NCBI RefSeq assembly: GCF_014077005.1
Contig: NZ_JACGVC010000050.1
Coordinates: 124,001 to 188,000 of the forward strand
Direction of reading: 5' to 3'
Length of the DNA: 64,000 nucleotides
Source: Colwellia sp. MB3u-45
Lineage (GTDB): Bacteria; Pseudomonadota; Gammaproteobacteria; Enterobacterales; Alteromonadaceae
The translations under genes and the position numbers were made by a program. The notes beneath the pieces were generated by a model. The model saw only the letters and a list, made by a program, of their open reading frames with translations. It made no database searches and was not told the origin of the DNA. This document shows positions 1-64,000 of this stretch, piece after piece; within the stretch, counting starts at the first letter, position 1; the number at the start of each line of letters is the position of its first letter.

Positions 1-131
1 TTTTTCAACACGTTAATATGAAGTGCTATTTAGAGTAATTAATATACTTAATTAAAGGCTCTACTCAATTTTATATCTTACTGAGTAAATTAGAATTCGA
101 AAAAATCAGACTTACTGTAAATCCTGTGCAT

Positions 132-169
132 AAAAAAGCCAGTAATCAAAATGATCACTGGCTTTTTTT
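132..169 (-). terminator. Rho-independent terminator of the TonB receptor gene
   Basis: A stem AGCCAGT.../...CACTGGCT with one internal mismatch is flanked by A and T runs. It lies about 40 bp past the stop codon of the minus-strand receptor gene. Read on the minus strand the stem is followed by TTTTTTA, so it should terminate that transcript. The flanking A run makes it potentially bidirectional. Confidence 0.8.
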
Positions 170-208
170 ATGCTGATTTTTTAAACTATTTTAAAGCTAC
201 CTTGCTTA

Positions 209-2476
209 TTAATAGAAGTTAGCCTTAAATTCAACACCCCAAAAGCGAGGTTCATTAACAAAACCTGTTAAGTTGTTGAAATCGATAGCACCTGTAAGTT
301 TCTCTTCATCAGTAATATTACGACCAAAAACAGCTACTTCGTATTCTGCGCCATCTGAGTACCATTCGTAACCAACACGAACACCACCTTCTAATAATGC
401 ATCACCGGTAAACTCTGTTGACTCGTATAAGAAGAAGTTAACTTCGCTACGGTAAGACCAATCAGTGTAAACATAAAGTTGACCTTCACCCATCTCTTTC
501 GTCCAACGGGCCGCTAAGTTTGAAATCCACTCAGGCGATTGTGGTAATGAGTTACCATCAATCAAGGCTAAACCGTCACTATTTAATGGTGAAGTTACCG
601 TACAACCACCGCCACAACCAGGTACAGCAACATTGCTATCTTGCAATTCTGTGTGGTTATAACTTAGGCTAGCTGTTAACGCTAGGTTGGGGGTAATAAA
701 GTATTCTGAGTCAAGTTCAAAACCATAACCTACTGATTTATCTGCATTGAGTAAACTTGCTACGTTACCCGTACCACCAACAGCAGTTAGCTGCTGGTCG
801 TTAACAACGTAGTAATATACTGAGCCATCAACGCGAGCGGTGTTTTCTAAAAATACTGATTTGAAACCTGTTTCTACAGAATCTACTGTTTCAGAATTTG
901 CTGTCGTTGAATTTGCCGAGAATAATAAGCTACGACCTTGAATGCTTGGCGCACGGTAACCGCGAGCTAAACGTGCATAGACGTTAGTTTCATCATTTAG
1001 TGTGTAAGTAGCACTTAAGTCACCACTGACTTGTGAGTCTTGCACATTATTACTTTCAGAAAAACTTGGCGCACCAAATGGTGACTGAACTAGTTGACCA
1101 TCCCAGTCACGTTTATCATCTGAATAGCGTAAACCACCGTTGATGTTTAACTGATCAGAAACTTCATAATCAAGTGATGCAAAAACTGCCCACGCTGAAG
1201 TTTTCATTTGTTGTGTCGCAATACCATCTTGAACACCGCCGCCTAAGGTATTAAAACTTAAATTATTAATCGTTAAGTCTTCATCAAATAAGAAATAACC
1301 GAATTGATAATCTAACTTACCTAAATCGTTACTCGCAATACGTATTTCTTGGGTCAGTTGCTTATGATCTGGCATTTTAGCGCCAGTTTCAGAAGGGAAA
1401 GGAATAAAACCAGGTCCCATATAATTATCTAAGAATGCAGCACCGTAACCACCATCAATATCGCCTACTGAAAACATTTCAGCTGACTCATAACCGGTGA
1501 CAGATGTTAAGGTATGACTACCCATATTGTATTCAATTTTTAAGCTAGCGCCTTTCATATCAACCGTTTGGTTGTTACGAACAGCCGCATCTTGAAATAC
1601 AGTTTCGCGGTCAAAATCATCAATTAAGTCATTAGTGCCAGGTTTAATGATATTGGCTCTGAAAACGCGTGAATCGGCTTGAGCATCACGATAATGATAG
1701 TTAAACAACGCAGAAAAGTCGTCATTTGGTTCCCATAATAGTTGCAAACGACCTGCAGTTTCAGCGTAACCGCCTAATTGATCTTCTTGCTCAAAACCGG
1801 GTGCTTTGTTGTCAATCCAATCATCACGGTCTTGTTGTAGTAATGCGATGCGTGCTGACAAAGTATCGGTTAAGCCACCACCAACAGCAACACGAAAATC
1901 AGTGCTACCAAAACTACCATATGAGCCAGAAATATTGGCATCAAAGTCTTGTGTTGGTTTTTTCGATTCTACTTTCACAATACCTGCTGGGGTATTACGA
2001 CCAAATAATGTACCTTGAGGACCACGTAAAACTTCTACGCGTTCAATGTCGAACATTGGCATACCTTTAGTTAAGGCATTTTCTAATACAACGTCATCAT
2101 AAATCAATGAAACGGGTTGTGATGCTAGCAAATCAAAATCTGTATTACCTAAGCCACGAATGTAAAAACGTGGGAACGTACGTCCAAAAGAAGACTCGAT
2201 TAATAAGCTCGGCACTTTTGCAGACAGTGCTCTAACATCCATCCCTGAAGAACCTAATACTTCAAGTTTTTTAGCGGTAAGTGCTGATACTGAAATCGGC
2301 ACATCTTTTATGTTTTCAGTACGCTTACGCGCGGTTACTTCAATAACTTCAACGCCGACAGCATCACTTTTATTAGCATTTTCTTGCGCTACAGCAGCGG
2401 TAGATGCGCCTGCACCACACGCAAAAATAGCCGCATTGACGCAAAGCGCGAGCGACGTTTTATTAAAAACATTCAT
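209..2476 (-). CDS. TonB-dependent outer-membrane receptor (nucleoside-locus associated)
   Basis: Outer-membrane active transporter of about 755 residues, energised by TonB-ExbBD. The N-terminus has an export signal ending near AAVAQ. A plug domain follows (VIEVTARKRTENIKDVPISV, then RGLGNTDFD and VEVLRGPQGTLFGRNTPAG), and then a beta-barrel ending in an aromatic residue (EFKANFY). I place the start at ATG 2474-2476 because GGGAGAG lies just upstream; an in-frame TTG at 2491 overlaps that ribosome-binding site. The substrate cannot be read from sequence. Its position next to deoB in a nucleoside catabolic cluster suggests nucleosides, nucleotides or oligonucleotides (inference). Confidence 0.9.
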   Translation of the reverse strand: MNVFNKTSLALCVNAAIFACGAGASTAAVAQENANKSDAVGVEVIEVTARKRTENIKDVPISVSALTAKKLEVLGSSGMDVRALSAKVPSLLIESSFGRTFPRFYIRGLGNTDFDLLASQPVSLIYDDVVLENALTKGMPMFDIERVEVLRGPQGTLFGRNTPAGIVKVESKKPTQDFDANISGSYGSFGSTDFRVAVGGGLTDTLSARIALLQQDRDDWIDNKAPGFEQEDQLGGYAETAGRLQLLWEPNDDFSALFNYHYRDAQADSRVFRANIIKPGTNDLIDDFDRETVFQDAAVRNNQTVDMKGASLKIEYNMGSHTLTSVTGYESAEMFSVGDIDGGYGAAFLDNYMGPGFIPFPSETGAKMPDHKQLTQEIRIASNDLGKLDYQFGYFLFDEDLTINNLSFNTLGGGVQDGIATQQMKTSAWAVFASLDYEVSDQLNINGGLRYSDDKRDWDGQLVQSPFGAPSFSESNNVQDSQVSGDLSATYTLNDETNVYARLARGYRAPSIQGRSLLFSANSTTANSETVDSVETGFKSVFLENTARVDGSVYYYVVNDQQLTAVGGTGNVASLLNADKSVGYGFELDSEYFITPNLALTASLSYNHTELQDSNVAVPGCGGGCTVTSPLNSDGLALIDGNSLPQSPEWISNLAARWTKEMGEGQLYVYTDWSYRSEVNFFLYESTEFTGDALLEGGVRVGYEWYSDGAEYEVAVFGRNITDEEKLTGAIDFNNLTGFVNEPRFWGVEFKANFY

Positions 2477-2523
2477 TAAGTACTCTCCCAAGAACTGTTT
2501 ATGTTTTGTGTAAAGATTTTATT

Positions 2524-2553
2524 AACCTGACATTCTATATTGAATGTCAGGTT
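2524..2553. repeat. Perfect 12-bp inverted repeat between deoB and the receptor gene
   Basis: AACCTGACATTC and GAATGTCAGGTT form a perfect 12-bp stem with a 6-nt loop, just past the deoB stop and about 50 bp upstream of the receptor start. It has no T-run on the minus strand. It may therefore be a weak terminator, a processing hairpin, or an operator or attenuator for the receptor gene. Confidence 0.6.
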
Positions 2554-2565
2554 ATTAGTGTTGTT

Positions 2566-3777
2566 TCATAGCTCAAGATCAGACAAAAAGCTTGTACCAT
2601 AAGGCATCTTATCTAATTTAAATAATTCTGCGATGGTTTGACCAATATCTGCAAAGGTACTACGTTCGCCAATATTAACAGATCGTATCTGTTTGTGGAA
2701 TGCAATAACAGGTACATATTCACGTGTATGGTCATTACCATGCCAAGTTGGGTCACAACCATGATCTGCGGTTAAAAAAAGCACATCATTTTCATTCATA
2801 GCCGCAACCACTTCGGGTAAACGCTGATCAAAATTCTCTAATGCTAAAGCGTAACCTATCGGATCACGGCGATGGCCGTAGTCTTGGTCAAAATTGACTA
2901 AATTAGTAAATATCAGGCTATTGTCTTGTGCCGTATTGATATGTGAAATGGTCGCATCTAATAAAGCATCAATACCCGTGGCTTTAGTTTTTTCACTAAT
3001 ACCTTGGTGTGCATAAATATCGGCAATTTTACCCACACTGATGACATAGCCACCCGCTTGGGTAAAGGTGTCTAATACTGTGGGTGCTGGCGGTAAAATA
3101 GAATAGTCGCGTCGATTACCCGTTCGGGTAAAATTTTCAGGGCTGCTGCCAATAAAAGGTCTGGCGATAACACGGCCAACATTTCTATCAGCAAGTAACT
3201 CGCGCACTGTTTCACAATATTTATAGAGGTTATCCAAACCAAAGTGTTCTTCATGAGCCGCCACCTGAAACACGCTGTCAGCAGAGGTATAACAAATAGG
3301 CAAGCCAGTGTTAATGTGCGCTTGCCCAAGCTGGTTAATAATATCGGTACCTGATGCATGGCAATCGCCTAAAATACCCTTATAGCCAGTGGCTTGATTG
3401 ATTTTTTCAATCAAATCTGCGGGGAAGGCGTTACCTTTTTTTGGAAAGTAGTCCCAATCAAATAATACTGGCACCCCCATCATTTCCCAATGGCCACTTG
3501 GCGTGTCTTTACCTGTACTAATCTCAGCCGCATAACCATACGCACCCTGCACAGGTGCTTGCTTTGCCACAGGGAAACTAGCTTTACCCGCTTCAAAAGC
3601 GGCTTGAACCAAGCCCATTTTTGCTAGATTAGGCAATTTAATTTCACGTTTTTCGTGCTGATAAAAATGTCGTGCTAGGTTAGCAAAAGTATTGGCACTG
3701 ATATCGCCAAAGTCTGCCGCATCGGGCGCATGCCCAATACCAAAACCGTCGATTACTAAAACTATTGCTCTTGCCAT
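2566..3777 (-). CDS. deoB: Phosphopentomutase
   Basis: Interconverts (deoxy)ribose-1-phosphate and (deoxy)ribose-5-phosphate, linking nucleoside phosphorolysis to the DeoC aldolase. At 403 residues it has the usual length (about 407 in E. coli). Alkaline-phosphatase-superfamily metal motifs are visible at both ends: VIDGFGIGHAPDAADFGD near the N-terminus and LTADHGCDPTWHGNDHTRE near residue 340. DTPSGHWEMMG carries the phosphorylated-residue region. A RutR-type palindrome lies about 80 bp upstream. It is transcribed toward the receptor gene, and divergently from udk-nupC-deoC-tdk. Confidence 0.96.
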   Translation of the reverse strand: MARAIVLVIDGFGIGHAPDAADFGDISANTFANLARHFYQHEKREIKLPNLAKMGLVQAAFEAGKASFPVAKQAPVQGAYGYAAEISTGKDTPSGHWEMMGVPVLFDWDYFPKKGNAFPADLIEKINQATGYKGILGDCHASGTDIINQLGQAHINTGLPICYTSADSVFQVAAHEEHFGLDNLYKYCETVRELLADRNVGRVIARPFIGSSPENFTRTGNRRDYSILPPAPTVLDTFTQAGGYVISVGKIADIYAHQGISEKTKATGIDALLDATISHINTAQDNSLIFTNLVNFDQDYGHRRDPIGYALALENFDQRLPEVVAAMNENDVLFLTADHGCDPTWHGNDHTREYVPVIAFHKQIRSVNIGERSTFADIGQTIAELFKLDKMPYGTSFLSDLEL

Positions 3778-3853
3778 TTTAATTTCCCGTTATTAGATCG
3801 TTGCATTTTAACAAATTCTTCAAATTTATCCTCGTTTATAGCGATAAATTTCA

Positions 3854-3867
3854 TGACCAAATGGTCA
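3854..3867. promoter_or_regulatory. RutR-type operator palindrome between deoB and udk
   Basis: TGACCAAATGGTCA is a perfect 6-2-6 palindrome matching the core of the E. coli RutR consensus TTGACCA-N2-TGGTCAA. It sits between divergent deoB and udk, 77 bp from the deoB start, and could control one or both directions. A RutR-like regulator is encoded at 13511. Binding is inferred, not shown. Confidence 0.75.
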
Positions 3868-4068
3868 GCATGTGGTACTTTACCAAGCAATAAATTATAG
3901 ACAATAGATATTTTATAAATATTTAAGGCACAGAACACCCTTTTGCCTAAATTTTAATGAATTTCAATATAATTAGTTCATAATATGAATGCGTTGACTT
4001 ATTCACAACAGCATCACAATAAATAATAACTTAACCCTTTTTTAATCACATTTTTAAGGCTCTCTGTT

Positions 4069-4713
4069 TTGCAAACCAATAAACCGACGATTATTGCGGT
4101 AACCGGTGCTTCGGCATCTGGTAAATCACTTTTTGCGCAAACTATTTACGATGAACTATTACCTGAGCTAGGGTCAAGTGGTATTGCTATTATCAAAGAA
4201 GATGCTTACTACAAGCATCAATCGCATCTCTCGATGGCTGAACGTATAAAAACAAATTATGATCACCCTAACGCTTTTGAACATAGTTTGTTGTCACAAC
4301 ATTTAAGTCAGTTAAGTGCCAATAAAAGCGTTGATATACCTACGTATTGTTATAAAACACATACCCGATTAGATGACACTCAACATTTAGCACCCACACC
4401 CATCATTTTAATTGAAGGTATTCTTTTATTTGCCGATCAAGAACTGAGAGACAAATTTGATATTAAAATATATATTGATACCCCGCTCGATATTTGTCTA
4501 GTGCGCAGAATAAAGCGAGATACCCTTGAACGTTCTCGCAGCATAGCGTCAATCACCGAACAATACTTAACCACAGTTCGACCTATGTACCACCAACATA
4601 TACAGCCAAATAAAACCTTTGCCGATATTGTAGTGACGCGTGGTGGCAAAAATAGAATGGCAATAGAAATGCTAAAAGCAAAAATTCGTCAACTCATGCA
4701 AAGACGTCTTTAA
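4069..4713 (+). CDS. udk: Uridine/cytidine kinase
   Basis: Phosphorylates uridine and cytidine to UMP and CMP in the cytoplasm for pyrimidine salvage. The 214-residue protein has a Walker A loop (GASASGKS) near residue 15. The PRK/uridine kinase features ITEQYLTTVRPMYHQHIQP and the acidic IKEDAYYKH segment are also present. The start appears to be TTG at 4069, preceded by TAAGG about 10 bp upstream; no in-frame ATG lies nearby. It is the first gene of a plus-strand run udk-nupC-deoC-tdk and diverges from deoB across a RutR-type site. Confidence 0.9.
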   Translation: MQTNKPTIIAVTGASASGKSLFAQTIYDELLPELGSSGIAIIKEDAYYKHQSHLSMAERIKTNYDHPNAFEHSLLSQHLSQLSANKSVDIPTYCYKTHTRLDDTQHLAPTPIILIEGILLFADQELRDKFDIKIYIDTPLDICLVRRIKRDTLERSRSIASITEQYLTTVRPMYHQHIQPNKTFADIVVTRGGKNRMAIEMLKAKIRQLMQRRL

Positions 4714-4803
4714 ATTTGCACGATTTGAACAAGCAATAAAATTAAAAATTGATGTCATTAAAATAAATATAATAACGATAACAAAACAATTTATGAGGTA
4801 ATT

Positions 4804-6048
4804 ATGGAATTAGGTGCACTTAGAGGCGTCATTGGCATTTTCGCGTTATTGGCAGTGGCGGTCTTTTTCTCTAAAGATCGCAGCGCAATTAATTGGCGAA
4901 CCGTAGGTTTTGCCTTTGCATTACAGATATTACTCGGTGCATTTGTACTTTATGTGCCCTTTGGTAAAGATATTTTAGGCTCGATAACCAATGGCGTTCA
5001 ACAGGTTATCAACAGTGCACAAGCCGGCATAAACTTCTTGTTTGGTGGTTTAGGTACCGATGCCATGTTTGATAACGGCGTTGGCTTTGTTTTTGCTATT
5101 CGTGTATTGCCGGTTATTATCTTTTTCTCATCGCTTATCGCCGTACTTTACTACCTTAATATTATGCAATGGGTAGTAAAAATTATCGGCGGTGGCTTAC
5201 AAAAACTATTAAAAACCTCTAAACCTGAGTCATTATCTGCCACAGCTAATATATTTGTTGGCCAAACAGAAGCCCCCTTAGTTATCCGCCCTTATATCGC
5301 CAAAATGAGTCAATCAGAGCTTTTTGCCATTATGGTCGGTGGTTTAGCCTCGGTTGCAGGCTCTATATTGGCTGGCTATGCTGGCTTAGGCGTGAAGCTT
5401 GAATACTTAATTGCTGCCTCGTTTATGGCCGCACCTGGTGGCTTGCTAATGGCAAAACTACTCATGCCTGAAACAGAGGTCATTAACAATGATTACAGCG
5501 ATGTAGAGTTGGCTGAAGCAGAAGCTAAACCAGTGAATGTTATTGATGCGGCGGCAACTGGCGCTGCTTCAGGTTTAAAGCTGGCGGTTAACGTTGGCGC
5601 CATGTTACTGGCTTTTATTGCCATTATTGCATTACTTAATGCCATGGTCTCAGGTTTTGGCAGCTTATTAGGCTTTGAAGGCGTAACAATTGAATGGCTA
5701 CTGGGCTATATTTTTGCCCCTTTTGCCTACCTTATTGGCGTGCCATTCGACGAGATGTTGCAAGCAGGTAGCTTTATCGGCCAAAAAATTGTCGTTAATG
5801 AGTTCTTTGCCTACGTAAATTTTGTTGAAATTAAAGATACCCTTTCCCCAACAACTCAAGCGATTATTACCTTTGCTTTATGCGGCTTTGCTAACTTATC
5901 TTCCATTGCCATTTTATTGGGTGGTATTGGCTCAATGGCACCTAATCGTCGCCCTGACATTGCACGACTAGGTATGAAAGCCATGTTAGCAGCAACTATG
6001 GCTAACTTAATGAGCGCCGCTATTGCTGGGGTTTTTGTCAGTTTATAA
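4804..6048 (+). CDS. nupC: Concentrative nucleoside transporter NupC
   Basis: Inner-membrane H+- or Na+-coupled nucleoside symporter of the CNT family, 414 residues, bringing in the substrates for the surrounding deo genes. Family features include the N-terminal hydrophobic helices, the G-Q-T-E-A-P motif (FVGQTEAPLVIRPY) near residue 155, and the conserved GFANLSSIAILLGG segment near residue 365. It starts at ATG 4804 with TGAGG upstream. It lies 90 bp after udk and 107 bp before the deoC start. Confidence 0.93.
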   Translation: MELGALRGVIGIFALLAVAVFFSKDRSAINWRTVGFAFALQILLGAFVLYVPFGKDILGSITNGVQQVINSAQAGINFLFGGLGTDAMFDNGVGFVFAIRVLPVIIFFSSLIAVLYYLNIMQWVVKIIGGGLQKLLKTSKPESLSATANIFVGQTEAPLVIRPYIAKMSQSELFAIMVGGLASVAGSILAGYAGLGVKLEYLIAASFMAAPGGLLMAKLLMPETEVINNDYSDVELAEAEAKPVNVIDAAATGAASGLKLAVNVGAMLLAFIAIIALLNAMVSGFGSLLGFEGVTIEWLLGYIFAPFAYLIGVPFDEMLQAGSFIGQKIVVNEFFAYVNFVEIKDTLSPTTQAIITFALCGFANLSSIAILLGGIGSMAPNRRPDIARLGMKAMLAATMANLMSAAIAGVFVSL

Positions 6049-6155
6049 TCAACTAAAAGCTGTAAAGGTTTAGCTTTCAGTTTTAAGCTGTCAGCTCTCA
6101 GTTATTTGGGATTAGTTATTAGTGATTAGTGGGCAATTTGGGTTTTGAGGTGAAG

Positions 6156-6929
6156 ATGAGTACTATTGAACAATACGCACAGTGTGCACTTAACATGATG
6201 GATTTAACCAGTTTAACTGACGTTGAAAGTGCCGATGATATTATTCAGCTTTGTCAAAAGGCTAAATCACCTTGTGGTAACACCGCCGCTATCTGTATCT
6301 TCCCGCGTTTTGTGCCCTTAGCGAAAAAAGCCTTAGCGGCACAAGGTACGCCTGAGATAAAAATTGCTACTGTGACTAACTTCCCACACGGTAACGACGA
6401 TATTGATATTGCTGTCGCTGAAACTAAAGCCGCTGTTGCCTATGGCGCAGATGAAGTCGATGTTGTATTTCCTTACAAAGCCTTAATAAAGGGTAATGAC
6501 AAGGTGGGCTTTGAACTCGTAAAAGCCTGCAAACAAGCTTGTGGCAATAACACAAAACTGAAAGTTATAATTGAAACCGGTGAGCTTAAAACTGACCAGC
6601 TTATTACTCAAGCCAGTGAAATTTGTATCGCTGCCGGCGCTGACTTTATTAAAACCTCAACCGGTAAAGTTGCAGTAAATGCCACACCTAGGGCAGCTGA
6701 ATTGATGCTAAAGGTCATTAAAGCTAAAAATATTGAGGTAGGCTTTAAACCTGCTGGCGGCGTAAAAAACGCTGAAGATGCTGCGGTTTATCTTGATTTA
6801 GCGGCTAATATTTTAGGCGCAGACTGGGCGACTAATGCTCACTTTAGATTTGGCGCCAGTAGCCTATTAACCAACTTACTTAATACCTTAGGGTCGAGTA
6901 ATAAAACGGCTGAGCCAACAAGCTATTAA
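6156..6929 (+). CDS. deoC: Deoxyribose-phosphate aldolase
   Basis: Cleaves deoxyribose-5-phosphate to acetaldehyde and glyceraldehyde-3-phosphate, the last step of deoxynucleoside catabolism. The Schiff-base lysine lies in FIKTSTGK and the second catalytic lysine region in [21 protein letters not shown] is the conserved substrate segment. I start at ATG 6156 (MSTIEQY) because TGAGG is 5 bp upstream; a further in-frame GTG at 6129 would add nine atypical residues. That gives 257 residues against 259 in E. coli. Confidence 0.95.
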
Positions 6930-6991
6930 GTACATTGCACCCAACAGGTTATATAGCCCCCAACAACCCTAATTAGGATATCAATATAGCG

Positions 6992-7570
6992 ATGGCGCAA
7001 TTATATTTTTATTATTCAACCATGAATGCCGGTAAGTCGACTCACTTATTACAGTCTTCGTATAATTATCGTGAACGTGGTTTAAACACATTGCTGTTCA
7101 CCGCACAAATTGATGACAGATTTGCCAAAGGCAAAGTCTCATCTCGATTAGGTATCCATGCTGACGCCTTATTATTTGATGATAAATCAAACATCTTCGA
7201 GCAAGTAAAATGCCAAATAAGTAGTAGAAAAATTGCTTGTATATTAATTGATGAAGCCCAGTTTTTAACTACACAGCAAGTTAGGCAATTAACCGATATT
7301 GTCGATGAATTAAAAATTCCCGTTTTAGCTTATGGTATTCGTACCGACTTTCTCGGTGAAACCTTTGTTGGTAGTGCAGCACTGCTCGCCTGGGCTGATA
7401 AATTAGTAGAGTTAAAAACCATTTGTCATTGCGGTAAAAAAGCAAATTTTGTTATGCGCTGTGATGAACATGGCAATGCGGTTAAAGGTGGCAAACAAAT
7501 AGAAGTGGGTGGTAATGAGCGTTATGAGTCTTTATGTCGCCGGCACTTTAAAGCCCTTGTTTGGCATTAA
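6992..7570 (+). CDS. tdk: Thymidine kinase
   Basis: Phosphorylates thymidine (and deoxyuridine) to the monophosphate. The 192-residue type II enzyme has a P-loop MNAGKSTHL near residue 12, a Walker B-like LIDEAQFL near residue 88, and the lasso and zinc-site cysteines CHC...C and CRRHF in the C-terminal half. It follows deoC by 62 bp and ends the plus-strand salvage run at a strong terminator. Its presence beside deoA means thymidine can be either salvaged or degraded here. Confidence 0.95.
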
Positions 7571-7608
7571 CTAAGCAACTACCCTATTTACATTAAACAT
7601 AACTCGTA

Positions 7609-7637
7609 AAAAGGAATGCCATGGCATTCCTTTTTTG
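7609..7637 (+). terminator. Strong terminator after tdk
   Basis: AAGGAATGCC and GGCATTCCTT form a perfect 10-bp stem with a 2-nt loop followed by a T-run. It lies 40 bp after the tdk stop, between convergent tdk and deoA. Confidence 0.9.
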
Positions 7638-7700
7638 TTGTGCTTATTTCAATAGCGCTAATTTATTAATACGACTCTATTCATACAAAGTTTATTAAAA

Positions 7701-9017
7701 CTAAGCGGAAATGGTTTGATAAATAACCGGTTGTTGCTCAGCCTGCTTGCTATCAATCACTAAAGCCCCTTGATACTGTAGACTAGCTAGTAGTGCTGAG
7801 CTTTCATCTCTAGCATGCACTCGAGCCACCACATCACCACGGTTAACTAAAGTGCCAATGGGTAATACTCTGTCAAAACCAACACTATGGTCAATTTGCT
7901 GACCATTTGCTGTGCGTCCACCTTTTAAGCCCACCACAGCCAAGCCAATATCACGGGTTTGCATAGCATTAATATAACCGTGATCTAGTGCAATAACATC
8001 TTTAATACATGCGGCGCGTTGCATTGAACGCCAAGGATCTTCCAGAAAGTCACTTGGACCACCCAAGGCATGGATCATTTTACTGAATATTTCAGCTGCA
8101 GCGCCAGAGGTCAGTGCATGGTTAATTTTTACTAATGCGGCATCTTCATTATCCACAACTTTTGCGCTAACTAACATAGCTTTAGCTAATGCAACTACCA
8201 CGCCATGCAAACGAGGTTCACGCAGCGAGCCAGTTAAATATTTAACCGTTTCGGCCATTTCCAAGGCATTACCCGCGGTTGCACCTAATACTTGGTTCAT
8301 ATCAGTGATAATAGCTTGTGTCGGTACACCGGCGCCATTAGCCACATTAACAATACTTTGTGCTAGCGCTTTGGCATCAGCAATATTTGACATCATAGCG
8401 CCGTTACCCACTTTGACGTCCATGACTAAAGTATCAAGCCCTGCTGCTAATTTTTTTGACAATATAGACGCAGTGATCAGGGGTATAGATTCCACCGTGG
8501 CAGTAATATCGCGTATGCCATATAAGCGTTTATCGGCAGGCGCTAAATTATCCGTTTGAGAGATAATCGCCATACCCAAATCTTTTACAATCGCTTTAAA
8601 TTCAGCAATACTGGGTTGAACATTAAAGCCGGCAATACTTTCTAGTTTATCTGCTGTTCCGCCGGTGTGGCCCAAACCACGCCCTGCAATCATAGGAACA
8701 TAAGCACCACAAGCGGCCACAATAGCCGCTAACATAAAGCTGACCTTGTCGCCAACACCACCGGTTGAATGTTTATCAACCACTGGGCCGTCTAATTCTG
8801 GCCACGACAACACATCACCTGAATTTTTCATCGCCATGGTAAAGTCGATAATTTCACGGGTTTGCATGCCCTTTTGAAAAATTGCCATGGCCATTGAACC
8901 GGCTTGAGCATCATTAAAATCTAAGGTAACTAAACCATCAACAAAGCTTTGAATTTGTGCTTGCGAGAGTGAACCACCATCACGTTTGGTACGAATTATT
9001 TCTTGCGGTAATAACAT
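7701..9017 (-). CDS. deoA: Thymidine phosphorylase
   Basis: Phosphorolysis of thymidine or deoxyuridine to base plus deoxyribose-1-phosphate, which then feeds DeoB and DeoC. The 438-residue protein matches the family length. The conserved signature KHSTGGVGDKVSF lies near residue 84, with GRGLGHTGGTADKLES following. A C-terminal pyrimidine-phosphorylase domain ends in QPVIYQTISA. The start ATG at 9017 has AAGGA upstream, and the cdd stop lies in that ribosome-binding region. The 12-bp gap makes cdd-deoA an operon. Confidence 0.96.
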   Translation of the reverse strand: MLLPQEIIRTKRDGGSLSQAQIQSFVDGLVTLDFNDAQAGSMAMAIFQKGMQTREIIDFTMAMKNSGDVLSWPELDGPVVDKHSTGGVGDKVSFMLAAIVAACGAYVPMIAGRGLGHTGGTADKLESIAGFNVQPSIAEFKAIVKDLGMAIISQTDNLAPADKRLYGIRDITATVESIPLITASILSKKLAAGLDTLVMDVKVGNGAMMSNIADAKALAQSIVNVANGAGVPTQAIITDMNQVLGATAGNALEMAETVKYLTGSLREPRLHGVVVALAKAMLVSAKVVDNEDAALVKINHALTSGAAAEIFSKMIHALGGPSDFLEDPWRSMQRAACIKDVIALDHGYINAMQTRDIGLAVVGLKGGRTANGQQIDHSVGFDRVLPIGTLVNRGDVVARVHARDESSALLASLQYQGALVIDSKQAEQQPVIYQTISA

Positions 9018-9029
9018 GAACTAAAATCC

Positions 9030-9449
9030 TTATTTTTCAAGTAAATCTTTGGGCGTAAAAGCATCAGGTAATAATTCATTAACTGTCCATTGCTTTTGAT
9101 CATTGTTGTGATTAACCGCCATAACAAGTGCATCGGGCGCTAAAAATTCAACAATAACTTGTCGACAAGCACCACAAGGTGGCGTCAATTTTTCTTGATT
9201 AGTATAAATGACAATGGCTGAAAAGGCTTTTTCACCTGAAATAACCCCTTGGGCTAAACAATTACGTTCAGCACAAACGGTTAGGCCGTAAGAAGCATTC
9301 TCTACATTGCAGCCTTTAACTATTTTGCCGCTAGCGGTTAACGCTGCCGCACCAACATGAAAGTTACTATAGGGTGCATAGGCGTTTTCAAAGCCCGCTT
9401 TCGCGGCATTAACCAATCTTGATATTACATTATCTTCAATATTTGACAT
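9030..9449 (-). CDS. cdd: Cytidine deaminase
   Basis: Deaminates cytidine and deoxycytidine to uridine and deoxyuridine, feeding DeoA. The 139-residue homotetrameric-type enzyme has the catalytic glutamate and zinc ligand in NVENASYGLTVCAERN. The other two zinc cysteines are in PPCGACRQV. It is the first gene of the cdd-deoA operon, and a RutR-type palindrome sits 17-30 bp upstream of its start codon, where a bound repressor would block transcription. Confidence 0.96.
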   Translation of the reverse strand: MSNIEDNVISRLVNAAKAGFENAYAPYSNFHVGAAALTASGKIVKGCNVENASYGLTVCAERNCLAQGVISGEKAFSAIVIYTNQEKLTPPCGACRQVIVEFLAPDALVMAVNHNNDQKQWTVNELLPDAFTPKDLLEK

Positions 9450-9465
9450 TATAAAAGCCTTTATC

Positions 9466-9479
9466 TGACCAAGTGGTCA
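9466..9479. promoter_or_regulatory. RutR-type operator upstream of cdd-deoA
   Basis: TGACCAAGTGGTCA is a perfect 6-2-6 inverted repeat (centre AG), extended by an A at 9480. It sits immediately upstream of the cdd ribosome-binding region. It shares both arms with the site at 3854 and matches the E. coli RutR consensus, so the two genes are probably co-regulated. Confidence 0.8.
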
Positions 9480-9602
9480 ACTTATGTTCTATCGTAGTAA
9501 ATCAGTAGGAGAAATGCAACTGAAAAAAGCGTTAAATAAAATCTATTACAGCGTATTGTAATCAACTTATTTTTCGCACGTTATTTAACGGTAGATTAAA
9601 AG

Positions 9603-9637
9603 GTAAAAAAAAAGCCAACATTACTGCTGGCTTTGTT
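9603..9637 (-). terminator. Terminator of the Oar-like receptor gene
   Basis: AGCCA and TGGCT with a GC extension flank a short loop. On the minus strand the stem is followed by nine T residues, about 20 bp past the receptor stop codon. Confidence 0.8.
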
Positions 9638-9655
9638 AGTAAGGTTTATGAATGA

Positions 9656-12600
9656 TTAGAAGGTATATTTAACACCAATCTTCATAGACCATGTAGACTC
9701 ACGATCTTGGAATCTAGCAGGTGACTCTCCTGCAGAAATATTTGCACTTTCGTACACGTATTGACCGCCATCATTAATGCTGTAATCAAGTAATTCTGTT
9801 GCAGATTGACCAAATGGTAATTGGTAAACGCGTGCAGCACCTTCATCAAAAATAGCTAATGCGTTTTTAATATCAACATAGAACAAACCTTTATGCCCAG
9901 TTAAGAAACCTGGAATTTCTTGTTCAAAGCGTAAATCCATCGTCGTTGTCCAAGGCGCTGTATAAGCATTCTTGTCAAGATAACCACCATCAGAGCTAAT
10001 ACCCGCTGTTGCTAACTCGGCCATAATTTCGTCGTAGCTTAAGCCATTATCAAAATCGACAGCACCGTCACTAGCACCCGTTGGAATATAAGGTAAGTTA
10101 GCGGTAGTAAGATCTAAGTTGCCTGACAAACCGTCACTGTCGTTATAACCTAACAAGTAACTAAATGGTCTACCTGATTTACGCTCCCAAAACATATGCA
10201 TACCTGTGTTATAACCTTCAAACATTTCAGTATTATATGAAAGGTTGAACGTTAAACGATGCTTAACTTGGTAGGCTGATGTACCAATAGTAGGATTCTC
10301 AGGATCAACAACCGGGTTAAAGTTATATGCTGTATTTGATGAAGTACCAGTAGCATCTACACGATTACGAATAGTTGAATGAGTATATGAGAAGTTAGCT
10401 TTAAAACCGCTCTGCCAGTTCTTTGCAATGCTCAATGTTTCAATTATCGTATGACCACCAGACGTATTAGTCAATAACACATCACGAGCTTCTCTATCAG
10501 CATTAGCAAAAGTATAAATTGGGCGGCCTTCAACAGTTAGACCACCATTTCCTTTTGAGGTATCTAAAGTACGAGAAAGATCAGACCAAGCCATGTCTTT
10601 CTGGATATTTTTATAAAGTACTTCACCACTTATGCGCCAATCATCACCTAAACCTATGTCACTTAAATTAGCAACATAATCTGCAGCTAAGCTGTATTGC
10701 CATGTAGTAGGGATTTCGAAGTTTGGATCAATAGCATCAATATTAGAGTTTGGTCCACCTAACTCAGATTGAGCAATTTGGTCTTGCGCAGTTTGTGGTA
10801 TGCCACTTGGATCAGCATCTTGCAAAAATGCTGCGCTGCTACTGCGATATAATGCGATTCTAGAACCGTCATTACTGAACGCATTTGAGATGAATACATT
10901 GGGACGGCCACCACTAAATAGACCAGCGCCACCACGGATAGTCAACTCATCAGTTGCGCTCCAAGTAAAGCCAAAACGTGGTAAAATGATGTCTAAGCCG
11001 TCAAGGTTTTCATTATTGGCATAAGCATAGCGATCGAAGAAGCTTTCATTAAAGTTTGGTGCATCATCATTCACCGTTGATTCATAACGTAAACCATAAG
11101 TTACGTTAAGTGAATCATTTACATCCCAACTATCTTCAATATAAAAAGCGTGATTTTCAAGCGCAAACTCAGCGGCTGCATCATCACGGTTTAAGCTCGG
11201 GTTATTTTGATATTCAAAAAATCCTGCATTGCCAGCTTCAAAGTCATCAATGCTATCAAAATACCAAGAACCTAAATAATGCTGCATGAAAAGGTTATAA
11301 ACATCTACTTTTTCGTATTCCCAACCAAATGAAATCGCATGATCTTCATACAAATAATCACCACTGATACGAACTTGTAAGGTCTCATTGGTTAACTGGT
11401 TTGCGTGGCGACTGTCATCAGCGCCCAACATAATTTCGCCGCCATTAACGGTGTCAATTTTAACTTCACCAAATTCATAGCCACCTAGTGATACTTGACC
11501 GTTAATAGATTCTTTTTTCGATACCTTAACTTCTGTTGAAAATTCTTGAGTCCAGTTTGAAAATACTTGAGCAACATAAGTGTCAAACTCGTTAGAGCGA
11601 TTATACCAATGAGAAGATAAATACAAGTCATCAGAGTTACCACTACCCTGATTACCGGCGCTATTACTAGAGCCATGCGCATAGGTAAAAGTCGCACGAT
11701 GATCTTCATTAATATTCCAATCTAACTTCAATGAATATTTTTCATCTTCTAGTGGAATAGAGTTATCCCAACTACCGGCATCATAACCATATTTACTTTT
11801 AGCAATATTGACCACACGATCAACTTCTGCTTGCGACACTTGGCTAACTTTGTTGGCTACATTTGCATCTGACGGGCCTTTGTCTACCGAACTGGGTGAT
11901 TCAAAAGTTTCGTATGACGCGAAGAAGAAGAGTTTGTCTTTAATAATTGGACCGCCGAAAGTTGCACCCCAAGTCTCTTCATCAAATTTTAAAGCAATTT
12001 TATCGCCATCATCTGTTTCAGGTGTTCCTGCCCAAGCATCTTTAGCTTGCTCAATAAACATAGAACCATGAAACTCGTTAGTACCCGATTTAGTTACTAC
12101 GCTAACTTTACCACCTGAAAAACCACCTTCTTTAGCGGTAAATGGCGCAATAGCAACACTAATTTGAGCAATTGAATCAAAAGCAATAGGAGAACGCTCT
12201 GTAGGGTAACCGTTACCGGCTAAACCAAAGTCATCGTTAAGGTTCACACCGTCAACCGCTAAACTGTTATATTTAGGGTTACTACCTGCTAAAGATAAGC
12301 TATTGCCATCATTACTAACAACAGCCATTGGATTTTGTCGAACAATATCTTTTAAATCACGGTTAAATGCGGCTGATTTAGTTAAAGCATCACCACTAAA
12401 GACACTTGATGAGCCTTTTGACGGGTCAAAAAATGTTGAAGAACCTGTTACCGCAATACGCTCAATATTAGTATCTTCTAATACTTCACTGATTCGAAAT
12501 ACATCACCTAAAGTAATGTAAATACCTTTAAGTGTTTTATCTGCATAAATATCAGAGTCGATCGTGACGGTGTATGGACCACCAACACGTAAACCTTGTG

Positions 12601-12817
12601 CAGAAAAATTACCTGTGTCGTTAACTTTTAAAGTTTTACGAGTACCTGAAGGTTCGTGAACAATAGTAATAGTAGCATCAGTAACAACACTGCCATTGTT
12701 GGTTAGAATGTTACCGCGCATTGACGATGACGTATCATCAGCCATGGCCGATGTTGACAATCCAAACGCAAGTACAATTGCGCCAGTAATCCTTGAGAGA
12801 CGATGATTTTTCATCAT
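9656..12817 (-). CDS. Oar-like TonB-dependent receptor with carboxypeptidase-regulatory-like domain
   Basis: A 1053-residue outer-membrane receptor. A signal peptide ends near STSAMA-DD. It is followed by a carboxypeptidase regulatory-like beta-sandwich (RGNILTNNGSVVTDATITI), a plug domain (KDIVRQNPMAVVSNDGN to GGFSGGKVSVVTKSGTNEFHG), and a long barrel ending in KIGVKYTF. The start has AAGGAATAAT directly upstream. Oar-type receptors take up large or peptide-like substrates in several marine bacteria. Here the neighbours (RutR-like regulator, secreted nuclease-fold protein, alkaline phosphatase) suggest nucleic-acid breakdown products (inference). It is transcribed away from the regulator. 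Confidence 0.9.
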   Translation of the reverse strand: MMKNHRLSRITGAIVLAFGLSTSAMADDTSSSMRGNILTNNGSVVTDATITIVHEPSGTRKTLKVNDTGNFSAQGLRVGGPYTVTIDSDIYADKTLKGIYITLGDVFRISEVLEDTNIERIAVTGSSTFFDPSKGSSSVFSGDALTKSAAFNRDLKDIVRQNPMAVVSNDGNSLSLAGSNPKYNSLAVDGVNLNDDFGLAGNGYPTERSPIAFDSIAQISVAIAPFTAKEGGFSGGKVSVVTKSGTNEFHGSMFIEQAKDAWAGTPETDDGDKIALKFDEETWGATFGGPIIKDKLFFFASYETFESPSSVDKGPSDANVANKVSQVSQAEVDRVVNIAKSKYGYDAGSWDNSIPLEDEKYSLKLDWNINEDHRATFTYAHGSSNSAGNQGSGNSDDLYLSSHWYNRSNEFDTYVAQVFSNWTQEFSTEVKVSKKESINGQVSLGGYEFGEVKIDTVNGGEIMLGADDSRHANQLTNETLQVRISGDYLYEDHAISFGWEYEKVDVYNLFMQHYLGSWYFDSIDDFEAGNAGFFEYQNNPSLNRDDAAAEFALENHAFYIEDSWDVNDSLNVTYGLRYESTVNDDAPNFNESFFDRYAYANNENLDGLDIILPRFGFTWSATDELTIRGGAGLFSGGRPNVFISNAFSNDGSRIALYRSSSAAFLQDADPSGIPQTAQDQIAQSELGGPNSNIDAIDPNFEIPTTWQYSLAADYVANLSDIGLGDDWRISGEVLYKNIQKDMAWSDLSRTLDTSKGNGGLTVEGRPIYTFANADREARDVLLTNTSGGHTIIETLSIAKNWQSGFKANFSYTHSTIRNRVDATGTSSNTAYNFNPVVDPENPTIGTSAYQVKHRLTFNLSYNTEMFEGYNTGMHMFWERKSGRPFSYLLGYNDSDGLSGNLDLTTANLPYIPTGASDGAVDFDNGLSYDEIMAELATAGISSDGGYLDKNAYTAPWTTTMDLRFEQEIPGFLTGHKGLFYVDIKNALAIFDEGAARVYQLPFGQSATELLDYSINDGGQYVYESANISAGESPARFQDRESTWSMKIGVKYTF

Positions 12818-13138
12818 ATTATTCCTTGGTATAAGTTAAATTTTTATTTGTTAAGTGTTTTATGTAAGTTTTACTGAGCTAATTTTAAGCTCTTTATTAT
12901 TTTTTAGTGCTATCTCGGTGAAATTAAAACAGAGTTTTCTTACATTATCATTACAAAATTTTACAGGTCACCTGCTGAGAATTTACATTTTTTAACTTCA
13001 CAAAACAGCAAAACAAAGCGAATGCGCTTAAAGCTATAAATAACAACAGCCTAACCTTGTTTTTAAAACATGACTAAAAATAGCTTATAACTATAGTCAC
13101 ATTAAAACAGATTAACTATAACAAAAAATGATAAAAAC

Positions 13139-13152
13139 AAACCATTTGGTCA
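13139..13152. promoter_or_regulatory. Partial RutR-type operator
   Basis: AAACCATTTGGTCA has a perfect right arm (TGGTCA, plus one A) and four of six matching bases in the left arm. It lies roughly midway between the receptor and regulator starts, so it could serve either promoter or be an accessory site. Confidence 0.5.
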
Positions 13153-13171
13153 AGATAAAATAAAGTATGAT

Positions 13172-13211
13172 TTTATCTAAGTTAATAAAGGCCTGTATTA
13201 ACTTAGATAAA
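13172..13211. repeat. Perfect 16-bp inverted repeat with an extra arm copy
   Basis: TTTATCTAAGTTAATA and its exact reverse complement are separated by 8 nt (AAGGCCTG). The first 11 bases of the arm (TTTATCTAAGT) recur at 13227-13237. Three copies of the same word within 70 bp look more like protein-binding sites than a terminator; no T-tract follows the stem. Confidence 0.65.
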
Positions 13212-13319
13212 TTAACCATAGGTAAATTTATCTAAGTCAACTATTTTTAAAAATATCAAAAAATGCTGATGAAAGAAGACCAAACTTATTAAACAGTGTC
13301 TTAACACTATATTTAAACT

Positions 13320-13333
13320 AAACTGGCCAGTTT
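13320..13333. promoter_or_regulatory. 14-bp perfect palindrome AAACTGGCCAGTTT
   Basis: A perfect even-symmetry palindrome lies 177 bp upstream of the RutR-like gene. It differs from the TGACCA-type sites and is of a form used by dimeric repressors. The cognate factor is unknown. Confidence 0.45.
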
Positions 13334-13510
13334 TTAACTCCTCAGCATGAGTTTATTGATATATGTACCAGATTAACTCCGTAAAATTTTTAACAATTTT
13401 ACCAGTGTTAATAGTAATTTTTATTGGCTGAGCATAAGCTAACAACTGTAATATTGACCTAATAAAATAGTGTTAATGACTATAAAAATATAAACAGAAA
13501 GGTTATTCGC

Positions 13511-14143
13511 GTGAACAACAATACCAGCAATGAAAAGCAAGGAAGTATTCGGGCCCGAAGTGAAGCTATTATTTTAGCGGCGGCCCAAAAAGAGTTTATT
13601 CTCCAAGGTTTTAAAGGTGCTACCGTTCAATCTATTGCCGATAGCGCGAATCTGCCTAAAGCAAACGTATTATATTATTTCAAAAATAAAGAAAATATTT
13701 ATCATGCGGTATTACAGTTAACCTTAGATACCTGGGATCAAGGTATTGGTGAACTTGATATTAACGACGGTCCTGTTGTGGCGATTGAAAAATTTATTGC
13801 TTCGAAAGTAAAAATGTCTTTTGAACACCCTCAGGCATCAAAAATTTATGCCATGGAAATCATACAAGGGGCGTTGCATTTAAAAGAGTTTTCTCGCACT
13901 TATTTACGCCAATGGGTAAGAGAAAAAGCTAAAGTATTTCAAGTGTGGATAGATAGCGGTGAAATGAAAAATGTTGATCCGGTAAAACTTATTTTCTTAA
14001 TTTGGTCTTCAACTCAACATTATGCTGATTTTGAACAACAAATATTAACCATTATGAATCGTGCCGATTACGAAGAAGACGATGTAACCCAAGTAACCGA
14101 GTTTTTAACTGATTTTATATTACGGGGTTGCGGCCTAAAATAG
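13511..14143 (+). CDS. RutR-like TetR-family regulator
   Basis: A 210-residue one-component repressor. The N-terminal HTH (VQSIADSANLPKANVLYYFKNKENIY) covers residues 35-62. The C-terminal ligand domain shares with E. coli RutR, as I remember it, the segments HPQAS, ME..QGA and especially LIFLIWSSTQHYADFEQQ. RutR senses uracil and thymine and binds TTGACCA-N2-TGGTCAA. Matching sites occur upstream of cdd, deoB/udk and in its own upstream region. It starts at GTG 13511 with AGAAAGG upstream. It is probably co-transcribed with the next gene, whose ribosome-binding site overlaps its stop. The rut pyrimidine-degradation genes are not in this window. Confidence 0.88.
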   Translation: MNNNTSNEKQGSIRARSEAIILAAAQKEFILQGFKGATVQSIADSANLPKANVLYYFKNKENIYHAVLQLTLDTWDQGIGELDINDGPVVAIEKFIASKVKMSFEHPQASKIYAMEIIQGALHLKEFSRTYLRQWVREKAKVFQVWIDSGEMKNVDPVKLIFLIWSSTQHYADFEQQILTIMNRADYEEDDVTQVTEFLTDFILRGCGLK

Positions 14144-14151
14144 GAATTTAT

Positions 14152-15372
14152 ATGCGAGTATTAAGCTATTTACTGACAACTACCTTGTTAGTCTATTCAG
14201 GTATTGCTATGTCACAAACGTCAAATAGTTCAAGTCCAACCTCAAGCTTACGCATTGCTACTTTCAATGTCAGCATGGAAGCATTAAATTACTTACCTGC
14301 AAAATTAGGTAAAGAACAAAAGCCGACAGGAAATGAGTTAGCCGTAGCGTTAGTAGAAAATCATCAGCAAATTAAAAATATTGCTGAAATTATTCAACGC
14401 GTAAATCCTGATATTATTTTATTGAATGAATTTGACGGTAATGACCCTAAACATCAATCACTAAAACGCTTTTTAAGCAATTATCTAGCAAAAAGTCAGC
14501 AAGGTCACACGGCGGTTAACTACCCCTATTTTTATCAAGGCCCAGTTAATACGGGTGTTGCTTCTGGTGATGACTTAAATAACGACAACAAAGTAGGTGA
14601 ATTACCCAATGATGCCTATGGTTATGGGCTTTTTTCAGGGCATTTCGCCATGGCATTGTTATCTAAATATCCTATTGTTGAAGAGAAAATCAGAACCTTT
14701 CAACTGTTTAAATGGCGCGATATGCCAAACGCCTTAATACCCGTAAATCCTGACTCAAAAACACCTTGGTATAATGAACAAGCCTGGAGTAATTTTAGAT
14801 TATCATCTAAATCTCACTGGGATATACCACTGAACGTCAATGGTAATGAAGTTCACATTTTGGCAAGCCATCCTACCCCACCAGTATTTGATGGGCCAGA
14901 AGATAGAAACGGTAAACGAAACTTTGATGAAATACGTTTTTGGACTGATTACCTAACCCCGAGTGCTGCCAGTTATATTTATGACGACAATAAGCACTTT
15001 GGTGGTTTAGCTCAAGATAAAGCTTTTGTTATATTAGGTGATTTAAATGCCGATGCTATAGAGGGCAGTGCAATAAAGTCGGGCATTGATCGCTTAATCA
15101 ATCATCCCCGTGTTATTGATGCCAAGCCAAGTAGCGAAGGTGGAAAGTTACAGCGAAATAATAATGCCAATGCAAAATATCACACGGCATTTTGGGGCAT
15201 GCGAGCTGATTATGTTTTGCCTGCAAAAGCACAATTTAACGTACTTGGCTCAGGTATATTTTGGCCAAAAGAAAATGAAGCTGAGTTTCGTTTAATTAAA
15301 GACCGTGCTGCCTCGTCAGATCACCGACTTGTTTGGGTGGACCTAGCGTTTAAAAATCCAATTAATAAATAA
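14152..15372 (+). CDS. Secreted endonuclease/exonuclease/phosphatase-family protein
   Basis: A 406-residue EEP-fold metal-dependent phosphoesterase with an N-terminal signal peptide (MRVLSYLLTTTLLVYSGIAMSQ), so it acts in the periplasm or outside. Catalytic motifs are NEFDG near residue 93, ILGDLNADA near residue 300, and the C-terminal SSDHRLVW. The fold includes DNases, nucleotidases and phosphodiesterases; the exact substrate is not determined. A nuclease or nucleotide-phosphodiesterase role fits the nucleoside locus (inference). Start ATG 14152 has AGGAA overlapping the regulator stop; an in-frame TTG at 14128 is less likely. Confidence 0.85.
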   Translation: MRVLSYLLTTTLLVYSGIAMSQTSNSSSPTSSLRIATFNVSMEALNYLPAKLGKEQKPTGNELAVALVENHQQIKNIAEIIQRVNPDIILLNEFDGNDPKHQSLKRFLSNYLAKSQQGHTAVNYPYFYQGPVNTGVASGDDLNNDNKVGELPNDAYGYGLFSGHFAMALLSKYPIVEEKIRTFQLFKWRDMPNALIPVNPDSKTPWYNEQAWSNFRLSSKSHWDIPLNVNGNEVHILASHPTPPVFDGPEDRNGKRNFDEIRFWTDYLTPSAASYIYDDNKHFGGLAQDKAFVILGDLNADAIEGSAIKSGIDRLINHPRVIDAKPSSEGGKLQRNNNANAKYHTAFWGMRADYVLPAKAQFNVLGSGIFWPKENEAEFRLIKDRAASSDHRLVWVDLAFKNPINK

Positions 15373-15388
15373 CTGTTCTATATCAACC

Positions 15389-15425
15389 GAGTTAAATTCG
15401 ACAGAGTTAAATTCAACAGAGTTAA
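15389..15425 (+). repeat. 15-bp direct repeat (2.5 copies) upstream of alkaline phosphatase
   Basis: GAGTTAAATTCGACA, GAGTTAAATTCAACA and GAGTTAA are consecutive with exact 15-bp spacing. They sit 40-75 bp upstream of the phosphatase start. This may be slippage or a direct-repeat binding site; it does not match the 11-bp spacing of Pho boxes. Confidence 0.6.
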
Positions 15426-15463
15426 GCAGTTATATTTACCAATAATATTTAACGGAAATCAAT

Positions 15464-16894
15464 ATGAAAAAATTCATTCCAACCTTATTAACCAGCTTGA
15501 TGATCTTGTCTTGTGGTCAGCTACAAGCATCTGATGATGCTAAAACAAGCACTATTGCAGACAGTAGCCCGAAAAATATCATTATGATTATTGGTGATGG
15601 TATGGGCCCAGCATATACCAGTGCCTATCGCTATTTTCATGACGACCCTAATACAGCTGAAATAGAACAAACAGTTTTTGACCGTCACTTTGTCGGTAAT
15701 AGCAGTACCTATCCAGCTGCTGAGTCAGGTTACATTACCGACTCAGCCGCTAGCGCTACCGCATTATCAACCGGTATTAAAAGCTATAATGGCGCTATCG
15801 GCGTCAATGTTAACAAACAGCCCGTTGAAACCGTTTTGGAATATGCCAAACAAAGTGGCAAAAAAACCGGTGTTGTGCTTACCTTGCAAATTAATCACGC
15901 CACCCCTGCGGCTTATTTAGCTCATAATGTTCATCGCTATAATTACAATGCTATTGCCGACAGTTACATTGATGATGGCATCAAAGCCGACTTATATTTT
16001 GGTGGTGGCTGGAAATACTTTATTCGTGAAGATAGAAATATTGTTGATGAGTTTATAGAATCAGGTTTCCACTACATTGATAAATATAGTGAAATAAGCA
16101 CTATCCCAGCAAATAAACCCGTACTAGGTTTATTTGCTAAAACTGGTTTACCTTGGGCCTTGGATGATACTAACAAGTACCGTTTATCCATGATGACACA
16201 AGCGGCAACAAAGCAATTAGAAAATGATAACGGCTTCTTCATGTTAATTGAAGGTAGCCGAATTGACTATGGCGGACACGCTCGAGATATTGCCGCCGCT
16301 ATGCATGAAATGGACGATTTAGCCAAAACCTTAGAATACCTTGAAACTTATGTTAAAGAACATCCAGATACCTTAGTGGTGATCACAGCCGATCATAGTA
16401 CTGGTGGCTTAAGTATTGGTAAAAAAACTGAACGCTCTAACGCTAATATCAACAGTAAATATTTATGGAAGCCAGAATTTTTACGTAGCATGACCATGTC
16501 ACCAGAAACAATAGCAAAACGTTTTATGGATAAGGAATTATCTCTGACACAACTGGGTGAGTTGCTGTCATTTAAAATAACAGCTGCAGATATGGAAAAT
16601 TTACAACAAGCTAAACTTGCTGATCACCAAGTTGTTAAGCAATTTAAATTATTAGCTGCTGATGTAAAAAAAGCTAAAAGAAAGCCTAGACCATACCAGT
16701 CTGTACTTAATGTTATCACCAAAATTATTGATATAAAAACCAACACAGGTTGGGGATCAATTAGTCCTTCAGGTACCCATACCGGTATCGATGTGCCTGT
16801 ATTTGCCTTTGGCAAAGGCAGTGAAATGTTTTCAGGTTTTCAAGACAACACTGACATTGCCAAGAAAATTTTCACCCTATTAGGTAAAAAATAA
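15464..16894 (+). CDS. Exported alkaline phosphatase
   Basis: A 476-residue phosphomonoesterase of the PhoA superfamily, exported by an N-terminal signal. The segment MILSCG is a possible but weak lipobox. Metal and catalytic motifs are IGDGMGPAY (about residue 44), ITDSAASATA with nucleophile Ser near 94, EGSRIDYGGHARD, VVITADHSTGG and SPSGTHTGIDVPV. It lies 91 bp after the EEP-fold gene and could dephosphorylate nucleotides released by it, giving nucleosides for import. The start has AACGGAAATC upstream, and a strong terminator follows. Confidence 0.92.
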   Translation: MKKFIPTLLTSLMILSCGQLQASDDAKTSTIADSSPKNIIMIIGDGMGPAYTSAYRYFHDDPNTAEIEQTVFDRHFVGNSSTYPAAESGYITDSAASATALSTGIKSYNGAIGVNVNKQPVETVLEYAKQSGKKTGVVLTLQINHATPAAYLAHNVHRYNYNAIADSYIDDGIKADLYFGGGWKYFIREDRNIVDEFIESGFHYIDKYSEISTIPANKPVLGLFAKTGLPWALDDTNKYRLSMMTQAATKQLENDNGFFMLIEGSRIDYGGHARDIAAAMHEMDDLAKTLEYLETYVKEHPDTLVVITADHSTGGLSIGKKTERSNANINSKYLWKPEFLRSMTMSPETIAKRFMDKELSLTQLGELLSFKITAADMENLQQAKLADHQVVKQFKLLAADVKKAKRKPRPYQSVLNVITKIIDIKTNTGWGSISPSGTHTGIDVPVFAFGKGSEMFSGFQDNTDIAKKIFTLLGKK

Positions 16895-16927
16895 AACTTC
16901 GTTATACCTACAGAAATAGTAAAACAA

Positions 16928-16982
16928 AGCAAAAGGCCGAGTAGTTTATAAATTATTTATAACTTGCTCGGCCTTTTGCTTT
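16928..16982 (+). terminator. Very strong bidirectional-type terminator
   Basis: AGCAAAAGGCCGAG pairs perfectly with CTCGGCCTTTTGCT, and the intervening A+T-rich bases also pair, giving a stem of more than 20 bp. It ends the alkaline phosphatase transcript. Confidence 0.9.
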
Positions 16983-17531
16983 ACTCTGTCCTGAAATGTG
17001 TTTTACCTGCAAGCGTATATTAGAACCTGTTGTGTAGACATGTCATAAAAAATGAGAATCGCGTCACGAGGTGAGAAAAATTAACATCATATGTGACTAC
17101 GAATAATGTTTGAGACTACTAATCACTAAATTAGATTAACTGCTAATGATCACTTTTGCCACATAGAAGACCTAATTCACGCGTAAATTTATCTCCATAA
17201 ATAGTCCGATCTGCTACTACAGGCCGCGTTCAGAATGAATTTATAACGCTAATTAATTGCGTGTAAAAATCGTTAGCTATTGGTTGTTCTTTAGGTCAAC
17301 TGATCGCTAACAGATGACCTAGATGAGTTAATTTTAATTACTCCTTTTTCTTGCAAGCGCTACTCTCAATCTAATGTCTGCTACATGCTGGGATAGATGA
17401 CATTAGCATATATTTCCTAAGGCGCTTTCGTCCACAATATTACTATTAGGCTAACATCCACTGTATCGGTTAAAATGCCCCTTATAGATGGTGACTGAGT
17501 CATCTATGGCGAAACAAAAAGGTAAAAAGAA
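16983..17531. other. Non-coding gap with several inverted repeats
   Basis: No gene is seen in this 549-bp stretch. It contains TAGGTCA/TGACCTA arms (17292-17298 and 17315-17321), CTAATGTC/GACATTAG arms (17371-17378 and 17399-17406), and ATAGATG/CATCTAT arms (17484-17507). All are upstream of the monooxygenase gene and may include its operators. Confidence 0.5.
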
Positions 17532-19010
17532 TTGGAAAATACACAGCATAATTGGACTACTTGTCAGGAATGTCAGGGACGCAGCCAAAAAAGGAGAAAG
17601 CTGCGCAAAAAAGTGAAACTCAGCTTTCAAAGAGCGTTAGCGCACTTTGAAGAAATGAATGCCCAAGGCACGCCCCCCGTTCAACCAAAAGGTCACCTCT
17701 ATGATTGTTTGAACTGTAGCGGCTCTGGCTTAGTTCAATCAGCTAGTCATCCTACAGCCGATACAGAAAACTACCCACACGTTGCTATTATTGGTGGTGG
17801 CATAGGTGGAGTAGCTTTGGCGGTAGCATGTAAACACCGCGGTATTCCTTTTACACTTTATGAACGTGATAGCGGCTTTGGTGCTCGCTCTCAAGGTTAT
17901 GGCCTCACGTTGCAACAAGCAAGTAAGGCAATCAAAGCATTAGGCATTTTATCACTAAAGCATGGCGTAATTTCTACAAGACATGTGGTACACACCACCG
18001 ATGGCAAAGAGATTGGAGAATGGGGCATAAGAAAGTGGTTGCCGTCTGAGATCAAGACCTCTGTGAAACGCAGAAATATACATATCGCCCGCCAATCTTT
18101 ACGCTTTGCTTTACTTGAGCAACTGGGTGGTCATGATGCTGTTAAGTGGGATCACCAATTAGTTGATTTTAAGGAAACTGAAGGTGCGGCCGTTGATCTG
18201 ATCTTTAAAGTTAACACTAAAGGAAAGACCAAGAACGAGAGCAGCGCAGAAATAAAGCATGTTAAGGCCGATCTACTTGTGGGTGCCGATGGTATCCGCA
18301 GTTCGGTACGAAAATTATTGATTGGAGATGATATAAAACCACTACAATACCTAGGTTGTATTGTGATTTTAGGTATCTGTCCTTTGGCTGATCTCAACGG
18401 GCTTGAAAGCCCTTTGCTCGACTCGGCTACGGTATTTCAAACCGCCAATGGCCATGAACGAATCTACATCATGCCTTATGATTCAGAGTCGGTAATGTGG
18501 CAACTTAGCTTCCCTATAACAGAGGAGAACGCTAAAGCCTTGAGCGCTAAAGGTCCTCAAGCACTTAAAGAAGAAGCCTCTAAAAGATGTCAGTGGCATG
18601 ATCCCATTCCTCAAATTTTATCAGCTACTAAGTCAGCGCTAGTTTCTGGTTACCCTGCTTATGACCGTGAGTTACTTAATGCAGAATTACTGGAAAAAGC
18701 AGGTAAAGTAACCTTGATCGGCGATGCAGCCCACCCGATGAGTCCATTTAAAGGGCAAGGGGCGAATCAAGCGCTGTTAGACGCGCTATCATTGGCTCGG
18801 GGCATATCCATAGGATGTAGACCTATGTCTCAATGGCGAGAAGCGGGTGTAAGAGCAAGTGTATTAACTGAGTTTGAAACAGAAATGTTGACCCGCAGTG
18901 CTTCTAAAGTGAAAGGCTCAGCAGAGGCGGCACAGTTCCTACATTCCGACGTTGTACTTCATGAAGGTGATGAACCAAGAGGACGATGTTTGCTCAGAGA
19001 AGAGGCATAA
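17532..19010 (+). CDS. FAD-dependent monooxygenase with CxxC-rich N-terminal extension
   Basis: A 492-residue flavoprotein of the PHBH/UbiH aromatic hydroxylase class. Residues 1-70 carry two CxxC pairs (CQECQGRS and CLNCSGSG) resembling a DnaJ-like zinc knuckle around a basic helix. The FAD Rossmann motif IIGGGIGGVALAVA begins near residue 85, and the second FAD motif GDAAHPMSPFKGQGAN lies near 400. The substrate is unknown. The assigned start is TTG 17532; a stop (17523) closes the frame just upstream. A 36-codon frame beginning ATG 17506 (MAKQKGKKNW) overlaps in another frame, so a frameshift or ribosomal slippage is possible. Base composition looks richer in G+C than its neighbours, hinting at transfer. 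Confidence 0.85.
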   Translation: MENTQHNWTTCQECQGRSQKRRKLRKKVKLSFQRALAHFEEMNAQGTPPVQPKGHLYDCLNCSGSGLVQSASHPTADTENYPHVAIIGGGIGGVALAVACKHRGIPFTLYERDSGFGARSQGYGLTLQQASKAIKALGILSLKHGVISTRHVVHTTDGKEIGEWGIRKWLPSEIKTSVKRRNIHIARQSLRFALLEQLGGHDAVKWDHQLVDFKETEGAAVDLIFKVNTKGKTKNESSAEIKHVKADLLVGADGIRSSVRKLLIGDDIKPLQYLGCIVILGICPLADLNGLESPLLDSATVFQTANGHERIYIMPYDSESVMWQLSFPITEENAKALSAKGPQALKEEASKRCQWHDPIPQILSATKSALVSGYPAYDRELLNAELLEKAGKVTLIGDAAHPMSPFKGQGANQALLDALSLARGISIGCRPMSQWREAGVRASVLTEFETEMLTRSASKVKGSAEAAQFLHSDVVLHEGDEPRGRCLLREEA

Positions 19011-20138
19011 TATCAAACAAGCGCCATATTAATACTTGTTCTTTATGGCTATGAGCGTGTTACTTTTTAAAGCTATCTGTTTTTAACCTCAAGCGGCGTT
19101 TTATCGCATAATGATCTGACCAAGTAAACTGCTCAATAGGCTCACGTGTGCAAATACTTGCATATTTTGATATCCACAGGTGAGCAATCGCCAAAGTAAA
19201 CAAGATAGGCAAATATGACTTGTTTGGCGATGAATTGACAGATTGGCTATCTCGCTAAGTGCCCCGAAGCGTGATAGACCAAAGCGCTGCTTTAATGACT
19301 ACTTAGGCTAACTGTAAATGTTCATTTATCGAATTTGAACGGCAGCTTTGAGCCTTGAGGCAGTCATTAGGATTGAAAACAGAGAAACCACTAAACGCTC
19401 ATTTTTTTGGCCCATCAAAATAAGCATAATAATTTTCTGATGATTTGTGACGTTATGACTTTTTTTCTTACTCGTTTTGCCCCGAAAAATAATAAATTAT
19501 TTCACATGTCAGCCTACACCATCTATCAAGCCAGATAATCCATTCTCGAAATTTTTGAAGAGCGACAGTTGTACTATTTAACTAAGCCTTTTGGCAACTA
19601 ACGTCTGCGGTAAACAAGTTTAAAAACACTGGGTATCAAAGCATAAAGCTATGGCTAGTTCACAACTCATCTAACTATGACTAACCCAACATGATGCTAA
19701 TAAATGTTTGAAGCGTTTATTTAAGGCGAACTATCGAGCCTGCCATTGTTAACAGTAAAATGAAGATATTTATGATCGACTATTTAATATATAAGAGATT
19801 TTTTATTTGCATTTTTAATGGTTAAAATTCAAAACTTTGGTGTTATAAGAATTATAAGGTGAATACCTACTAAGTAAATTTTATAGCTTGTATTTAGCCA
19901 TTTTTTCTCATGAAAAAGTAGAACGCTTAATTAATCAAATGGCTATAACCATAGCTTATTCGCTTGTTTCATCGCTTATTATTCGCTGGATTGAAAAAAA
20001 TTTATAGTATTCTTTGACTTATATTAGATATGCCGTTTATATTCTATTAAGCTCAATGACCGAAACTTAAGCTCAAAAAATATCCGGTCTATCTTTTTAC
20101 ATAATGAAGATTATTACTAAACTAAAAGGTGATTTACC
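19011..20138. other. 1.1-kb gap with decayed coding sequence
   Basis: There is no intact gene. The first part contains a coding-like minus-strand remnant (listed separately). The rest has many stop codons in all frames, and the last 400 bp upstream of the CBS gene is A+T-rich and probably holds its promoter. The stretch looks like an eroded insertion or gene loss scar. Confidence 0.5.
19060..19246 (-). pseudogene. Decayed coding remnant, unidentified
   Basis: On the minus strand a 61-codon open stretch, bounded by a TAG and a TAA, has no usable start codon but reads as protein-like. It has a hydrophobic segment LPILFTLAIAHLWI, then REPIEQFTWSDHYAIK and a basic tail RRLRLKTDSFKK. I do not recognise the family. 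It looks like the 3' end of a gene whose 5' part has been lost. Confidence 0.35.
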
Positions 20139-20540
20139 ATGCTTCAATCAGTTGGTTTGCGCGATTATATGATCACTAACCCAATCAAGGTCAAAGAGGA
20201 TGATAATTTATTAGATACGATGAAAATCATCATAGATAATAAAGTCTCAGGGGTTTGTGTAATAAATGAAAAGAAAGTCCTCGTAGGCGTACTTTCCGAA
20301 ATGGATTGTTTAGCCGCCATACTCGAAAGCACTTACAACAATATTGGTGTTGGTTTAGTGAGTGAATATATGACTAAAGAAAATATAGTTGTTGCTCACC
20401 CTAGTGATGACATTATCAATGTCGCTCAGGACATGCTACTAAAAAAACATCGTCGTCGACCTGTGATTGAAGATGGTAAGTTGGTTGGGCAGGTTTCTTG
20501 TCGGCAATTACTGACAGCGGTTAATAAATTTAATAAGTAA
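20139..20540 (+). CDS. CBS-pair domain protein
   Basis: A 133-residue stand-alone tandem CBS (Bateman) module. The first CBS covers residues 8-60 (MITNPIKVKEDDNLLDTMKI, then GVLSEMDCLA). The second covers residues 75-130 (MTKENIVVAHPSDDIINVAQ, then RRRPVIEDGKLVGQVS). Such modules bind adenine nucleotides or divalent cations and act as sensors or regulatory subunits. No effector domain is attached and no partner gene is adjacent. The ATG is preceded by AAAAGGTG. Confidence 0.9.
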   Translation: MLQSVGLRDYMITNPIKVKEDDNLLDTMKIIIDNKVSGVCVINEKKVLVGVLSEMDCLAAILESTYNNIGVGLVSEYMTKENIVVAHPSDDIINVAQDMLLKKHRRRPVIEDGKLVGQVSCRQLLTAVNKFNK

Positions 20541-20644
20541 ATTTCTTAACCTTATTAAAAGTACCAGATTTTTTATCACAGTACAGGCAAATAAGAGCAG
20601 TGACTTTATCTTCATTGATGGTTTTTTAGTCGCTTACACTGTTT

Positions 20645-20714
20645 TAGGCTTTATCAAACATAAGCCATGGTGCAGCATGCTTTAGCCATAATTGCTTATG
20701 TTTGATAAAGCCTA
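20645..20714. terminator. Long perfect hairpin between CBS gene and recX
   Basis: TAGGCTTTATCAAACATAAGC (20645-20665) and its exact 21-base complement (20694-20714) flank a 28-nt loop, followed by TTTTT. It separates convergent genes and may terminate both. The arm length and large loop are unusual for a simple terminator and could also mark a small mobile or REP-like element. Confidence 0.65.
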
Positions 20715-20758
20715 TTTTTGATTGATGTAGCTATCTGATTAGCGACATTAGAAAGTGT

Positions 20759-21271
20759 TTATTTATCGCCTTGTTCACTGAATTTGACCGCTTTATCGGC
20801 GATTGAGTAGGTAAAGCCTTTGGATATTAAATGCCGTAGCGCTTTTTGCTTTAATTTCATATCGTCAATAGGCTCTTCGCCAAACTTTCTGATCTTTAAT
20901 GAAAGCGCCTTAGCAAAATAATCATCCTCAGACGTTTCTAACGCCCCAACACAGTCATTAATGATCTTGGATGCAAATCCCTTTACATACAATTTTTCTT
21001 TGATTTTATTAGGGCCAATATTTTTTTCTGATAAACTTGTCGTTAAGCGTGTTGCATAACGAAAATCATTAATAATGTCATGTTCTATCAGATAATTAAG
21101 TGCTAGCTCATTAAATTGAGTATCATCTTTAAACAACATATTGGCTTTTTGAAGTAACGCTTTTGCAGAGTAATCTCCATACCTTTCAATCATCCAAATC
21201 ATATAAGATTTGACCCGATCATAAGAAATCACTTGTGGCTTTGCCTCTTTTTTACTTGTTTTTTTATACAT
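20759..21271 (-). CDS. RecX-family regulatory protein
   Basis: A 170-residue alpha-helical protein of three RecX-type three-helix repeats. RecX binds RecA filaments and limits their activity. Recognisable segments are ALNYLIEHDIINDFRYATRL, KNIGPNKIKEKLYVKGFAS, and LKQKALRHLISKGFTYSIADKAV. The basic N-terminus (MYKKTSKKEAK) is lineage-specific. It is not next to recA as in many bacteria, so it may be a second or relocated copy. No LexA box was seen upstream. Confidence 0.8.
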   Translation of the reverse strand: MYKKTSKKEAKPQVISYDRVKSYMIWMIERYGDYSAKALLQKANMLFKDDTQFNELALNYLIEHDIINDFRYATRLTTSLSEKNIGPNKIKEKLYVKGFASKIINDCVGALETSEDDYFAKALSLKIRKFGEEPIDDMKLKQKALRHLISKGFTYSIADKAVKFSEQGDK

Positions 21272-21323
21272 GTGGCTACTTTGTTACTTTCAAAATCGGG
21301 TTTATTATAAGTCAGTCTTGCTT

Positions 21324-21484
21324 ATACCAATTTCATTAATTAGGTGGTCTACTTTATACGCAGGAAAAATGGCCAAATATAAGGTATTTATTTAATAACT
21401 AGTTGTTCTAATTATTAAATAAATAACGCAGTAGTTGGTTATTTTAACCAGTAAAAATCATCAGATAATTAGTGATATTGGTAT
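21324..21484 (+). repeat. MITE-like element, copy 1
   Basis: A 161-bp non-coding element with imperfect 19-bp terminal inverted repeats (ATACCAATTTCATTAATTA versus ATACCAATATCACTAATTA). An internal hairpin centres on CTAGTTGTTCTAA, with arms ATTTATTTAATAA/TTATTAAATAAAT. A nearly identical copy in the opposite orientation lies at 24956-25117. It encodes no protein and is probably mobilised in trans. Confidence 0.85.
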
Positions 21485-21522
21485 TAAACGCTTAGGCATT
21501 AAATGTCCATCAAGGTTTGCAC

Positions 21523-21547
21523 AAAAGGCCAATAAAATTGGCCTTTT
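21523..21547 (-). terminator. Terminator of the SPOR-like gene
   Basis: AAAAGGCCAA and TTGGCCTTTT form a perfect 10-bp stem with a 5-nt loop, a few bases past the stop codon of the minus-strand gene at 21556. Confidence 0.85.
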
Positions 21548-21555
21548 GATGATAA

Positions 21556-22860
21556 TTAATTTTGATTACTACATTGCCATGCATTTAAATAAGATGAGTT
21601 AACAATAATGCCATCAAAGCCTTGTTCTTTTATCTTAATCAAACTTTTGAAGGCTTGACGATAGTCTTGATAAGCACCTGTCATCAACGCCACCATTTGC
21701 CATTCAGATGAATAACATAAATGATAATAATCGCTTAATGACCTGTTTTCTGTAGCAAATCTGATAACAGAACGTTTATGTTTATATACGCCATACTGAA
21801 TATAGACTTGGTTATTTTCTGTCTGTAATTGATGATTTAAATTAATATTATAATCACTTAGCCACTCGATCGGTAAAAGCTTAAAGTACCAATGTGGTTT
21901 TTCTGGCGTTAAAATATGCTCTGCAACTTTGATATTGTGCATATTAATATTTTTTTCAGCTGTGCTATCTGTTGCTTCTATATCGTTTGTTTTGTTTGTT
22001 TCATCTGTATTGCTTGCTAATGTTATAGCGAGGTTTTGCCCGTTTTCTTTAAATTCTGCACTATCATTAAGTGCTAGAACATTTGCTTGTCTGGTGATCT
22101 CGGCTTGCTTGTTATTCTCATCGTCAAACGCAGGCTTTACTGCTATTGCTTTTGGCGCTAGTTTCTCTGTGTTTATATTATTGACTACATTTATTGTTGG
22201 CTGTGTTGAGCTATTATAAATATTTGACAATTTTTCTAGCAAAGGGGCTACTTGCGGGCCTAAAAGTAATCCGGCCATTAAAGCAATGAAGAGTTTAAAG
22301 TTAATTGATTTGAAGTTAAATAAGGCGATTTTTGACTTAAGAGTGAGGTTTTCATCAAGATTAATAGGGTAAATTTTACTTTGATAATATTGGCTAATTT
22401 CCCCTGAGCTATATAATTTTTCTAATAAGGTATGGCCCCATAATTCAATGGTCAATAATGAGCTACCATAGCGTTGCCATGCCAGTAGCTGTCCTAACAA
22501 GTCATGTATATCACTTGCAATCAAATCAGCATTTTCAAATGCCCAAATAGTGATAACTTCTTTGTCTTTGTTCTCAATTAAATATTGCTTGGCATTTTCA
22601 AGGAATTGTTGGTTATTTTCTATTGAGGAAAACTGATCGATACCCGCCGTTACTAAGACACGAGTTAAATCATCGAGGTGCTCAATTTTTCCTGGTAAAA
22701 AAACAACTTGATGATGTTCAGGGATATTTTCAATATAGGTTTTTTTTAAACTCGCTAACAGCTTTTCAGATTTGCTGGTAATAACGCGGCAAACACCTGT
22801 TTCTATCACAGAATATAAAAGTTGAAATAAACCTTTTCTTACGGGTGAATCATTATTCAT
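21556..22860 (-). CDS. DamX/SPOR-like single-pass membrane protein
   Basis: A 434-residue protein. Residues 1-180 resemble the AAA-like sensor region of DamX/GspA-type proteins but lack a clear Walker A motif (EVITIWAFENADLI, LLGQLLAWQRYGSSLLTIELWG). One transmembrane segment lies near 190-210 (KLFIALMAGLLLGPQVAPLL). A low-complexity periplasmic linker follows. The C-terminal 80 residues (YIQYGVYKHKRSVIRF to GFDGIIVNSSYLNAWQC) resemble a SPOR peptidoglycan-binding fold. A division-site role is plausible, but it is not beside aroB/dam as damX usually is. Assignment is moderate. Confidence 0.55.
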   Translation of the reverse strand: MNNDSPVRKGLFQLLYSVIETGVCRVITSKSEKLLASLKKTYIENIPEHHQVVFLPGKIEHLDDLTRVLVTAGIDQFSSIENNQQFLENAKQYLIENKDKEVITIWAFENADLIASDIHDLLGQLLAWQRYGSSLLTIELWGHTLLEKLYSSGEISQYYQSKIYPINLDENLTLKSKIALFNFKSINFKLFIALMAGLLLGPQVAPLLEKLSNIYNSSTQPTINVVNNINTEKLAPKAIAVKPAFDDENNKQAEITRQANVLALNDSAEFKENGQNLAITLASNTDETNKTNDIEATDSTAEKNINMHNIKVAEHILTPEKPHWYFKLLPIEWLSDYNINLNHQLQTENNQVYIQYGVYKHKRSVIRFATENRSLSDYYHLCYSSEWQMVALMTGAYQDYRQAFKSLIKIKEQGFDGIIVNSSYLNAWQCSNQN

Positions 22861-23483
22861 TCAACTCTCTTATATCAAGTACTATACATAGAACACGGAT
22901 CACAACTTACTTTGCCATAATGCTGACTATAATTATGATTTCTCACATATTACAACAAGGCGAAGGATGAAAACAAGTAAACTGTTTTGATCATCCCTCA
23001 CTCGTTGTGTTCGGGTATGTTTTAAAAGCAGTAAAGCATTAGGTGTTTGATATTTGGTCTTTGATTTTTATAACCCGTATCAGGATCTGTTAGACAATAA
23101 TATCCGTTGAAAGTAGGGCTAAACTCTGGCTAAATGATAAGGTTCAAAAGTGCTTGCAGGCAAACACTTTATTGTATTTTATAAGTGCACGCCTGAAAAA
23201 TGCTAATGTGTGCTGGTTTACCCTAAAAATTAAGGAAAAAGATAATTCAATGAAAAGTGCTTTATCTTGCGATAAGTTGTAGCGATGCAAAATAGGTCAT
23301 GCTCATAGCCGCTAGAAAACGGCTTTGAATCAATTTATGATTAAATTCAAAGCCCGTTTAAAAGGCTTTATTTAACATTAGTCGTTAAACAAAATTTTCT
23401 ACTAACGCTTAAGTTAAATCACTTGCTATTGTTAAGTTCACGACTGCAATACTAACTTGACAGATTAATGATACAAAATGCTC
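22861..23483. other. 623-bp gap without an intact gene
   Basis: No convincing ORF. The only clear structure is an inverted repeat GCTTTGAAT/ATTCAAAGC at 23322-23353, which lies beyond metC and could be a weak terminator. Confidence 0.45.
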
Positions 23484-24671
23484 TTAGTTACCTTGTTGCT
23501 CAAGCACTTGATTAAAATGCGCAAAGCCCTGTGCTAAATCATCAATTAAATCATCAACATTTTCCAAACCCACATGCAAACGAATCAAGGGAAATTGATA
23601 TGGCCAAGTGGTTGCCGTGCGCATATTATTAACCTTTGAAATACCTAAAACAAGACTTTCAAAACCACCCCACGAATAACCCATTTTAAAATGTTCCATG
23701 CTGTCTAAAAATGCCGTTAGTGCCGCTTGATTACCCTTGTTTAATACAAACGAAAACAAACCATTTGAGCCGGTAAAATCACGCTTGAATGCTTCATGAC
23801 CCGGGCAAGATGGTAGCGCTGGATGCAAAATAGTTTCAACCTCTGGGCGCGTTGACAACCAATGCGCTATTTTAAGTGCACTGGCCTGATGCTGCTGTAA
23901 ACGCACGCTTAATGTTCTAATACCACGCATGGCTAAGTATAAATCATCGGGAGAGGTACATTGCCCCATAATATAGCTGCTTTCACGCAGTTGTGGCCAA
24001 TGCTCAGCGTTTGCTGTTGCGGTACCTAACATGACGTCTGAATGGCCAACAATATATTTTGTCGCTGCCTGTATTGAAACATCAACACCGTAATCAAAAG
24101 GTTGAAAATTTACCCCTGCTGACCAAGTGTTATCTAACATCACGATACAGTTGTGCCTATGAGCCACTTCAGCTATGGCTGGAACGTCTTGCACTTCCAT
24201 GGTAACTGAGCCCGGTGATTCAAGAAACACCACACGGGTATTCGCTTTAATTAACGCTTCGATACCTGAACCAATCAGTGGATCATAATAAGTCGTTTCA
24301 ATACCTAACTTAGCTAATATTTTATCGCAATAATCACGGGTGGGTTCATAGGTGCTATCAACCATTAAGATATGATCGCCCGTTTTAACAAACGCTAATA
24401 GGGCATTGGTGATTGCCGCCGTACCCGACGGATATATGGCACAACCTGCGCCACCTTCTAACTCGGTCATCGCATCACTAAAAGCGAACGATGTTGAAGT
24501 ACCACGACGGCCATAAAACAACACCTGATTAGTTTTATTTGCTGTGGCATGCTTCATTTCTTTGACCGAGTTAAATACTACGGTAGACGCGCGCTCTACG
24601 GGTGGGTTAACGACACCGCGTGTCCATTGACTTTTGCGGCCGGCATTAATCAGTTTTGTTTCTTTTTTCAT
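23484..24671 (-). CDS. metC: Cystathionine beta-lyase
   Basis: PLP enzyme of the Cys/Met metabolism family that splits cystathionine to homocysteine, ammonia and pyruvate in methionine synthesis. The N-terminal LINAGRKSQWTRGVVNPPVERAST and YGRRGTSTSF are MetC-type. The PLP lysine lies in SIQAATKYIVGHSDVM near residue 205. I start at ATG 24671 (MKKETKLINAG), giving 395 residues, as in E. coli; a GTG six codons upstream is possible. It stands alone, with a MITE copy behind its promoter region. Confidence 0.9.
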   Translation of the reverse strand: MKKETKLINAGRKSQWTRGVVNPPVERASTVVFNSVKEMKHATANKTNQVLFYGRRGTSTSFAFSDAMTELEGGAGCAIYPSGTAAITNALLAFVKTGDHILMVDSTYEPTRDYCDKILAKLGIETTYYDPLIGSGIEALIKANTRVVFLESPGSVTMEVQDVPAIAEVAHRHNCIVMLDNTWSAGVNFQPFDYGVDVSIQAATKYIVGHSDVMLGTATANAEHWPQLRESSYIMGQCTSPDDLYLAMRGIRTLSVRLQQHQASALKIAHWLSTRPEVETILHPALPSCPGHEAFKRDFTGSNGLFSFVLNKGNQAALTAFLDSMEHFKMGYSWGGFESLVLGISKVNNMRTATTWPYQFPLIRLHVGLENVDDLIDDLAQGFAHFNQVLEQQGN

Positions 24672-24689
24672 CTCTAGGTTACATTCCAC

Positions 24690-25303
24690 GGTTGTATTTT
24701 TTGGATATCGCTCGATAAGGGACTTATCCTTTTGACATCAAGCAGCGCTGACCATTCACCAAGCGGCTAACTCATTTTTAACTTAAGCTTGCTAACGTTC
24801 ACACTTTTCAAATTCATTATAGCTATCTAGCCATCTATAGGTATTTGTATCGCGAATTAAGTAAAGAAGCACGCTTTATTTTGTCATAACATAGTCGTGA
24901 ACAGTATTAAGCAGATAAAATAGTATCATATGAGTAGTAGCCATTTGATTAATTAATACCAATCTCACTAATTATCTGATCATTTTTACTGGTTAAAATA
25001 ACCAACTACTGCGTTATTTATTTAATAATTAGAACCACTAGTTATTAAAATAAATGCCTTATATTTGGTCATGTTTCCTGCATATAACGTAGACCACCTA
25101 ATTAATGAAATTGGTATAATCAATTTTTTCTGAACTCAATTAAATACCAGCTATAACTTGTAGTTAGAAGTTAGGAGATAGGAGTTATTCACCTTATAAA
25201 TTTACCCCTTAAGCACTTTAACCCTTAAGAGCAAAGCAAGCATTAACTGGGTATAACACTATCAGTTGCCACCAGTGTTAGTCAGTTAGCTCAATTGTCC
25301 GTT
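24690..25303. other. Gap carrying MITE copy 2
   Basis: A 614-bp intergenic stretch upstream of metC and downstream of polB. It contains the second MITE-like element and a short degenerate direct-repeat run (GTTAGAAGTTAGGAGATAGGAG, around 25162-25183). Nothing else is recognised. Confidence 0.6.
24956..25117 (-). repeat. MITE-like element, copy 2 (inverted)
   Basis: A 162-bp near-identical reverse-complement copy of the element at 21324-21484, with the same terminal repeats and central hairpin. The two copies bracket a 3.5-kb segment holding the SPOR-like gene and metC, so recombination between them would invert that segment. Confidence 0.85.
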
Positions 25304-27757
25304 TTAGCGTTCAAACAAGCTCATTTGGCTATTGGTGATTTCATCAAAACTGGTATTAATAAAAGGTAAAATAGCATCAGCTACCGCCAGCAATTGTCGA
25401 TCAATGTAAAATTGATAATCCAAAGCAGCGCTTTGACAGCCTTTAGCTTGTGGGCCATTGGTGGTCATGAGATATTCAATCCAACCTTTATTTTGATACT
25501 TAAGAGGTTTTCCCTGTTGCTGATAAATTTCATCGGCTAGCCTTGCTGCTCTGACATGTGGCGGCACATTTTTAACGTAAAGCTCAAGCTTTCTGCGCAA
25601 ACGTTTACGATAATAAAGTAAGTCATCATGCTTACCCGCTAAGGTATCAGCCACCATTTGCTTGATGTAATCCGCAACCGGTTCGTTATTAAAAATTTTC
25701 AAATACAAAGTACGTTGAAATTGCTTGGCTAATTCGGTCCAATCGGTGCGAACACTCTCTAAACCTTTAAACACCAGTTGTTGTTGTTCACCCTTTTGTA
25801 CTAAGCCTGCATAGCGTTTTTTTGTACCTATATCTTGGCCACGAATGGTTGGCATTAAGAATTGACTAAAGTGGGTTTCAAATTCAATATCAAGCTCGCT
25901 AACAATATTAAACTGTTCTTTAAGTAATTTTTGCCACTTTTGGTTAATGTAATCTTGTAAAATTTTACCAAGCGCCCTACTCTGCTCTGCGCTTTGGTGG
26001 TCACCGACATGGACAAATATTGAGTCGGTGTCGCCGTAAATAACTTGATAACCTTTTGCTTCAATCCATGATTTAGTGGTTTTTAGTATGCTATGGCTGC
26101 GTTTCGTAATTGAGCCAGATAACCGGGGATCAAAAAATCGGCAGCCGTTTGAGCCTAAAACACCATAAAATGAATTCATAATAATTTTTATCGCTTGTGA
26201 CAAGGCGGCATTGTTATCTCTTTTGGCAATATCTCGCTCTTTCCAAAGCTCAGTGATGATATCGGGTAGAAAATGCTGTTCTCTTGAAAAATAAGCCCCG
26301 TCAAAACCCTCTATGGCTGTTTCTGGTGATTTTAAACCTTCAATCAAGCCCATAGGATCAATATTAAAACTGCGGATAATACTGGGATACAGGCTTTTAA
26401 AATCTAACACCAGCACATTTTTATAAAGCCCAGGGGTAGAGTCCATTACAAAGCCGCCCGGTGATTCAAAGCCTTGATCACCATCGCCCATATTAGGCGC
26501 AATATAGCCACTACGATGTAATTTAGGCAAATATAAGTTGGTAAAAGCGGCGACAGAGCCACCGATTCTATCAATGGCTAAACCCGTTAGCTGTGCCCTG
26601 AGCATGGCAAATTCTAATAATTGCGTATGCTGAAAAATTAACAGCACTAAGCGACAATCTTCTAAATTATAAATTGCTAGCGCTGTTTTATCATGATGAA
26701 AATTATTAGTTATTTCTTGAATTCGGTGATCAACATCGTCAACTTTTTTGCCAATACCTAGTAACGTATTCGCGACATTATCGAGTGAGAAACTGGGAAA
26801 GTTATAAGTAGCACTTTTCAGTAAGTCGATACCATCGAGCACTACACGGCCATTAATTTCAATAAATTGCTGTTCACTACTTTGATTTTTACGCCAATGG
26901 GGTGCTTTTTTATCTCGACCAATCGTAAATTTAAGGCCATATAAATCATAACGATTTTGTAATAAAGCAAAATCAAAATTAATCACGTTCCAACCCATAA
27001 TAATATCAGGGTCGTGTTGAGTAAACCAAGCGAGCAAGCTCACTAATAATTCTTGTTCATTAGCTTGCCAAACAATATCAACATCACGGGTAGCTTGTTG
27101 CTCGCGGGCTATTTCTTCTGCATTGGCAATCATCAACACTTGCTGGCAATGCTCGCTATATAGCCCGATAGAATAGAGTTCACCCGACATTGAACATTCG
27201 ATATCAAGCGATACGCTCGACAGTGCAATGTCAGTTTGTTGCGCTTTATCAATACGTTTACATTTAACCTGCTCAAAGCGCTGGTAAGCTTGATTATTGG
27301 CTGAAGTCAAATTTACTGCCTGACCAGCAAAGGTGAGATCGGCCGTAATAAAACGCTCCATTAAAAAACGATCATCTGGGCGAATGTCGTCTTCATAACA
27401 CTTAATACCTTTTTGCTTTAGTACAGCGCGGGCTTGGTAAAAATCACGTAAGGTCAAAAAATACACGGCCGCCACCGCGGCTTGGTTAAATGCTTTTAGC
27501 GCAAGCGTTTTTATCTCGTCAAGGTTAATGCCTTGTTTAGCTAAAATGTCTTTAACATGAGTCACATCACTAACTTCAACAAAAAAAACCGCACGTTCGT
27601 TATCAATAATCAGCTGCACTGGCCCTTGTGGTGTTTTCAACCACAGGGTAATTTCAAGGTGATTGTTTCTGTCTGCCGCATTTCGGGTCAACAGAAAACC
27701 ACGAGTGCTCGCTAACGATTGAACTACGTCAGGAAGGTTTTCAGGAGAAAGTTGCAT
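25304..27757 (-). CDS. polB: DNA polymerase II (family B)
   Basis: SOS-inducible translesion and replication-restart polymerase, 817 residues (783 in E. coli). Exonuclease motifs are SLDIECSM near residue 182 and NVINFDFALLQNR. Polymerase motifs are DFKSLYPSIIRSFNIDP near 450, KIIMNSFYGVLGS near 527 and YGDTDSIFVHVGD near 575. It diverges from dinG across 83 bp containing one LexA box. Confidence 0.96.
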   Translation of the reverse strand: MQLSPENLPDVVQSLASTRGFLLTRNAADRNNHLEITLWLKTPQGPVQLIIDNERAVFFVEVSDVTHVKDILAKQGINLDEIKTLALKAFNQAAVAAVYFLTLRDFYQARAVLKQKGIKCYEDDIRPDDRFLMERFITADLTFAGQAVNLTSANNQAYQRFEQVKCKRIDKAQQTDIALSSVSLDIECSMSGELYSIGLYSEHCQQVLMIANAEEIAREQQATRDVDIVWQANEQELLVSLLAWFTQHDPDIIMGWNVINFDFALLQNRYDLYGLKFTIGRDKKAPHWRKNQSSEQQFIEINGRVVLDGIDLLKSATYNFPSFSLDNVANTLLGIGKKVDDVDHRIQEITNNFHHDKTALAIYNLEDCRLVLLIFQHTQLLEFAMLRAQLTGLAIDRIGGSVAAFTNLYLPKLHRSGYIAPNMGDGDQGFESPGGFVMDSTPGLYKNVLVLDFKSLYPSIIRSFNIDPMGLIEGLKSPETAIEGFDGAYFSREQHFLPDIITELWKERDIAKRDNNAALSQAIKIIMNSFYGVLGSNGCRFFDPRLSGSITKRSHSILKTTKSWIEAKGYQVIYGDTDSIFVHVGDHQSAEQSRALGKILQDYINQKWQKLLKEQFNIVSELDIEFETHFSQFLMPTIRGQDIGTKKRYAGLVQKGEQQQLVFKGLESVRTDWTELAKQFQRTLYLKIFNNEPVADYIKQMVADTLAGKHDDLLYYRKRLRRKLELYVKNVPPHVRAARLADEIYQQQGKPLKYQNKGWIEYLMTTNGPQAKGCQSAALDYQFYIDRQLLAVADAILPFINTSFDEITNSQMSLFER

Positions 27758-27781
27758 TAATGGTTCTAATTACTCATGACA

Positions 27782-27801
27782 AACTGTTAATATATACAGC
27801 A
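27782..27801. promoter_or_regulatory. LexA box shared by polB and dinG
   Basis: CTGT-TAATATAT-ACAG (27784-27799) is a perfect match to the gammaproteobacterial SOS consensus CTGT-N8-ACAG. It sits centrally in the 83-bp divergent interval, so one LexA dimer could repress both genes. Confidence 0.9.
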
Positions 27802-27840
27802 GTGTAAATCATCTTTTGTCGATAGGAAACTACAGCCGCG

Positions 27841-29955
27841 ATGTTAAGCGATAAAATTAAACAAGTTATTAGAACCTCCTATAAAAGCATAGGTGAAAAC
27901 CTCACCAACTTTAACCCGCGCCAACAGCAAACCTTTTTAATTGCTGAAATTGCCAAAACACTGGCGGGTGATTACGACAAAGTACGTAAAATTATCACTA
28001 TTGAGGCGGGCACAGGCACGGGGAAGTCTTTAGCTTATGCGCTTGGCGCTATTCCGTTAGCGTTAAATCGCAACAAAAAAGTCTGTATAGCGACCGCCAC
28101 CGTGGCATTGCAAGAACAACTGGTTGATAAAGACCTGCCCTTTCTAAAAAAATACAGTGGTTTAGACTTTAACTTTACCTTAGCAAAAGGACGCCAACGT
28201 TATGTTTGTCGGCAAAAACTCGCGCAAGCGGTGGCGAATGACGACAGCCCGCAAGCCGGTTTTACCTTTGCAGAAAAACCCCAAGCGAGTGATATTCGAA
28301 CCTTAAATAAGATGCACCAAGCGCTCAATGATAATAGTTGGCCCGGCGATATTGACGCTTGGCCAGAGTCAGTTAATCATCATATTTGGCAACAAATACA
28401 AGCCGATAAACATAGTTGCTTAAAGCATGTTTCAGAGCATAGTCATTGTCCATTTCATAAGGCCAGAGAGACCATGGACGCTGCTGATGTGTTAGTGGTT
28501 AATCATAGTTTACTCTTGGCTGATTTAGAACTGGGTGGCGGTAAGATATTACCGGCTCCTGAAGACACTTTTTACATTATTGATGAAGCGCATCACTTGC
28601 CAAAAGTAACACGCGATCACTCCAGTGCAAACCTGACGCTTAAGGGCGCGATTGACTGGCTGAGTAAATTGCCAGAAACTGGTGATAAAATTGCAAAATT
28701 GGTTAACTCAAATAGCGCAATTTCTCCCTCAATAAAAATGGCTGACGATTGCCAAGATATATTAGCTGACATGCAAAAAGTGCTGAGTTTTATTGATAAT
28801 AATCGCAGCCTTTATTTTCACCAAGCGGTGAGAAATAGCAAACAGATGCAGATGCAAAACCAAGCACTGCAATTTCGTTTTGAAAACGGCGTTATTCCGC
28901 AATCATTAAAGGATTGGGCGGAAGATTTAACCCAGAGTTCTAAAAAATGTTTAACGCATTTAAACAAGCTTTATAACCTGCTGATGGAATCGGTGAAAGA
29001 CGGTGATACGCAAATGTATTTAGCCGAACCCTTGTTGGCCGAATCTGGCTTTATGATCCAACGCTTGGAAAATTTTAATGCCTTATGGCAAATGTATGCC
29101 AAAACGGATAGCGACAAAGGTGCCCCTATGGCGCGTTGGCTGGAGCAAATTGAAGGCAAACGTACTGACTATTTAATGAGCGGCTCGCCAATCGAAGTGG
29201 GTTTCACCTTAGAAAATATGCTGTGGTCAAAATGTGAAGGCGCCGTGTTGTGCTCTGCCACTATTCTTGCTTTAAACTCGTTCGATCATTTTCGCCGACA
29301 AGCGGGTTTAAGAACAGATGATGGCAGCCAATACCAAAAAGTTGATTCACCCTTTGATTATCAAAACAACGCGCAGCTGATCGTGCCTAAAATGCAATAT
29401 GAGCCGAGTGCGGATCAGTTTACTGACGAATTAATTGCCAAGTTGCCTGAACAAATCAAACGCGGCAAAGCGACGCTAGTGCTGTTTTCCTCGTATTGGC
29501 AAATGGACAAAGTGGTGACCGCCCTGCGAGAACAAACCAAACTCAGTATTTTGGTGCAAGGCGAACAGTCTCGACAAAAAATCATTGAAACTCATAAAGC
29601 CCTTTGTGACAAAAAAGAAGACAGTATTATTTTTGGTACGCAAAGTTTTTCTGAAGGCTTGGACTTACCCGGCGACTATCTCACTAATGTGATTATTACC
29701 AAGTTGCCGTTTTCGGTGCCATCATCGCCAGTAGAAGAGGCTCAAGCAGAATATATCACGGCTAAAGGCGGCAATCCGTTTATGTCTATCTCAGTACCTG
29801 AAACCTCGAAAAAGCTGATTCAAGCGACTGGACGACTACTGAGAAACGAAAAAGATTATGGTGTTATTATACTAATGGACCGGCGTGTGGTGAATAAACG
29901 TTACGGTAAAGACTTATTAAACTCTTTACCGCCATTTAAACGTATTATTGAGTGA
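27841..29955 (+). CDS. dinG: ATP-dependent DNA helicase DinG
   Basis: 5'-3' XPD-like iron-sulfur helicase (704 residues) that resolves R-loops and repair intermediates in the SOS response. Walker A is AGTGTGKSLAYALG near residue 57. Fe-S cysteines include RYVCRQKL, HSCLKH and HCPFHKARE around residues 120-210. The DEAH box is IIDEAHHLP. C-terminal motifs include FGTQSFSEGLDLPG and QATGRLLRN. It is under the shared LexA box. Confidence 0.95.
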   Translation: MLSDKIKQVIRTSYKSIGENLTNFNPRQQQTFLIAEIAKTLAGDYDKVRKIITIEAGTGTGKSLAYALGAIPLALNRNKKVCIATATVALQEQLVDKDLPFLKKYSGLDFNFTLAKGRQRYVCRQKLAQAVANDDSPQAGFTFAEKPQASDIRTLNKMHQALNDNSWPGDIDAWPESVNHHIWQQIQADKHSCLKHVSEHSHCPFHKARETMDAADVLVVNHSLLLADLELGGGKILPAPEDTFYIIDEAHHLPKVTRDHSSANLTLKGAIDWLSKLPETGDKIAKLVNSNSAISPSIKMADDCQDILADMQKVLSFIDNNRSLYFHQAVRNSKQMQMQNQALQFRFENGVIPQSLKDWAEDLTQSSKKCLTHLNKLYNLLMESVKDGDTQMYLAEPLLAESGFMIQRLENFNALWQMYAKTDSDKGAPMARWLEQIEGKRTDYLMSGSPIEVGFTLENMLWSKCEGAVLCSATILALNSFDHFRRQAGLRTDDGSQYQKVDSPFDYQNNAQLIVPKMQYEPSADQFTDELIAKLPEQIKRGKATLVLFSSYWQMDKVVTALREQTKLSILVQGEQSRQKIIETHKALCDKKEDSIIFGTQSFSEGLDLPGDYLTNVIITKLPFSVPSSPVEEAQAEYITAKGGNPFMSISVPETSKKLIQATGRLLRNEKDYGVIILMDRRVVNKRYGKDLLNSLPPFKRIIE

Positions 29956-30028
29956 AACGAGGCCTAGTTAAGAAACTATACCGGTTTAATTGGGTATAAT
30001 TTCCAATAAATTAGCATTTAACTATTTA

Positions 30029-31000
30029 CTACAACCAACGTTTTTTCTTAAATATCATCAGCAGCACCACTGAAACCACGGCCATTACCCCTAATAAAAT
30101 AAAGTAACCATTAGCTGCTTTTAGTTCAGGTATATATTCAAAGTTCATCCCATAGATACCGGCAAGAAAGGTTAAAGGCACGAATAATGCCGTGATCACG
30201 GTTAATACCCGCATAGTGGCGTTAAGTTGATGCGAGGTTACAGACATATAGCCATTGATTAAATCACCGCAAATATCGTAATACATTTGCGAAAGGCTCA
30301 GCAAACGGTCTAAACGTTCGCGTAAATCATTAACCGTATGGATTTCTTTATCTGTGATTAGATCAGTATCTTCATCATCTACATAAGCTTTGAGCCTTTC
30401 TCCCATGGTGACATGGTAGTTAAAAGTACGTCTTATTTTTACCAGTTGTGAGCGGTATGAGGTAATTTGTTTCATCATCTTGTCATTACCACTTGATTGA
30501 AAGTCATCTTCAATTTTTTCTAGCTCAGCTTCAAAACTAAACATTTCCTTTAGATAATAACCACAACTGCTGTGGAAAAGCCTCAGTGCCAAATGCACAG
30601 GGCTGCGCTTAAGGTATTTTTCACTGCTTTCGGAAAATAACTCGTTAATCGCTAATGAGCTTTGTGGGTGACGGGTAATGAGTACACGTTTACCGATAAA
30701 CATACTGATTTGCAAATGAGCAAATCTTAGACCATCGTCATTGGCAATAATGCCGCGGTACAGCATAAAAATATAATCGTTAAACAACTCAATTTTAGGT
30801 GGATGGCGCTCACGAAGCGCATCATTTATCGCTAAAGGATGGCAATTAAACTGCGTTAATAGCCGTTTCTCTTCTTCTAATTCAACGTTATCAAGATCAA
30901 TCCACAGTGTAGTATCGTCATTTTCTTGCCATTGCTTGATTAATTCACTGCTACCAAAGACAGTTTTTTTAGTTGCTGATATCAACATACATTTTATCAT
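30029..31000 (-). CDS. CorA/ZntB-family divalent cation transporter
   Basis: A 323-residue 2-TM-GxN channel. A large cytoplasmic alpha/beta N-domain is followed by two C-terminal helices, with the signature YGMNFEYIPEL between them (near residue 280). The signature loop acidic residue fits a CorA/ZntB cation channel (Mg2+, Co2+ or Zn2+). The basic tail is KKKRWL. It is divergent from mgtE, with a 299-bp interval, so the cluster gathers three distinct cation transporters. Confidence 0.9.
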   Translation of the reverse strand: MIKCMLISATKKTVFGSSELIKQWQENDDTTLWIDLDNVELEEEKRLLTQFNCHPLAINDALRERHPPKIELFNDYIFMLYRGIIANDDGLRFAHLQISMFIGKRVLITRHPQSSLAINELFSESSEKYLKRSPVHLALRLFHSSCGYYLKEMFSFEAELEKIEDDFQSSGNDKMMKQITSYRSQLVKIRRTFNYHVTMGERLKAYVDDEDTDLITDKEIHTVNDLRERLDRLLSLSQMYYDICGDLINGYMSVTSHQLNATMRVLTVITALFVPLTFLAGIYGMNFEYIPELKAANGYFILLGVMAVVSVVLLMIFKKKRWL

Positions 31001-31299
31001 TATATACTCTCAATATGCCCCGAGTTAAACGGGATGATTATTACCCCTGACCTTTGATTTTATTGTTATAAAGTCAAAAAAGCAGCAACAAGCCAAAGCT
31101 AGAAAAATAGTGAACTAAATTAGCATTAAAACTAACTTATTTCTCCTTGATTGTAATACACTTGTTTTTAAATACGAATCTAATTCACCGAATATAATTC
31201 ACTAAAAGTAATAACATAAAAGTTAAGAGTAAATGACAAACAGTTACCCTCCCACACAAGGTCATATGCCTTTATTAAAACAACTTTAAGGATAAATAA

Positions 31300-32652
31300 A
31301 TGTTAGAAAATCCCATTGATAAATTATCCTTAGTCATTGACGACATTCTCATTGCAGAGCATACGCAAGAAATTGTCCAGGTAATGCGCTCGGCCATTGA
31401 AACACTCGCGCCAGAACAATTTGCCCTGTTAATTGAAGCACTGCCACAAGATAAGCGTTTAAGTGTTTGGTCTACTTACCCTGAAACCATGCAAAGGTCT
31501 GCTTTTGTCGATATGGGACAAGGCACTCGAACCAGCTTAATTCAGGCGTTGAGCGACGAGGAATGTTTTGAGTTACTTGCCCAACTAGATGTTGATGAAG
31601 TAATTGAAATTGCAGAGGAAATACCAAGCCGCCTATTAAAATATGCGATAAAAAATTTAGATGACTCACAGCGAAAACTTTATCAACAGGCACAGCAATT
31701 TAGTGTTGATGAAGTCGGTCACTGGTTAGATTACAATTATGTTCGCATTTCAGAAAAACTTAAAGTCACTAGTGCGCAGCTACTTTTACAAAAAGGTCTA
31801 TCGCCCTATACCGAAGACTTTTATGCGGTCAATAAAGAAGGTGTTTTAACCGGCACTGTCGCCATTAATGCGCTAATACAAAGTGACGGCGAAAGCACGT
31901 TAAAAACACTTTTTTCTGCTGAGATAACAAGACTTAATGCTAATGAAGAGTTAACAACTGCAGCGGAAACGGTCATATTATCAGGTAAAATGTCGCTACC
32001 CGTTGTGGATGAAAACGAACATTTTCTTGGCCGATTTACTGTCGAAACCGCCTATCAAGTAAAGCAAGAGTCGCAAACAGAGCAAATGACTACCGCCGCG
32101 GGTTTAAGTACCGACGAAGACTTATTCGCTAGTGTACGCACCAGCGCCAAAAACCGTGGCATTTGGCTTGGTATTAACTTACTGACCGCATTTTTGGCGT
32201 CTTGGTTTATTGGTTTTTTTGAAGCAACGCTACAACAAGTCGTAGCCTTGGCGGTATTAATGCCGGTAGTTGCCTCTATGGGTGGCGTATCCGGTAGTCA
32301 AACCTTAACGGTTATTGTTCGAGGCTTAGCCCTAGGGCAGATAACAGAACAAAATAGAAAGGTGCTGCTGCGAAAAGAGTTAAAAGTGGGCGGGGTCAAT
32401 GGCATCATTTGGTCTATTGTTATCGGTGCAATTACCTATTTTTGGTTTGACAGCATCGAATTAAGTTTCGTTATTGCCTTAGCGATTTTATTAAATTTAC
32501 TGACCGCGTCTGCATCCGGCGTTATGATCCCGGCATTATTAAACAAATTAAATATCGACCCAGCCTTATCTGGCGCGGTTATTTTAACCACAGTAACCGA
32601 TATTGTTGGCTTTGTGGTGTTTTTGGGATTAGGTAGCTTACTGCTACTTTAG
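31300..32652 (+). CDS. mgtE: Magnesium transporter MgtE
   Basis: A 450-residue Mg2+ channel. The N-terminal superhelical domain covers residues 1-130 (LLAQLDVDEVIEIAEEIPSRLL). A CBS pair covers about 135-260, a connecting helix about 270, and five C-terminal membrane helices follow. Conserved features include MPVVASMGGVSGSQTLTVIVRG near 325 and ASASGVMIPALL. Mg2+ gating through the N and CBS domains is known for the family. AAGGATAAATA precedes the ATG. The CNNM gene follows after 24 bp, so they probably form an operon. Confidence 0.93.
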   Translation: MLENPIDKLSLVIDDILIAEHTQEIVQVMRSAIETLAPEQFALLIEALPQDKRLSVWSTYPETMQRSAFVDMGQGTRTSLIQALSDEECFELLAQLDVDEVIEIAEEIPSRLLKYAIKNLDDSQRKLYQQAQQFSVDEVGHWLDYNYVRISEKLKVTSAQLLLQKGLSPYTEDFYAVNKEGVLTGTVAINALIQSDGESTLKTLFSAEITRLNANEELTTAAETVILSGKMSLPVVDENEHFLGRFTVETAYQVKQESQTEQMTTAAGLSTDEDLFASVRTSAKNRGIWLGINLLTAFLASWFIGFFEATLQQVVALAVLMPVVASMGGVSGSQTLTVIVRGLALGQITEQNRKVLLRKELKVGGVNGIIWSIVIGAITYFWFDSIELSFVIALAILLNLLTASASGVMIPALLNKLNIDPALSGAVILTTVTDIVGFVVFLGLGSLLLL

Positions 32653-32676
32653 AAAAGTAAAAAAAGGAAAAAAGTA

Positions 32677-33801
32677 ATGCCCGTAGAAACTATCACCTGG
32701 ATTGCTATTGTGTTTTGTATTTCACAATCTGCCATTTTTTCTGGATTAAATTTAGCGTTTTTTTCACTCAGTAGGCTACAACTAGAAGTAGAAGCAAATA
32801 AAGGTAATAAAGCCGCCATAACGGTATTAACACTGAGAAACGATTCTAACTTTTTATTAGCGACTATTTTATGGGGCAATGTGGGGATTAATGTTTTGTT
32901 AACCATGTTGTCTGACTCGGTACTTGCGGGTGTTGGCGCCTTTTTGTTCTCAACCATAGTGATCACGGTGGTGGGTGAAATTACGCCTCAGGCTTACTTT
33001 TCTCGCAATGCGTTAAAAATGGGTAGCATGCTCGCGCCTATCATTCGCTTCTACCAGTTTCTGCTTTACCCCGTTACTCGCCCAAGTGCGCTAATACTTG
33101 ACGCTTGGTTGGGCAAAGAAGGTATTACCTACTTAGCAGAAAGTGAATTAGGCAGTATTATTAAAGAGCACATTAGCGCTGAAGAAGCTGACTTGAACCA
33201 TGTTGAGGGTATTGGCGCCCTGAATTTTTTTGCTTTAGATGAAATTAGAGTCACAGAAGAAGGTGAAGTTATTGACCCTAACTCTATTATCGCCTTGCCA
33301 ACAAAGCTTGATTTACCCGTTCTGCCAGATACTTATTCTGGCCCCGACGATCCATTTTTAACTATGCTAAATCATTCTGGTTATAGTTGGGTGGTATTAA
33401 CCAACCTCGAAGGTAAACCTTTACTTGTTATTGATGCTGATGGCTTCTTGCGTAGCGCACTGTTTCAGTCAGAAAACTTTGACCCTTACAATTTTTGTCA
33501 TCGTCCGGTTGTTATCACTGATGAAACGACATCGTTAAATGAAGCCATTTTAAAAATGAAAGTAAGTACCTCTATTGATAAAAACTTCGACGGCGTTATT
33601 GAACACGATGTGCTGCTGGTATGGGGTGAAACTAAACGTATTATTACCGGTGCAGATATATTTGGCCGTTTACTTAAAGGTATGCTGCCCCCGATGCAAG
33701 ATACCGATAATGCCACGGTAAAAAATAAAACTGAAAAAAGTAAGGCTAAGCCCAGTAAAGCCAAGGTCAGTAAAGCTAAACCAAGTAAAGACGAGAAATA
33801 A
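32677..33801 (+). CDS. CNNM/DUF21-domain membrane protein with Lys/Ser-rich tail
   Basis: A 374-residue protein. A DUF21 transmembrane domain covers residues 1-165 (QSAIFSGLNLAFFSLSRLQLEVEA, then VVGEITPQAYFSRNALKMGS). A poorly conserved CBS-like region follows at about 190-340. The C-terminal 30 residues are a repeated KPSKAKVSKAKPSK sequence, probably disordered and highly basic. CNNM/CorC-type proteins act in Mg2+ efflux or resistance, which fits its place directly behind mgtE. Confidence 0.85.
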   Translation: MPVETITWIAIVFCISQSAIFSGLNLAFFSLSRLQLEVEANKGNKAAITVLTLRNDSNFLLATILWGNVGINVLLTMLSDSVLAGVGAFLFSTIVITVVGEITPQAYFSRNALKMGSMLAPIIRFYQFLLYPVTRPSALILDAWLGKEGITYLAESELGSIIKEHISAEEADLNHVEGIGALNFFALDEIRVTEEGEVIDPNSIIALPTKLDLPVLPDTYSGPDDPFLTMLNHSGYSWVVLTNLEGKPLLVIDADGFLRSALFQSENFDPYNFCHRPVVITDETTSLNEAILKMKVSTSIDKNFDGVIEHDVLLVWGETKRIITGADIFGRLLKGMLPPMQDTDNATVKNKTEKSKAKPSKAKVSKAKPSKDEK

Positions 33802-33808
33802 GCATCTA

Positions 33809-33833
33809 GCGCTGAATCATCCTTTTTCAGCGC
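33809..33833 (+). terminator. Terminator after the CNNM gene
   Basis: GCGCTGAA and TTCAGCGC form an 8-bp stem. A second stem, TTCGGCTAT...ATAGCCGAA (33851-33875), follows, with one arm duplicated at 33837. T-runs are weak, so termination may need both hairpins. Confidence 0.55.
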
Positions 33834-33965
33834 CCGTTTCGGCTATTAGTTTCGGCTATAAATAGCATAGCCGAAACGCTTGGTATTAGTTCTGCTCATA
33901 GTCCTGATCAAAGTCCTGGTCAAAGTCATAAAAAACAGTGATCATTGAGGTTAAATAGCCGCTAG

Positions 33966-34832
33966 TTATTCTGGTTTTAGGGCTAGCACGTCTGATTTTA
34001 ACAAGCTTAAAATTTTCTCGGCGGTATTACCTAACACTTTTGCTTTCAAACCTTTTCGACCAATAGTACCAATAACCACTAACCCTGCTTTTTGCCGTGC
34101 CGCAATACTGGGGATTACTTTTTCGGGTTCACCAGCCTTAATAAAAAAATTCGCGACAGGAATGTCATATTCCGCCGCTAACTTTTCAATTTTATGCTTT
34201 AGGGTTTTCCCTGCTTTAATTTCTAGTTCGTCTTTGTATTGTAAACCTAAGTCACGTAAAAATTTTGAAAATTGTAAGGTATAACAGACAAATAATTCTG
34301 CGTTGTTCGCTTTAGCAAATTCTTTCGCTGCAGTTAATATCTGATGATTTAGTGTTTGTTTACTTTTACGCTTAGTCTCTAAATCAATAGCGGCTAAGAC
34401 ATTTGGCGATTTACGCCATTTATGATCACTGACAATAAATATCGGCGCTGGGCACGCGCGTAATAATTGCCAATCGGTAGATGTGTATAAGAAAGTCTCA
34501 GTGCGATGGGCTGTTTTAACTACCATTGATAGCTGGTGTTGTTTTGCGTAGTCACTTATCCAATGGTCAATACGCTTTTCCCATACGACTTCATAACTGT
34601 AATCAATGTCGTCAGGCACTAAGGTCTTGAGTGATTTTTCTGCGTTATAGGTGACCGCATCGATTACCGCTTGTTTAATATTTTGTGGATCATCTTGAAT
34701 ATGACGTAAACTTTGATAACAAAAATAAACAATATGCAATGATTGGCTTTTAGTTTTAGCCAGTTCACAAGCTCGTTTTATAGCGACTTGTTTGCTGTCT
34801 GATAAATCGGCAACAACGAATATTTTACTCAT
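33966..34832 (-). CDS. uspE: Tandem universal stress protein, UspE-like
   Basis: A 288-residue cytoplasmic protein with two Usp domains (about 1-140 and 150-288). The second domain carries the ATP-binding-type loop VVIGTIGRKGLKAKVLGNTAE; the first is degenerate at that position, as is usual for UspE. E. coli UspE is slightly longer (316). It lies convergent to the CNNM gene and stands alone. Confidence 0.85.
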   Translation of the reverse strand: MSKIFVVADLSDSKQVAIKRACELAKTKSQSLHIVYFCYQSLRHIQDDPQNIKQAVIDAVTYNAEKSLKTLVPDDIDYSYEVVWEKRIDHWISDYAKQHQLSMVVKTAHRTETFLYTSTDWQLLRACPAPIFIVSDHKWRKSPNVLAAIDLETKRKSKQTLNHQILTAAKEFAKANNAELFVCYTLQFSKFLRDLGLQYKDELEIKAGKTLKHKIEKLAAEYDIPVANFFIKAGEPEKVIPSIAARQKAGLVVIGTIGRKGLKAKVLGNTAEKILSLLKSDVLALKPE

Positions 34833-35023
34833 AATATCTTCTTTTATTTATAGGTATAAATTAAAAGTAGCATACAAAAATTTATTTACTTTGATATAAA
34901 ACAACTATCTAAAAATTAATGACGAGGAGTTATTGATCACGATAAATTTAACATCTGGGCAGATGATTTTAAGAGTTAAGCAGGTCATTATAGGCGAGTG
35001 TAATGCTTAACTTGCCCAGGTAT

Positions 35024-35227
35024 TTAATCTTCAACTTTTGCTTTATGTTTTTTATTAAAATAAAGATATAAAAAGCCAGCGATAACAATATTTAAGATAC
35101 AACGCAATACCTCAGCGAGTTGAATATTTGCGTCTGCTAAAGCATATATCAAGTCAACCGCAGAGCCAAACCCTAGTATGATCGCTATAATAATAAATAT
35201 TTTTTCTAAAGACATTGAATTAGACAT
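35024..35227 (-). CDS. Small two-helix membrane protein, unknown
   Basis: A 67-residue protein starting MSNSMSLEKIF. It has two hydrophobic segments (IFIIIAIILGFGSAVDLIYAL and ILNIVIAGFLYLYF) and a charged tail KKHKAKVED. I choose the ATG at 35227 because GAGAAA lies upstream and the longer frame (to 35314) adds an atypical leader. No family is recognised. Confidence 0.55.
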   Translation of the reverse strand: MSNSMSLEKIFIIIAIILGFGSAVDLIYALADANIQLAEVLRCILNIVIAGFLYLYFNKKHKAKVED

Positions 35228-35460
35228 GGGTTTCTCGATAAACATAACGACATTAAGCGACATAAAATGATAGTGGCTTATTAAAACAGTTCTGCTCTTG
35301 CATTTCGCAATCAAACCGAACTAGCTAAAGGCTAATTATACAGGTTAATATGCAGATAATTAGTATATAGGTTAATAACTTACTTAACCTATATACTCGC
35401 TTTATTTAAGATAAAAACAACAGAGCCCACTGATTTAAGCGCTTATTTTTACAAAAAATA

Positions 35461-35486
35461 CAAACAATGCAAACAATGCAAACAAT
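35461..35486. repeat. 9-bp tandem repeat (CAAACAATG)
   Basis: Three consecutive copies of CAAACAATG (the last truncated) lie immediately past the CoA-transferase stop codon. This is a simple microsatellite-like tract with possible slippage. Confidence 0.7.
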
Positions 35487-35491
35487 AAAAA

Positions 35492-36706
35492 TTACGCTAC
35501 AACACCAGCTTGCAATAACGCGGCAACTTTCTCGTCATTATACTGTAAAAACTGCGTTAAAATCTGTTGGCTATGTTGGCCAATATTCGGCGCGGCGTGT
35601 TTATATTGTAATGGCGTATCCGATAAGTTAATAGGTGATGCCACGGTTTTAATTAGCCTACCGTCTTTATCCGGTACTTGTTTTACCATCTCGCGATGGT
35701 GTATTTGTGGGTGGTTAAATATTTGCTTTAAGGTATTTACCGGTCCACAAGGTACCGCGATTGCTTCTAATATCGTGACCCAATAATCAGTGCTTTGCTT
35801 AGCGATAATAAGCGCTAAAAGCGGCACAAGTTCATTACGGTTTTCGACCCTATGTTGATTAGTTTTAAATAAGGCATTGTTTGCTAATTCTGAGCACTGC
35901 GCGGCCTGACAAAATCGTTCAAACTGTTGATCATTGCCTATCGCTAATATCAAGCTGCCATCATTAGTCGCGAAGGTTTGATAGGGCACAATATTGGGGT
36001 GAGCATTGCCTAAACGCTTTGGATTTTCACCTGTGGCTAAATAGTTCATGCCTTGATTAGCCAGTGTTGCCACTTGTACGTCAAGTAAGGCAATATCTAT
36101 GTGCTGGCCTTTGTTGGTATGGGCTTTAGCGAGTAATGCCGCAAGAATAGCATTCGCGCTATAAAGCCCGGTCATTACATCAATCACGGCCACGCCAACT
36201 TTCATCGGTTCGCCATCAGCAGCACCGGTTAAACTCATTAAGCCACCCTCACCTTGGATCATGGCATCGTAACCAGCTTTGTGTGCGTATGGGCCATGTT
36301 GACCAAAGCCTGTGATTGAACAATAAACTAATTTAGGGTTGAGTTTTTTTACTTGCTGATAACTCAAACCATATTTTTCAAGACCACCCACTTTATAGTT
36401 TTCAATTAAGACATCGGCTTTAGTGATCATGTCTTTTATCACTTGTTGACCTTGTCGCTGGGTTATATCAATAGCGATTGACTGTTTGTTGCGGTTTGCA
36501 CTGTGGTAATAGGCAGCTTGGGCAGGTTCATTACCATGCGCTGGTTTAATAAATGGAGGACCCCAGTGACGGGTATCATCACCTTTTTTGGGTCTTTCCA
36601 CCTTAATAACGTCAGCACCCATATCAGCGAGCATTTGTGATGCCCAAGGCCCGGCCAAAATTCGACTTAAATCAACAACTTTAATACCCTTTAACGCTTC
36701 AGACAT
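35492..36706 (-). CDS. CaiB/BaiF-family (type III) CoA-transferase
   Basis: A 404-residue enzyme moving CoA between carboxylic acids. The family N-terminus is LKGIKVVDLSRILAGPWASQ, and VIKVERP carries the conserved nucleotide-contact region. The catalytic Asp lies in GYDAMIQGEGG near residue 160. The substrate (oxalate, dicarboxylate, carnitine or bile-acid type) cannot be inferred, because no acyl-CoA partner gene is adjacent. Monocistronic. Confidence 0.9.
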   Translation of the reverse strand: MSEALKGIKVVDLSRILAGPWASQMLADMGADVIKVERPKKGDDTRHWGPPFIKPAHGNEPAQAAYYHSANRNKQSIAIDITQRQGQQVIKDMITKADVLIENYKVGGLEKYGLSYQQVKKLNPKLVYCSITGFGQHGPYAHKAGYDAMIQGEGGLMSLTGAADGEPMKVGVAVIDVMTGLYSANAILAALLAKAHTNKGQHIDIALLDVQVATLANQGMNYLATGENPKRLGNAHPNIVPYQTFATNDGSLILAIGNDQQFERFCQAAQCSELANNALFKTNQHRVENRNELVPLLALIIAKQSTDYWVTILEAIAVPCGPVNTLKQIFNHPQIHHREMVKQVPDKDGRLIKTVASPINLSDTPLQYKHAAPNIGQHSQQILTQFLQYNDEKVAALLQAGVVA

Positions 36707-36875
36707 ATCCCAAACTACCCTTTACATTGTTGCCATAGCAATGATGATCTTCTATCTGCCAATGATAATTTATCATCAGCAGATAGAACAGCCTAACTTG
36801 AAATAAATAACTCAAATTCATTCACTTTAGTTAGTTATTTATTTAGCATGAGTTATTTCCAGTGAGTCTGATTTT

Positions 36876-38132
36876 TTATGCTTGATTAAGCAATGTACTC
36901 ACCACTTTGACATTATTGTGCAGCGTTTTATGTACTGGACATTTATCTGCTATGGCTAAAAATCGCGCGTATTGAGCTGTTTCTAGCTCGCCAACAAAGC
37001 TAATTTTCCGCACTATGGCTTCAATACCCTGACTTTCACTTTCACATTCTTGGCAGTCTTGTTGGTAATCTCGACTGTGTGTTAGCTCTACTTTAATATG
37101 TTTAATGGCCAAATTTTTACGCTCGGCGTACATACGTAAAGTCATGGCGGTACAAGCGCCTAAGCCCGCTAGCAAATGCTCATAAGGATCAGGTCCCATG
37201 TTATTACCACCAACACTTTCTGGTTCATCAGCAAGCCAATAGTGGCTATTGGTGCTGACGTGTTGGGTAAATTTATGGTTTTTTTCTTCTACGATGACGT
37301 GCCCTTTAGCGATCTCATTTTTGTCATGCTTACTGCTAGCAGTTTCAGCAATATGTTCAGTAATATGGTTAGCATTGTCCGCGTAAGTAATATATCGCCC
37401 TGCCCACGCCGCGATTACATCAGCAGCATATTCAGCATCACGTTTATTGGTCAGTAAATGGTCGGCATCATCTAAACTAACAAAGCTCTTAGGATGTAAG
37501 GCGGCTTGGTATATTTTCTCCGCTTCGCTGATATTTACCGTGCTGTCAATTGGCGAGTGCATAACTAAAAGTGCTTTTTTTAGTTGACCAATATGACGGG
37601 TATCGTAGCGCTTTATATCATCTAAAAATTGTTTTTCTATGGTGAATACACGCCCAGCTAAATTAACCTCTGCTTTACCATTTTTTTCAATATCATCAAG
37701 CTGCAGGGCAAAATTCTTCGCGACATGCGCTGCATCTAATGGCGCGCCAATAGTGACCACTGCGCTAGCTTCTTCAACATATTGAGCAACGTTAAGCACA
37801 GCTGCACCGCCTAAACTATGACCAATAAGTAGTCGTGGTGCTTGATATTCTGTGCGAAGAAAATCTGCTGCCGCAATTAAATCTTCTATATTTGAAGAAA
37901 AATTACTATTAGCAAAATCACCATCACTATTACCTAAACCGGTAAAATCAAACCTTAATACCGCAATACCTTTTTGCACTAAAGCTCGGCTAATACGTGA
38001 TGCCGCCGCGATGTCTTTGCCACAGGTAAAACAATGAGCAAATAAGGCATAAAACTTAACCTCAGATTCAGGACTTTCCAGTAAACCACTTAAGCGGTGT
38101 TCACCACTGATAAACTCGACTTTTTTACGCAT
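36876..38132 (-). CDS. Alpha/beta hydrolase-OsmC fusion protein
   Basis: A 418-residue two-domain protein. Residues 1-240 are an alpha/beta hydrolase with [10 protein letters not shown] (nucleophile Ser), [11 protein letters not shown] and a late DDADHLL (His). Residues 275-418 are an OsmC/Ohr-like domain with [15 protein letters not shown] and DKCPVHKTL, carrying the two redox-active cysteines used against organic hydroperoxides. The start at 38132 is chosen because AAGGAA lies directly upstream; the frame extends to 38228 with an unlikely leader. A known architecture of uncertain substrate. Confidence 0.88.
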
Positions 38133-38311
38133 AGCTATTCCTTGAGTTAATTGAGTTAATTGGGCTTGTGATCTTTCTGGGATTACAATATTTGACCGTT
38201 TAGCTTTAGGATAAAATTCTTTCATCATACCGCTACTTTATTTGTTAGGATACATGGCTTATTTTTTTGTATAAAATATATCAGTATTAATTAAATTTTT
38301 TAAGGAACAAT

Positions 38312-39532
38312 ATGACTATAGGTGTTGGCGGCTCTACCGCGAAAGTTGAACTTGAAAAGTTAGTCAATATGACTAGCAAAGTGCAAGCAATAACAGCGAC
38401 TGAATTAAAACAGCGCATTGTGAAAGCGCAAAAAATTATGGCTGAAAATAATATTGAAGCCACCTATATCAATGCCGGAACAAATCTATATTACTTTACA
38501 GGTACCCGTTGGTACGCCAGCGAACGTATGGTTGGCGCTATTATTCCTCAACAGGGTGAGATTAAATATATCACGCCATTTTTTGAAGTGAATACGCTTG
38601 AGCAATATATGACCATTAAAGGCGAGATAAAAGGCTGGCAAGAACATGAAAGTCCTTATCTGCTATTTAAACAAACCTTGGCTGAGTGTGGCATTAACTC
38701 CGGCCAAGTAGCCATAGATGAGTCGACCGCTTTTTTTATTGCCGACGGTATTAAAAAAGCGGCACCAGAGTTTGAACTTGTTGATGCAAAATGTGTAACC
38801 GCGGGTTGTCGTGCAGAAAAATCAGACACTGAAATAGCCTTATTGCAACAGGCAAAAAATATGACTATCGAAGTGCATAAAGCGGTTGCTCGAATATTAC
38901 ATGTGGGGATTACTACCCAAGAAGTCACTCACTTTATTGACCAAGCGCACCGCAAAGTGGGCGCTACTGCCGGTTCCTATTTTTGTATTGTGCTATTTGG
39001 TGAAGATTCATCTTATCCACACGGCGTAAAATCACCAAAAACACTGGAAACAAATGACATAGTCTTGATTGATACTGGCTGTCAGGTTGAAGGATACAAC
39101 GCTGACATTACCCGTACTTATGTATTTGGTGAGCCTAATCAACGTCAACGTGAGATGTGGCTTTTCGAAAAGCTAGCACAAAAAGCGGCCTTTGATGCCG
39201 CCAAAATTGGCGTAGCTTGCGGTGATGTAGATGTTGCCGCCAGAGCTTATTTAGCCAGCCAGAATTTAGGACCAGATTACGAAACTCCAGGCTGTCCACA
39301 TAGAACAGGCCATGGTGTTGGCTTAGATATTCACGAATGGCCTTACCTAGTGCGCAGTGATAGAACGCCACTGGCTAAAGGTATGTGTTTCTCAAATGAG
39401 CCTATGCTGGTATTGCCGAATGAATTTGGCGTGCGTTTAGAAGATCATTTTTACATGACTGATGCTGGCGCAAAGTGGTTTACTGAGCCTTCTTATTCTA
39501 TTGACGATCCGTTTGGCTATCAGCAAACTTAA
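38312..39532 (+). CDS. M24-family metallopeptidase (Xaa-Pro peptidase-like)
   Basis: A 406-residue protein with a creatinase-type N-domain and a pita-bread catalytic domain. Five expected metal ligands are visible: the two Asp in IDTGCQVEGYNADITRTY, the His in HRTGHGVGLDIHEWP, and the Glu residues in SNEPMLVLP and VRLEDHF. It probably cleaves N-terminal residues before proline in cytoplasmic peptides. AAGGAACA precedes the ATG. It diverges from the hydrolase-OsmC gene across 179 bp. Confidence 0.9.
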   Translation: MTIGVGGSTAKVELEKLVNMTSKVQAITATELKQRIVKAQKIMAENNIEATYINAGTNLYYFTGTRWYASERMVGAIIPQQGEIKYITPFFEVNTLEQYMTIKGEIKGWQEHESPYLLFKQTLAECGINSGQVAIDESTAFFIADGIKKAAPEFELVDAKCVTAGCRAEKSDTEIALLQQAKNMTIEVHKAVARILHVGITTQEVTHFIDQAHRKVGATAGSYFCIVLFGEDSSYPHGVKSPKTLETNDIVLIDTGCQVEGYNADITRTYVFGEPNQRQREMWLFEKLAQKAAFDAAKIGVACGDVDVAARAYLASQNLGPDYETPGCPHRTGHGVGLDIHEWPYLVRSDRTPLAKGMCFSNEPMLVLPNEFGVRLEDHFYMTDAGAKWFTEPSYSIDDPFGYQQT

Positions 39533-39889
39533 GCAAAGCTACAACTAACAGACAAATACAAGGCGTTAACTTCAATACCAGTATCATCTAGTAAAAACTT
39601 AGTAAAGTTAGGGGTGAACGAGCGTTTATCCTTAACTTATCAAAACTAATACCGCTTATAGCCTTAAATAGTTTGGTGTATAGCTTAGCTTTGGATAGAA
39701 TTGTTATCTTATCGTTTTTGATACGAGCTTATGTACGCATTTTAGAAGATATCCCGTTAGTTCTTTACTTGCTATTGGCTCAGTGTTGTCTTGTTATAAA
39801 TACAGGTCTGAAGCTTAGGCAGAAGATAAACAATAATAATTTAACTTGGACGCTACTTGCGGCTTTTAATTAATAATTTTGGATGTAAT
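39533..39889. other. 357-bp gap, nothing clear
   Basis: A 66-codon open frame (39673-39873) lies here, but it lacks a ribosome-binding site and runs to the edge of yciI. I see no recognisable gene, hairpin or operator. Confidence 0.4.
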
Positions 39890-40192
39890 ATGTTTTATCT
39901 TATCTACAGTGAAGATGTTGAAAATAGTTTAGCTTTGCGTATGAGCGTGCGTGAAAATCATTTAGCGCGTTTACGTGTATTGCAAGATCAAGGCAAGCTA
40001 CTTGTGGCTGGCCCTTGTCCTGCTATTGATAGTGAAAACCCTGGCGACGCAGGCTTTACCGGTTCACTTATTGTTGCACAGTTCGACAGTTTAGCTGAAG
40101 CTCAACAGTGGGCAGATCAAGACCCCTACATAGCAGCGGGTGTTTATAAAAAAGTGACCGTTAAACCTTACAAAAAAGTACTGCCGGCATAA
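39890..40192 (+). CDS. yciI: YciI-family protein
   Basis: A 100-residue ferredoxin-like (dimeric alpha-beta barrel) protein with the conserved N-terminal [10 protein letters not shown], the family His in [11 protein letters not shown], and GPCPAIDS...[10 protein letters not shown]. The biochemical role is unsettled; the fold suggests a small-molecule enzyme. The ATG at 39890 is supported by TTTGGATG upstream. It is followed closely by the LprI-like gene. Confidence 0.88.
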
Positions 40193-40207
40193 CTCTTAAT
40201 ATTAATC

Positions 40208-40612
40208 ATGAATAACAACTGTTTTAGCAAATACCTTCTGCTTAGCTTGCTGGGGTTTTCTGCTGCGGCAATGGCTAAAAACACCATAGAAGTGTGTCAA
40301 GCCAATATGGAAACTGTTGCTCAAGTGTCACGTTGTTTGGATGGTATTAAAAAAAATAAAGATCGTGAGCTGCAAACTTGGGTAAATAATCAGACTTTTA
40401 TCTTACAAGAATTGGCTAATAATAGCGGCCAGAGCACATCATTAAATATGTTTAAACGCTCACAGCGTAATTTTATCCGTTATCGTGAAGATAACTGTCG
40501 TTGGCAATATTTAGTGCTGACGCCTGATGCTGGCGCAGCTGTTGCCTATAAAAAATGTTATAATATTTTGACCCAGCACCGTATCGAAGAGTTAACACAA
40601 CTCAATAAGTAA
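40208..40612 (+). CDS. Periplasmic LprI/DUF1311-like protein
   Basis: A 134-residue protein with a signal peptide (cleavage after AAAMA). The mature part has four cysteines in the pattern of LprI N-terminal (DUF1311) domains and the motif FKRSQRNFIRYREDNCRW. Some members inhibit lysozyme; here the function is unproven. The start is 16 bp after yciI, with no strong ribosome-binding site, so translational coupling is possible. Confidence 0.65.
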   Translation: MNNNCFSKYLLLSLLGFSAAAMAKNTIEVCQANMETVAQVSRCLDGIKKNKDRELQTWVNNQTFILQELANNSGQSTSLNMFKRSQRNFIRYREDNCRWQYLVLTPDAGAAVAYKKCYNILTQHRIEELTQLNK

Positions 40613-40772
40613 GTATTTTGACATTAATGACCCATTTTCAAAACACACAGCAGTAAAAATTAAGCCTATATATTGATTGCTTAGCTCATGGCTAAGCGAT
40701 TTGTGTATTTTTTCTTTCAGCATGATTTTTATTGATTTATCTCAACTTACAAACTATTAATTGACATAACTT

Positions 40773-41291
40773 ATGGAAATATTATCAAACCTATCCGTTT
40801 ATTTAAGTAATCCCCGTACCTCTTTAAATAATAAACTATTAAAGATTTGCATGTCGATTAAGTCTACTGTTCCTGAATGTGATCGTGTGGGTATTTGGCT
40901 ATTTCACAGTGACTATTCAGCAATGTTTTCATTAATGTGTGTTGATGAATTTGGCAAACAATCAAAAGGTGAACATTTACTTGAAAGTGATTATAAAAAT
41001 TATTTTTCTCATATAGTAGAAAATGATTTTTTAGTGGCTTGTGATGCAAGAAATGACGAAGTCGCTAAGTGTTTTAACCATGGATATTTTGACGAACACA
41101 ATGTTCATTCTTTATTGGATGTTACCTTTAATAAAGACTTTGTGCCATTAGGTATTATTTGCTGTGAACGTACAGGTAATAAAACAGAGTGGCAGCCACA
41201 AGATATAAAAACACTAAAAAGCATTGCCGTTAAGGCCTCTTTATTTATTAGTCATAATATCTCTGATATGTACGCTAGCAAACCTCAATAA
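40773..41291 (+). CDS. GAF-domain protein
   Basis: A 172-residue stand-alone GAF module (residues 15-165): CDRVGIWLFHSDYSAMFSLM, then HSLLDVTFNKDFVPLGIICC and WQPQDIKTLKSIA. There is no output domain, so it probably senses a small molecule for another protein. It is cysteine-rich, with paired CC in the core strand. Convergent with the DUF1461-like gene. Confidence 0.8.
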   Translation: MEILSNLSVYLSNPRTSLNNKLLKICMSIKSTVPECDRVGIWLFHSDYSAMFSLMCVDEFGKQSKGEHLLESDYKNYFSHIVENDFLVACDARNDEVAKCFNHGYFDEHNVHSLLDVTFNKDFVPLGIICCERTGNKTEWQPQDIKTLKSIAVKASLFISHNISDMYASKPQ

Positions 41292-41342
41292 ACTAATCAC
41301 ATGAAGTGGTTAATGCTCTGTACATTTAAGATTAATTAAACT

Positions 41343-42095
41343 TTATTTTTGACGCTGATAACGGCTTAATATTGCATCAATAATTAGTGCTAATAGTAAA
41401 GCGATTAAGAGCAATTGTCCAGCTATAGCGGCAAAAATATCAGGCGCTTTCATAAGTGAAGCCATTAACGAGTCTTGATAATAAAAAAACCACTGATGAT
41501 CGTTAGGAAATATAACAGTATGCAAATAATAAAAAATGGGTGTAAAACCCCATATCCCCAACATAGCGATAACCAAAAAAACAAAGCAGGCTAAAGCGAT
41601 TAACTTCTGCTTTGTTGTCGGCATTGCTCTTATCGACTCTGTCGTTAATTGCTTAGCTTTACGGCTATAAAATATCAATAAGCTGAGCAAAAAAAGTAAA
41701 TTACCCCACCACAGTTTAGTCATATTATCGAGTAAATTAGCCACATCTTGCAAATGCTGCACTTCACTTTTAGTTAATAATTTTTGTAATATCCCCTGAT
41801 GATTTAAATAACTAATTTCTGTTAAACCATCACCGTGATGGTGGATAGACTGCACAATATCGGCAAACTTTTTTTCATGTAATTTCACATCATTAATGGG
41901 AAAGTCACGCTTACCTTGGGTGTTTTTTGGCACGCTTTTACTTATCAAGGTATTTATTTCTAATGTTTGGTACCAAACATTATATAAAAAGTTTGTCGCT
42001 TTACTCACTTGCCAACTGACACCTAAAGAAAAAACCAGTAATGCTAAGGCAAAAACACACCAAAATAATTGTCGAATCAATAAATGTTTCAACAT
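41343..42095 (-). CDS. DUF1461-like integral membrane protein
   Basis: A 250-residue protein with an N-terminal membrane helix, a periplasmic region (residues 35-120) and three further helices. The segment FYYLHTVIFPNDHQWFFYY between the last helices resembles the conserved loop of DUF1461 (TIGR01906) proteins. Function unknown. It is the last gene of the six-gene operon, 6 bp after the beta-barrel-like gene, which implies a role with the iron-permease-like system. Confidence 0.6.
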   Translation of the reverse strand: MLKHLLIRQLFWCVFALALLVFSLGVSWQVSKATNFLYNVWYQTLEINTLISKSVPKNTQGKRDFPINDVKLHEKKFADIVQSIHHHGDGLTEISYLNHQGILQKLLTKSEVQHLQDVANLLDNMTKLWWGNLLFLLSLLIFYSRKAKQLTTESIRAMPTTKQKLIALACFVFLVIAMLGIWGFTPIFYYLHTVIFPNDHQWFFYYQDSLMASLMKAPDIFAAIAGQLLLIALLLALIIDAILSRYQRQK

Positions 42096-42101
42096 GATTT
42101 T

Positions 42102-42839
42102 TTAAAATTCATATTCAATGGAAGCACGTAAGATATGGTCTTTGTCATCGCCATTTAAACCGGTTATAAAACCCAATTCCCATTTCAGTTGTTTTTGACC
42201 ATCAAACCTTTGTATGCCCATAAAAGTGGGACCAATACCGGTATAGTCTTGGCCAATATAAATTTCAATGGCTGGTTGAACTTGTGGTAGCCACCGATAG
42301 CGGTATTGTAAACGAAACTCTGTTTCAAATTCATTTTTGATATCGCTACCACTTTCATAAATTAAAAACGCATTCAAGGCTAAGCTGTCGCGGCCAAATT
42401 CTTTTTCAAATAACAAACCGGTAGTGACTTCCCAAATATCCAATTCATGTACTTTTTCGACTTCAAGTGACAGACCCCAATCCGCCCAATATTCGCCTTG
42501 ATCTGTCATCATCCAGCGCGTTTCAACTTCATAGGCAGACAAGCCAAAGTCACCATCTTTATCTCGCTCACCCACGATATAAAATTCAATCATAACATTG
42601 TCAGTTATTGACTTTCCGTAGGCTATTCGTTGCCCTAAACTGTTACCCGCGTCATTTTGATGTGACAACATACGCCATTCAAATTCTTGCTCGTTAGGTA
42701 GCACATAGGGATGATAGACCTTATCAACAACAACACCGTCAGCCAGCGCAACTTGACATGTCAGCGCTGAAAAAGCAGATAAAATCAACAGCAAAAAACT
42801 AAATCGTGTTAATTTCTTAAAGATTAGAAAGTTCATCAC
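42102..42839 (-). CDS. Probable outer-membrane beta-barrel protein of the FTR1-like operon
   Basis: A 245-residue protein with an N-terminal signal (LSAFSALTCQVALADG). The mature part is rich in alternating aromatic/polar strands (ETRWMMTDQGEYWADWGLSL, YRYRWLPQVQPAIEIYIG) and ends in IEYEF, the C-terminal Phe typical of barrels. No named family is recognised. It overlaps the FTR1-like gene by 4 bp, so the two are translationally coupled. Confidence 0.55.
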   Translation of the reverse strand: MMNFLIFKKLTRFSFLLLILSAFSALTCQVALADGVVVDKVYHPYVLPNEQEFEWRMLSHQNDAGNSLGQRIAYGKSITDNVMIEFYIVGERDKDGDFGLSAYEVETRWMMTDQGEYWADWGLSLEVEKVHELDIWEVTTGLLFEKEFGRDSLALNAFLIYESGSDIKNEFETEFRLQYRYRWLPQVQPAIEIYIGQDYTGIGPTFMGIQRFDGQKQLKWELGFITGLNGDDKDHILRASIEYEF

Positions 42840-43648
42840 ACCATCTCCTTATGACTCACTATAGTGCGTGTTGACTTTGAAAGCGTCGAGCAAACAAAAA
42901 TCAAAGTAAAGGCAATCACAATGGCCGAAATATAAAGTAATAATTGCAGTAATGTTGGCGTGGCGTCGTAGCCAAAAAACACTGTAAACAACTGCCCTAG
43001 TTCGGAATTTTCCATTATTAAATAATTAGAGTCCCACAAAAGCCTATTCCCAGGTAAAACATCGATTTGGATCAGTAATTTTGTCGCTTTCATCAATAGT
43101 CCAACACTAAAAACTATCAATAGTGCTTCGCGAATGAGGCGACAATAACGCTCAATAAACGCCATTAAAAAATACAACAACACAGCGATACTCGCGCAAA
43201 TACCCACACCGAGAGTAACGCCTGCCACCAAGGCATTAGAGGCATTATTTTGATGCCAAAAGCCTGTGATATAAATTAGAAAATTCGCACCGTTGAGTGT
43301 CATAACAATAACGGTTAAGGCCACTGAACAAAGCCGAACAAGAGTAAGTTTTCGGACGCTTAATGGCCTTTTTACGATTGCAATCTGGCTCAATAACAAC
43401 AGCGATACAAAATAACAAACAATGTAAAGACAAGCATAAAGCCATTCTCGCCCGGTATCATCTAGTGTATGTGCAATTTCATCCATAGTATTTAATAAAA
43501 TTAGGCTTAACATTACGCTAGTCAATAACGCGAGGTAATACCACCGCAACTTGATACCTTGTTGCTGGAGCATAGAGATCAAAATAATACTAATGACAAA
43601 TATGGGTAAAGCATCTCTTAAAAAAAGAATAACGGTATTAATTAACAT
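42836..43648 (-). CDS. Divergent FTR1/EfeU-type iron permease homologue
   Basis: A 270-residue, about seven-helix membrane protein. The C-terminal part (LLWDSNYLIMENSELGQLFTVFFGYDATPTLLQ) matches my memory of the conserved FTR1/EfeU ending. The first iron-binding motif, normally R-E-x-x-E, reads RDALP at residues 11-15, and a second REALL at about 185 lacks its last Glu. It may be an iron permease with altered ligands, or a repurposed homologue. It overlaps both neighbours (11 bp with the cupredoxin gene). Confidence 0.7.
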   Translation of the reverse strand: MLINTVILFLRDALPIFVISIILISMLQQQGIKLRWYYLALLTSVMLSLILLNTMDEIAHTLDDTGREWLYACLYIVCYFVSLLLLSQIAIVKRPLSVRKLTLVRLCSVALTVIVMTLNGANFLIYITGFWHQNNASNALVAGVTLGVGICASIAVLLYFLMAFIERYCRLIREALLIVFSVGLLMKATKLLIQIDVLPGNRLLWDSNYLIMENSELGQLFTVFFGYDATPTLLQLLLYISAIVIAFTLIFVCSTLSKSTRTIVSHKEMV

Positions 43649-44084
43649 GTAAAACCTCCTTAAGCAGAAGGCTATTTGCTGCTAGCGGTGCAGTATAAAC
43701 TAGCGCTAAAGTTTCTATATTAGTGTCAGCTACGCTCTTTTTAGGGACAACAATAATGGTGCCTTGAGCGCTGTTAGGATTAAACTCACCAAAAAATTTG
43801 TAACGACCTGGAGGTAAAGGTCCAATAAAAATCACTGATTTTTTTTGTGGGAAAATCACTTTCTCTCTATTAAGGTCAAAACTATCAAACTCTTCAGGGG
43901 TGGTATCTCGATTATAAATAACTAATTTTACTTTCGTGTTTGCTGGAATTTCTATTTCAGCCGGATAAAACAAATGATTTTTAAGTTCTACCTCGAATTC
44001 TGGCCGATTTGCCAAGCTAGCAAATGACAGTAGCGCGAAAAAGACAATAACGCTTTGCATAAGTTTGACAGAAAATAGGCTCAT
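43638..44084 (-). CDS. Cupredoxin-fold protein associated with FTR1 permeases
   Basis: A 148-residue exported protein with a signal ending near SFASLA. The cupredoxin_1-type core reads PAEIEIPANTKVKLVIYN, TPEEFDSFDLNREKV, PLPPGRYKFFGEFN and AQGTIIVV. The EFdS and FFGEF pattern is that of the periplasmic partner found beside FTR1/EfeU iron permeases; the classic Cys-His-Met copper ligands are not visible. Its stop overlaps the permease start, and its start abuts the histidine kinase stop (44084). Confidence 0.8.
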   Translation of the reverse strand: MSLFSVKLMQSVIVFFALLSFASLANRPEFEVELKNHLFYPAEIEIPANTKVKLVIYNRDTTPEEFDSFDLNREKVIFPQKKSVIFIGPLPPGRYKFFGEFNPNSAQGTIIVVPKKSVADTNIETLALVYTAPLAANSLLLKEVLHVN

Positions 44085-45496
44085 TAATAATCTCCCTTTG
44101 CTGGTGAGCTGGGTAATTTATTGCCATTAATAGTTGCACCGCTGTTACTATCTGCCATAGAAAAAACAACCTTTACACATAAGCCAAACAAAGCCTTTGA
44201 GCGACTTAAACTGATGTTTGCTTGATGCAATTCTACAATATGTTTAACAATCGACAAACCTAAGCCACAGCCAATAACTTTTGAATTATGGCTATCGCCG
44301 CCGACACGATAAAAGCGATCAAATACCCGTGAATATTCTTCCGGCGCAATACCCGGGCCGGAGTCTTCAACACGTAATATAAGCTTATTTTTTTCTTGCA
44401 GGCACGAGACTAAAATCTTGCCATTATCTGGGGTATATTTAGCAGCATTAGCAATCAAATTTTTCAATAGTATACCGATTGCAAACCTGTTGCCCAAAAT
44501 GTTCAATGGCGCACTATTCAGTTCAATATCATGGCCTCTGCTGGCAATATAAGGATAGAGTTCACTAATACATTCTTGCAATAGCTCTTGTAAATTAAGC
44601 ACCGCACTTTCAGCCAATATTTGTTCTGGATTAGTCCGGTTCAAGGTCAGTATTTGATCAACAACATGTGCCATACGCTCAACACTTTGCTCTAATTGCT
44701 GAAAGGGTAATACTGACAGCGCGGTTGAGTTTTGGTCACTGTCAACAAGGATGACATCATTAAAGCTTTGTTGAAGATTATAAACATTAATTTTCAATAC
44801 ACTTAATGGCGTTCTAAGTTCATGGGCAGCATCTGAGGCAAATTGCTTTTCACGTTCAAACGATAATGACAGTCGCAGAAATAATTCATTTAAGGTTTCA
44901 ATCACTGGCGCAAGTTCTGTGCTTGAACTGACCGTTAACGGGCTAAGGTCATTTGCTTTTTTATTTTTCAGTGCTCGAGTTAAAAAAGTCAACGGTTTCA
45001 AGCCCTGCCGCACCGCCAATGAAATGATTAATGCGAGTAATGGCATGACTAAAATAATGGGGGTAACCGCAGATAAAATTATATCCTCAGCAAGGTCAAA
45101 TCTTTGTTTTAATGGTTGCGCAATAATAACCCAAGCATTTGTTGCTGAGTTATCTGTTATTTTATCAGTATAAGTACGCCAGCGTTTGCCTAAGAAGTTT
45201 GCTTCTTTAAAACCGGTATTTAAGGTATTTATTAGCGTGTTTGGTGCATTATCACTACGTGTTACCACCTGGTTATCAAGCACTATTTGATAAGAGAAAT
45301 TGCTGGTTGCTGGGTGCGTAATGACACCTTTAGGTAGCTTAACGGCCGTTATAACCTGAGCTAAAGAGACTAATTCATTATCAAAGACACTTTCTGCTTT
45401 GCGCATACTCGCTTTATAACCCTGAATAGCAGAAACAAAAATGACTAAGGTAATAATTGATAACAGCATTAGCACGAGATAACGACGAATAGGCAT
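44084..45496 (-). CDS. QseC-like sensor histidine kinase
   Basis: A 470-residue inner-membrane kinase with two N-terminal helices around a periplasmic domain of about 125 residues and a short linker. The HisKA motif is FASDAAHELRTPLS near residue 225, the N-box NLIANAAKYTPDN near 345, and the G-box GCGLGLSIVKH near 425. It pairs with the upstream response regulator (9-bp gap) and is followed at once by the cupredoxin gene, so it probably senses the condition this transport system answers. Confidence 0.9.
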   Translation of the reverse strand: MPIRRYLVLMLLSIITLVIFVSAIQGYKASMRKAESVFDNELVSLAQVITAVKLPKGVITHPATSNFSYQIVLDNQVVTRSDNAPNTLINTLNTGFKEANFLGKRWRTYTDKITDNSATNAWVIIAQPLKQRFDLAEDIILSAVTPIILVMPLLALIISLAVRQGLKPLTFLTRALKNKKANDLSPLTVSSSTELAPVIETLNELFLRLSLSFEREKQFASDAAHELRTPLSVLKINVYNLQQSFNDVILVDSDQNSTALSVLPFQQLEQSVERMAHVVDQILTLNRTNPEQILAESAVLNLQELLQECISELYPYIASRGHDIELNSAPLNILGNRFAIGILLKNLIANAAKYTPDNGKILVSCLQEKNKLILRVEDSGPGIAPEEYSRVFDRFYRVGGDSHNSKVIGCGLGLSIVKHIVELHQANISLSRSKALFGLCVKVVFSMADSNSGATINGNKLPSSPAKGDY

Positions 45497-45505
45497 AAGA
45501 AACTT

Positions 45506-46165
45506 TTAAGCCTTATTTATGGTGTAGCCAACACCACGAACCGTTTGGATAAATTTTTCAGGTAATTTTTTGCGTAAATTGTGAATATGGACTTCTACCG
45601 CATTACTCATCACTTCTTCACCCCAATCGTAAAGGCGTGATTCAATTTGCTCTCGTGACTGAATTCGCCCAGCATTTTCCATTAATACTTTTAACACCAT
45701 ATATTCTTTTTTTGAACAGGACAGTTCTTTATCTTCGATAAACACTTTGTGGGCAGTCGTATCAAGCTTTACCAAGGCAATGGAGATTATTGCGCTATCA
45801 GCAGTGCCTAATCGGCGTTCAATCACCCGTAAGCGAGCAAGAAGCTCGTTAATGTCAAAAGGTTTAATTAAGTAATCATCGGCGCCAAAGTCTAGTCCTT
45901 GAACACGTTGCTCAATAGTGTCACGCGCGGTCAGCACAATAACTGGCGTAGTTTTCTTTTTAGCTCTAAGCTTTTTAAGTACTAATAAACCATCCATGTC
46001 AGGCAACCCTAAATCTAAAATTACCATGTCATGATCAGGAATAGTCAATGACGTTAAAGCGTCTTCGCCGTTATCAACGTGGTTAACCAAGAAGCCCTCA
46101 TGTCGCAAAGACTGTTGTAATGCTTGTGCTAATGGCAGATCGTCTTCAACGAGTAAAATTCTCAT
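45506..46165 (-). CDS. OmpR-family response regulator, QseB-like
   Basis: A 219-residue protein. The receiver domain covers residues 1-118, with phospho-acceptor Asp in VILDLGLPDMDG and Lys in DDYLIKPF. The winged-helix DNA-binding domain covers 125-219 (EYMVLKVLMENAGRIQSREQIE, then VEVHIHNLRKKL). It is the first gene of the operon. A 9-bp triple direct repeat just upstream is a candidate autoregulatory site. Confidence 0.93.
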   Translation of the reverse strand: MRILLVEDDLPLAQALQQSLRHEGFLVNHVDNGEDALTSLTIPDHDMVILDLGLPDMDGLLVLKKLRAKKKTTPVIVLTARDTIEQRVQGLDFGADDYLIKPFDINELLARLRVIERRLGTADSAIISIALVKLDTTAHKVFIEDKELSCSKKEYMVLKVLMENAGRIQSREQIESRLYDWGEEVMSNAVEVHIHNLRKKLPEKFIQTVRGVGYTINKA

Positions 46166-46667
46166 ATTGTTACTTTAGAACCTATTTAACTTATTTAACT
46201 TATTTCAAGCCAAACTATCGATAAAAATTTAGCTATTTACATATAACTAACCGTAATAGTTTTAGCACGTAAACTCAATAGCTTGGTTATACACTTCGAG
46301 ATGAAATTAACGACGTAATTAGATATGTATTGGTTAATATCCTTGGTTATTGTCGTTAGCTCTGTAGACGTTTCATTTTAAATCAATTTGCACCAGTAAC
46401 ATAGCAGAATGCGGTGTTTATCTTTTCACCTTTAATGTTTAGAGCAATTATTCCTTAAAATTTACCCGTGTCGTAAGTTACGCAGCTATAGTGTAAATAG
46501 CGTTGAACAGTATAATTAATCTCTAACTATTAAGCTCTAGCTACGCTTACTTTACACATAAAAAATCAGCTTAACTTCTTTAAATTATCGATTTAAAAAA
46601 GCGACTCTTCTTATAACCTTGAGCAAATATCAGTAAAATAATGCTTGAAATAGCATCAAAACCGATA
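46166..46667. other. Gap between response regulator and sulA
   Basis: About 500 bp with promoters for both divergent units. Apart from the tandem repeat at 46183-46209 and the LexA-box promoter at the far end, no gene or hairpin is seen. Confidence 0.5.
46183..46209. promoter_or_regulatory. Triple 9-bp direct repeat upstream of the response regulator
   Basis: TATTTAACT, TATTTAACT and TATTTCAAG follow each other with exact 9-bp spacing, 17-44 bp upstream of the response regulator start. OmpR-family regulators commonly bind direct repeats, so this is a candidate site for the operon's own regulator. Confidence 0.45.
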
Positions 46668-46687
46668 TACTGTACATTCATACAGTA
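46668..46687 (+). promoter_or_regulatory. LexA box of sulA
   Basis: TACTGT-ACATTCAT-ACAGTA is a 20-bp near-symmetric site with a perfect CTGT-N8-ACAG core. It overlaps a TATACT -10-like element and lies 16 bp before the chosen ATG. Confidence 0.93.
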
Positions 46688-46703
46688 TATCGAGGTAGGC
46701 ACT

Positions 46704-47174
46704 ATGATTAACACTAATAAAATAAATTTAAAAATAAATAACAACAGCTTAGCTATAGCCCCTAGTATTAATTTACCACCTCAAATTAATTTATCTTCTG
46801 CTTGGTGTAATATTATTAGTGTAAATAGCCTCGGAGATGTCTCTGAAAAGTACCAGGACATTTGTCAAAACCACCATGATGATAAAAAGTGGATTTTAAT
46901 GATTAACCCAGAAAATTCCTCGCTAGAACAACTCTCTAACATGGGTAAAATTAACCCAGCAAAAATACTAAAAGTGAATGCAAATAAGGTCAATGTCAGT
47001 TTAGAGCATATCAAAAACACGTTATTAAAAGGCACATGTTCTGCGATGATTTTATCAAACGCCAACTATAATCAAGCCGAATTAAAAGAAATATCTCGCT
47101 GTGCTGCCTTAGGCAAAACTCAATGTATTTTATTACAAAAAACAAATTGTAAAGCGATAAACCAATTGCATTAA
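46704..47174 (+). CDS. sulA: SulA-like cell division inhibitor
   Basis: A 156-residue SOS protein. It resembles SulA in the KKWILMINPENSSLEQLSNMGKI segment, followed by KILKVNANKVNVSLEHIKNTL and the C-terminal CSAMILSNANYNQAELKEI. SulA blocks FtsZ assembly after DNA damage. I choose ATG 46704 because GAGGTAGG precedes it; the longer frame would start inside the promoter. Sequence similarity is modest, but the perfect LexA box supports the call. Confidence 0.75.
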   Translation: MINTNKINLKINNNSLAIAPSINLPPQINLSSAWCNIISVNSLGDVSEKYQDICQNHHDDKKWILMINPENSSLEQLSNMGKINPAKILKVNANKVNVSLEHIKNTLLKGTCSAMILSNANYNQAELKEISRCAALGKTQCILLQKTNCKAINQLH

Positions 47175-47366
47175 ATTACTATATTTTGTCAAGGTTTTAA
47201 AACAAAAATAAAGCAATAAATTGTGCTTAATCCGACGACTTAATCTCAAGCGCAAAAAGCGTTGGGCTAAGTTAGATTAACTAAAAAATTAAAGCCATAA
47301 ACTATGCAAAGCATAATAATTGTCATGATAAACTAAACATAATTGCCCTTTAAATAGTTTATCTAC

Positions 47367-47855
47367 ATGTTATGTCCATGCGGCTCAGAACAAACCTTTG
47401 CACTGTGTTGCCAACCTTTAATCATGGCAACAAAACCGGCTAACTCTCCAGAACAACTGATGCGGTCACGCTACTCTGCTTACGCAACACAACAGGCCGA
47501 GTATATTTACCTTACTTATGCCCAATCAAGCCAAGCTCAACAATCCATTGATGACATCGCACAATGGGCTGCAGAAACAAAATGGCTGAAACTCATTATT
47601 CACTATGCCAGTGATCACGAAAAAGATTTAGCTAACCGTCATAATGCTCAAGTAGAGTTTTCTGCTTTTTATCAAGTTCACAAACAAATCTGGCAAATGC
47701 GAGAACAATCTAATTTTGTGCTTGAAGATAGCGCATGGCGATATCTTGATGGTGAGGTGTCAGATAGCAAAGCATTAAATAAACCCAAAAAAAATGAGTT
47801 TTGTTTTTGTGGCAGTGAGAAAAAGTTTAAACATTGTTGTGCTAAGACTTTTTAG
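47367..47855 (+). CDS. ychJ: YchJ-family protein with two SEC-C motifs
   Basis: A 162-residue protein. SEC-C zinc motifs lie at both ends: CPCGSEQTFALCC at residues 3-15 and CFCGSEKKFKHCC at 146-158. The central NTF2-like domain has SPEQLMRSRYSAYATQQAEYI. The function of YchJ is not established; SEC-C motifs bind zinc and often contact the ribosome or SecB. Its stop overlaps that of the convergent next gene by 4 bp. Confidence 0.9.
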   Translation: MLCPCGSEQTFALCCQPLIMATKPANSPEQLMRSRYSAYATQQAEYIYLTYAQSSQAQQSIDDIAQWAAETKWLKLIIHYASDHEKDLANRHNAQVEFSAFYQVHKQIWQMREQSNFVLEDSAWRYLDGEVSDSKALNKPKKNEFCFCGSEKKFKHCCAKTF

Positions 47856-48385
47856 GCAACCGCTTCCATTAGCGGTGCTTTAACAATAGTAGTTTGCACT
47901 GCCGCTAACCAAGCCATAGCATTGAAGTCGGCTCTTGGTGGTGTTTGTGTTAATGATATGTCTTGATTTTTTTGCTGGCAATATAAACTGGTATTAGTCA
48001 TAACCTGTTGGTTTATATGTTTTACATCATCACGAAACGCCAATGGTTTAGGATTAAGTATATTTGCTAATCTTAGGTCTTCTAACTGCTGTTTTTCAAT
48101 CAAACTTGCCTGATTATAACTGCTGATATCAGCAACATCTTTTACTGCTAAAGGGGCTTCATCAGGTAATTGAAAATATTTTCGTAACTGTTCTGCTGAA
48201 GTGGTTTTTTCAGGTATTTGTGAAAGTGGTAATGTAAATTGGCTATGCGCTCTAACATCGTCGGTTAGCATGGCGAGTAACAGCGAAAAATCAGAACGAC
48301 GAGCATGATGAACACTTTGGTTAAGCTGTTCGCCTAACTGAAGTTCATGAACAAGTATGTCGTTTGATAAAGCGTTTAGGGTCAA
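47852..48385 (-). CDS. VC2046/SO_2500-family protein
   Basis: A 177-residue soluble protein of unknown function. The N-terminal VHELQLGEQLNQSVHHARRSDFSLLLAML...DDVRAHSQF fits the VC2046/SO_2500 family known from Vibrio and Shewanella, from memory. No catalytic motif is visible. It overlaps the ychJ stop by 4 bp on the opposite strand. Confidence 0.65.
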   Translation of the reverse strand: MTLNALSNDILVHELQLGEQLNQSVHHARRSDFSLLLAMLTDDVRAHSQFTLPLSQIPEKTTSAEQLRKYFQLPDEAPLAVKDVADISSYNQASLIEKQQLEDLRLANILNPKPLAFRDDVKHINQQVMTNTSLYCQQKNQDISLTQTPPRADFNAMAWLAAVQTTIVKAPLMEAVA

Positions 48386-48400
48386 AATAATCTACTGTTT

Positions 48401-48428
48401 TGCTACCGATAATATTTGTATCGGCAGC
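48401..48428 (-). terminator. Imperfect hairpin after the RstB-like kinase gene
   Basis: TGCTACCGATA and TATCGGCAGCA pair with one mismatch around a 7-nt loop. It lies between the kinase stop and the next minus-strand gene; no T-run follows, so it is only a weak terminator candidate. Confidence 0.4.
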
Positions 48429-48508
48429 AGCACAGATTACTTTAACGCTATGCGTAATTAATTATTAATTTTTATAGTAAATACAAAGTATTGACTGATT
48501 TTTATCCA

Positions 48509-49801
48509 CTAAGCAGAAATTTGTTTAATGGGCCAACGCAGTATGAAGCTCGCGCCACCATTATTGCTATCAACAACAGATGCACTGCCACCATGCCACT
48601 CCATAATCCGACAAACGATGGCTAGACCTAAACCAAAACCTCCTGTTTGACGGTTACGAGATACATCACCACGGGAAAAAGCATCAAATATAGTACATTT
48701 GAAATCATCACAGACTCCCTCACCATTGTCGGAGACACTTATCTGGCAGTAATCTTCACTTTTTGTAATTGTGATGTCTATTTCACCGTTACCGTATTTT
48801 ATGGCATTAGAAATATAATTATTCAACGCTCGACTAATAAAGTGTCGATCAACCTCAACTCGTTCATTTCCAAGCAGGTTAACAATGTTAAATTTTTGTT
48901 CAAATTGTTGGTAATTACTGACCTGTTTTTCGACAATATCCACCAATGATTCTTCGCTAAAATTTATTTCGGGTTTGTCATTATCGAAACTAGCGTAAAT
49001 CAGCATCTCACTAATGAGTTGTTCTAACTCACAAACATCTTTACTAATGGCTTTGCGATATTTCTCTTGTTTGGCTTTATCATCGGTGCAGGCTAGCATT
49101 TCTAAGGCAAACTTAGTGCGAGCTAACGGTGTACGTAATTCATGTGCAACCGCAGTTGAGAGTTCTTTATGAGCATCGATTAAACGTTTAATACGACTGG
49201 CCATAGTATTAAACGCCGTAACCATAGGCGCTGCCATAGTCGATCTTGCTTCTGGTGCAACAACATCAAAACTTTCTTGACCAAACTCTATTGCCGTTTT
49301 TTGTAACTGATCCAAGTCTCGAGACAAAGGCCGTAACCAAAAAAACAATATACAGGCTAAGGTTGCCAGCAAAATAACACGAATGAGTGCCTCTAGCCTC
49401 GGGCGGGTTGGCATTTTAGCAGGCCCCAACACAATGACAGTGCCAGCATTATTGATCTGGTGATGAATTTCTACCGCGTTATTATCATAATAAATATGCG
49501 TGTTTTCTTCTTGGATGACGTCATGATTTTGATGGCTGATAGCTTTTACTTCTTGCGCTGACATTAATTTTAATGGCAGTTGCCACTGCTTGGCAGCTTT
49601 CGATAGTATTTCTTGCCATTGATCTTCTGGGTGCTTTTCTAAATAGTTAGATAGCGCCAACAGCATACTTTTATAACCAGTGTAAGACTCTATGTCTTGT
49701 TCAAGGTATGAACTCCATGCTTCATCAAGCATCCATGAGAATACGATGAATATAGAAATAATAAGGAAGTATAAGCTGAAGAATGAGCGACCAAGTTTCA
49801 T
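48509..49801 (-). CDS. RstB-like sensor histidine kinase
   Basis: A 430-residue kinase with two membrane helices (residues 8-25 and about 140-160) flanking a short periplasmic sensor, and a HAMP region. The HisKA motif is VAHELRTPLARTKFALEML near 218, the N-box NYISNAIKYGNG, and the G-boxes DNGEGV and GGFGLGLAIV. It is encoded 75 bp downstream of its response regulator. RstB-like by the pairing and by similarity of the regulator. The signal is unknown. Confidence 0.88.
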   Translation of the reverse strand: MKLGRSFFSLYFLIISIFIVFSWMLDEAWSSYLEQDIESYTGYKSMLLALSNYLEKHPEDQWQEILSKAAKQWQLPLKLMSAQEVKAISHQNHDVIQEENTHIYYDNNAVEIHHQINNAGTVIVLGPAKMPTRPRLEALIRVILLATLACILFFWLRPLSRDLDQLQKTAIEFGQESFDVVAPEARSTMAAPMVTAFNTMASRIKRLIDAHKELSTAVAHELRTPLARTKFALEMLACTDDKAKQEKYRKAISKDVCELEQLISEMLIYASFDNDKPEINFSEESLVDIVEKQVSNYQQFEQKFNIVNLLGNERVEVDRHFISRALNNYISNAIKYGNGEIDITITKSEDYCQISVSDNGEGVCDDFKCTIFDAFSRGDVSRNRQTGGFGLGLAIVCRIMEWHGGSASVVDSNNGGASFILRWPIKQISA

Positions 49802-49876
49802 AAAATGCCTAAAAAAAGGAAATAAATACTGATGAGTCGCTATAACAGCTCACCAGCTTACACACTAAAATAATAG

Positions 49877-50593
49877 TTAACTCCATGCATCTGGAACAAA
49901 TAAATAGCCTTGTCCCCAAATGGTTTTAATACGAAAAGGTGTTTCATTACTATCGTGTAATTTTTTACGCAAGCGTGATATACGCACATCAACACTTCTA
50001 TCCATGCCGTCGTATTCGCGACCAACAACCGCTTTATAAATATAATCACGATTCTGCACTTCGCCTGAACGACTAGCTAATAACCAGAGTAAGTCAAACT
50101 CTTGGCTAGTCAGGTCAACATTTTCGCCATGCAATGTCACTTGTCTAGAACCACGGCTAATATGCAGTTCACCACAATTAATTTTAGCATTTTCTTTACC
50201 ATCCGTTGGCAACTGGCCACGACGCAATAGCGCATTGACACGGGCAAGCAGTACTCTTGGCTCAACAGGCTTAATCACGTAGTCATCCGCACCAATTTCC
50301 AAACCTAACACTTGGTCAAAGTCTGTGCCTTTGGCGGTTAGCATTAAAATTGGCCCTTTAAAGTTAGGACGTAAATCTTTACAAACAGCAAATCCATCTT
50401 TACCCGGTAGCATAATGTCTAAAATAATCAAATCAGGAACGAATTTATCAACTCGCTTTTCTACCGTATCGCCTCTAAACTCTTGCTTAACGTGATAACC
50501 TTCATTTTCTAAAAACTCAGTCACTAGATCCGACAACTGACGGTCATCCTCAACGAGTAATATCTTTTTAACTAACAATTCACTATCTGACAT
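49877..50593 (-). CDS. RstA-like OmpR-family response regulator
   Basis: A 238-residue protein. The receiver covers residues 9-125, with acceptor Asp in LIILDIMLPGKDG and Lys in DDYVIKPVEP. The winged helix covers 140-238 (LTSQEFDLLWLLASRSGEVQ, then DVRISRLRKKL). GKDGFAVCKDLR and the VEPRVLLARVNALLRR stretch are RstA-like. It diverges from the MFS gene across 391 bp, in which a GCTGT-ATTA-ACAGC inverted repeat lies around 50611. Confidence 0.9.
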   Translation of the reverse strand: MSDSELLVKKILLVEDDRQLSDLVTEFLENEGYHVKQEFRGDTVEKRVDKFVPDLIILDIMLPGKDGFAVCKDLRPNFKGPILMLTAKGTDFDQVLGLEIGADDYVIKPVEPRVLLARVNALLRRGQLPTDGKENAKINCGELHISRGSRQVTLHGENVDLTSQEFDLLWLLASRSGEVQNRDYIYKAVVGREYDGMDRSVDVRISRLRKKLHDSNETPFRIKTIWGQGYLFVPDAWS

Positions 50594-50984
50594 TAACTGC
50601 TCCTACTTTATTACGCTGTATTAACAGCATTTTCACGGCTGGTTGATGAACACGGTTAATGTTTACTCTAGCCAATAAATAACAACCATTGAAAATATGA
50701 CTCATCACACAAGCATAAAATGTTTATTATTAATTAACAACACTATGTACAAGGTGTTACGGCAATAGTACAACTTATTACCCTGAAATTACAATTAATT
50801 ACACTAGGACTAACAAGGCGATTTTTATGATACTTTGCTCATAAAAGTGCTTCTCGTCACTATTGATGCGTTGAGATAATTAGACGGTGCGTTAAGAAAA
50901 ATAGAAACTTTTTACTTAGTTATCAAGCTAACTTATTATATAATCAATAGGCATTATCCCCACTGTATTATATAAACATTCGTT
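50594..50984. other. Divergent gap between rstA-like and MFS genes
   Basis: A 391-bp A+T-rich stretch. It has a small inverted repeat near the response regulator start (around 50611) and no gene. It presumably holds both promoters. Confidence 0.45.
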
Positions 50985-52244
50985 ATGACGATTCACGCTG
51001 CTAAAGTTAAAATACCTGCAAAAAACACCTTAATGACTGAACAGTTAAAGGCAAAGAAAATCTTGTTTTCTGTCATGCTGGTGGTGCTGTTTAGTAGTGC
51101 CGGCATTGCCTTACCTTATCCTGTATTAGCACCTCTTTTTCTTAATGAAGTTAGCCCTTTGACCACTTTTGCTGATTTACCCAGTAAAATATTACTCGGC
51201 ATTATACTGGCGATATACCCTTTAGGAGTTATTCTAGGAAGCTCAGTTTTAGGTGCTGCTTCAGGTATTTATGGTCGCAAAAAAACCTTAATCATCACCT
51301 TGATTTTAACTGCTGTTAGTTATGTGTTATCGGCTTTAGCGGTTATGGCTGAAAGTTTTTTACTGCTCATTTTAGCGCGTTTTGTTACAGGCATTTTTTC
51401 AGGTAATATCAGCATAGCCAAAGCGATAGCGGTAGATTTATCGCCCACGCTAGATAAAACCCACACCTTTAGTCTGGTAAACGCCACCAGCTATTTAGGC
51501 TGGTTGCTCGGCCCTTTAGCCGGTGGATTACTGGCAATATACGGTTTAGACACCGTATTCTACTTCGCCGCCGGCGCGATAGTTATTGCCCTGATCAGCG
51601 TTGCTTATGTATTACCTGCTGGCAATAGTAACTCCAGTCAGCCAAAGATAAAATTTTCGCAACTTTTTAGTAAACAAAACTCATTTGCCTTACTCGCTAA
51701 TAAAAAAATTAGACGTATCTTTTTAATTTATTTATTAGCAACACTTGGCCTAAATGCCTATTACGAATTTTACCCCGTTTGGTTGGTGGAAAACTTTGAC
51801 TTCACTAGCCCCGACATTGGTTATATAACAGTTGTTTTAACCTTATTTATGACCATAACCAGTGTGTTTTTTGTTAAGCAATTAAAATACTTATTGGGGC
51901 TTAAATTGGGTGCCATTGTTGGCATGATGTTAATGGCATTGTTGTTTAGCTTACACCTTGTCTTATCAGCAACCAGTGTTTGGCCTATTTATGCCGTAAT
52001 AGGCATCGCCATCGCTATTTTTAATGGTTTATTACCGGTTTATATTTCCGAGCAATATGCTGATATTGAACAAGGGCAACTTATGGGCTTAATTACCACC
52101 ACCTTCAGTTTAGCTAATATGCTGATGGCGCTTATTGGTAGTGTATTAGCCTTATTTGGCGCACACTGGGCCATATTATTTGGTGCCTTGTTACTTATCA
52201 TTGCCTCCATCGACTTTCACTTTAGTCAAGAAGATATTCGCTAG
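50985..52244 (+). CDS. Major facilitator superfamily transporter
   Basis: A 419-residue inner-membrane transporter with about 12 helices. The MFS motif A-like GAASGIYGRKKTLI lies between helices 2 and 3, and motif C-like SYLGWLLGPLAGG in helix 5. The pattern is that of drug:H+ antiporters (TetA/DHA1 type), but the substrate is unknown. The true start may be the ATG at residue 17 (MTEQLKAKK). It diverges from the RstA-like regulator. Confidence 0.85.
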   Translation: MTIHAAKVKIPAKNTLMTEQLKAKKILFSVMLVVLFSSAGIALPYPVLAPLFLNEVSPLTTFADLPSKILLGIILAIYPLGVILGSSVLGAASGIYGRKKTLIITLILTAVSYVLSALAVMAESFLLLILARFVTGIFSGNISIAKAIAVDLSPTLDKTHTFSLVNATSYLGWLLGPLAGGLLAIYGLDTVFYFAAGAIVIALISVAYVLPAGNSNSSQPKIKFSQLFSKQNSFALLANKKIRRIFLIYLLATLGLNAYYEFYPVWLVENFDFTSPDIGYITVVLTLFMTITSVFFVKQLKYLLGLKLGAIVGMMLMALLFSLHLVLSATSVWPIYAVIGIAIAIFNGLLPVYISEQYADIEQGQLMGLITTTFSLANMLMALIGSVLALFGAHWAILFGALLLIIASIDFHFSQEDIR

Positions 52245-52360
52245 CTCATTTCGCGCTAAAATTATTAGTTACTTACGCACTAACCCCATTGTAAATTGAT
52301 GATTGGACTTCCCTTAGTTGATTAGACTCCAAACTAGTTTCATTTTAACTTCAACCAGAG

Positions 52361-52642
52361 GTGTTTATAAGTAAAGGCAAACGATATACCGAAGAATTTA
52401 AAATTGGAGCAGTTAATCAAACGAATGAACGTGGTTATTCAGTTGCTGAAGTATATAAGCAGTTAGGTATTGCTACTAAAACGTTATATCACTGGCGAAG
52501 TCAATTATCGGATAAAACTAAATCGGTTAAAGCTCCAGATGATGAATATGAACCTTTATCCAAAAGTCTAACCGTTACAAGCTGCACTTACCTTCAAGAT
52601 AATACGAAACAGCGTTGCCAAGCTATCTTAATTAGTTTCTAA
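52361..52642 (+). pseudogene. IS3-family orfA remnant
   Basis: The first 55 codons match the HTH of IS3-type OrfA (RYTEEFKIGAVNQTNERGYS, then VAEVYKQLGIATKTLYHWRSQL). After about residue 65 the frame becomes unlike a transposase, and no orfB follows. There is no good ATG (frame opens with GTG) and no right-hand terminal repeat, so this is a dead fragment between the MFS gene and xthA. Confidence 0.75.
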
Positions 52643-52797
52643 TACTACCCATCTTCAATTTCGGTTATGAAAAATAATTTATCAAAGCGCACTTGATTAT
52701 GCCTATAACTATTTTAGTCTGCTCAAAATAACAACTTAGTATGCCGATAAATAAACAAAGCCAATTAACCCACTGTTATACAAGTATATATATAATT

Positions 52798-53607
52798 ATG
52801 AAAATCATCTCTTTTAATATTAACGGCCTGCGCGCTCGTTTGCATCAGTTACAAGCTATTATCGATAAACATCAACCCGATATTATTGGCCTACAAGAAA
52901 TTAAAGTTCATGATGAAGTATTCCCACTCGCTGATGTTGAAGCGATGGGCTATCACGTTTATTTTCATGGTCAAAAGGCGCATTATGGTGTTGCTATGCT
53001 GTGCAAAAAATCCGCAGACGTGGTCACTAAAGGCTTTCCAACCGATGATGACGAAGCGCAAAAGCGCATGATCATGGTGCAAACAACTGATGAGAATGGT
53101 GAAAAAGTCACCGTATTAAATGGTTATTTTCCACAAGGTGAAAATATTGCCCATGAAACAAAATATCCTTACAAACGTCAATTTTATAAAGATTTAATGC
53201 AATACTTAAATGAGCACCATACCCCTGATGAAAATATTGTGGTGATCGGTGATATTAATATTTCACCTGCTGATTTAGACATAGGTATCGGTGAGCCAAA
53301 TAAAAAACGCTGGTTAAAAACGGGTAAATGTAGCTTCCAACCAGAAGAAAGACAATGGTTAGCCACCTTAATGGATTGGGGCTTTACTGATACTTTTAGG
53401 TCATTACACCCAACTCGTGAAGAAAGATATTCATGGTTTGATTATCGCTCGCGTGGCTTTGATGATAATCGTGGTTTACGTATTGATGTTGTCTTAGCAA
53501 CCAAAAAGTTTGCTAGCCGCTGTATTGAATCAGATATTGATTATGAACTTAGGGCCATAGAAAAGCCGTCTGATCATGCACCCATTTGGTCTACGTTCAG
53601 TAAATAA
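52798..53607 (+). CDS. xthA: Exodeoxyribonuclease III
   Basis: AP endonuclease and 3'-5' exonuclease of base-excision repair. From ATG 52798 ([14 protein letters not shown]) it is 269 residues, matching E. coli (268); the open frame extends 19 codons further upstream without support. EEP catalytic motifs are GLQEIKV near 34, VIGDINISP near 151, and KPSDHAPIW at the C-terminus. It is cytoplasmic, unlike the secreted EEP protein at 14152. Confidence 0.95.
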
Positions 53608-53680
53608 AGCTTTCCAAGTAACATACTAATTTTAATTTTAATTTTAAAATCAAAATTATTCTGTTAACACCATACTTGTA

Positions 53681-53703
53681 AAAAGGGGCTAGTCCCCTTT
53701 TTT
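53681..53703 (+). terminator. Terminator after xthA
   Basis: AAAAGGGG and CCCCTTTT flank a 5-nt loop, followed by more T residues. Confidence 0.9.
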
Positions 53704-53720
53704 GTTAAAAATAGACATTA

Positions 53721-54554
53721 ATGATCCCTATGACTGCAACCCACTATGCTTGCCCTATATGTAGTTTTCCTCTGCAAAATCAAGAAAAGCTGTTTCGCTG
53801 TGAGAATAATCATAGCTTTGATCGCGCGAAAGAAAATTACTTAAATTTATTGCCCGTGCAATTTAAGCATTCAAAAAATCCTGGTGATAACAAGGCGATG
53901 GTCAATGCTAGGCGAGCATTTTTAGAACAAGGTTATTATCAACCCTTGGTTGATAGACTCGTCGCTTTATACCAAGAAAAAGTGCTTACTGATGCTAACA
54001 AGCCAACTATTGTGCTCGATGCCGGTTGTGGTGAAGGCTTTTATACTCATCAACACAAAAATACTGAAAATACTGTTTATGGTGTTGATATTGCAAAAGA
54101 AGCAATAAAAAAAGCTGGCAAAAAATATCCACAATGTCACTTTAGTGTCGCGACGTTATCAAAATTGCCTTTTAGTGATAGTCTATTTTCTTGGATTATA
54201 TCGGTTTATGCGCCTATTTTAGAAAAAGAGTTTACGCGCGTATTATCAGCCGGTGGTTTTTTGTTAACGGTTACGCCAGCAAAACAGCATTTGATGCAAT
54301 TAAAGCAGCATATTTATCATGACGCTAAAGAACATGATGAAGAAAAATTGCCCATTGAACATTTAACACTGGTGCACCAAGAAAATATATCTTATCAAAT
54401 GCACTTAAAAACGGGTCAAGACACGCTAAATTTATTGGCTATGACACCCTTTGCTTTTAAAGCCAGTAAGGAAGCCAAAGAAAGCTTATTAAGTCAGCAT
54501 GACTTTATCTGTCAGGCTGACTTTCTGATCAGGCTTTATCAAAAATCGAACTAA
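53721..54554 (+). CDS. rlmA: 23S rRNA (guanine-N1)-methyltransferase RlmA
   Basis: Methylates N1 of G745 (E. coli numbering) in 23S rRNA. The 277-residue protein starts with a four-Cys/His zinc site (CPICSFPL...FRCENNHSFD). The family segment ENYLNLLPVQ and SAM motif I VLDAGCGEGFY near residue 94 follow. ATG at 53721 or three codons later. It stands alone, directly after the xthA terminator. Confidence 0.92.
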   Translation: MIPMTATHYACPICSFPLQNQEKLFRCENNHSFDRAKENYLNLLPVQFKHSKNPGDNKAMVNARRAFLEQGYYQPLVDRLVALYQEKVLTDANKPTIVLDAGCGEGFYTHQHKNTENTVYGVDIAKEAIKKAGKKYPQCHFSVATLSKLPFSDSLFSWIISVYAPILEKEFTRVLSAGGFLLTVTPAKQHLMQLKQHIYHDAKEHDEEKLPIEHLTLVHQENISYQMHLKTGQDTLNLLAMTPFAFKASKEAKESLLSQHDFICQADFLIRLYQKSN

Positions 54555-54633
54555 AAAAATGCGCTACAGATTAACTGTATCGCATTATTAGTCATAACCT
54601 TTCCAGATCAACTTTACTTATAAGCCTAGAGAA

Positions 54634-55065
54634 TTAAGAGGTTTTATAGCTATTTTTAAAGCTTAAGCTTAATAAGTGAGCCAAGTCTAAATAACGTGGA
54701 CGTTGAGTTGACAACTTGATATCACCACCGCTTTGGTTAACACGCGCAACACTTTCTTTGTACCAATTAGCTAACGCAGGCGGAAGAAATTTATCGGCTT
54801 TAATCCCCATAAAAATCAACGCTTGTAATGGAAAACTCATAATACAAAGTGTATATAATAGCGCTTGAGGTAAGGCAGCCATAGAGCCAAAATACAACTG
54901 TAAGATTAAACAAAACACTGCTAAGCCGGGCATCACTTTACACACCAAACGGCTCACTTTAACCGCATGATACTCCATAAAGTATTCACCAAGTTCAACG
55001 CGTGAGGGCCATAAATTCATGTACTTTCGGCCAAGCAAAATAATTTCTAATATAGATAACTTCAT
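54634..55065 (-). CDS. yfbV: UPF0208 membrane protein YfbV
   Basis: A 143-residue inner-membrane protein with two helices (about 47-65 and 72-92). The UPF0208 pattern is GRKYMNLWPSRVELGEYF and PLQALIFMG, with LPPALANWYKE close to the family's LPPSLLNWFYE. Function unknown. Confidence 0.88.
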   Translation of the reverse strand: MKLSILEIILLGRKYMNLWPSRVELGEYFMEYHAVKVSRLVCKVMPGLAVFCLILQLYFGSMAALPQALLYTLCIMSFPLQALIFMGIKADKFLPPALANWYKESVARVNQSGGDIKLSTQRPRYLDLAHLLSLSFKNSYKTS

Positions 55066-55736
55066 AAGCGATACCCTACAACAGCGGTTGATTAAAAGAT
55101 AGTACCTTTTTATATACGATGGTATTAAGTAAAATGACCACAGTTGATGACATTTTATTGCACTGCATCAAAATTCTGCAGTAATTCCTAGTATTTATGA
55201 GGCTATAGCGGGTGTATTGGTTGACGATATAGCCTACCCCATTACATTGGTTGTAATTTCAACACACTTGTAGTCTTCCAACAGTATAATCAGTAATTAC
55301 AAAGATCTGCCCTATAAATAAGTAGATCTTTAGCTGTTTTACGCCTTAATACGACATTTTAACAACTTATCTATGACTTTTAACACAGATTATTAGCTGG
55401 TATTTTTTAACCAGTAAAATAAATAAATAAATAACAACAACTTAACCAATTAAACAATAGTTATGCACAATGATATCCACAACTTATGTGGATATCATTA
55501 AACGTACAATATTATAATTTATACAATTAATTCGCTTTATATACTCAAATAGACTTAGAAATACACTAGTTTGATAGCAATAATCAATTTAATGCGCAGT
55601 AAATACAGGTTAACCAGTTTACTTAAACATAATATTTAGTTATTACATTCAAACCCGCGCGAGTATAAGCCCTAGAGTTAAACGCTATTAAACGCTATAG
55701 TGTCGACATTAGCATTTAAACAAGCGAAGTCGATTT
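55066..55736. other. 671-bp divergent gap with a DnaA-box-like palindrome
   Basis: Very A+T-rich, with a run of AAATA repeats (around 55418-55435) and a strong hairpin (55469-55499). No ORF is credible. It separates divergent yfbV and the ACT-protein gene. Confidence 0.55.
55469..55499. repeat. Perfect 13-bp inverted repeat containing TATCCACA
   Basis: AATGATATCCACA, a 5-nt loop and TGTGGATATCATT. Each arm holds ATATCCACA, one base from the DnaA box TTATCCACA. A TTATGCACA, matching TTATNCACA, abuts the left arm at 55461-55469. It may be a terminator-like hairpin or a DnaA-binding cluster. Confidence 0.6.
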
Positions 55737-56117
55737 ATGAGTAACTTTACCCTACGGCGCTTATCTGAAACGTTTGCTATTCATAGTTTACGACGTGAGA
55801 GCTCAATACCCGACGTGGTATTTAATGCCCCGATATTTTTTTTAGCAAAAACCTATGACGAAATTTCAATTGTTATTCCAGAGCATATAGAAATTGACAG
55901 TGAAGAAGTCGAACTTGGCTGGCAAGCATTTGAAGTTGTTGGTCCACTCAACTTTACCTTAACCGGTATAATGTCAAATATATCAACAGTGCTAGCAAAT
56001 GAAAAAATCAGTATTTTTGCCATTTCTACTTTTGACACTGACTACGTTTTAGTAAAATCAGATAAGTTTGCCGCCGCTAAAGCCGCGTTAATAAAACATA
56101 ATTACCAAGTGATATAA
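55737..56117 (+). CDS. ACT-domain protein (CASTOR-like)
   Basis: A 126-residue protein with a short N-terminal strand region and an ACT-type ligand-binding domain. Recognisable segments are WQAFEVVGPLNFTLTGIMSN and ISTVLANEKISIFAISTFDTDYVLVK. It probably binds an amino acid. It may be co-transcribed with yffB-dapE (13-bp gap), which would fit a link to lysine/DAP metabolism (inference). Confidence 0.8.
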   Translation: MSNFTLRRLSETFAIHSLRRESSIPDVVFNAPIFFLAKTYDEISIVIPEHIEIDSEEVELGWQAFEVVGPLNFTLTGIMSNISTVLANEKISIFAISTFDTDYVLVKSDKFAAAKAALIKHNYQVI

Positions 56118-56130
56118 TTCAGGAAATAAA

Positions 56131-56475
56131 ATGACAATACTTTATGGCATTAAAAACTGCGATAGCGTAAAAAAAGCAAAAAAATGGTTAGAGCAACAAA
56201 ATATCCCTTATCAATTCCACGACTTTCGTAGCGATGGCCTCAGCCCACAATTGCTAGAGGAGTTTATAAAGTCTGCCGATTTGACTCTGCTATTAAATAA
56301 ACGCAGTACTAGCTTTCGTAATTTAACTGACGAGATTAAAAACAACCTCACTGACGACGTGATGACCGAGATTATTTTAGCGCAACCCACGCTAATTAAA
56401 CGACCACTACTTAAACACAACCAAGCATTTTTGGTTGGCTTTAAAGATAGTCAATATCAAGAAATTTTGCTTTAG
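56131..56475 (+). CDS. yffB: ArsC/Spx-like thioredoxin-fold protein YffB
   Basis: A 114-residue protein. YGIKNCDSVKKAKKWLEQQ carries the single active-site cysteine of the ArsC family, and KRPLLKHNQAFLVGF the conserved Arg loop. YffB is glutathione-dependent in other bacteria, without proven arsenate reduction. As in E. coli it immediately precedes dapE (15-bp gap). Confidence 0.92.
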   Translation: MTILYGIKNCDSVKKAKKWLEQQNIPYQFHDFRSDGLSPQLLEEFIKSADLTLLLNKRSTSFRNLTDEIKNNLTDDVMTEIILAQPTLIKRPLLKHNQAFLVGFKDSQYQEILL

Positions 56476-56490
56476 GTAAATAGTATTCTC

Positions 56491-57639
56491 ATGATAAAAC
56501 ATAACAATTGCACCATTTCATTAGCACAAGCACTGATTGAACGCCCTTCTGTTACCCCTGAAGATTTTGGCTGCCAAGAACTCATGTCTGAGCGTTTAGC
56601 CAAGTTAGGTTTTAATAATGAAAGCATGGTATTTGAAGATACCACTAACTTATGGTCTCGAAGAGGCAGTTCAGGGCCAGTATTTTGTTTTGCTGGCCAC
56701 ACCGATGTTGTGCCAGCGGGCAATTTAGAAAGCTGGAACACACCGCCATTTGATCCCGTTATTATTGACGGTATGCTTTATGGCCGCGGGGCCTCTGATA
56801 TGAAAGGCAGTTTAGCGGCGATGATAGTAGCAACCGAACGATTTGTTGCTGACTATCCTAAACACCATGGCTCTATCGCATTTTTGATCACCAGTGATGA
56901 AGAAGGCCCTTTTATTAATGGCACAACACGTGTTATTGATACGCTTGAAGCCCGTAATGAAAAAATTGACTATTGTATTGTTGGTGAGCCTTCTAGTAGC
57001 AATAAATTAGGCGACGTGGTTAAAAATGGTCGTCGTGGTTCAATTTCTGGCGAATTACACATTCATGGTAAACAAGGCCACGTGGCTTATCCTGATCACG
57101 TTATTAATCCCATTCATAAGGCCATGCCGGTTTTAGCCGAGTTAAGTGAAATGCATTGGGATAATGGTAATGAATATTTTCCGCCAACGAGTTTTCAAGT
57201 GTCGAATATTCAATCTGGCACTGGCGCTACCAATGTCGTACCGGGACATTTAACCGCATTATTCAATTTACGTTATAGCACTGAATTAACAGCCGAAATG
57301 ATCGTTGATAAAGTTGAAGCCTTATTAACTCGGCATCAATTAAACTTTGAAATTAACTGGATATTTAACGGCCAGCCATTCATTACAGAACCAGGTACAT
57401 TGGTTGATTCTGTTGTACAAGCAATTGAAACTTGCTGCAATATAACCACCGAGCTTTCTACCAGTGGCGGCACTTCAGATGGACGATTCATTGCACCTAC
57501 TGGCGCACAGCTTGTTGAGCTTGGTCCTTGTAATGCTACTATTCATCAAGTTAATGAATGTGTTGCGGTACAAGATTTGATTTTATTAACCGATGTCTAC
57601 TATCAAACCTTGGTTAATGTTTTAGCCAACGATAAGTAA
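56491..57639 (+). CDS. dapE: Succinyl-diaminopimelate desuccinylase
   Basis: Di-zinc M20 amidohydrolase producing LL-DAP for lysine and peptidoglycan. It is 382 residues. Metal and catalytic motifs are [11 protein letters not shown] near residue 69, [11 protein letters not shown] near 98, ITSDEEGP near 133, and the C-terminal [10 protein letters not shown] and NATIHQVNE. The M15 peptidase gene follows after 1 bp, so they are coupled. Confidence 0.96.
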
Positions 57640-57640
57640 A

Positions 57641-58318
57641 ATGACAGAACTTGAGTTAATATTGACCGGGAAAACTGAAAGTCATATTCATTGGCTAGCC
57701 CCTAATGTTGGTATTCATACTGAAATGTTGTCGGCATTCAAACAACTACAGCTGGCCGCAAAAGCTGCGGGTATAGAGTTGAGCATTGCCAGTGGCTTTC
57801 GCAGTTTTGACCGACAACTCATGATTTGGCAAAATAAGTTTTCTGGTAAAACAGCTATTAAAGATGGCTCAAATCAAATTTTAGCGGTTAAACAACTCAG
57901 TGACGCTGAAAAAATACACGCCATTATGTTATTCTCTGCGCTGCCGGGAGCCAGCCGCCATCATTGGGGCTGTGAAATTGACGTTTATGCGAAAAATTTA
58001 TTACCCGCAGAGCAGTCTTTAGCATTAGAGCCATGGGAATACCAAGCTTCAGGGCACTTCTATCCCTTAACCGTTTGGCTAGCTGAACATGCGAAAACGT
58101 ATGGTTTCTTTTTACCTTACGATAAGTTTCGTGGCGGTGTTGCCCAAGAGCCATGGCATCTTTCATACTTGCCATTATCTAAACACTACCAACAGGCTTA
58201 TACTGAAGCACTTTTAGCAGAAGTATTATTAAATAGCGAGATTCAAGGTAAAACCTTACTGCTCGCGTTGTTACCTGAGCTTTATCAACGTTATATTCTC
58301 AATGTAGCCGATGCTTAA
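57641..58318 (+). CDS. M15-family D-alanyl-D-alanine carboxypeptidase (VanY/LdcB-like)
   Basis: A 225-residue zinc peptidase acting on peptidoglycan stem peptides. M15B motifs are ASGFRSFDRQ near residue 50, the zinc ligands in GASRHHWGCEIDVYA near 105, and QEPWHLSYLP near 168. No clear signal peptide is seen, which suggests a cytoplasmic recycling enzyme or non-classical export. The start is immediately after the dapE stop. Confidence 0.88.
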   Translation: MTELELILTGKTESHIHWLAPNVGIHTEMLSAFKQLQLAAKAAGIELSIASGFRSFDRQLMIWQNKFSGKTAIKDGSNQILAVKQLSDAEKIHAIMLFSALPGASRHHWGCEIDVYAKNLLPAEQSLALEPWEYQASGHFYPLTVWLAEHAKTYGFFLPYDKFRGGVAQEPWHLSYLPLSKHYQQAYTEALLAEVLLNSEIQGKTLLLALLPELYQRYILNVADA

Positions 58319-58375
58319 CTCGTATTAGCTATTTACTATTAAGCGTTTTTTGAAACTAACATTAAAGGTTTAATT

Positions 58376-58456
58376 ATGAGTATGATTGAGCCTATTGTAG
58401 ACATTTTATTTACACATTTAAGCGGAGCGTTATTTTATGACCAGTATATTAAATGA
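58376..58456 (+). CDS. Possible 26-residue leader peptide
   Basis: ATG 58376 is preceded by AAAGG (8 nt) and opens a 26-codon frame starting MSMIEPIVDILFTHL. Its end overlaps the start of the next ORF (58437). It may be a small membrane peptide or a translational coupler, or chance. No family is recognised. Confidence 0.35.
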   Translation: MSMIEPIVDILFTHLSGALFYDQYIK

Positions 58457-58667
58457 AGATTGGGTTGCCCCAACCATCGTTATTATTGCATTCGTTATTT
58501 TAATTGGTAATTTAAGTACTTTTCAAAAAAGTGCAAAAACACCTTTACGTAAGAAAGGGTTAAACGATTTAAAAGAAACCGTACCAAGAACGCAAAAGTC
58601 GCCTCATAAAATGGCAACCGTTAGTAAGACTAATGATATTACCCATAAAATAAAAAACTCCGATTAA
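58437..58667 (+). CDS. Small single-pass membrane protein, DUF2897-like
   Basis: A 76-residue protein. One helix (VAPTIVIIAFVILIGNLS) is followed by a basic cytoplasmic tail, similar in pattern to DUF2897 proteins (WV...IVIGN...K). Its stop codon lies in the loop of the terminator that ends the transcript. It may be translated by coupling from the 26-codon frame. Confidence 0.65.
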   Translation: MTSILNEDWVAPTIVIIAFVILIGNLSTFQKSAKTPLRKKGLNDLKETVPRTQKSPHKMATVSKTNDITHKIKNSD

Positions 58668-58679
58668 CGGAGTTTTTTT
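58653..58679 (+). terminator. Terminator overlapping the DUF2897-like stop codon
   Basis: AAACTCCG and CGGAGTTT flank a loop that contains the stop codon (58665-58667), followed by a T-run. Ribosomes finishing this gene would occupy the stem. Confidence 0.85.
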
Positions 58680-58718
58680 ATTGTTCTATAAGTAACAGCA
58701 GTTGCTATTATTCGACTA

Positions 58719-59804
58719 TTAAAAAACGTCTTTAAATGACAAGCCCGCTTCCATTACCTTAAATATTTTCTCTAAAGTTGCCTCAGATAACGCTGTACCA
58801 TCGGCATCATATAAAGTAACAACAGATTTTTCCGCCATTTTCTCTAGCTGAAATTGATACTTACCATTAGGTAGATCTATAACCTGTATACTGTCTCCCC
58901 AAATGCTATCCCACAAACTAGATTCAGGTTTTACGTAATCAACATAATAAATTTTAGTGGTTTCATTAAGGTCGGTAATGCTAAAACCATGATCTTCAAA
59001 AAACAAAGGTAAGTTAGACCAAAATAGCTCTATATCCATTTCTACAATATAGGCCGGTTCCCCAGAAGCATTCTCACCTAAACTAACAAAGGTTTGATTA
59101 GCACGTAATAAGCGATTTTCTTGTTGTTTTAAACGATATTGAAAATCAACTTGCGCTATAACTTCATTAAGCATATTCATTTCAGCACGTTGTTGATCAA
59201 TAATATCGATAACTTTACTGCCACCTGCTGCATCTGTTTTCAGGTAATCAAGTAATTCAACAACTAACGCGACACTTCGACCATGAGATTTACTTTCAAG
59301 TGTGTAGCGGTAACGAATACTTTCTGATATTGCTATTGATTTAAAAGGCCAAGTGCCTGTTTCTACTTCTTTGTTATACCAATCTGACTCAAAAACTAAA
59401 CCTTCATCGTCTACTTGTTTTAATTCAACATTGTCTGTGGTTAACTGGCCTTTTAAGGCTTTTAAAATAAAACCTTTTAGATCATCGTCATCAATTACTT
59501 GGTCAAACCATACCTTTGCTGCAGCAGAAGTGCTCTCTGTGCGTGTTGACGCCGCGATAGGTAAAACTAGTGATGGTGCACGTACATCTACATCACCACC
59601 AACCGGACCTTCATGGTTTATTTCGTCACTAACAAAAAAGGTATCAACTTGTTTAGGTTTATCTAATCCTGCAGGTATTTTTAACGCTGTTGCTTCTTTT
59701 TGTTGCGCGTATTCAAAATCGCCTACCGCTTGCTTATTATTTACAGTACCGCAGCTAGCAACAGCGACACTTAATAATGAAAAATAAAATATCTTGCGAT
59801 TCAT
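58719..59804 (-). CDS. bamC: Outer membrane assembly lipoprotein BamC
   Basis: A BAM-complex lipoprotein (about 361 residues from the internal ATG, MNRKIFYFSL). The signal ends in the lipobox VASC-G. The BamC N-terminal unstructured region (FEYAQQKEATALKIPAGLDKP) binds BamD in E. coli, and two helix-grip domains follow. In E. coli bamC follows dapA in one operon; here no dapA lies upstream. The start is ATG 59804; a further in-frame ATG at 59810 is possible. Confidence 0.9.
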   Translation of the reverse strand: MNRKIFYFSLLSVAVASCGTVNNKQAVGDFEYAQQKEATALKIPAGLDKPKQVDTFFVSDEINHEGPVGGDVDVRAPSLVLPIAASTRTESTSAAAKVWFDQVIDDDDLKGFILKALKGQLTTDNVELKQVDDEGLVFESDWYNKEVETGTWPFKSIAISESIRYRYTLESKSHGRSVALVVELLDYLKTDAAGGSKVIDIIDQQRAEMNMLNEVIAQVDFQYRLKQQENRLLRANQTFVSLGENASGEPAYIVEMDIELFWSNLPLFFEDHGFSITDLNETTKIYYVDYVKPESSLWDSIWGDSIQVIDLPNGKYQFQLEKMAEKSVVTLYDADGTALSEATLEKIFKVMEAGLSFKDVF

Positions 59805-59810
59805 TAACAC

Positions 59811-60365
59811 TCCCGAGGATACAAATCTGAATCTTTCTAATTTAATTTTGCTTGTTTAGTTTTATTAATACTCATTGGTATAAGTATTATTTTTAGTCCT
59901 TACGACAAACTAAGAAGTTCACATCGTAAAGTTCAAGCAATACATCAATAACGTCGTTTTGATTACTGAATCCGGGCTAAGTTCCCCAAAATCATCTGAT
60001 TTATTTAAAAGCCGCCAAATTCATGGCAATAGCGCTAAATTGAGCAGCGCACCATGGTACTTGCCTGAAAATACAAACACAAGATATTGCCGCATATTTA
60101 TCATAAAAAATAGTAAAATAGTGACGTATGTTGATGGTTACTGGTTTGCACTTCTGATCTAAAAAGAGTAACAGTGTCTGCGTTATACTTGTTATCTTGC
60201 TAACGGCATTATTACGGTTAACGACATTAAAAATATTAAGTAACTATTAATGATCCCTATATTCGATTATATGCTTCATCATTATAAAAGGCCCTTAAAT
60301 AAAAAAAGTTGATTACAAAGCAAAGCGCAAATAACCAACTATTCAAAGTGTGACTATCGTTAGTA
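59811..60365. other. 555-bp gap where dapA would be expected
   Basis: No intact gene. A 67-codon frame (59959-60162) has no ribosome-binding site and resembles nothing. I could not recognise dapA remnants. Confidence 0.45.
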
Positions 60366-60605
60366 TTAATTACTCTTATGGCTACCGTCACACATAGGCT
60401 GATTTTCGGTTAATTTACAGCCACAAAAAAAGACTTTACCCGATTCTTTTGCCGTATATTTTACCGGTGTAAATTCAGAGCCTTTATGTGAACCATCACA
60501 AAAAGGTTGTTTGTCACTTTTGCCACATGCACACCAAAAATAATTTTTTTCTGCCTCAACTTCAACGCCATAAGGGGTATTTGAAGCACGTTCTGGTTTA
60601 CTCAT
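60366..60605 (-). CDS. CDGSH iron-sulfur domain protein
   Basis: A 79-residue protein with two CDGSH [2Fe-2S] motifs: CACGKSDKQPFCDGSH and CGCKLTENQPMCDGSH. Each supplies three Cys and one His. Bacterial two-motif members are implicated in iron-sulfur or redox homeostasis. It has its own promoter region and stands alone between bamC and gcvR. Confidence 0.93.
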   Translation of the reverse strand: MSKPERASNTPYGVEVEAEKNYFWCACGKSDKQPFCDGSHKGSEFTPVKYTAKESGKVFFCGCKLTENQPMCDGSHKSN

Positions 60606-61175
60606 AATATATTCTCCATGATTTATTCTTCAAAATTTAAAAAATTCAGTTAGAGTATCAATTCAGTTTGGTCATAATATACCAAGTACCAAGCAACCAT
60701 GTCTCCTGCATAAGCGGGTAGGTTCTTTCACATTATCGTAAATTCGACTGCATGTACATTAGTTAGCTTCACCTGTTATTTTAACCGTGAAAAATCTAAT
60801 TTCTTTAAAGTGGAACAGCTATATCGCCAACCAACTTTACCCTACTCAGCCTAACACTTTAGATAAAGCTATTATCATTTCATCGGATATTGCTCTCAGC
60901 GCTTTAAGCACATAATTTATTAAAACAGGACGAGCACTGGCAAAATAAAATCAATATAAAATCAATATAAAAAATAGTTATACACGCCTAATTAACCCTG
61001 ATCATTACAGCATTTTCTCTTTATATTGCTCGCATTCTTTTAGGACAACTATCCTTATCCTATGTCAATAAATCTAGTTTTTTCAAAGGGCAAAATAAAC
61101 ACTAAGTATGCTGTTAGCTTTAGTCCCCTAACATGCGTTACAATAGCGTTTTTAGCATGATGGCTAGGTTTATTG
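60606..61175. other. 570-bp gap upstream of gcvR
   Basis: A+T-rich with no gene seen. It includes a short direct repeat AAAATCAATAT (two copies around 60948-60970). Promoters for the CDGSH gene and gcvR presumably lie here. Confidence 0.4.
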
Positions 61176-61703
61176 ATGAGCGAATATTTAGTATTAACGG
61201 CAATGGGGCCAGATCGCACAGGCAGTGTCAGTGACTTAACCAAATTAGCCAGCGAGTGTGGCTGTAATATCTTAGACAGTAGAATGGCAATATTTGGCCT
61301 AGAGTTCACCTTAATTATGCTGCTTACCGGTAGCAACAAAGCTATTCATCAATTAGAAAGTAAATTACCGGCTGTCGCCCATGAACTTGAGTTAATCACT
61401 ATGATGAAAAGAACCTCAGGTTATCGAGAGCAAGATTATGTTCATCATTACCAAGTTGATTATGCAGGTATCGATCAACCCGGTATTTTAAAGGCTGTTA
61501 CGGCATTCTTTGCGACGCGTAATATCGATATATCGTCATTAAAATCTGAAATTGATCAGAAAAATAATCACACGAGTGCCGCCATATTAATCGCGCTGAT
61601 GGAAGAAACCAGTATCGAACAACTTGAAAACGACTTCTTGCAGTTGTGTGAACAATTTGATGTGCAGGGTTGCATAAAAAAAATTCAATCAAACTTATTG
61701 TAG
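61176..61703 (+). CDS. gcvR: Glycine cleavage system transcriptional repressor GcvR
   Basis: A 175-residue tandem-ACT protein that in E. coli binds GcvA to repress gcvTHP when glycine is scarce. The first ACT begins EYLVLTAMGPDRTGSVSDL, and the second VDYAGIDQPGILKAVTAFFA near residue 95. Start ATG 61176 (an in-frame TTG precedes it), with AGG upstream. The bcp gene follows after 8 bp, as in E. coli. Confidence 0.92.
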   Translation: MSEYLVLTAMGPDRTGSVSDLTKLASECGCNILDSRMAIFGLEFTLIMLLTGSNKAIHQLESKLPAVAHELELITMMKRTSGYREQDYVHHYQVDYAGIDQPGILKAVTAFFATRNIDISSLKSEIDQKNNHTSAAILIALMEETSIEQLENDFLQLCEQFDVQGCIKKIQSNLL

Positions 61704-61711
61704 AGGCTTAA

Positions 61712-62182
61712 ATGAAAACATTAATTGCCGGTGATAACGCGCCACTTTTCACCTTAAAAGATGAAAATGACCAAGACATTAAACTCGCAGAATATATTGG
61801 TAAAAAACAAGTATTGGTTTATTTTTACCCTAAAGCGATGACACCGGGCTGCACGGTGCAAGCACAAGGTCTACGTGACCATAAGGCCGAGTTAGATAAA
61901 TTAAATACTCAAGTGTTTGGTATTAGTCCTGATGAACCAAAAAAACTGGCCAAATTTTGTCTGCGTGATGAACTCAACTTTAGCCTATTATCAGACCCTG
62001 ATCATAGTGTTGCTGATGCCTTTGGTGTGTGGGGTTTAAAGAAATTTATGGGCCGTGAATATGATGGCATTCACCGTTTGAGTTTTTTGATTGGCTTAGA
62101 TGGAAAAATTAGCCATGTTTTTAACAAGTTCAAAACTAAAGATCATCATCAAGTCGTTCTTGATTTATTAAACAAGCTATAA
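61712..62182 (+). CDS. bcp: Bcp/PrxQ-type thiol peroxidase lacking the usual resolving Cys
   Basis: A 156-residue peroxiredoxin reducing H2O2 and organic peroxides. The peroxidatic Cys is in PKAMTPGCTVQ (residue 47). The E. coli resolving Cys five residues on is Gln here (VQAQGLRD), so it is either 1-Cys or uses Cys near residue 89 (KFCLRDELNF). Co-transcribed with gcvR, with a strong terminator 40 bp after the stop. Confidence 0.93.
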   Translation: MKTLIAGDNAPLFTLKDENDQDIKLAEYIGKKQVLVYFYPKAMTPGCTVQAQGLRDHKAELDKLNTQVFGISPDEPKKLAKFCLRDELNFSLLSDPDHSVADAFGVWGLKKFMGREYDGIHRLSFLIGLDGKISHVFNKFKTKDHHQVVLDLLNKL

Positions 62183-62222
62183 TTTTTAAATTCTAGCGGC
62201 TCAAACAAGCGAATAAATAGCA

Positions 62223-62257
62223 AAAAAGGCTTAACAACAAACTTGTTAAGCCTTTTT
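62223..62257 (+). terminator. Terminator after bcp
   Basis: AAAAAGGCTTAACAA and its exact complement flank a 5-nt loop, giving a 15-bp perfect stem ending in a T-run. Confidence 0.92.
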
Positions 62258-62342
62258 AATATCAATAAATTAACTGCCCTTTCATGGCTTATCTCATTAA
62301 TCTACCGTCTTTAATCAGTGTTAATATGCTCAAAATATCAAC

Positions 62343-63188
62343 TTAGCTTTGCTCTGCTGATAAGGGTAACTGTTGCTGATAGTTTTTTGCATCTAAAAAA
62401 CCTGGTGTTGTTAACGCGATATCGGTTAACTGGTTAACAACATCGCCAATAACGATTAAAGTAGGCGGTGTAACTTTATGCTCTGCCGCTAAATCAGCAA
62501 GTGAAGATAATTTACCACGAAAAATTTGTTGTTCCGGTTGAGTGCCTTTGCGTATCAGCGCTGCCGGTGTATTTTTGTCACGGCCATGCTTAATTAATTG
62601 CTCAGTAATACTAGGCAAGGTGTTAATGCCCATATAAAACACCACGGTTTGACTACTACAACTCAAGCTTTGCCAAGGTAAATTAAGTTGGCCGTCATTT
62701 TGGGTATGGCCGGTAATAAAGGTACAGCCTTGCGCTACACCTCTGTGTGTTAAAGGAATGCCCGCATAAGTTGTGCAACCTGATGCCGCCGTAATACCCG
62801 GACAAAGATGACAGCTAATACCATTTTTTAATAAAAACTCAGCTTCTTCACCACCGCGACCAAATATAAACGGGTCGCCACCTTTTAAGCGTAATACTTT
62901 TCGACCTTGTTGTGCATATGTCACCAACAATTCATTAATTTTATCTTGTGGCACACAATGCTTTGCTTGTTCTTTACCGACATATAAACGTTCACAATTT
63001 GGCGGTAAAAGCGCCATAATTTCATCACTGACTAAACGATCATAAATGGCAACGTCTGCCTGCTCAATAAAACGTAAGGCACGAATAGTTAATAATTCTG
63101 CGTCACCTGGGCCTGAGCCAACCAGTGCTACTTCACCAGGTTGTAAAGTGGACTTTCTATTTATGTTATTCAAAACATTGCTACTCAA
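62343..63188 (-). CDS. cobA: Uroporphyrinogen-III C-methyltransferase
   Basis: A SAM-dependent 281-residue enzyme (SUMT, CysG-A type) making precorrin-2 for siroheme or cobalamin. Motifs are VALVGSGPGDAELLTIRAL at the N-terminus, DRLVSDEIMALLP, LRLKGGDPFIFGRGGEE near residue 100, and PGITAASGCTTYAGIPLTHR near 130. It is not fused to a CysG-B domain. No partner gene is adjacent in the window. Confidence 0.94.
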   Translation of the reverse strand: MSSNVLNNINRKSTLQPGEVALVGSGPGDAELLTIRALRFIEQADVAIYDRLVSDEIMALLPPNCERLYVGKEQAKHCVPQDKINELLVTYAQQGRKVLRLKGGDPFIFGRGGEEAEFLLKNGISCHLCPGITAASGCTTYAGIPLTHRGVAQGCTFITGHTQNDGQLNLPWQSLSCSSQTVVFYMGINTLPSITEQLIKHGRDKNTPAALIRKGTQPEQQIFRGKLSSLADLAAEHKVTPPTLIVIGDVVNQLTDIALTTPGFLDAKNYQQQLPLSAEQS

Positions 63189-63657
63189 TTTATTTTCATT
63201 AGATAACGGTGTTATTTATAGCGCACCTTATCGACCCTTATTCTATTATAATATAAAAATCATCAGGCTTATAAATTTTATTTTAATAACTTAGCGTTAA
63301 TTAACCTAAGTTATTTTATTTACAATAAGAAAAAATCACGCTGCATTAGCTTACAACTAACGTAAAAAAAGCATTTATACTGAAATTAATCAAAATATTA
63401 CAACTACGATAAGTTAAAGAGCTTAACAAAAGTGTTCTCAATTAATCACCCGCCTTAAAACGCTCTAACGAGTAAAAAGTAAAGGGTGGCATTCATATTC
63501 AAAGGTGAGGAGAAAAATAAATATACAATTGATGTGAAAGGTCAACACGCATCATTAAATGTTGAACCACTCCATTAAGCTAAAAGCTACGTTAAAGTCA
63601 AAGTCAAAGTCAAAAACTAAAGCCTAAACAACTAGGCTTTAATAAATGAATAAAGAG
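63189..63657. other. 469-bp gap between cobA and the AI-2E-family gene
   Basis: Contains an AATAACTTAG/CTAAGTTATT inverted repeat (63285-63315) upstream of cobA, AAAGTC hexamer repeats at 63593-63611, and the terminator noted below. No gene is seen. Confidence 0.5.
63619..63640 (-). terminator. Terminator of the AI-2E-family gene
   Basis: AAAGCCTA and TAGGCTTT flank a 6-nt loop, 18 bp past the stop codon on the minus strand, followed by AGTTTTTG. Confidence 0.65.
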
Positions 63658-64000
63658 CTAACTGGCTTTTATCACCTCATGCTGAGTCGTTGTTGACCAA
63701 GCATTCAGCACGGCTTTAACAAGCGTTGCTAATGGAATAGCGAAAAATACGCCCCAGAAACCCCATAAGCCACCAAATAATATCACGGCAATAATAATCG
63801 TTACTGGGTGAAGGTTTACCGCTTCAGAAAAAAGCAAAGGCACCAGCAAGTTGCCATCAAGCGCTTGGATAATGCCGTACGCTATCATCACATAACCAAA
63901 TTCAGCACTGGTACCAAATTGGAACAAAGCAACGAGCAAAACAGGCAATGTAACAATCGTCGCGCCAACATAAGGCACAAGTACCGATAATCCCACTAAT
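63658..64000 (-). CDS. AI-2E/PerM-family transporter, C-terminal part only
   Basis: The window ends within this gene. About 113 C-terminal codons are visible and the frame is open to the edge. [41 protein letters not shown] and [20 protein letters not shown] are typical of the family (multi-pass inner-membrane exporters). The 5' part lies beyond 64000. Confidence 0.85.

Follow-up and report, generated by a model that had tools for sequence, protein, structure and literature searches.

The locus studied here raises the question of which regulator controls deoxynucleoside catabolism in Colwellia sp. MB3u-45, and through which DNA sites. In enteric bacteria, the deo genes are under the control of CytR (LacI-type), which senses cytidine, and DeoR (DeoR-type), which senses deoxyribose-5-phosphate. 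RutR of E. coli, a TetR-family regulator, has the operator consensus TTGACCA-N2-TGGTCAA. A first-pass annotation of the locus had proposed a RutR-type regulon, with two perfect TGACCA-N2-TGGTCA palindromes and a partial copy as targets of the protein encoded at 13511. The window is the whole stretch of 64,000 nucleotides that was analysed, and its genes are in the order deoB(-), udk-nupC-deoC-tdk(+), deoA and cdd(-), receptor(-) and tetR-EEP-alkaline phosphatase(+). The gene names of the first-pass annotation agree with Pfam or NCBIfam. The features of the region are:

2566..3777, minus strand: deoB, phosphopentomutase, proposed target (NCBIfam PRK05362, 562.6 bits, cut-off 256)
3854..3867: predicted operator 1, TGACCAAATGGTCA, exact TGACCA-N2-TGGTCA between deoB and udk
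3877..3904, minus strand: candidate deoB promoter TTGTCT-N16-TAAAGT, identified visually in conserved columns; the operator starts 9 nt after the -10
4069..4713, plus strand: udk, uridine kinase family, proposed target (Pfam PF00485)
4804..6048, plus strand: nupC-type Na+/nucleoside transporter (Pfam Nucleos_tra2_N, Nucleos_tra2_C and Gate)
6129..6929, plus strand: deoC, deoxyribose-phosphate aldolase family (Pfam DeoC)
6992..7570, plus strand: tdk, thymidine kinase (Pfam TK)
7608-7635: terminator-like hairpin 3' of tdk, from a scan for terminator-like stems
7701..9017, minus strand: deoA, pyrimidine-nucleoside phosphorylase (Pfam Glycos_transf_3 and PYNP_C)
9030..9449, minus strand: cdd, cytidine deaminase, 5' of deoA, proposed target (NCBIfam PRK05578 and TIGR01354, both over cut-off)
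9466..9479: predicted operator 2, TGACCAAGTGGTCA, exact TGACCA-N2-TGGTCA, 17 bp 5' of the cdd ATG
9491..9519, minus strand: candidate cdd promoter TTGCAT-N17-TACGAT, identified visually in conserved columns; the operator starts about 10 nt after the -10
9656..12817, minus strand: Oar-like TonB-dependent receptor with a carboxypeptidase-regulatory domain, possible target (Pfam OMP_b-brl_4, CarboxypepD_reg and Plug)
13139..13152: predicted operator 3, degenerate AAACCATTTGGTCA, two mismatches, in the receptor-tetR gap
13511..14143, plus strand: tetR, TetR-family regulator, RutR-like (Pfam PF08362, E 7e-45)
14128..15372, plus strand: endonuclease/exonuclease/phosphatase (EEP)-family protein adjoining tetR (Pfam Exo_endo_phos; synteny)
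15464..16894, plus strand: alkaline phosphatase (Pfam Alk_phosphatase; synteny)

It is likely that a TetR-type repressor of the RutR family controls deoxynucleoside catabolism here and is relieved by a nucleobase; we infer binding, repression, autoregulation and ligand. In the proposed mechanism, the ligand-free dimer would sit on TGACCA-N2-TGGTCA just 3' of the cdd-deoA promoter and of the deoB promoter, which faces udk-nupC-deoC-tdk, and the same dimer would also occupy the weaker copy between its own gene and the outer-membrane receptor, where autoregulation, control of the receptor, or both are possible. When deoxynucleosides enter the cell, the action of DeoA and Cdd would release a pyrimidine base (thymine or uracil), and binding of this base between two tryptophans would free the operator.

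A scan of the window confirms the exact palindromes upstream of cdd-deoA (9466) and between deoB and udk (3854), and the partial copy at 13139. With up to two mismatches the window contains six matches against 1.59 expected, a number reached in two of 100 shuffles; the other three are one copy with a single mismatch at 9807 and one with two at 11809, both inside the ORF of the TonB receptor, and a further two-mismatch copy at 45262. The copy at 9807 was set aside as an operator, since it is receptor coding sequence: four of the 15 genus relatives have it too, each with a receptor of 84% identity or more, and it is absent in two others whose receptor is 88-95% identical. The 14-mer is not scattered over the genome, in keeping with the first-pass reading: its only two exact matches in 4,165,602 bases are those of the window, and the backwards pattern has none. 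With up to one mismatch there are nine matches in the genome, compared with four for the backwards pattern, and the six one-mismatch matches beyond the window (L003-L007 and L009) are all within mechanically called ORFs, that of L006 at the ORF start. The pattern CTTGACCANNTGGTCAAG, searched with up to three mismatches, is found at 15 places in the genome versus seven for the backwards control, and only operators 1 and 2 contain the exact core.

Both exact sites are kept at orthologous promoters of related genomes, as the first-pass reading would have it. The site 16-18 bp above cdd is exact in the 15 genus relatives (16/16 with the own genome), and so is the deoB/udk site (15/15, or 16/16 with the own genome): 12 relatives have it in the same locus and three (L051, L190 and L199) in relocated deoB-udk blocks. 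In the alignment of 16 deoB promoters, the operator ranks first in conservation among the 14-bp windows of the gap (0.96, mean 0.55), and in that of 16 cdd promoters it is tied second (0.94, mean 0.63), the first window being one that overlaps the operator. The consensus promoter scan lists neither the deoB nor the cdd candidate, whose elements are too weak for it. In both candidates the operator would start about 10 nt past the -10, a position where a repressor could block initiation, and repression rather than activation is the inferred mode of action. The gap around the third site has diverged, but the site itself is a conserved block in all 16 genus members, own genome included (two mismatches in 15 and three in one). 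In the receptor-tetR gap the site is exact in G027 and G028; in G023 it lies elsewhere with one mismatch, and in G017 it appears at three mismatches only.

The comparison was extended to 68 named loci of the regulator clade, mainly from Colwellia, Cognaticolwellia, Thalassotalea, Litorilituus, Psychrosphaera and Pseudocolwellia. Counts are restricted to loci in which the gene is present and the sequence above it is long enough: 52 for cdd, where the receptor was also found, 16 for udk, where more than 400 bp upstream was required, and 60 for the gap. With up to one mismatch, the site is above cdd in 47 of 52 loci, five cdd promoters having none, and above udk in 16 of 16. With up to two mismatches, 46 of 60 receptor-tetR gaps show the site and 14 do not. 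The three gaps, 61.8 kb altogether, contain 50 exact sites versus two in the remaining 1,218 kb, and the backwards pattern is absent. Allowing one mismatch gives 75 sites in the three gaps and 17 outside, with seven for the backwards pattern in all; allowing two gives 193 versus 74 backwards. Named loci L110-L189 partly repeat the genome set, so that the two sets are not independent.

Orthologs of the regulator, defined by at least 300 bits, are present in 20 of 36 family genomes; G007, which is 66% complete, has none. The 20 genomes contain 48 exact sites, all of them examined: 39 are at cdd (19), at deoB/udk (18) or in the receptor-tetR gap (two), and the other nine are at pgi (five), and at an adenosine deaminase gene, a secreted Endonuclease I gene and an oxaloacetate decarboxylase operon, and before a chemotaxis receptor gene (one each). 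The 40 genomes without an ortholog (16 of the family and 24 of the order), which may or may not carry cdd/deoA, show 23 exact sites, none of them beside homologs of the twelve window genes in a check that reached about 2.5 kb to either side (1.6-2.4 kb for L317 and about 10 kb for L104). In the genomes compared, DNA sites and regulator are thus conserved together, and the putative regulon is strongly supported by this comparison.

Two other explanations of the palindromes can be weighed on these data. A different transcription factor might use them, the RutR-like gene being a bystander; G034, without an ortholog, has two exact sites beside an unrelated TetR-like gene (L202), and the cdd-deoA site of G023 adjoins a paralog (L090). 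However, the own genome has no paralog, sites and regulator co-occur, and G027 and G028 have their exact copy in the gap of the regulator itself, which makes the bystander explanation quite improbable. Leader RNA hairpins, or chance, have a still slighter probability, close to negligible. Operator 2 is in the likely cdd leader, where the scan lists a terminator-like stem, but the letters are conserved and not the pairing alone, the distance from operator to deoB ranges from 77 to 236 bp, and the enrichment of exact sites in the three gaps of the named loci speaks against hairpins and chance alike. Positions 1-20000 of the window show no Rfam match, and an RNA element at the palindromes was set aside on this ground.

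The 13511 product shows a TetR_N domain (PF00440) and a YcdC/RutR C-terminal domain (PF08362), both with scores over their cut-offs (152.9 bits for a cut-off of 25, and 42.8 bits for one of 24), and it is the sole PF08362 protein of the genome. Its top three PDB sequence matches are entries of E. coli RutR (E about 1e-35), to which it is 35% identical over residues 8-208. The similarity of the ligand domain to RutR, which the first-pass annotation had pointed out, is confirmed by an alignment in which HPQAS and LIFLIWSSTQHYADF match YPQAS and LIFMIWASTQHYADF of RutR. A predicted model built from 20 orthologs, with a mean pLDDT of 79.2 and weak stretches around 120-130, has RutR chains as its top eight Foldseek matches (TMq 0.72-0.79), with E values of 7e-11 or better versus 1.5e-6 for the next match. 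The protein misses both RutR equivalog cut-offs, TIGR03613 (165.2 of 368 bits) and PRK15008 (142 of 230 bits). In a tree of 101 rows it is located in a 68-row clade of its own (support 100/100), apart from E. coli RutR, which joins two rut-like rows (97/91); the deeper order is uncertain, with many long branches among the outgroups. The clade contains the own protein and 67 named loci, L180 having no tree row, and 12 of the 80 named loci were left out of it (L176, L177, L179 and L181-L189). A search for rut genes that it could control and for pyrimidine-base degradation found neither RutA nor, over cut-off, a dihydropyrimidinase in the genome, which contains uracil phosphoribosyltransferase. 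The proposal of a RutR-type regulon therefore stands in part: domain, predicted fold and operator all place the 13511 product with the RutR type, but its sequence, below both equivalog cut-offs and in a separate clade, indicates that it is not RutR proper. It probably works like RutR, yet forms a branch of its own.

The contacts of uracil in RutR, in the available text of PMC10891134, are W77, Y97 via water, W167, Q171, and Q179 of the other subunit. In the own protein four of these five residues are identical and Tyr97 is replaced by Phe. All 68 clade rows keep W77, Q171, Q179 and K52, and 66 keep W167, so that a flat-base pocket is likely retained in the clade. Position 97 is Phe in 62 clade rows and Ile in six. 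Of the 33 rows that do not belong to the clade, 31 have Tyr there, including all 20 rows of RutR-like paralogs; the exceptions are Thalassolituus (F) and a MAG (M), both among the nearest outgroups and both adjoining purine genes. The loss of Tyr97 is therefore a clade marker, but it is not tied to deo targets alone. Since Tyr97 is Phe here, the effector may differ from uracil/thymine.

Sites at other genes extend the candidate regulon in some relatives. The pgi gene shows a site 140-157 bp upstream in eight of 13 close genus orthologs (five exact and three with one mismatch). G003 has an exact site at one of its two adenosine deaminase genes, and the other 16 add loci have none; G001 has one about 90 bp above the gene of a secreted protein whose domains are Endonuclease I and lamin-tail (L195), and in G023 another Oar-like receptor gene and udk share a gap with an exact site (L320). 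A second clade member adjoins a TonB receptor in Colwellia sp. 75C3 and 12G3, where one-mismatch sites are found above a transketolase gene and above another Endonuclease I gene; deoD follows. In the own genome, the 450 bp above add and above the two nearest pgi copies (two further homologs are more distant) show no site with up to two mismatches, and Endonuclease I was not found. The nuclease and phosphatase beside tetR, together with the links to Endonuclease I and the receptor, point to nucleic-acid scavenging, and the use of extracellular nucleic acids is probably the wider role of the system.

RutR-like paralogs of about 40% identity to the regulator are present in 12 of 16 genus relatives and absent in the own genome. 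Neighbours were annotated in seven of the 21 paralog loci fetched: six of them lie among genes of purine catabolism (urate oxidase, guanine deaminase, ureidoglycolate lyase, xanthine dehydrogenase, adenosine deaminase), and the seventh was tested for a TonB receptor alone. The palindrome is near some paralogs, exact in L104 and L090. The RutR-like paralogs of Alteromonadales, 32-43% identical to the regulator, belong to its family, but differ from it in their purine-catabolism neighbours (six of the seven annotated loci) and in keeping Tyr97. The outgroups of about 50% identity also have an exact or one-mismatch palindrome nearby: those of Hahella and a MAG adjoin xanthine dehydrogenase, and that of Thalassolituus adjoins a xanthine permease and an 8-oxoguanine deaminase. 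With such neighbours and the palindrome nearby, the deo clade looks like an offshoot of a purine regulator that kept its operator. In G023 the exact cdd-deoA site is in a cluster with a purine-type paralog (the 43% relative) and adenosine deaminase (L090), and the ortholog is on another contig; the paralog may be the binder there, and the two branches may share the operator.

The identity of the effector separates the readings that accept the family. One, unlikely although with arguments in its favour, is that the protein is functionally a plain RutR, a uracil sensor whose regulon gained the deo genes and whose Tyr97Phe change is neutral. Its operator core is that of RutR and four of the five uracil contacts are kept; moreover, RutR regulons are described for 68 genomes in the available text of PMC5343134, which also discusses the genome of Colwellia psychrerythraea. 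This reading is opposed by the scores below both equivalog cut-offs, the position of E. coli RutR with two rut-like rows outside the clade, the lack of RutA and of a dihydropyrimidinase over cut-off in the genome, and the change of Tyr97 in 68 of 68 rows. Rather doubtful is the reading that the family is right and that the ligand is a deoxynucleoside or a deoxyribose phosphate, comparable to the ligands of CytR and DeoR, or a purine base as in the relatives. It agrees with the loss of Tyr97 in the Thalassolituus and MAG outgroups, and with the genes next to the closest outgroups and to most of the annotated paralogs, which encode xanthine dehydrogenase, urate oxidase, guanine/8-oxoguanine deaminase or xanthine permease. 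Nevertheless, a small flat base is in keeping with stacking between two Trp residues and contacts by two Gln residues, as far as the available text of PMC10891134 describes the pocket, and the first gene of the best site encodes a pyrimidine enzyme. A further reading for the clade of Colwelliaceae and relatives can be put forward only tentatively: descent from purine-catabolism regulators, a preference for thymine/thymidine over uracil by loss of Tyr97, and a switch for DNA foraging by which the cell would distinguish the breakdown of DNA from that of RNA and jointly turn on the genes for the receptor, a secreted nuclease, the phosphatase and uptake along with the deo genes and, in some species, pgi/transketolase.

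The regulator shares with E. coli RutR (YcdC) the TetR family, PF08362, the operator core with its N2 spacer, exact and conserved at two proposed target promoters, and residues W77, W167, Q171, Q179 and K52. It differs in its proposed targets, which are deo, cdd, udk and nupC instead of rutA-G and carAB, in the replacement of Tyr97, in the absence of RutA from the genome and in its scores below the RutR equivalog cut-offs. CytR and DeoR of enteric bacteria have similar target genes, whereas the protein described here is of the TetR type. The operator of RutR is a palindrome of about 16 bp (PMC10891134, available text). Comparative genomics of RutR regulons, in the same portion of PMC5343134, assigns them to pyrimidine catabolism, the 68 genomes belonging to 13 taxa, with 10.9 genes on average; it names C. 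psychrerythraea for another regulator and refers to RegPrecise for the targets of each taxon, where the regulon may already be listed as RutR of Alteromonadales. Shewanella, another marine gammaproteobacterial group, has a comparable local regulator of nucleoside utilisation, DeoR*, which unlike the present one belongs to the Crp family (PMC3223726, available text); RutR does not occur in the text of that article. No report of RutR-type control of deo genes was found in the literature searched, whose coverage is partial and in which PMC5343134 is the one article that mentions both RutR and Colwellia.

If the proposed regulon is correct, a nucleobase sensor of the TetR type would run deoxynucleoside catabolism in a group of marine bacteria, in place of the CytR/DeoR logic of enteric bacteria. 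The clade would be a test case of a regulator family that keeps its operator while its targets, and perhaps its ligand, change, with one pocket residue as the first candidate. The regulon would also serve to recognise nucleic-acid foraging from the genomes of Colwellia-type bacteria.

Several Alteromonadales loci (L089, L091, L101, L102 and L104) show RutR-family paralogs adjoining purine-catabolism genes. Across these five loci, the paralog neighbours include genes encoding urate oxidase, xanthine dehydrogenase (xdh), ureidoglycolate lyase and malate synthase G, as well as adenosine deaminase and amidohydrolases, guanine deaminase among them. At locus L090 of the related genome G023, a single cluster (9987-13484) contains a purine-type paralog, an adenosine deaminase gene, an exact copy of the TGACCA-N2-TGGTCA palindrome, cdd and deoA; this genome carries both the purine-type paralog and an ortholog of the deo clade.

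Exact palindromes were also found at other genes. Locus L202, from a genome lacking the ortholog (G034), shows two of them, at 2556 and 2621, spaced 65 bp and flanked by an unrelated TetR-like gene on one side and a transporter-like gene on the other, so the motif may be used by another TetR regulator. In G030, which has paralogs only, an exact palindrome (L305, 2526) is located upstream of a ribokinase-like gene, whose score is below the ribokinase cut-offs. Two further exact copies, one preceding an oxaloacetate decarboxylase operon (L198 of G005) and one preceding a chemotaxis receptor gene (L200 of G028), may be chance occurrences.

Among close genus orthologs of pgi, encoding glucose-6-phosphate isomerase, eight of 13 (L210-L222) show the palindrome 140-157 bp upstream. 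Locus L195 (G001) has an exact palindrome at 2471 and, after a gap of about 90 bp, an ORF from 2577; the product, a secreted Endonuclease I that also carries a lamin-tail domain, is likely an extracellular nuclease. Colwellia sp. 75C3 and 12G3 contain a second regulator copy (L154 and L163), whose neighbours are genes encoding a TonB receptor, transketolase and Endonuclease I, and deoD; both loci show one-mismatch palindromes upstream of the transketolase and Endonuclease I genes.

Within the window, a one-mismatch palindrome (9807-9820) lies inside the Oar-like receptor gene and is found in four of 15 genus relatives. A second TonB-dependent receptor gene (209-2491) follows deoB on the same strand, adjoins it in 12 of 15 genus loci as well as in the relocated deoB blocks of G010 and G014, and may be part of the same uptake system.
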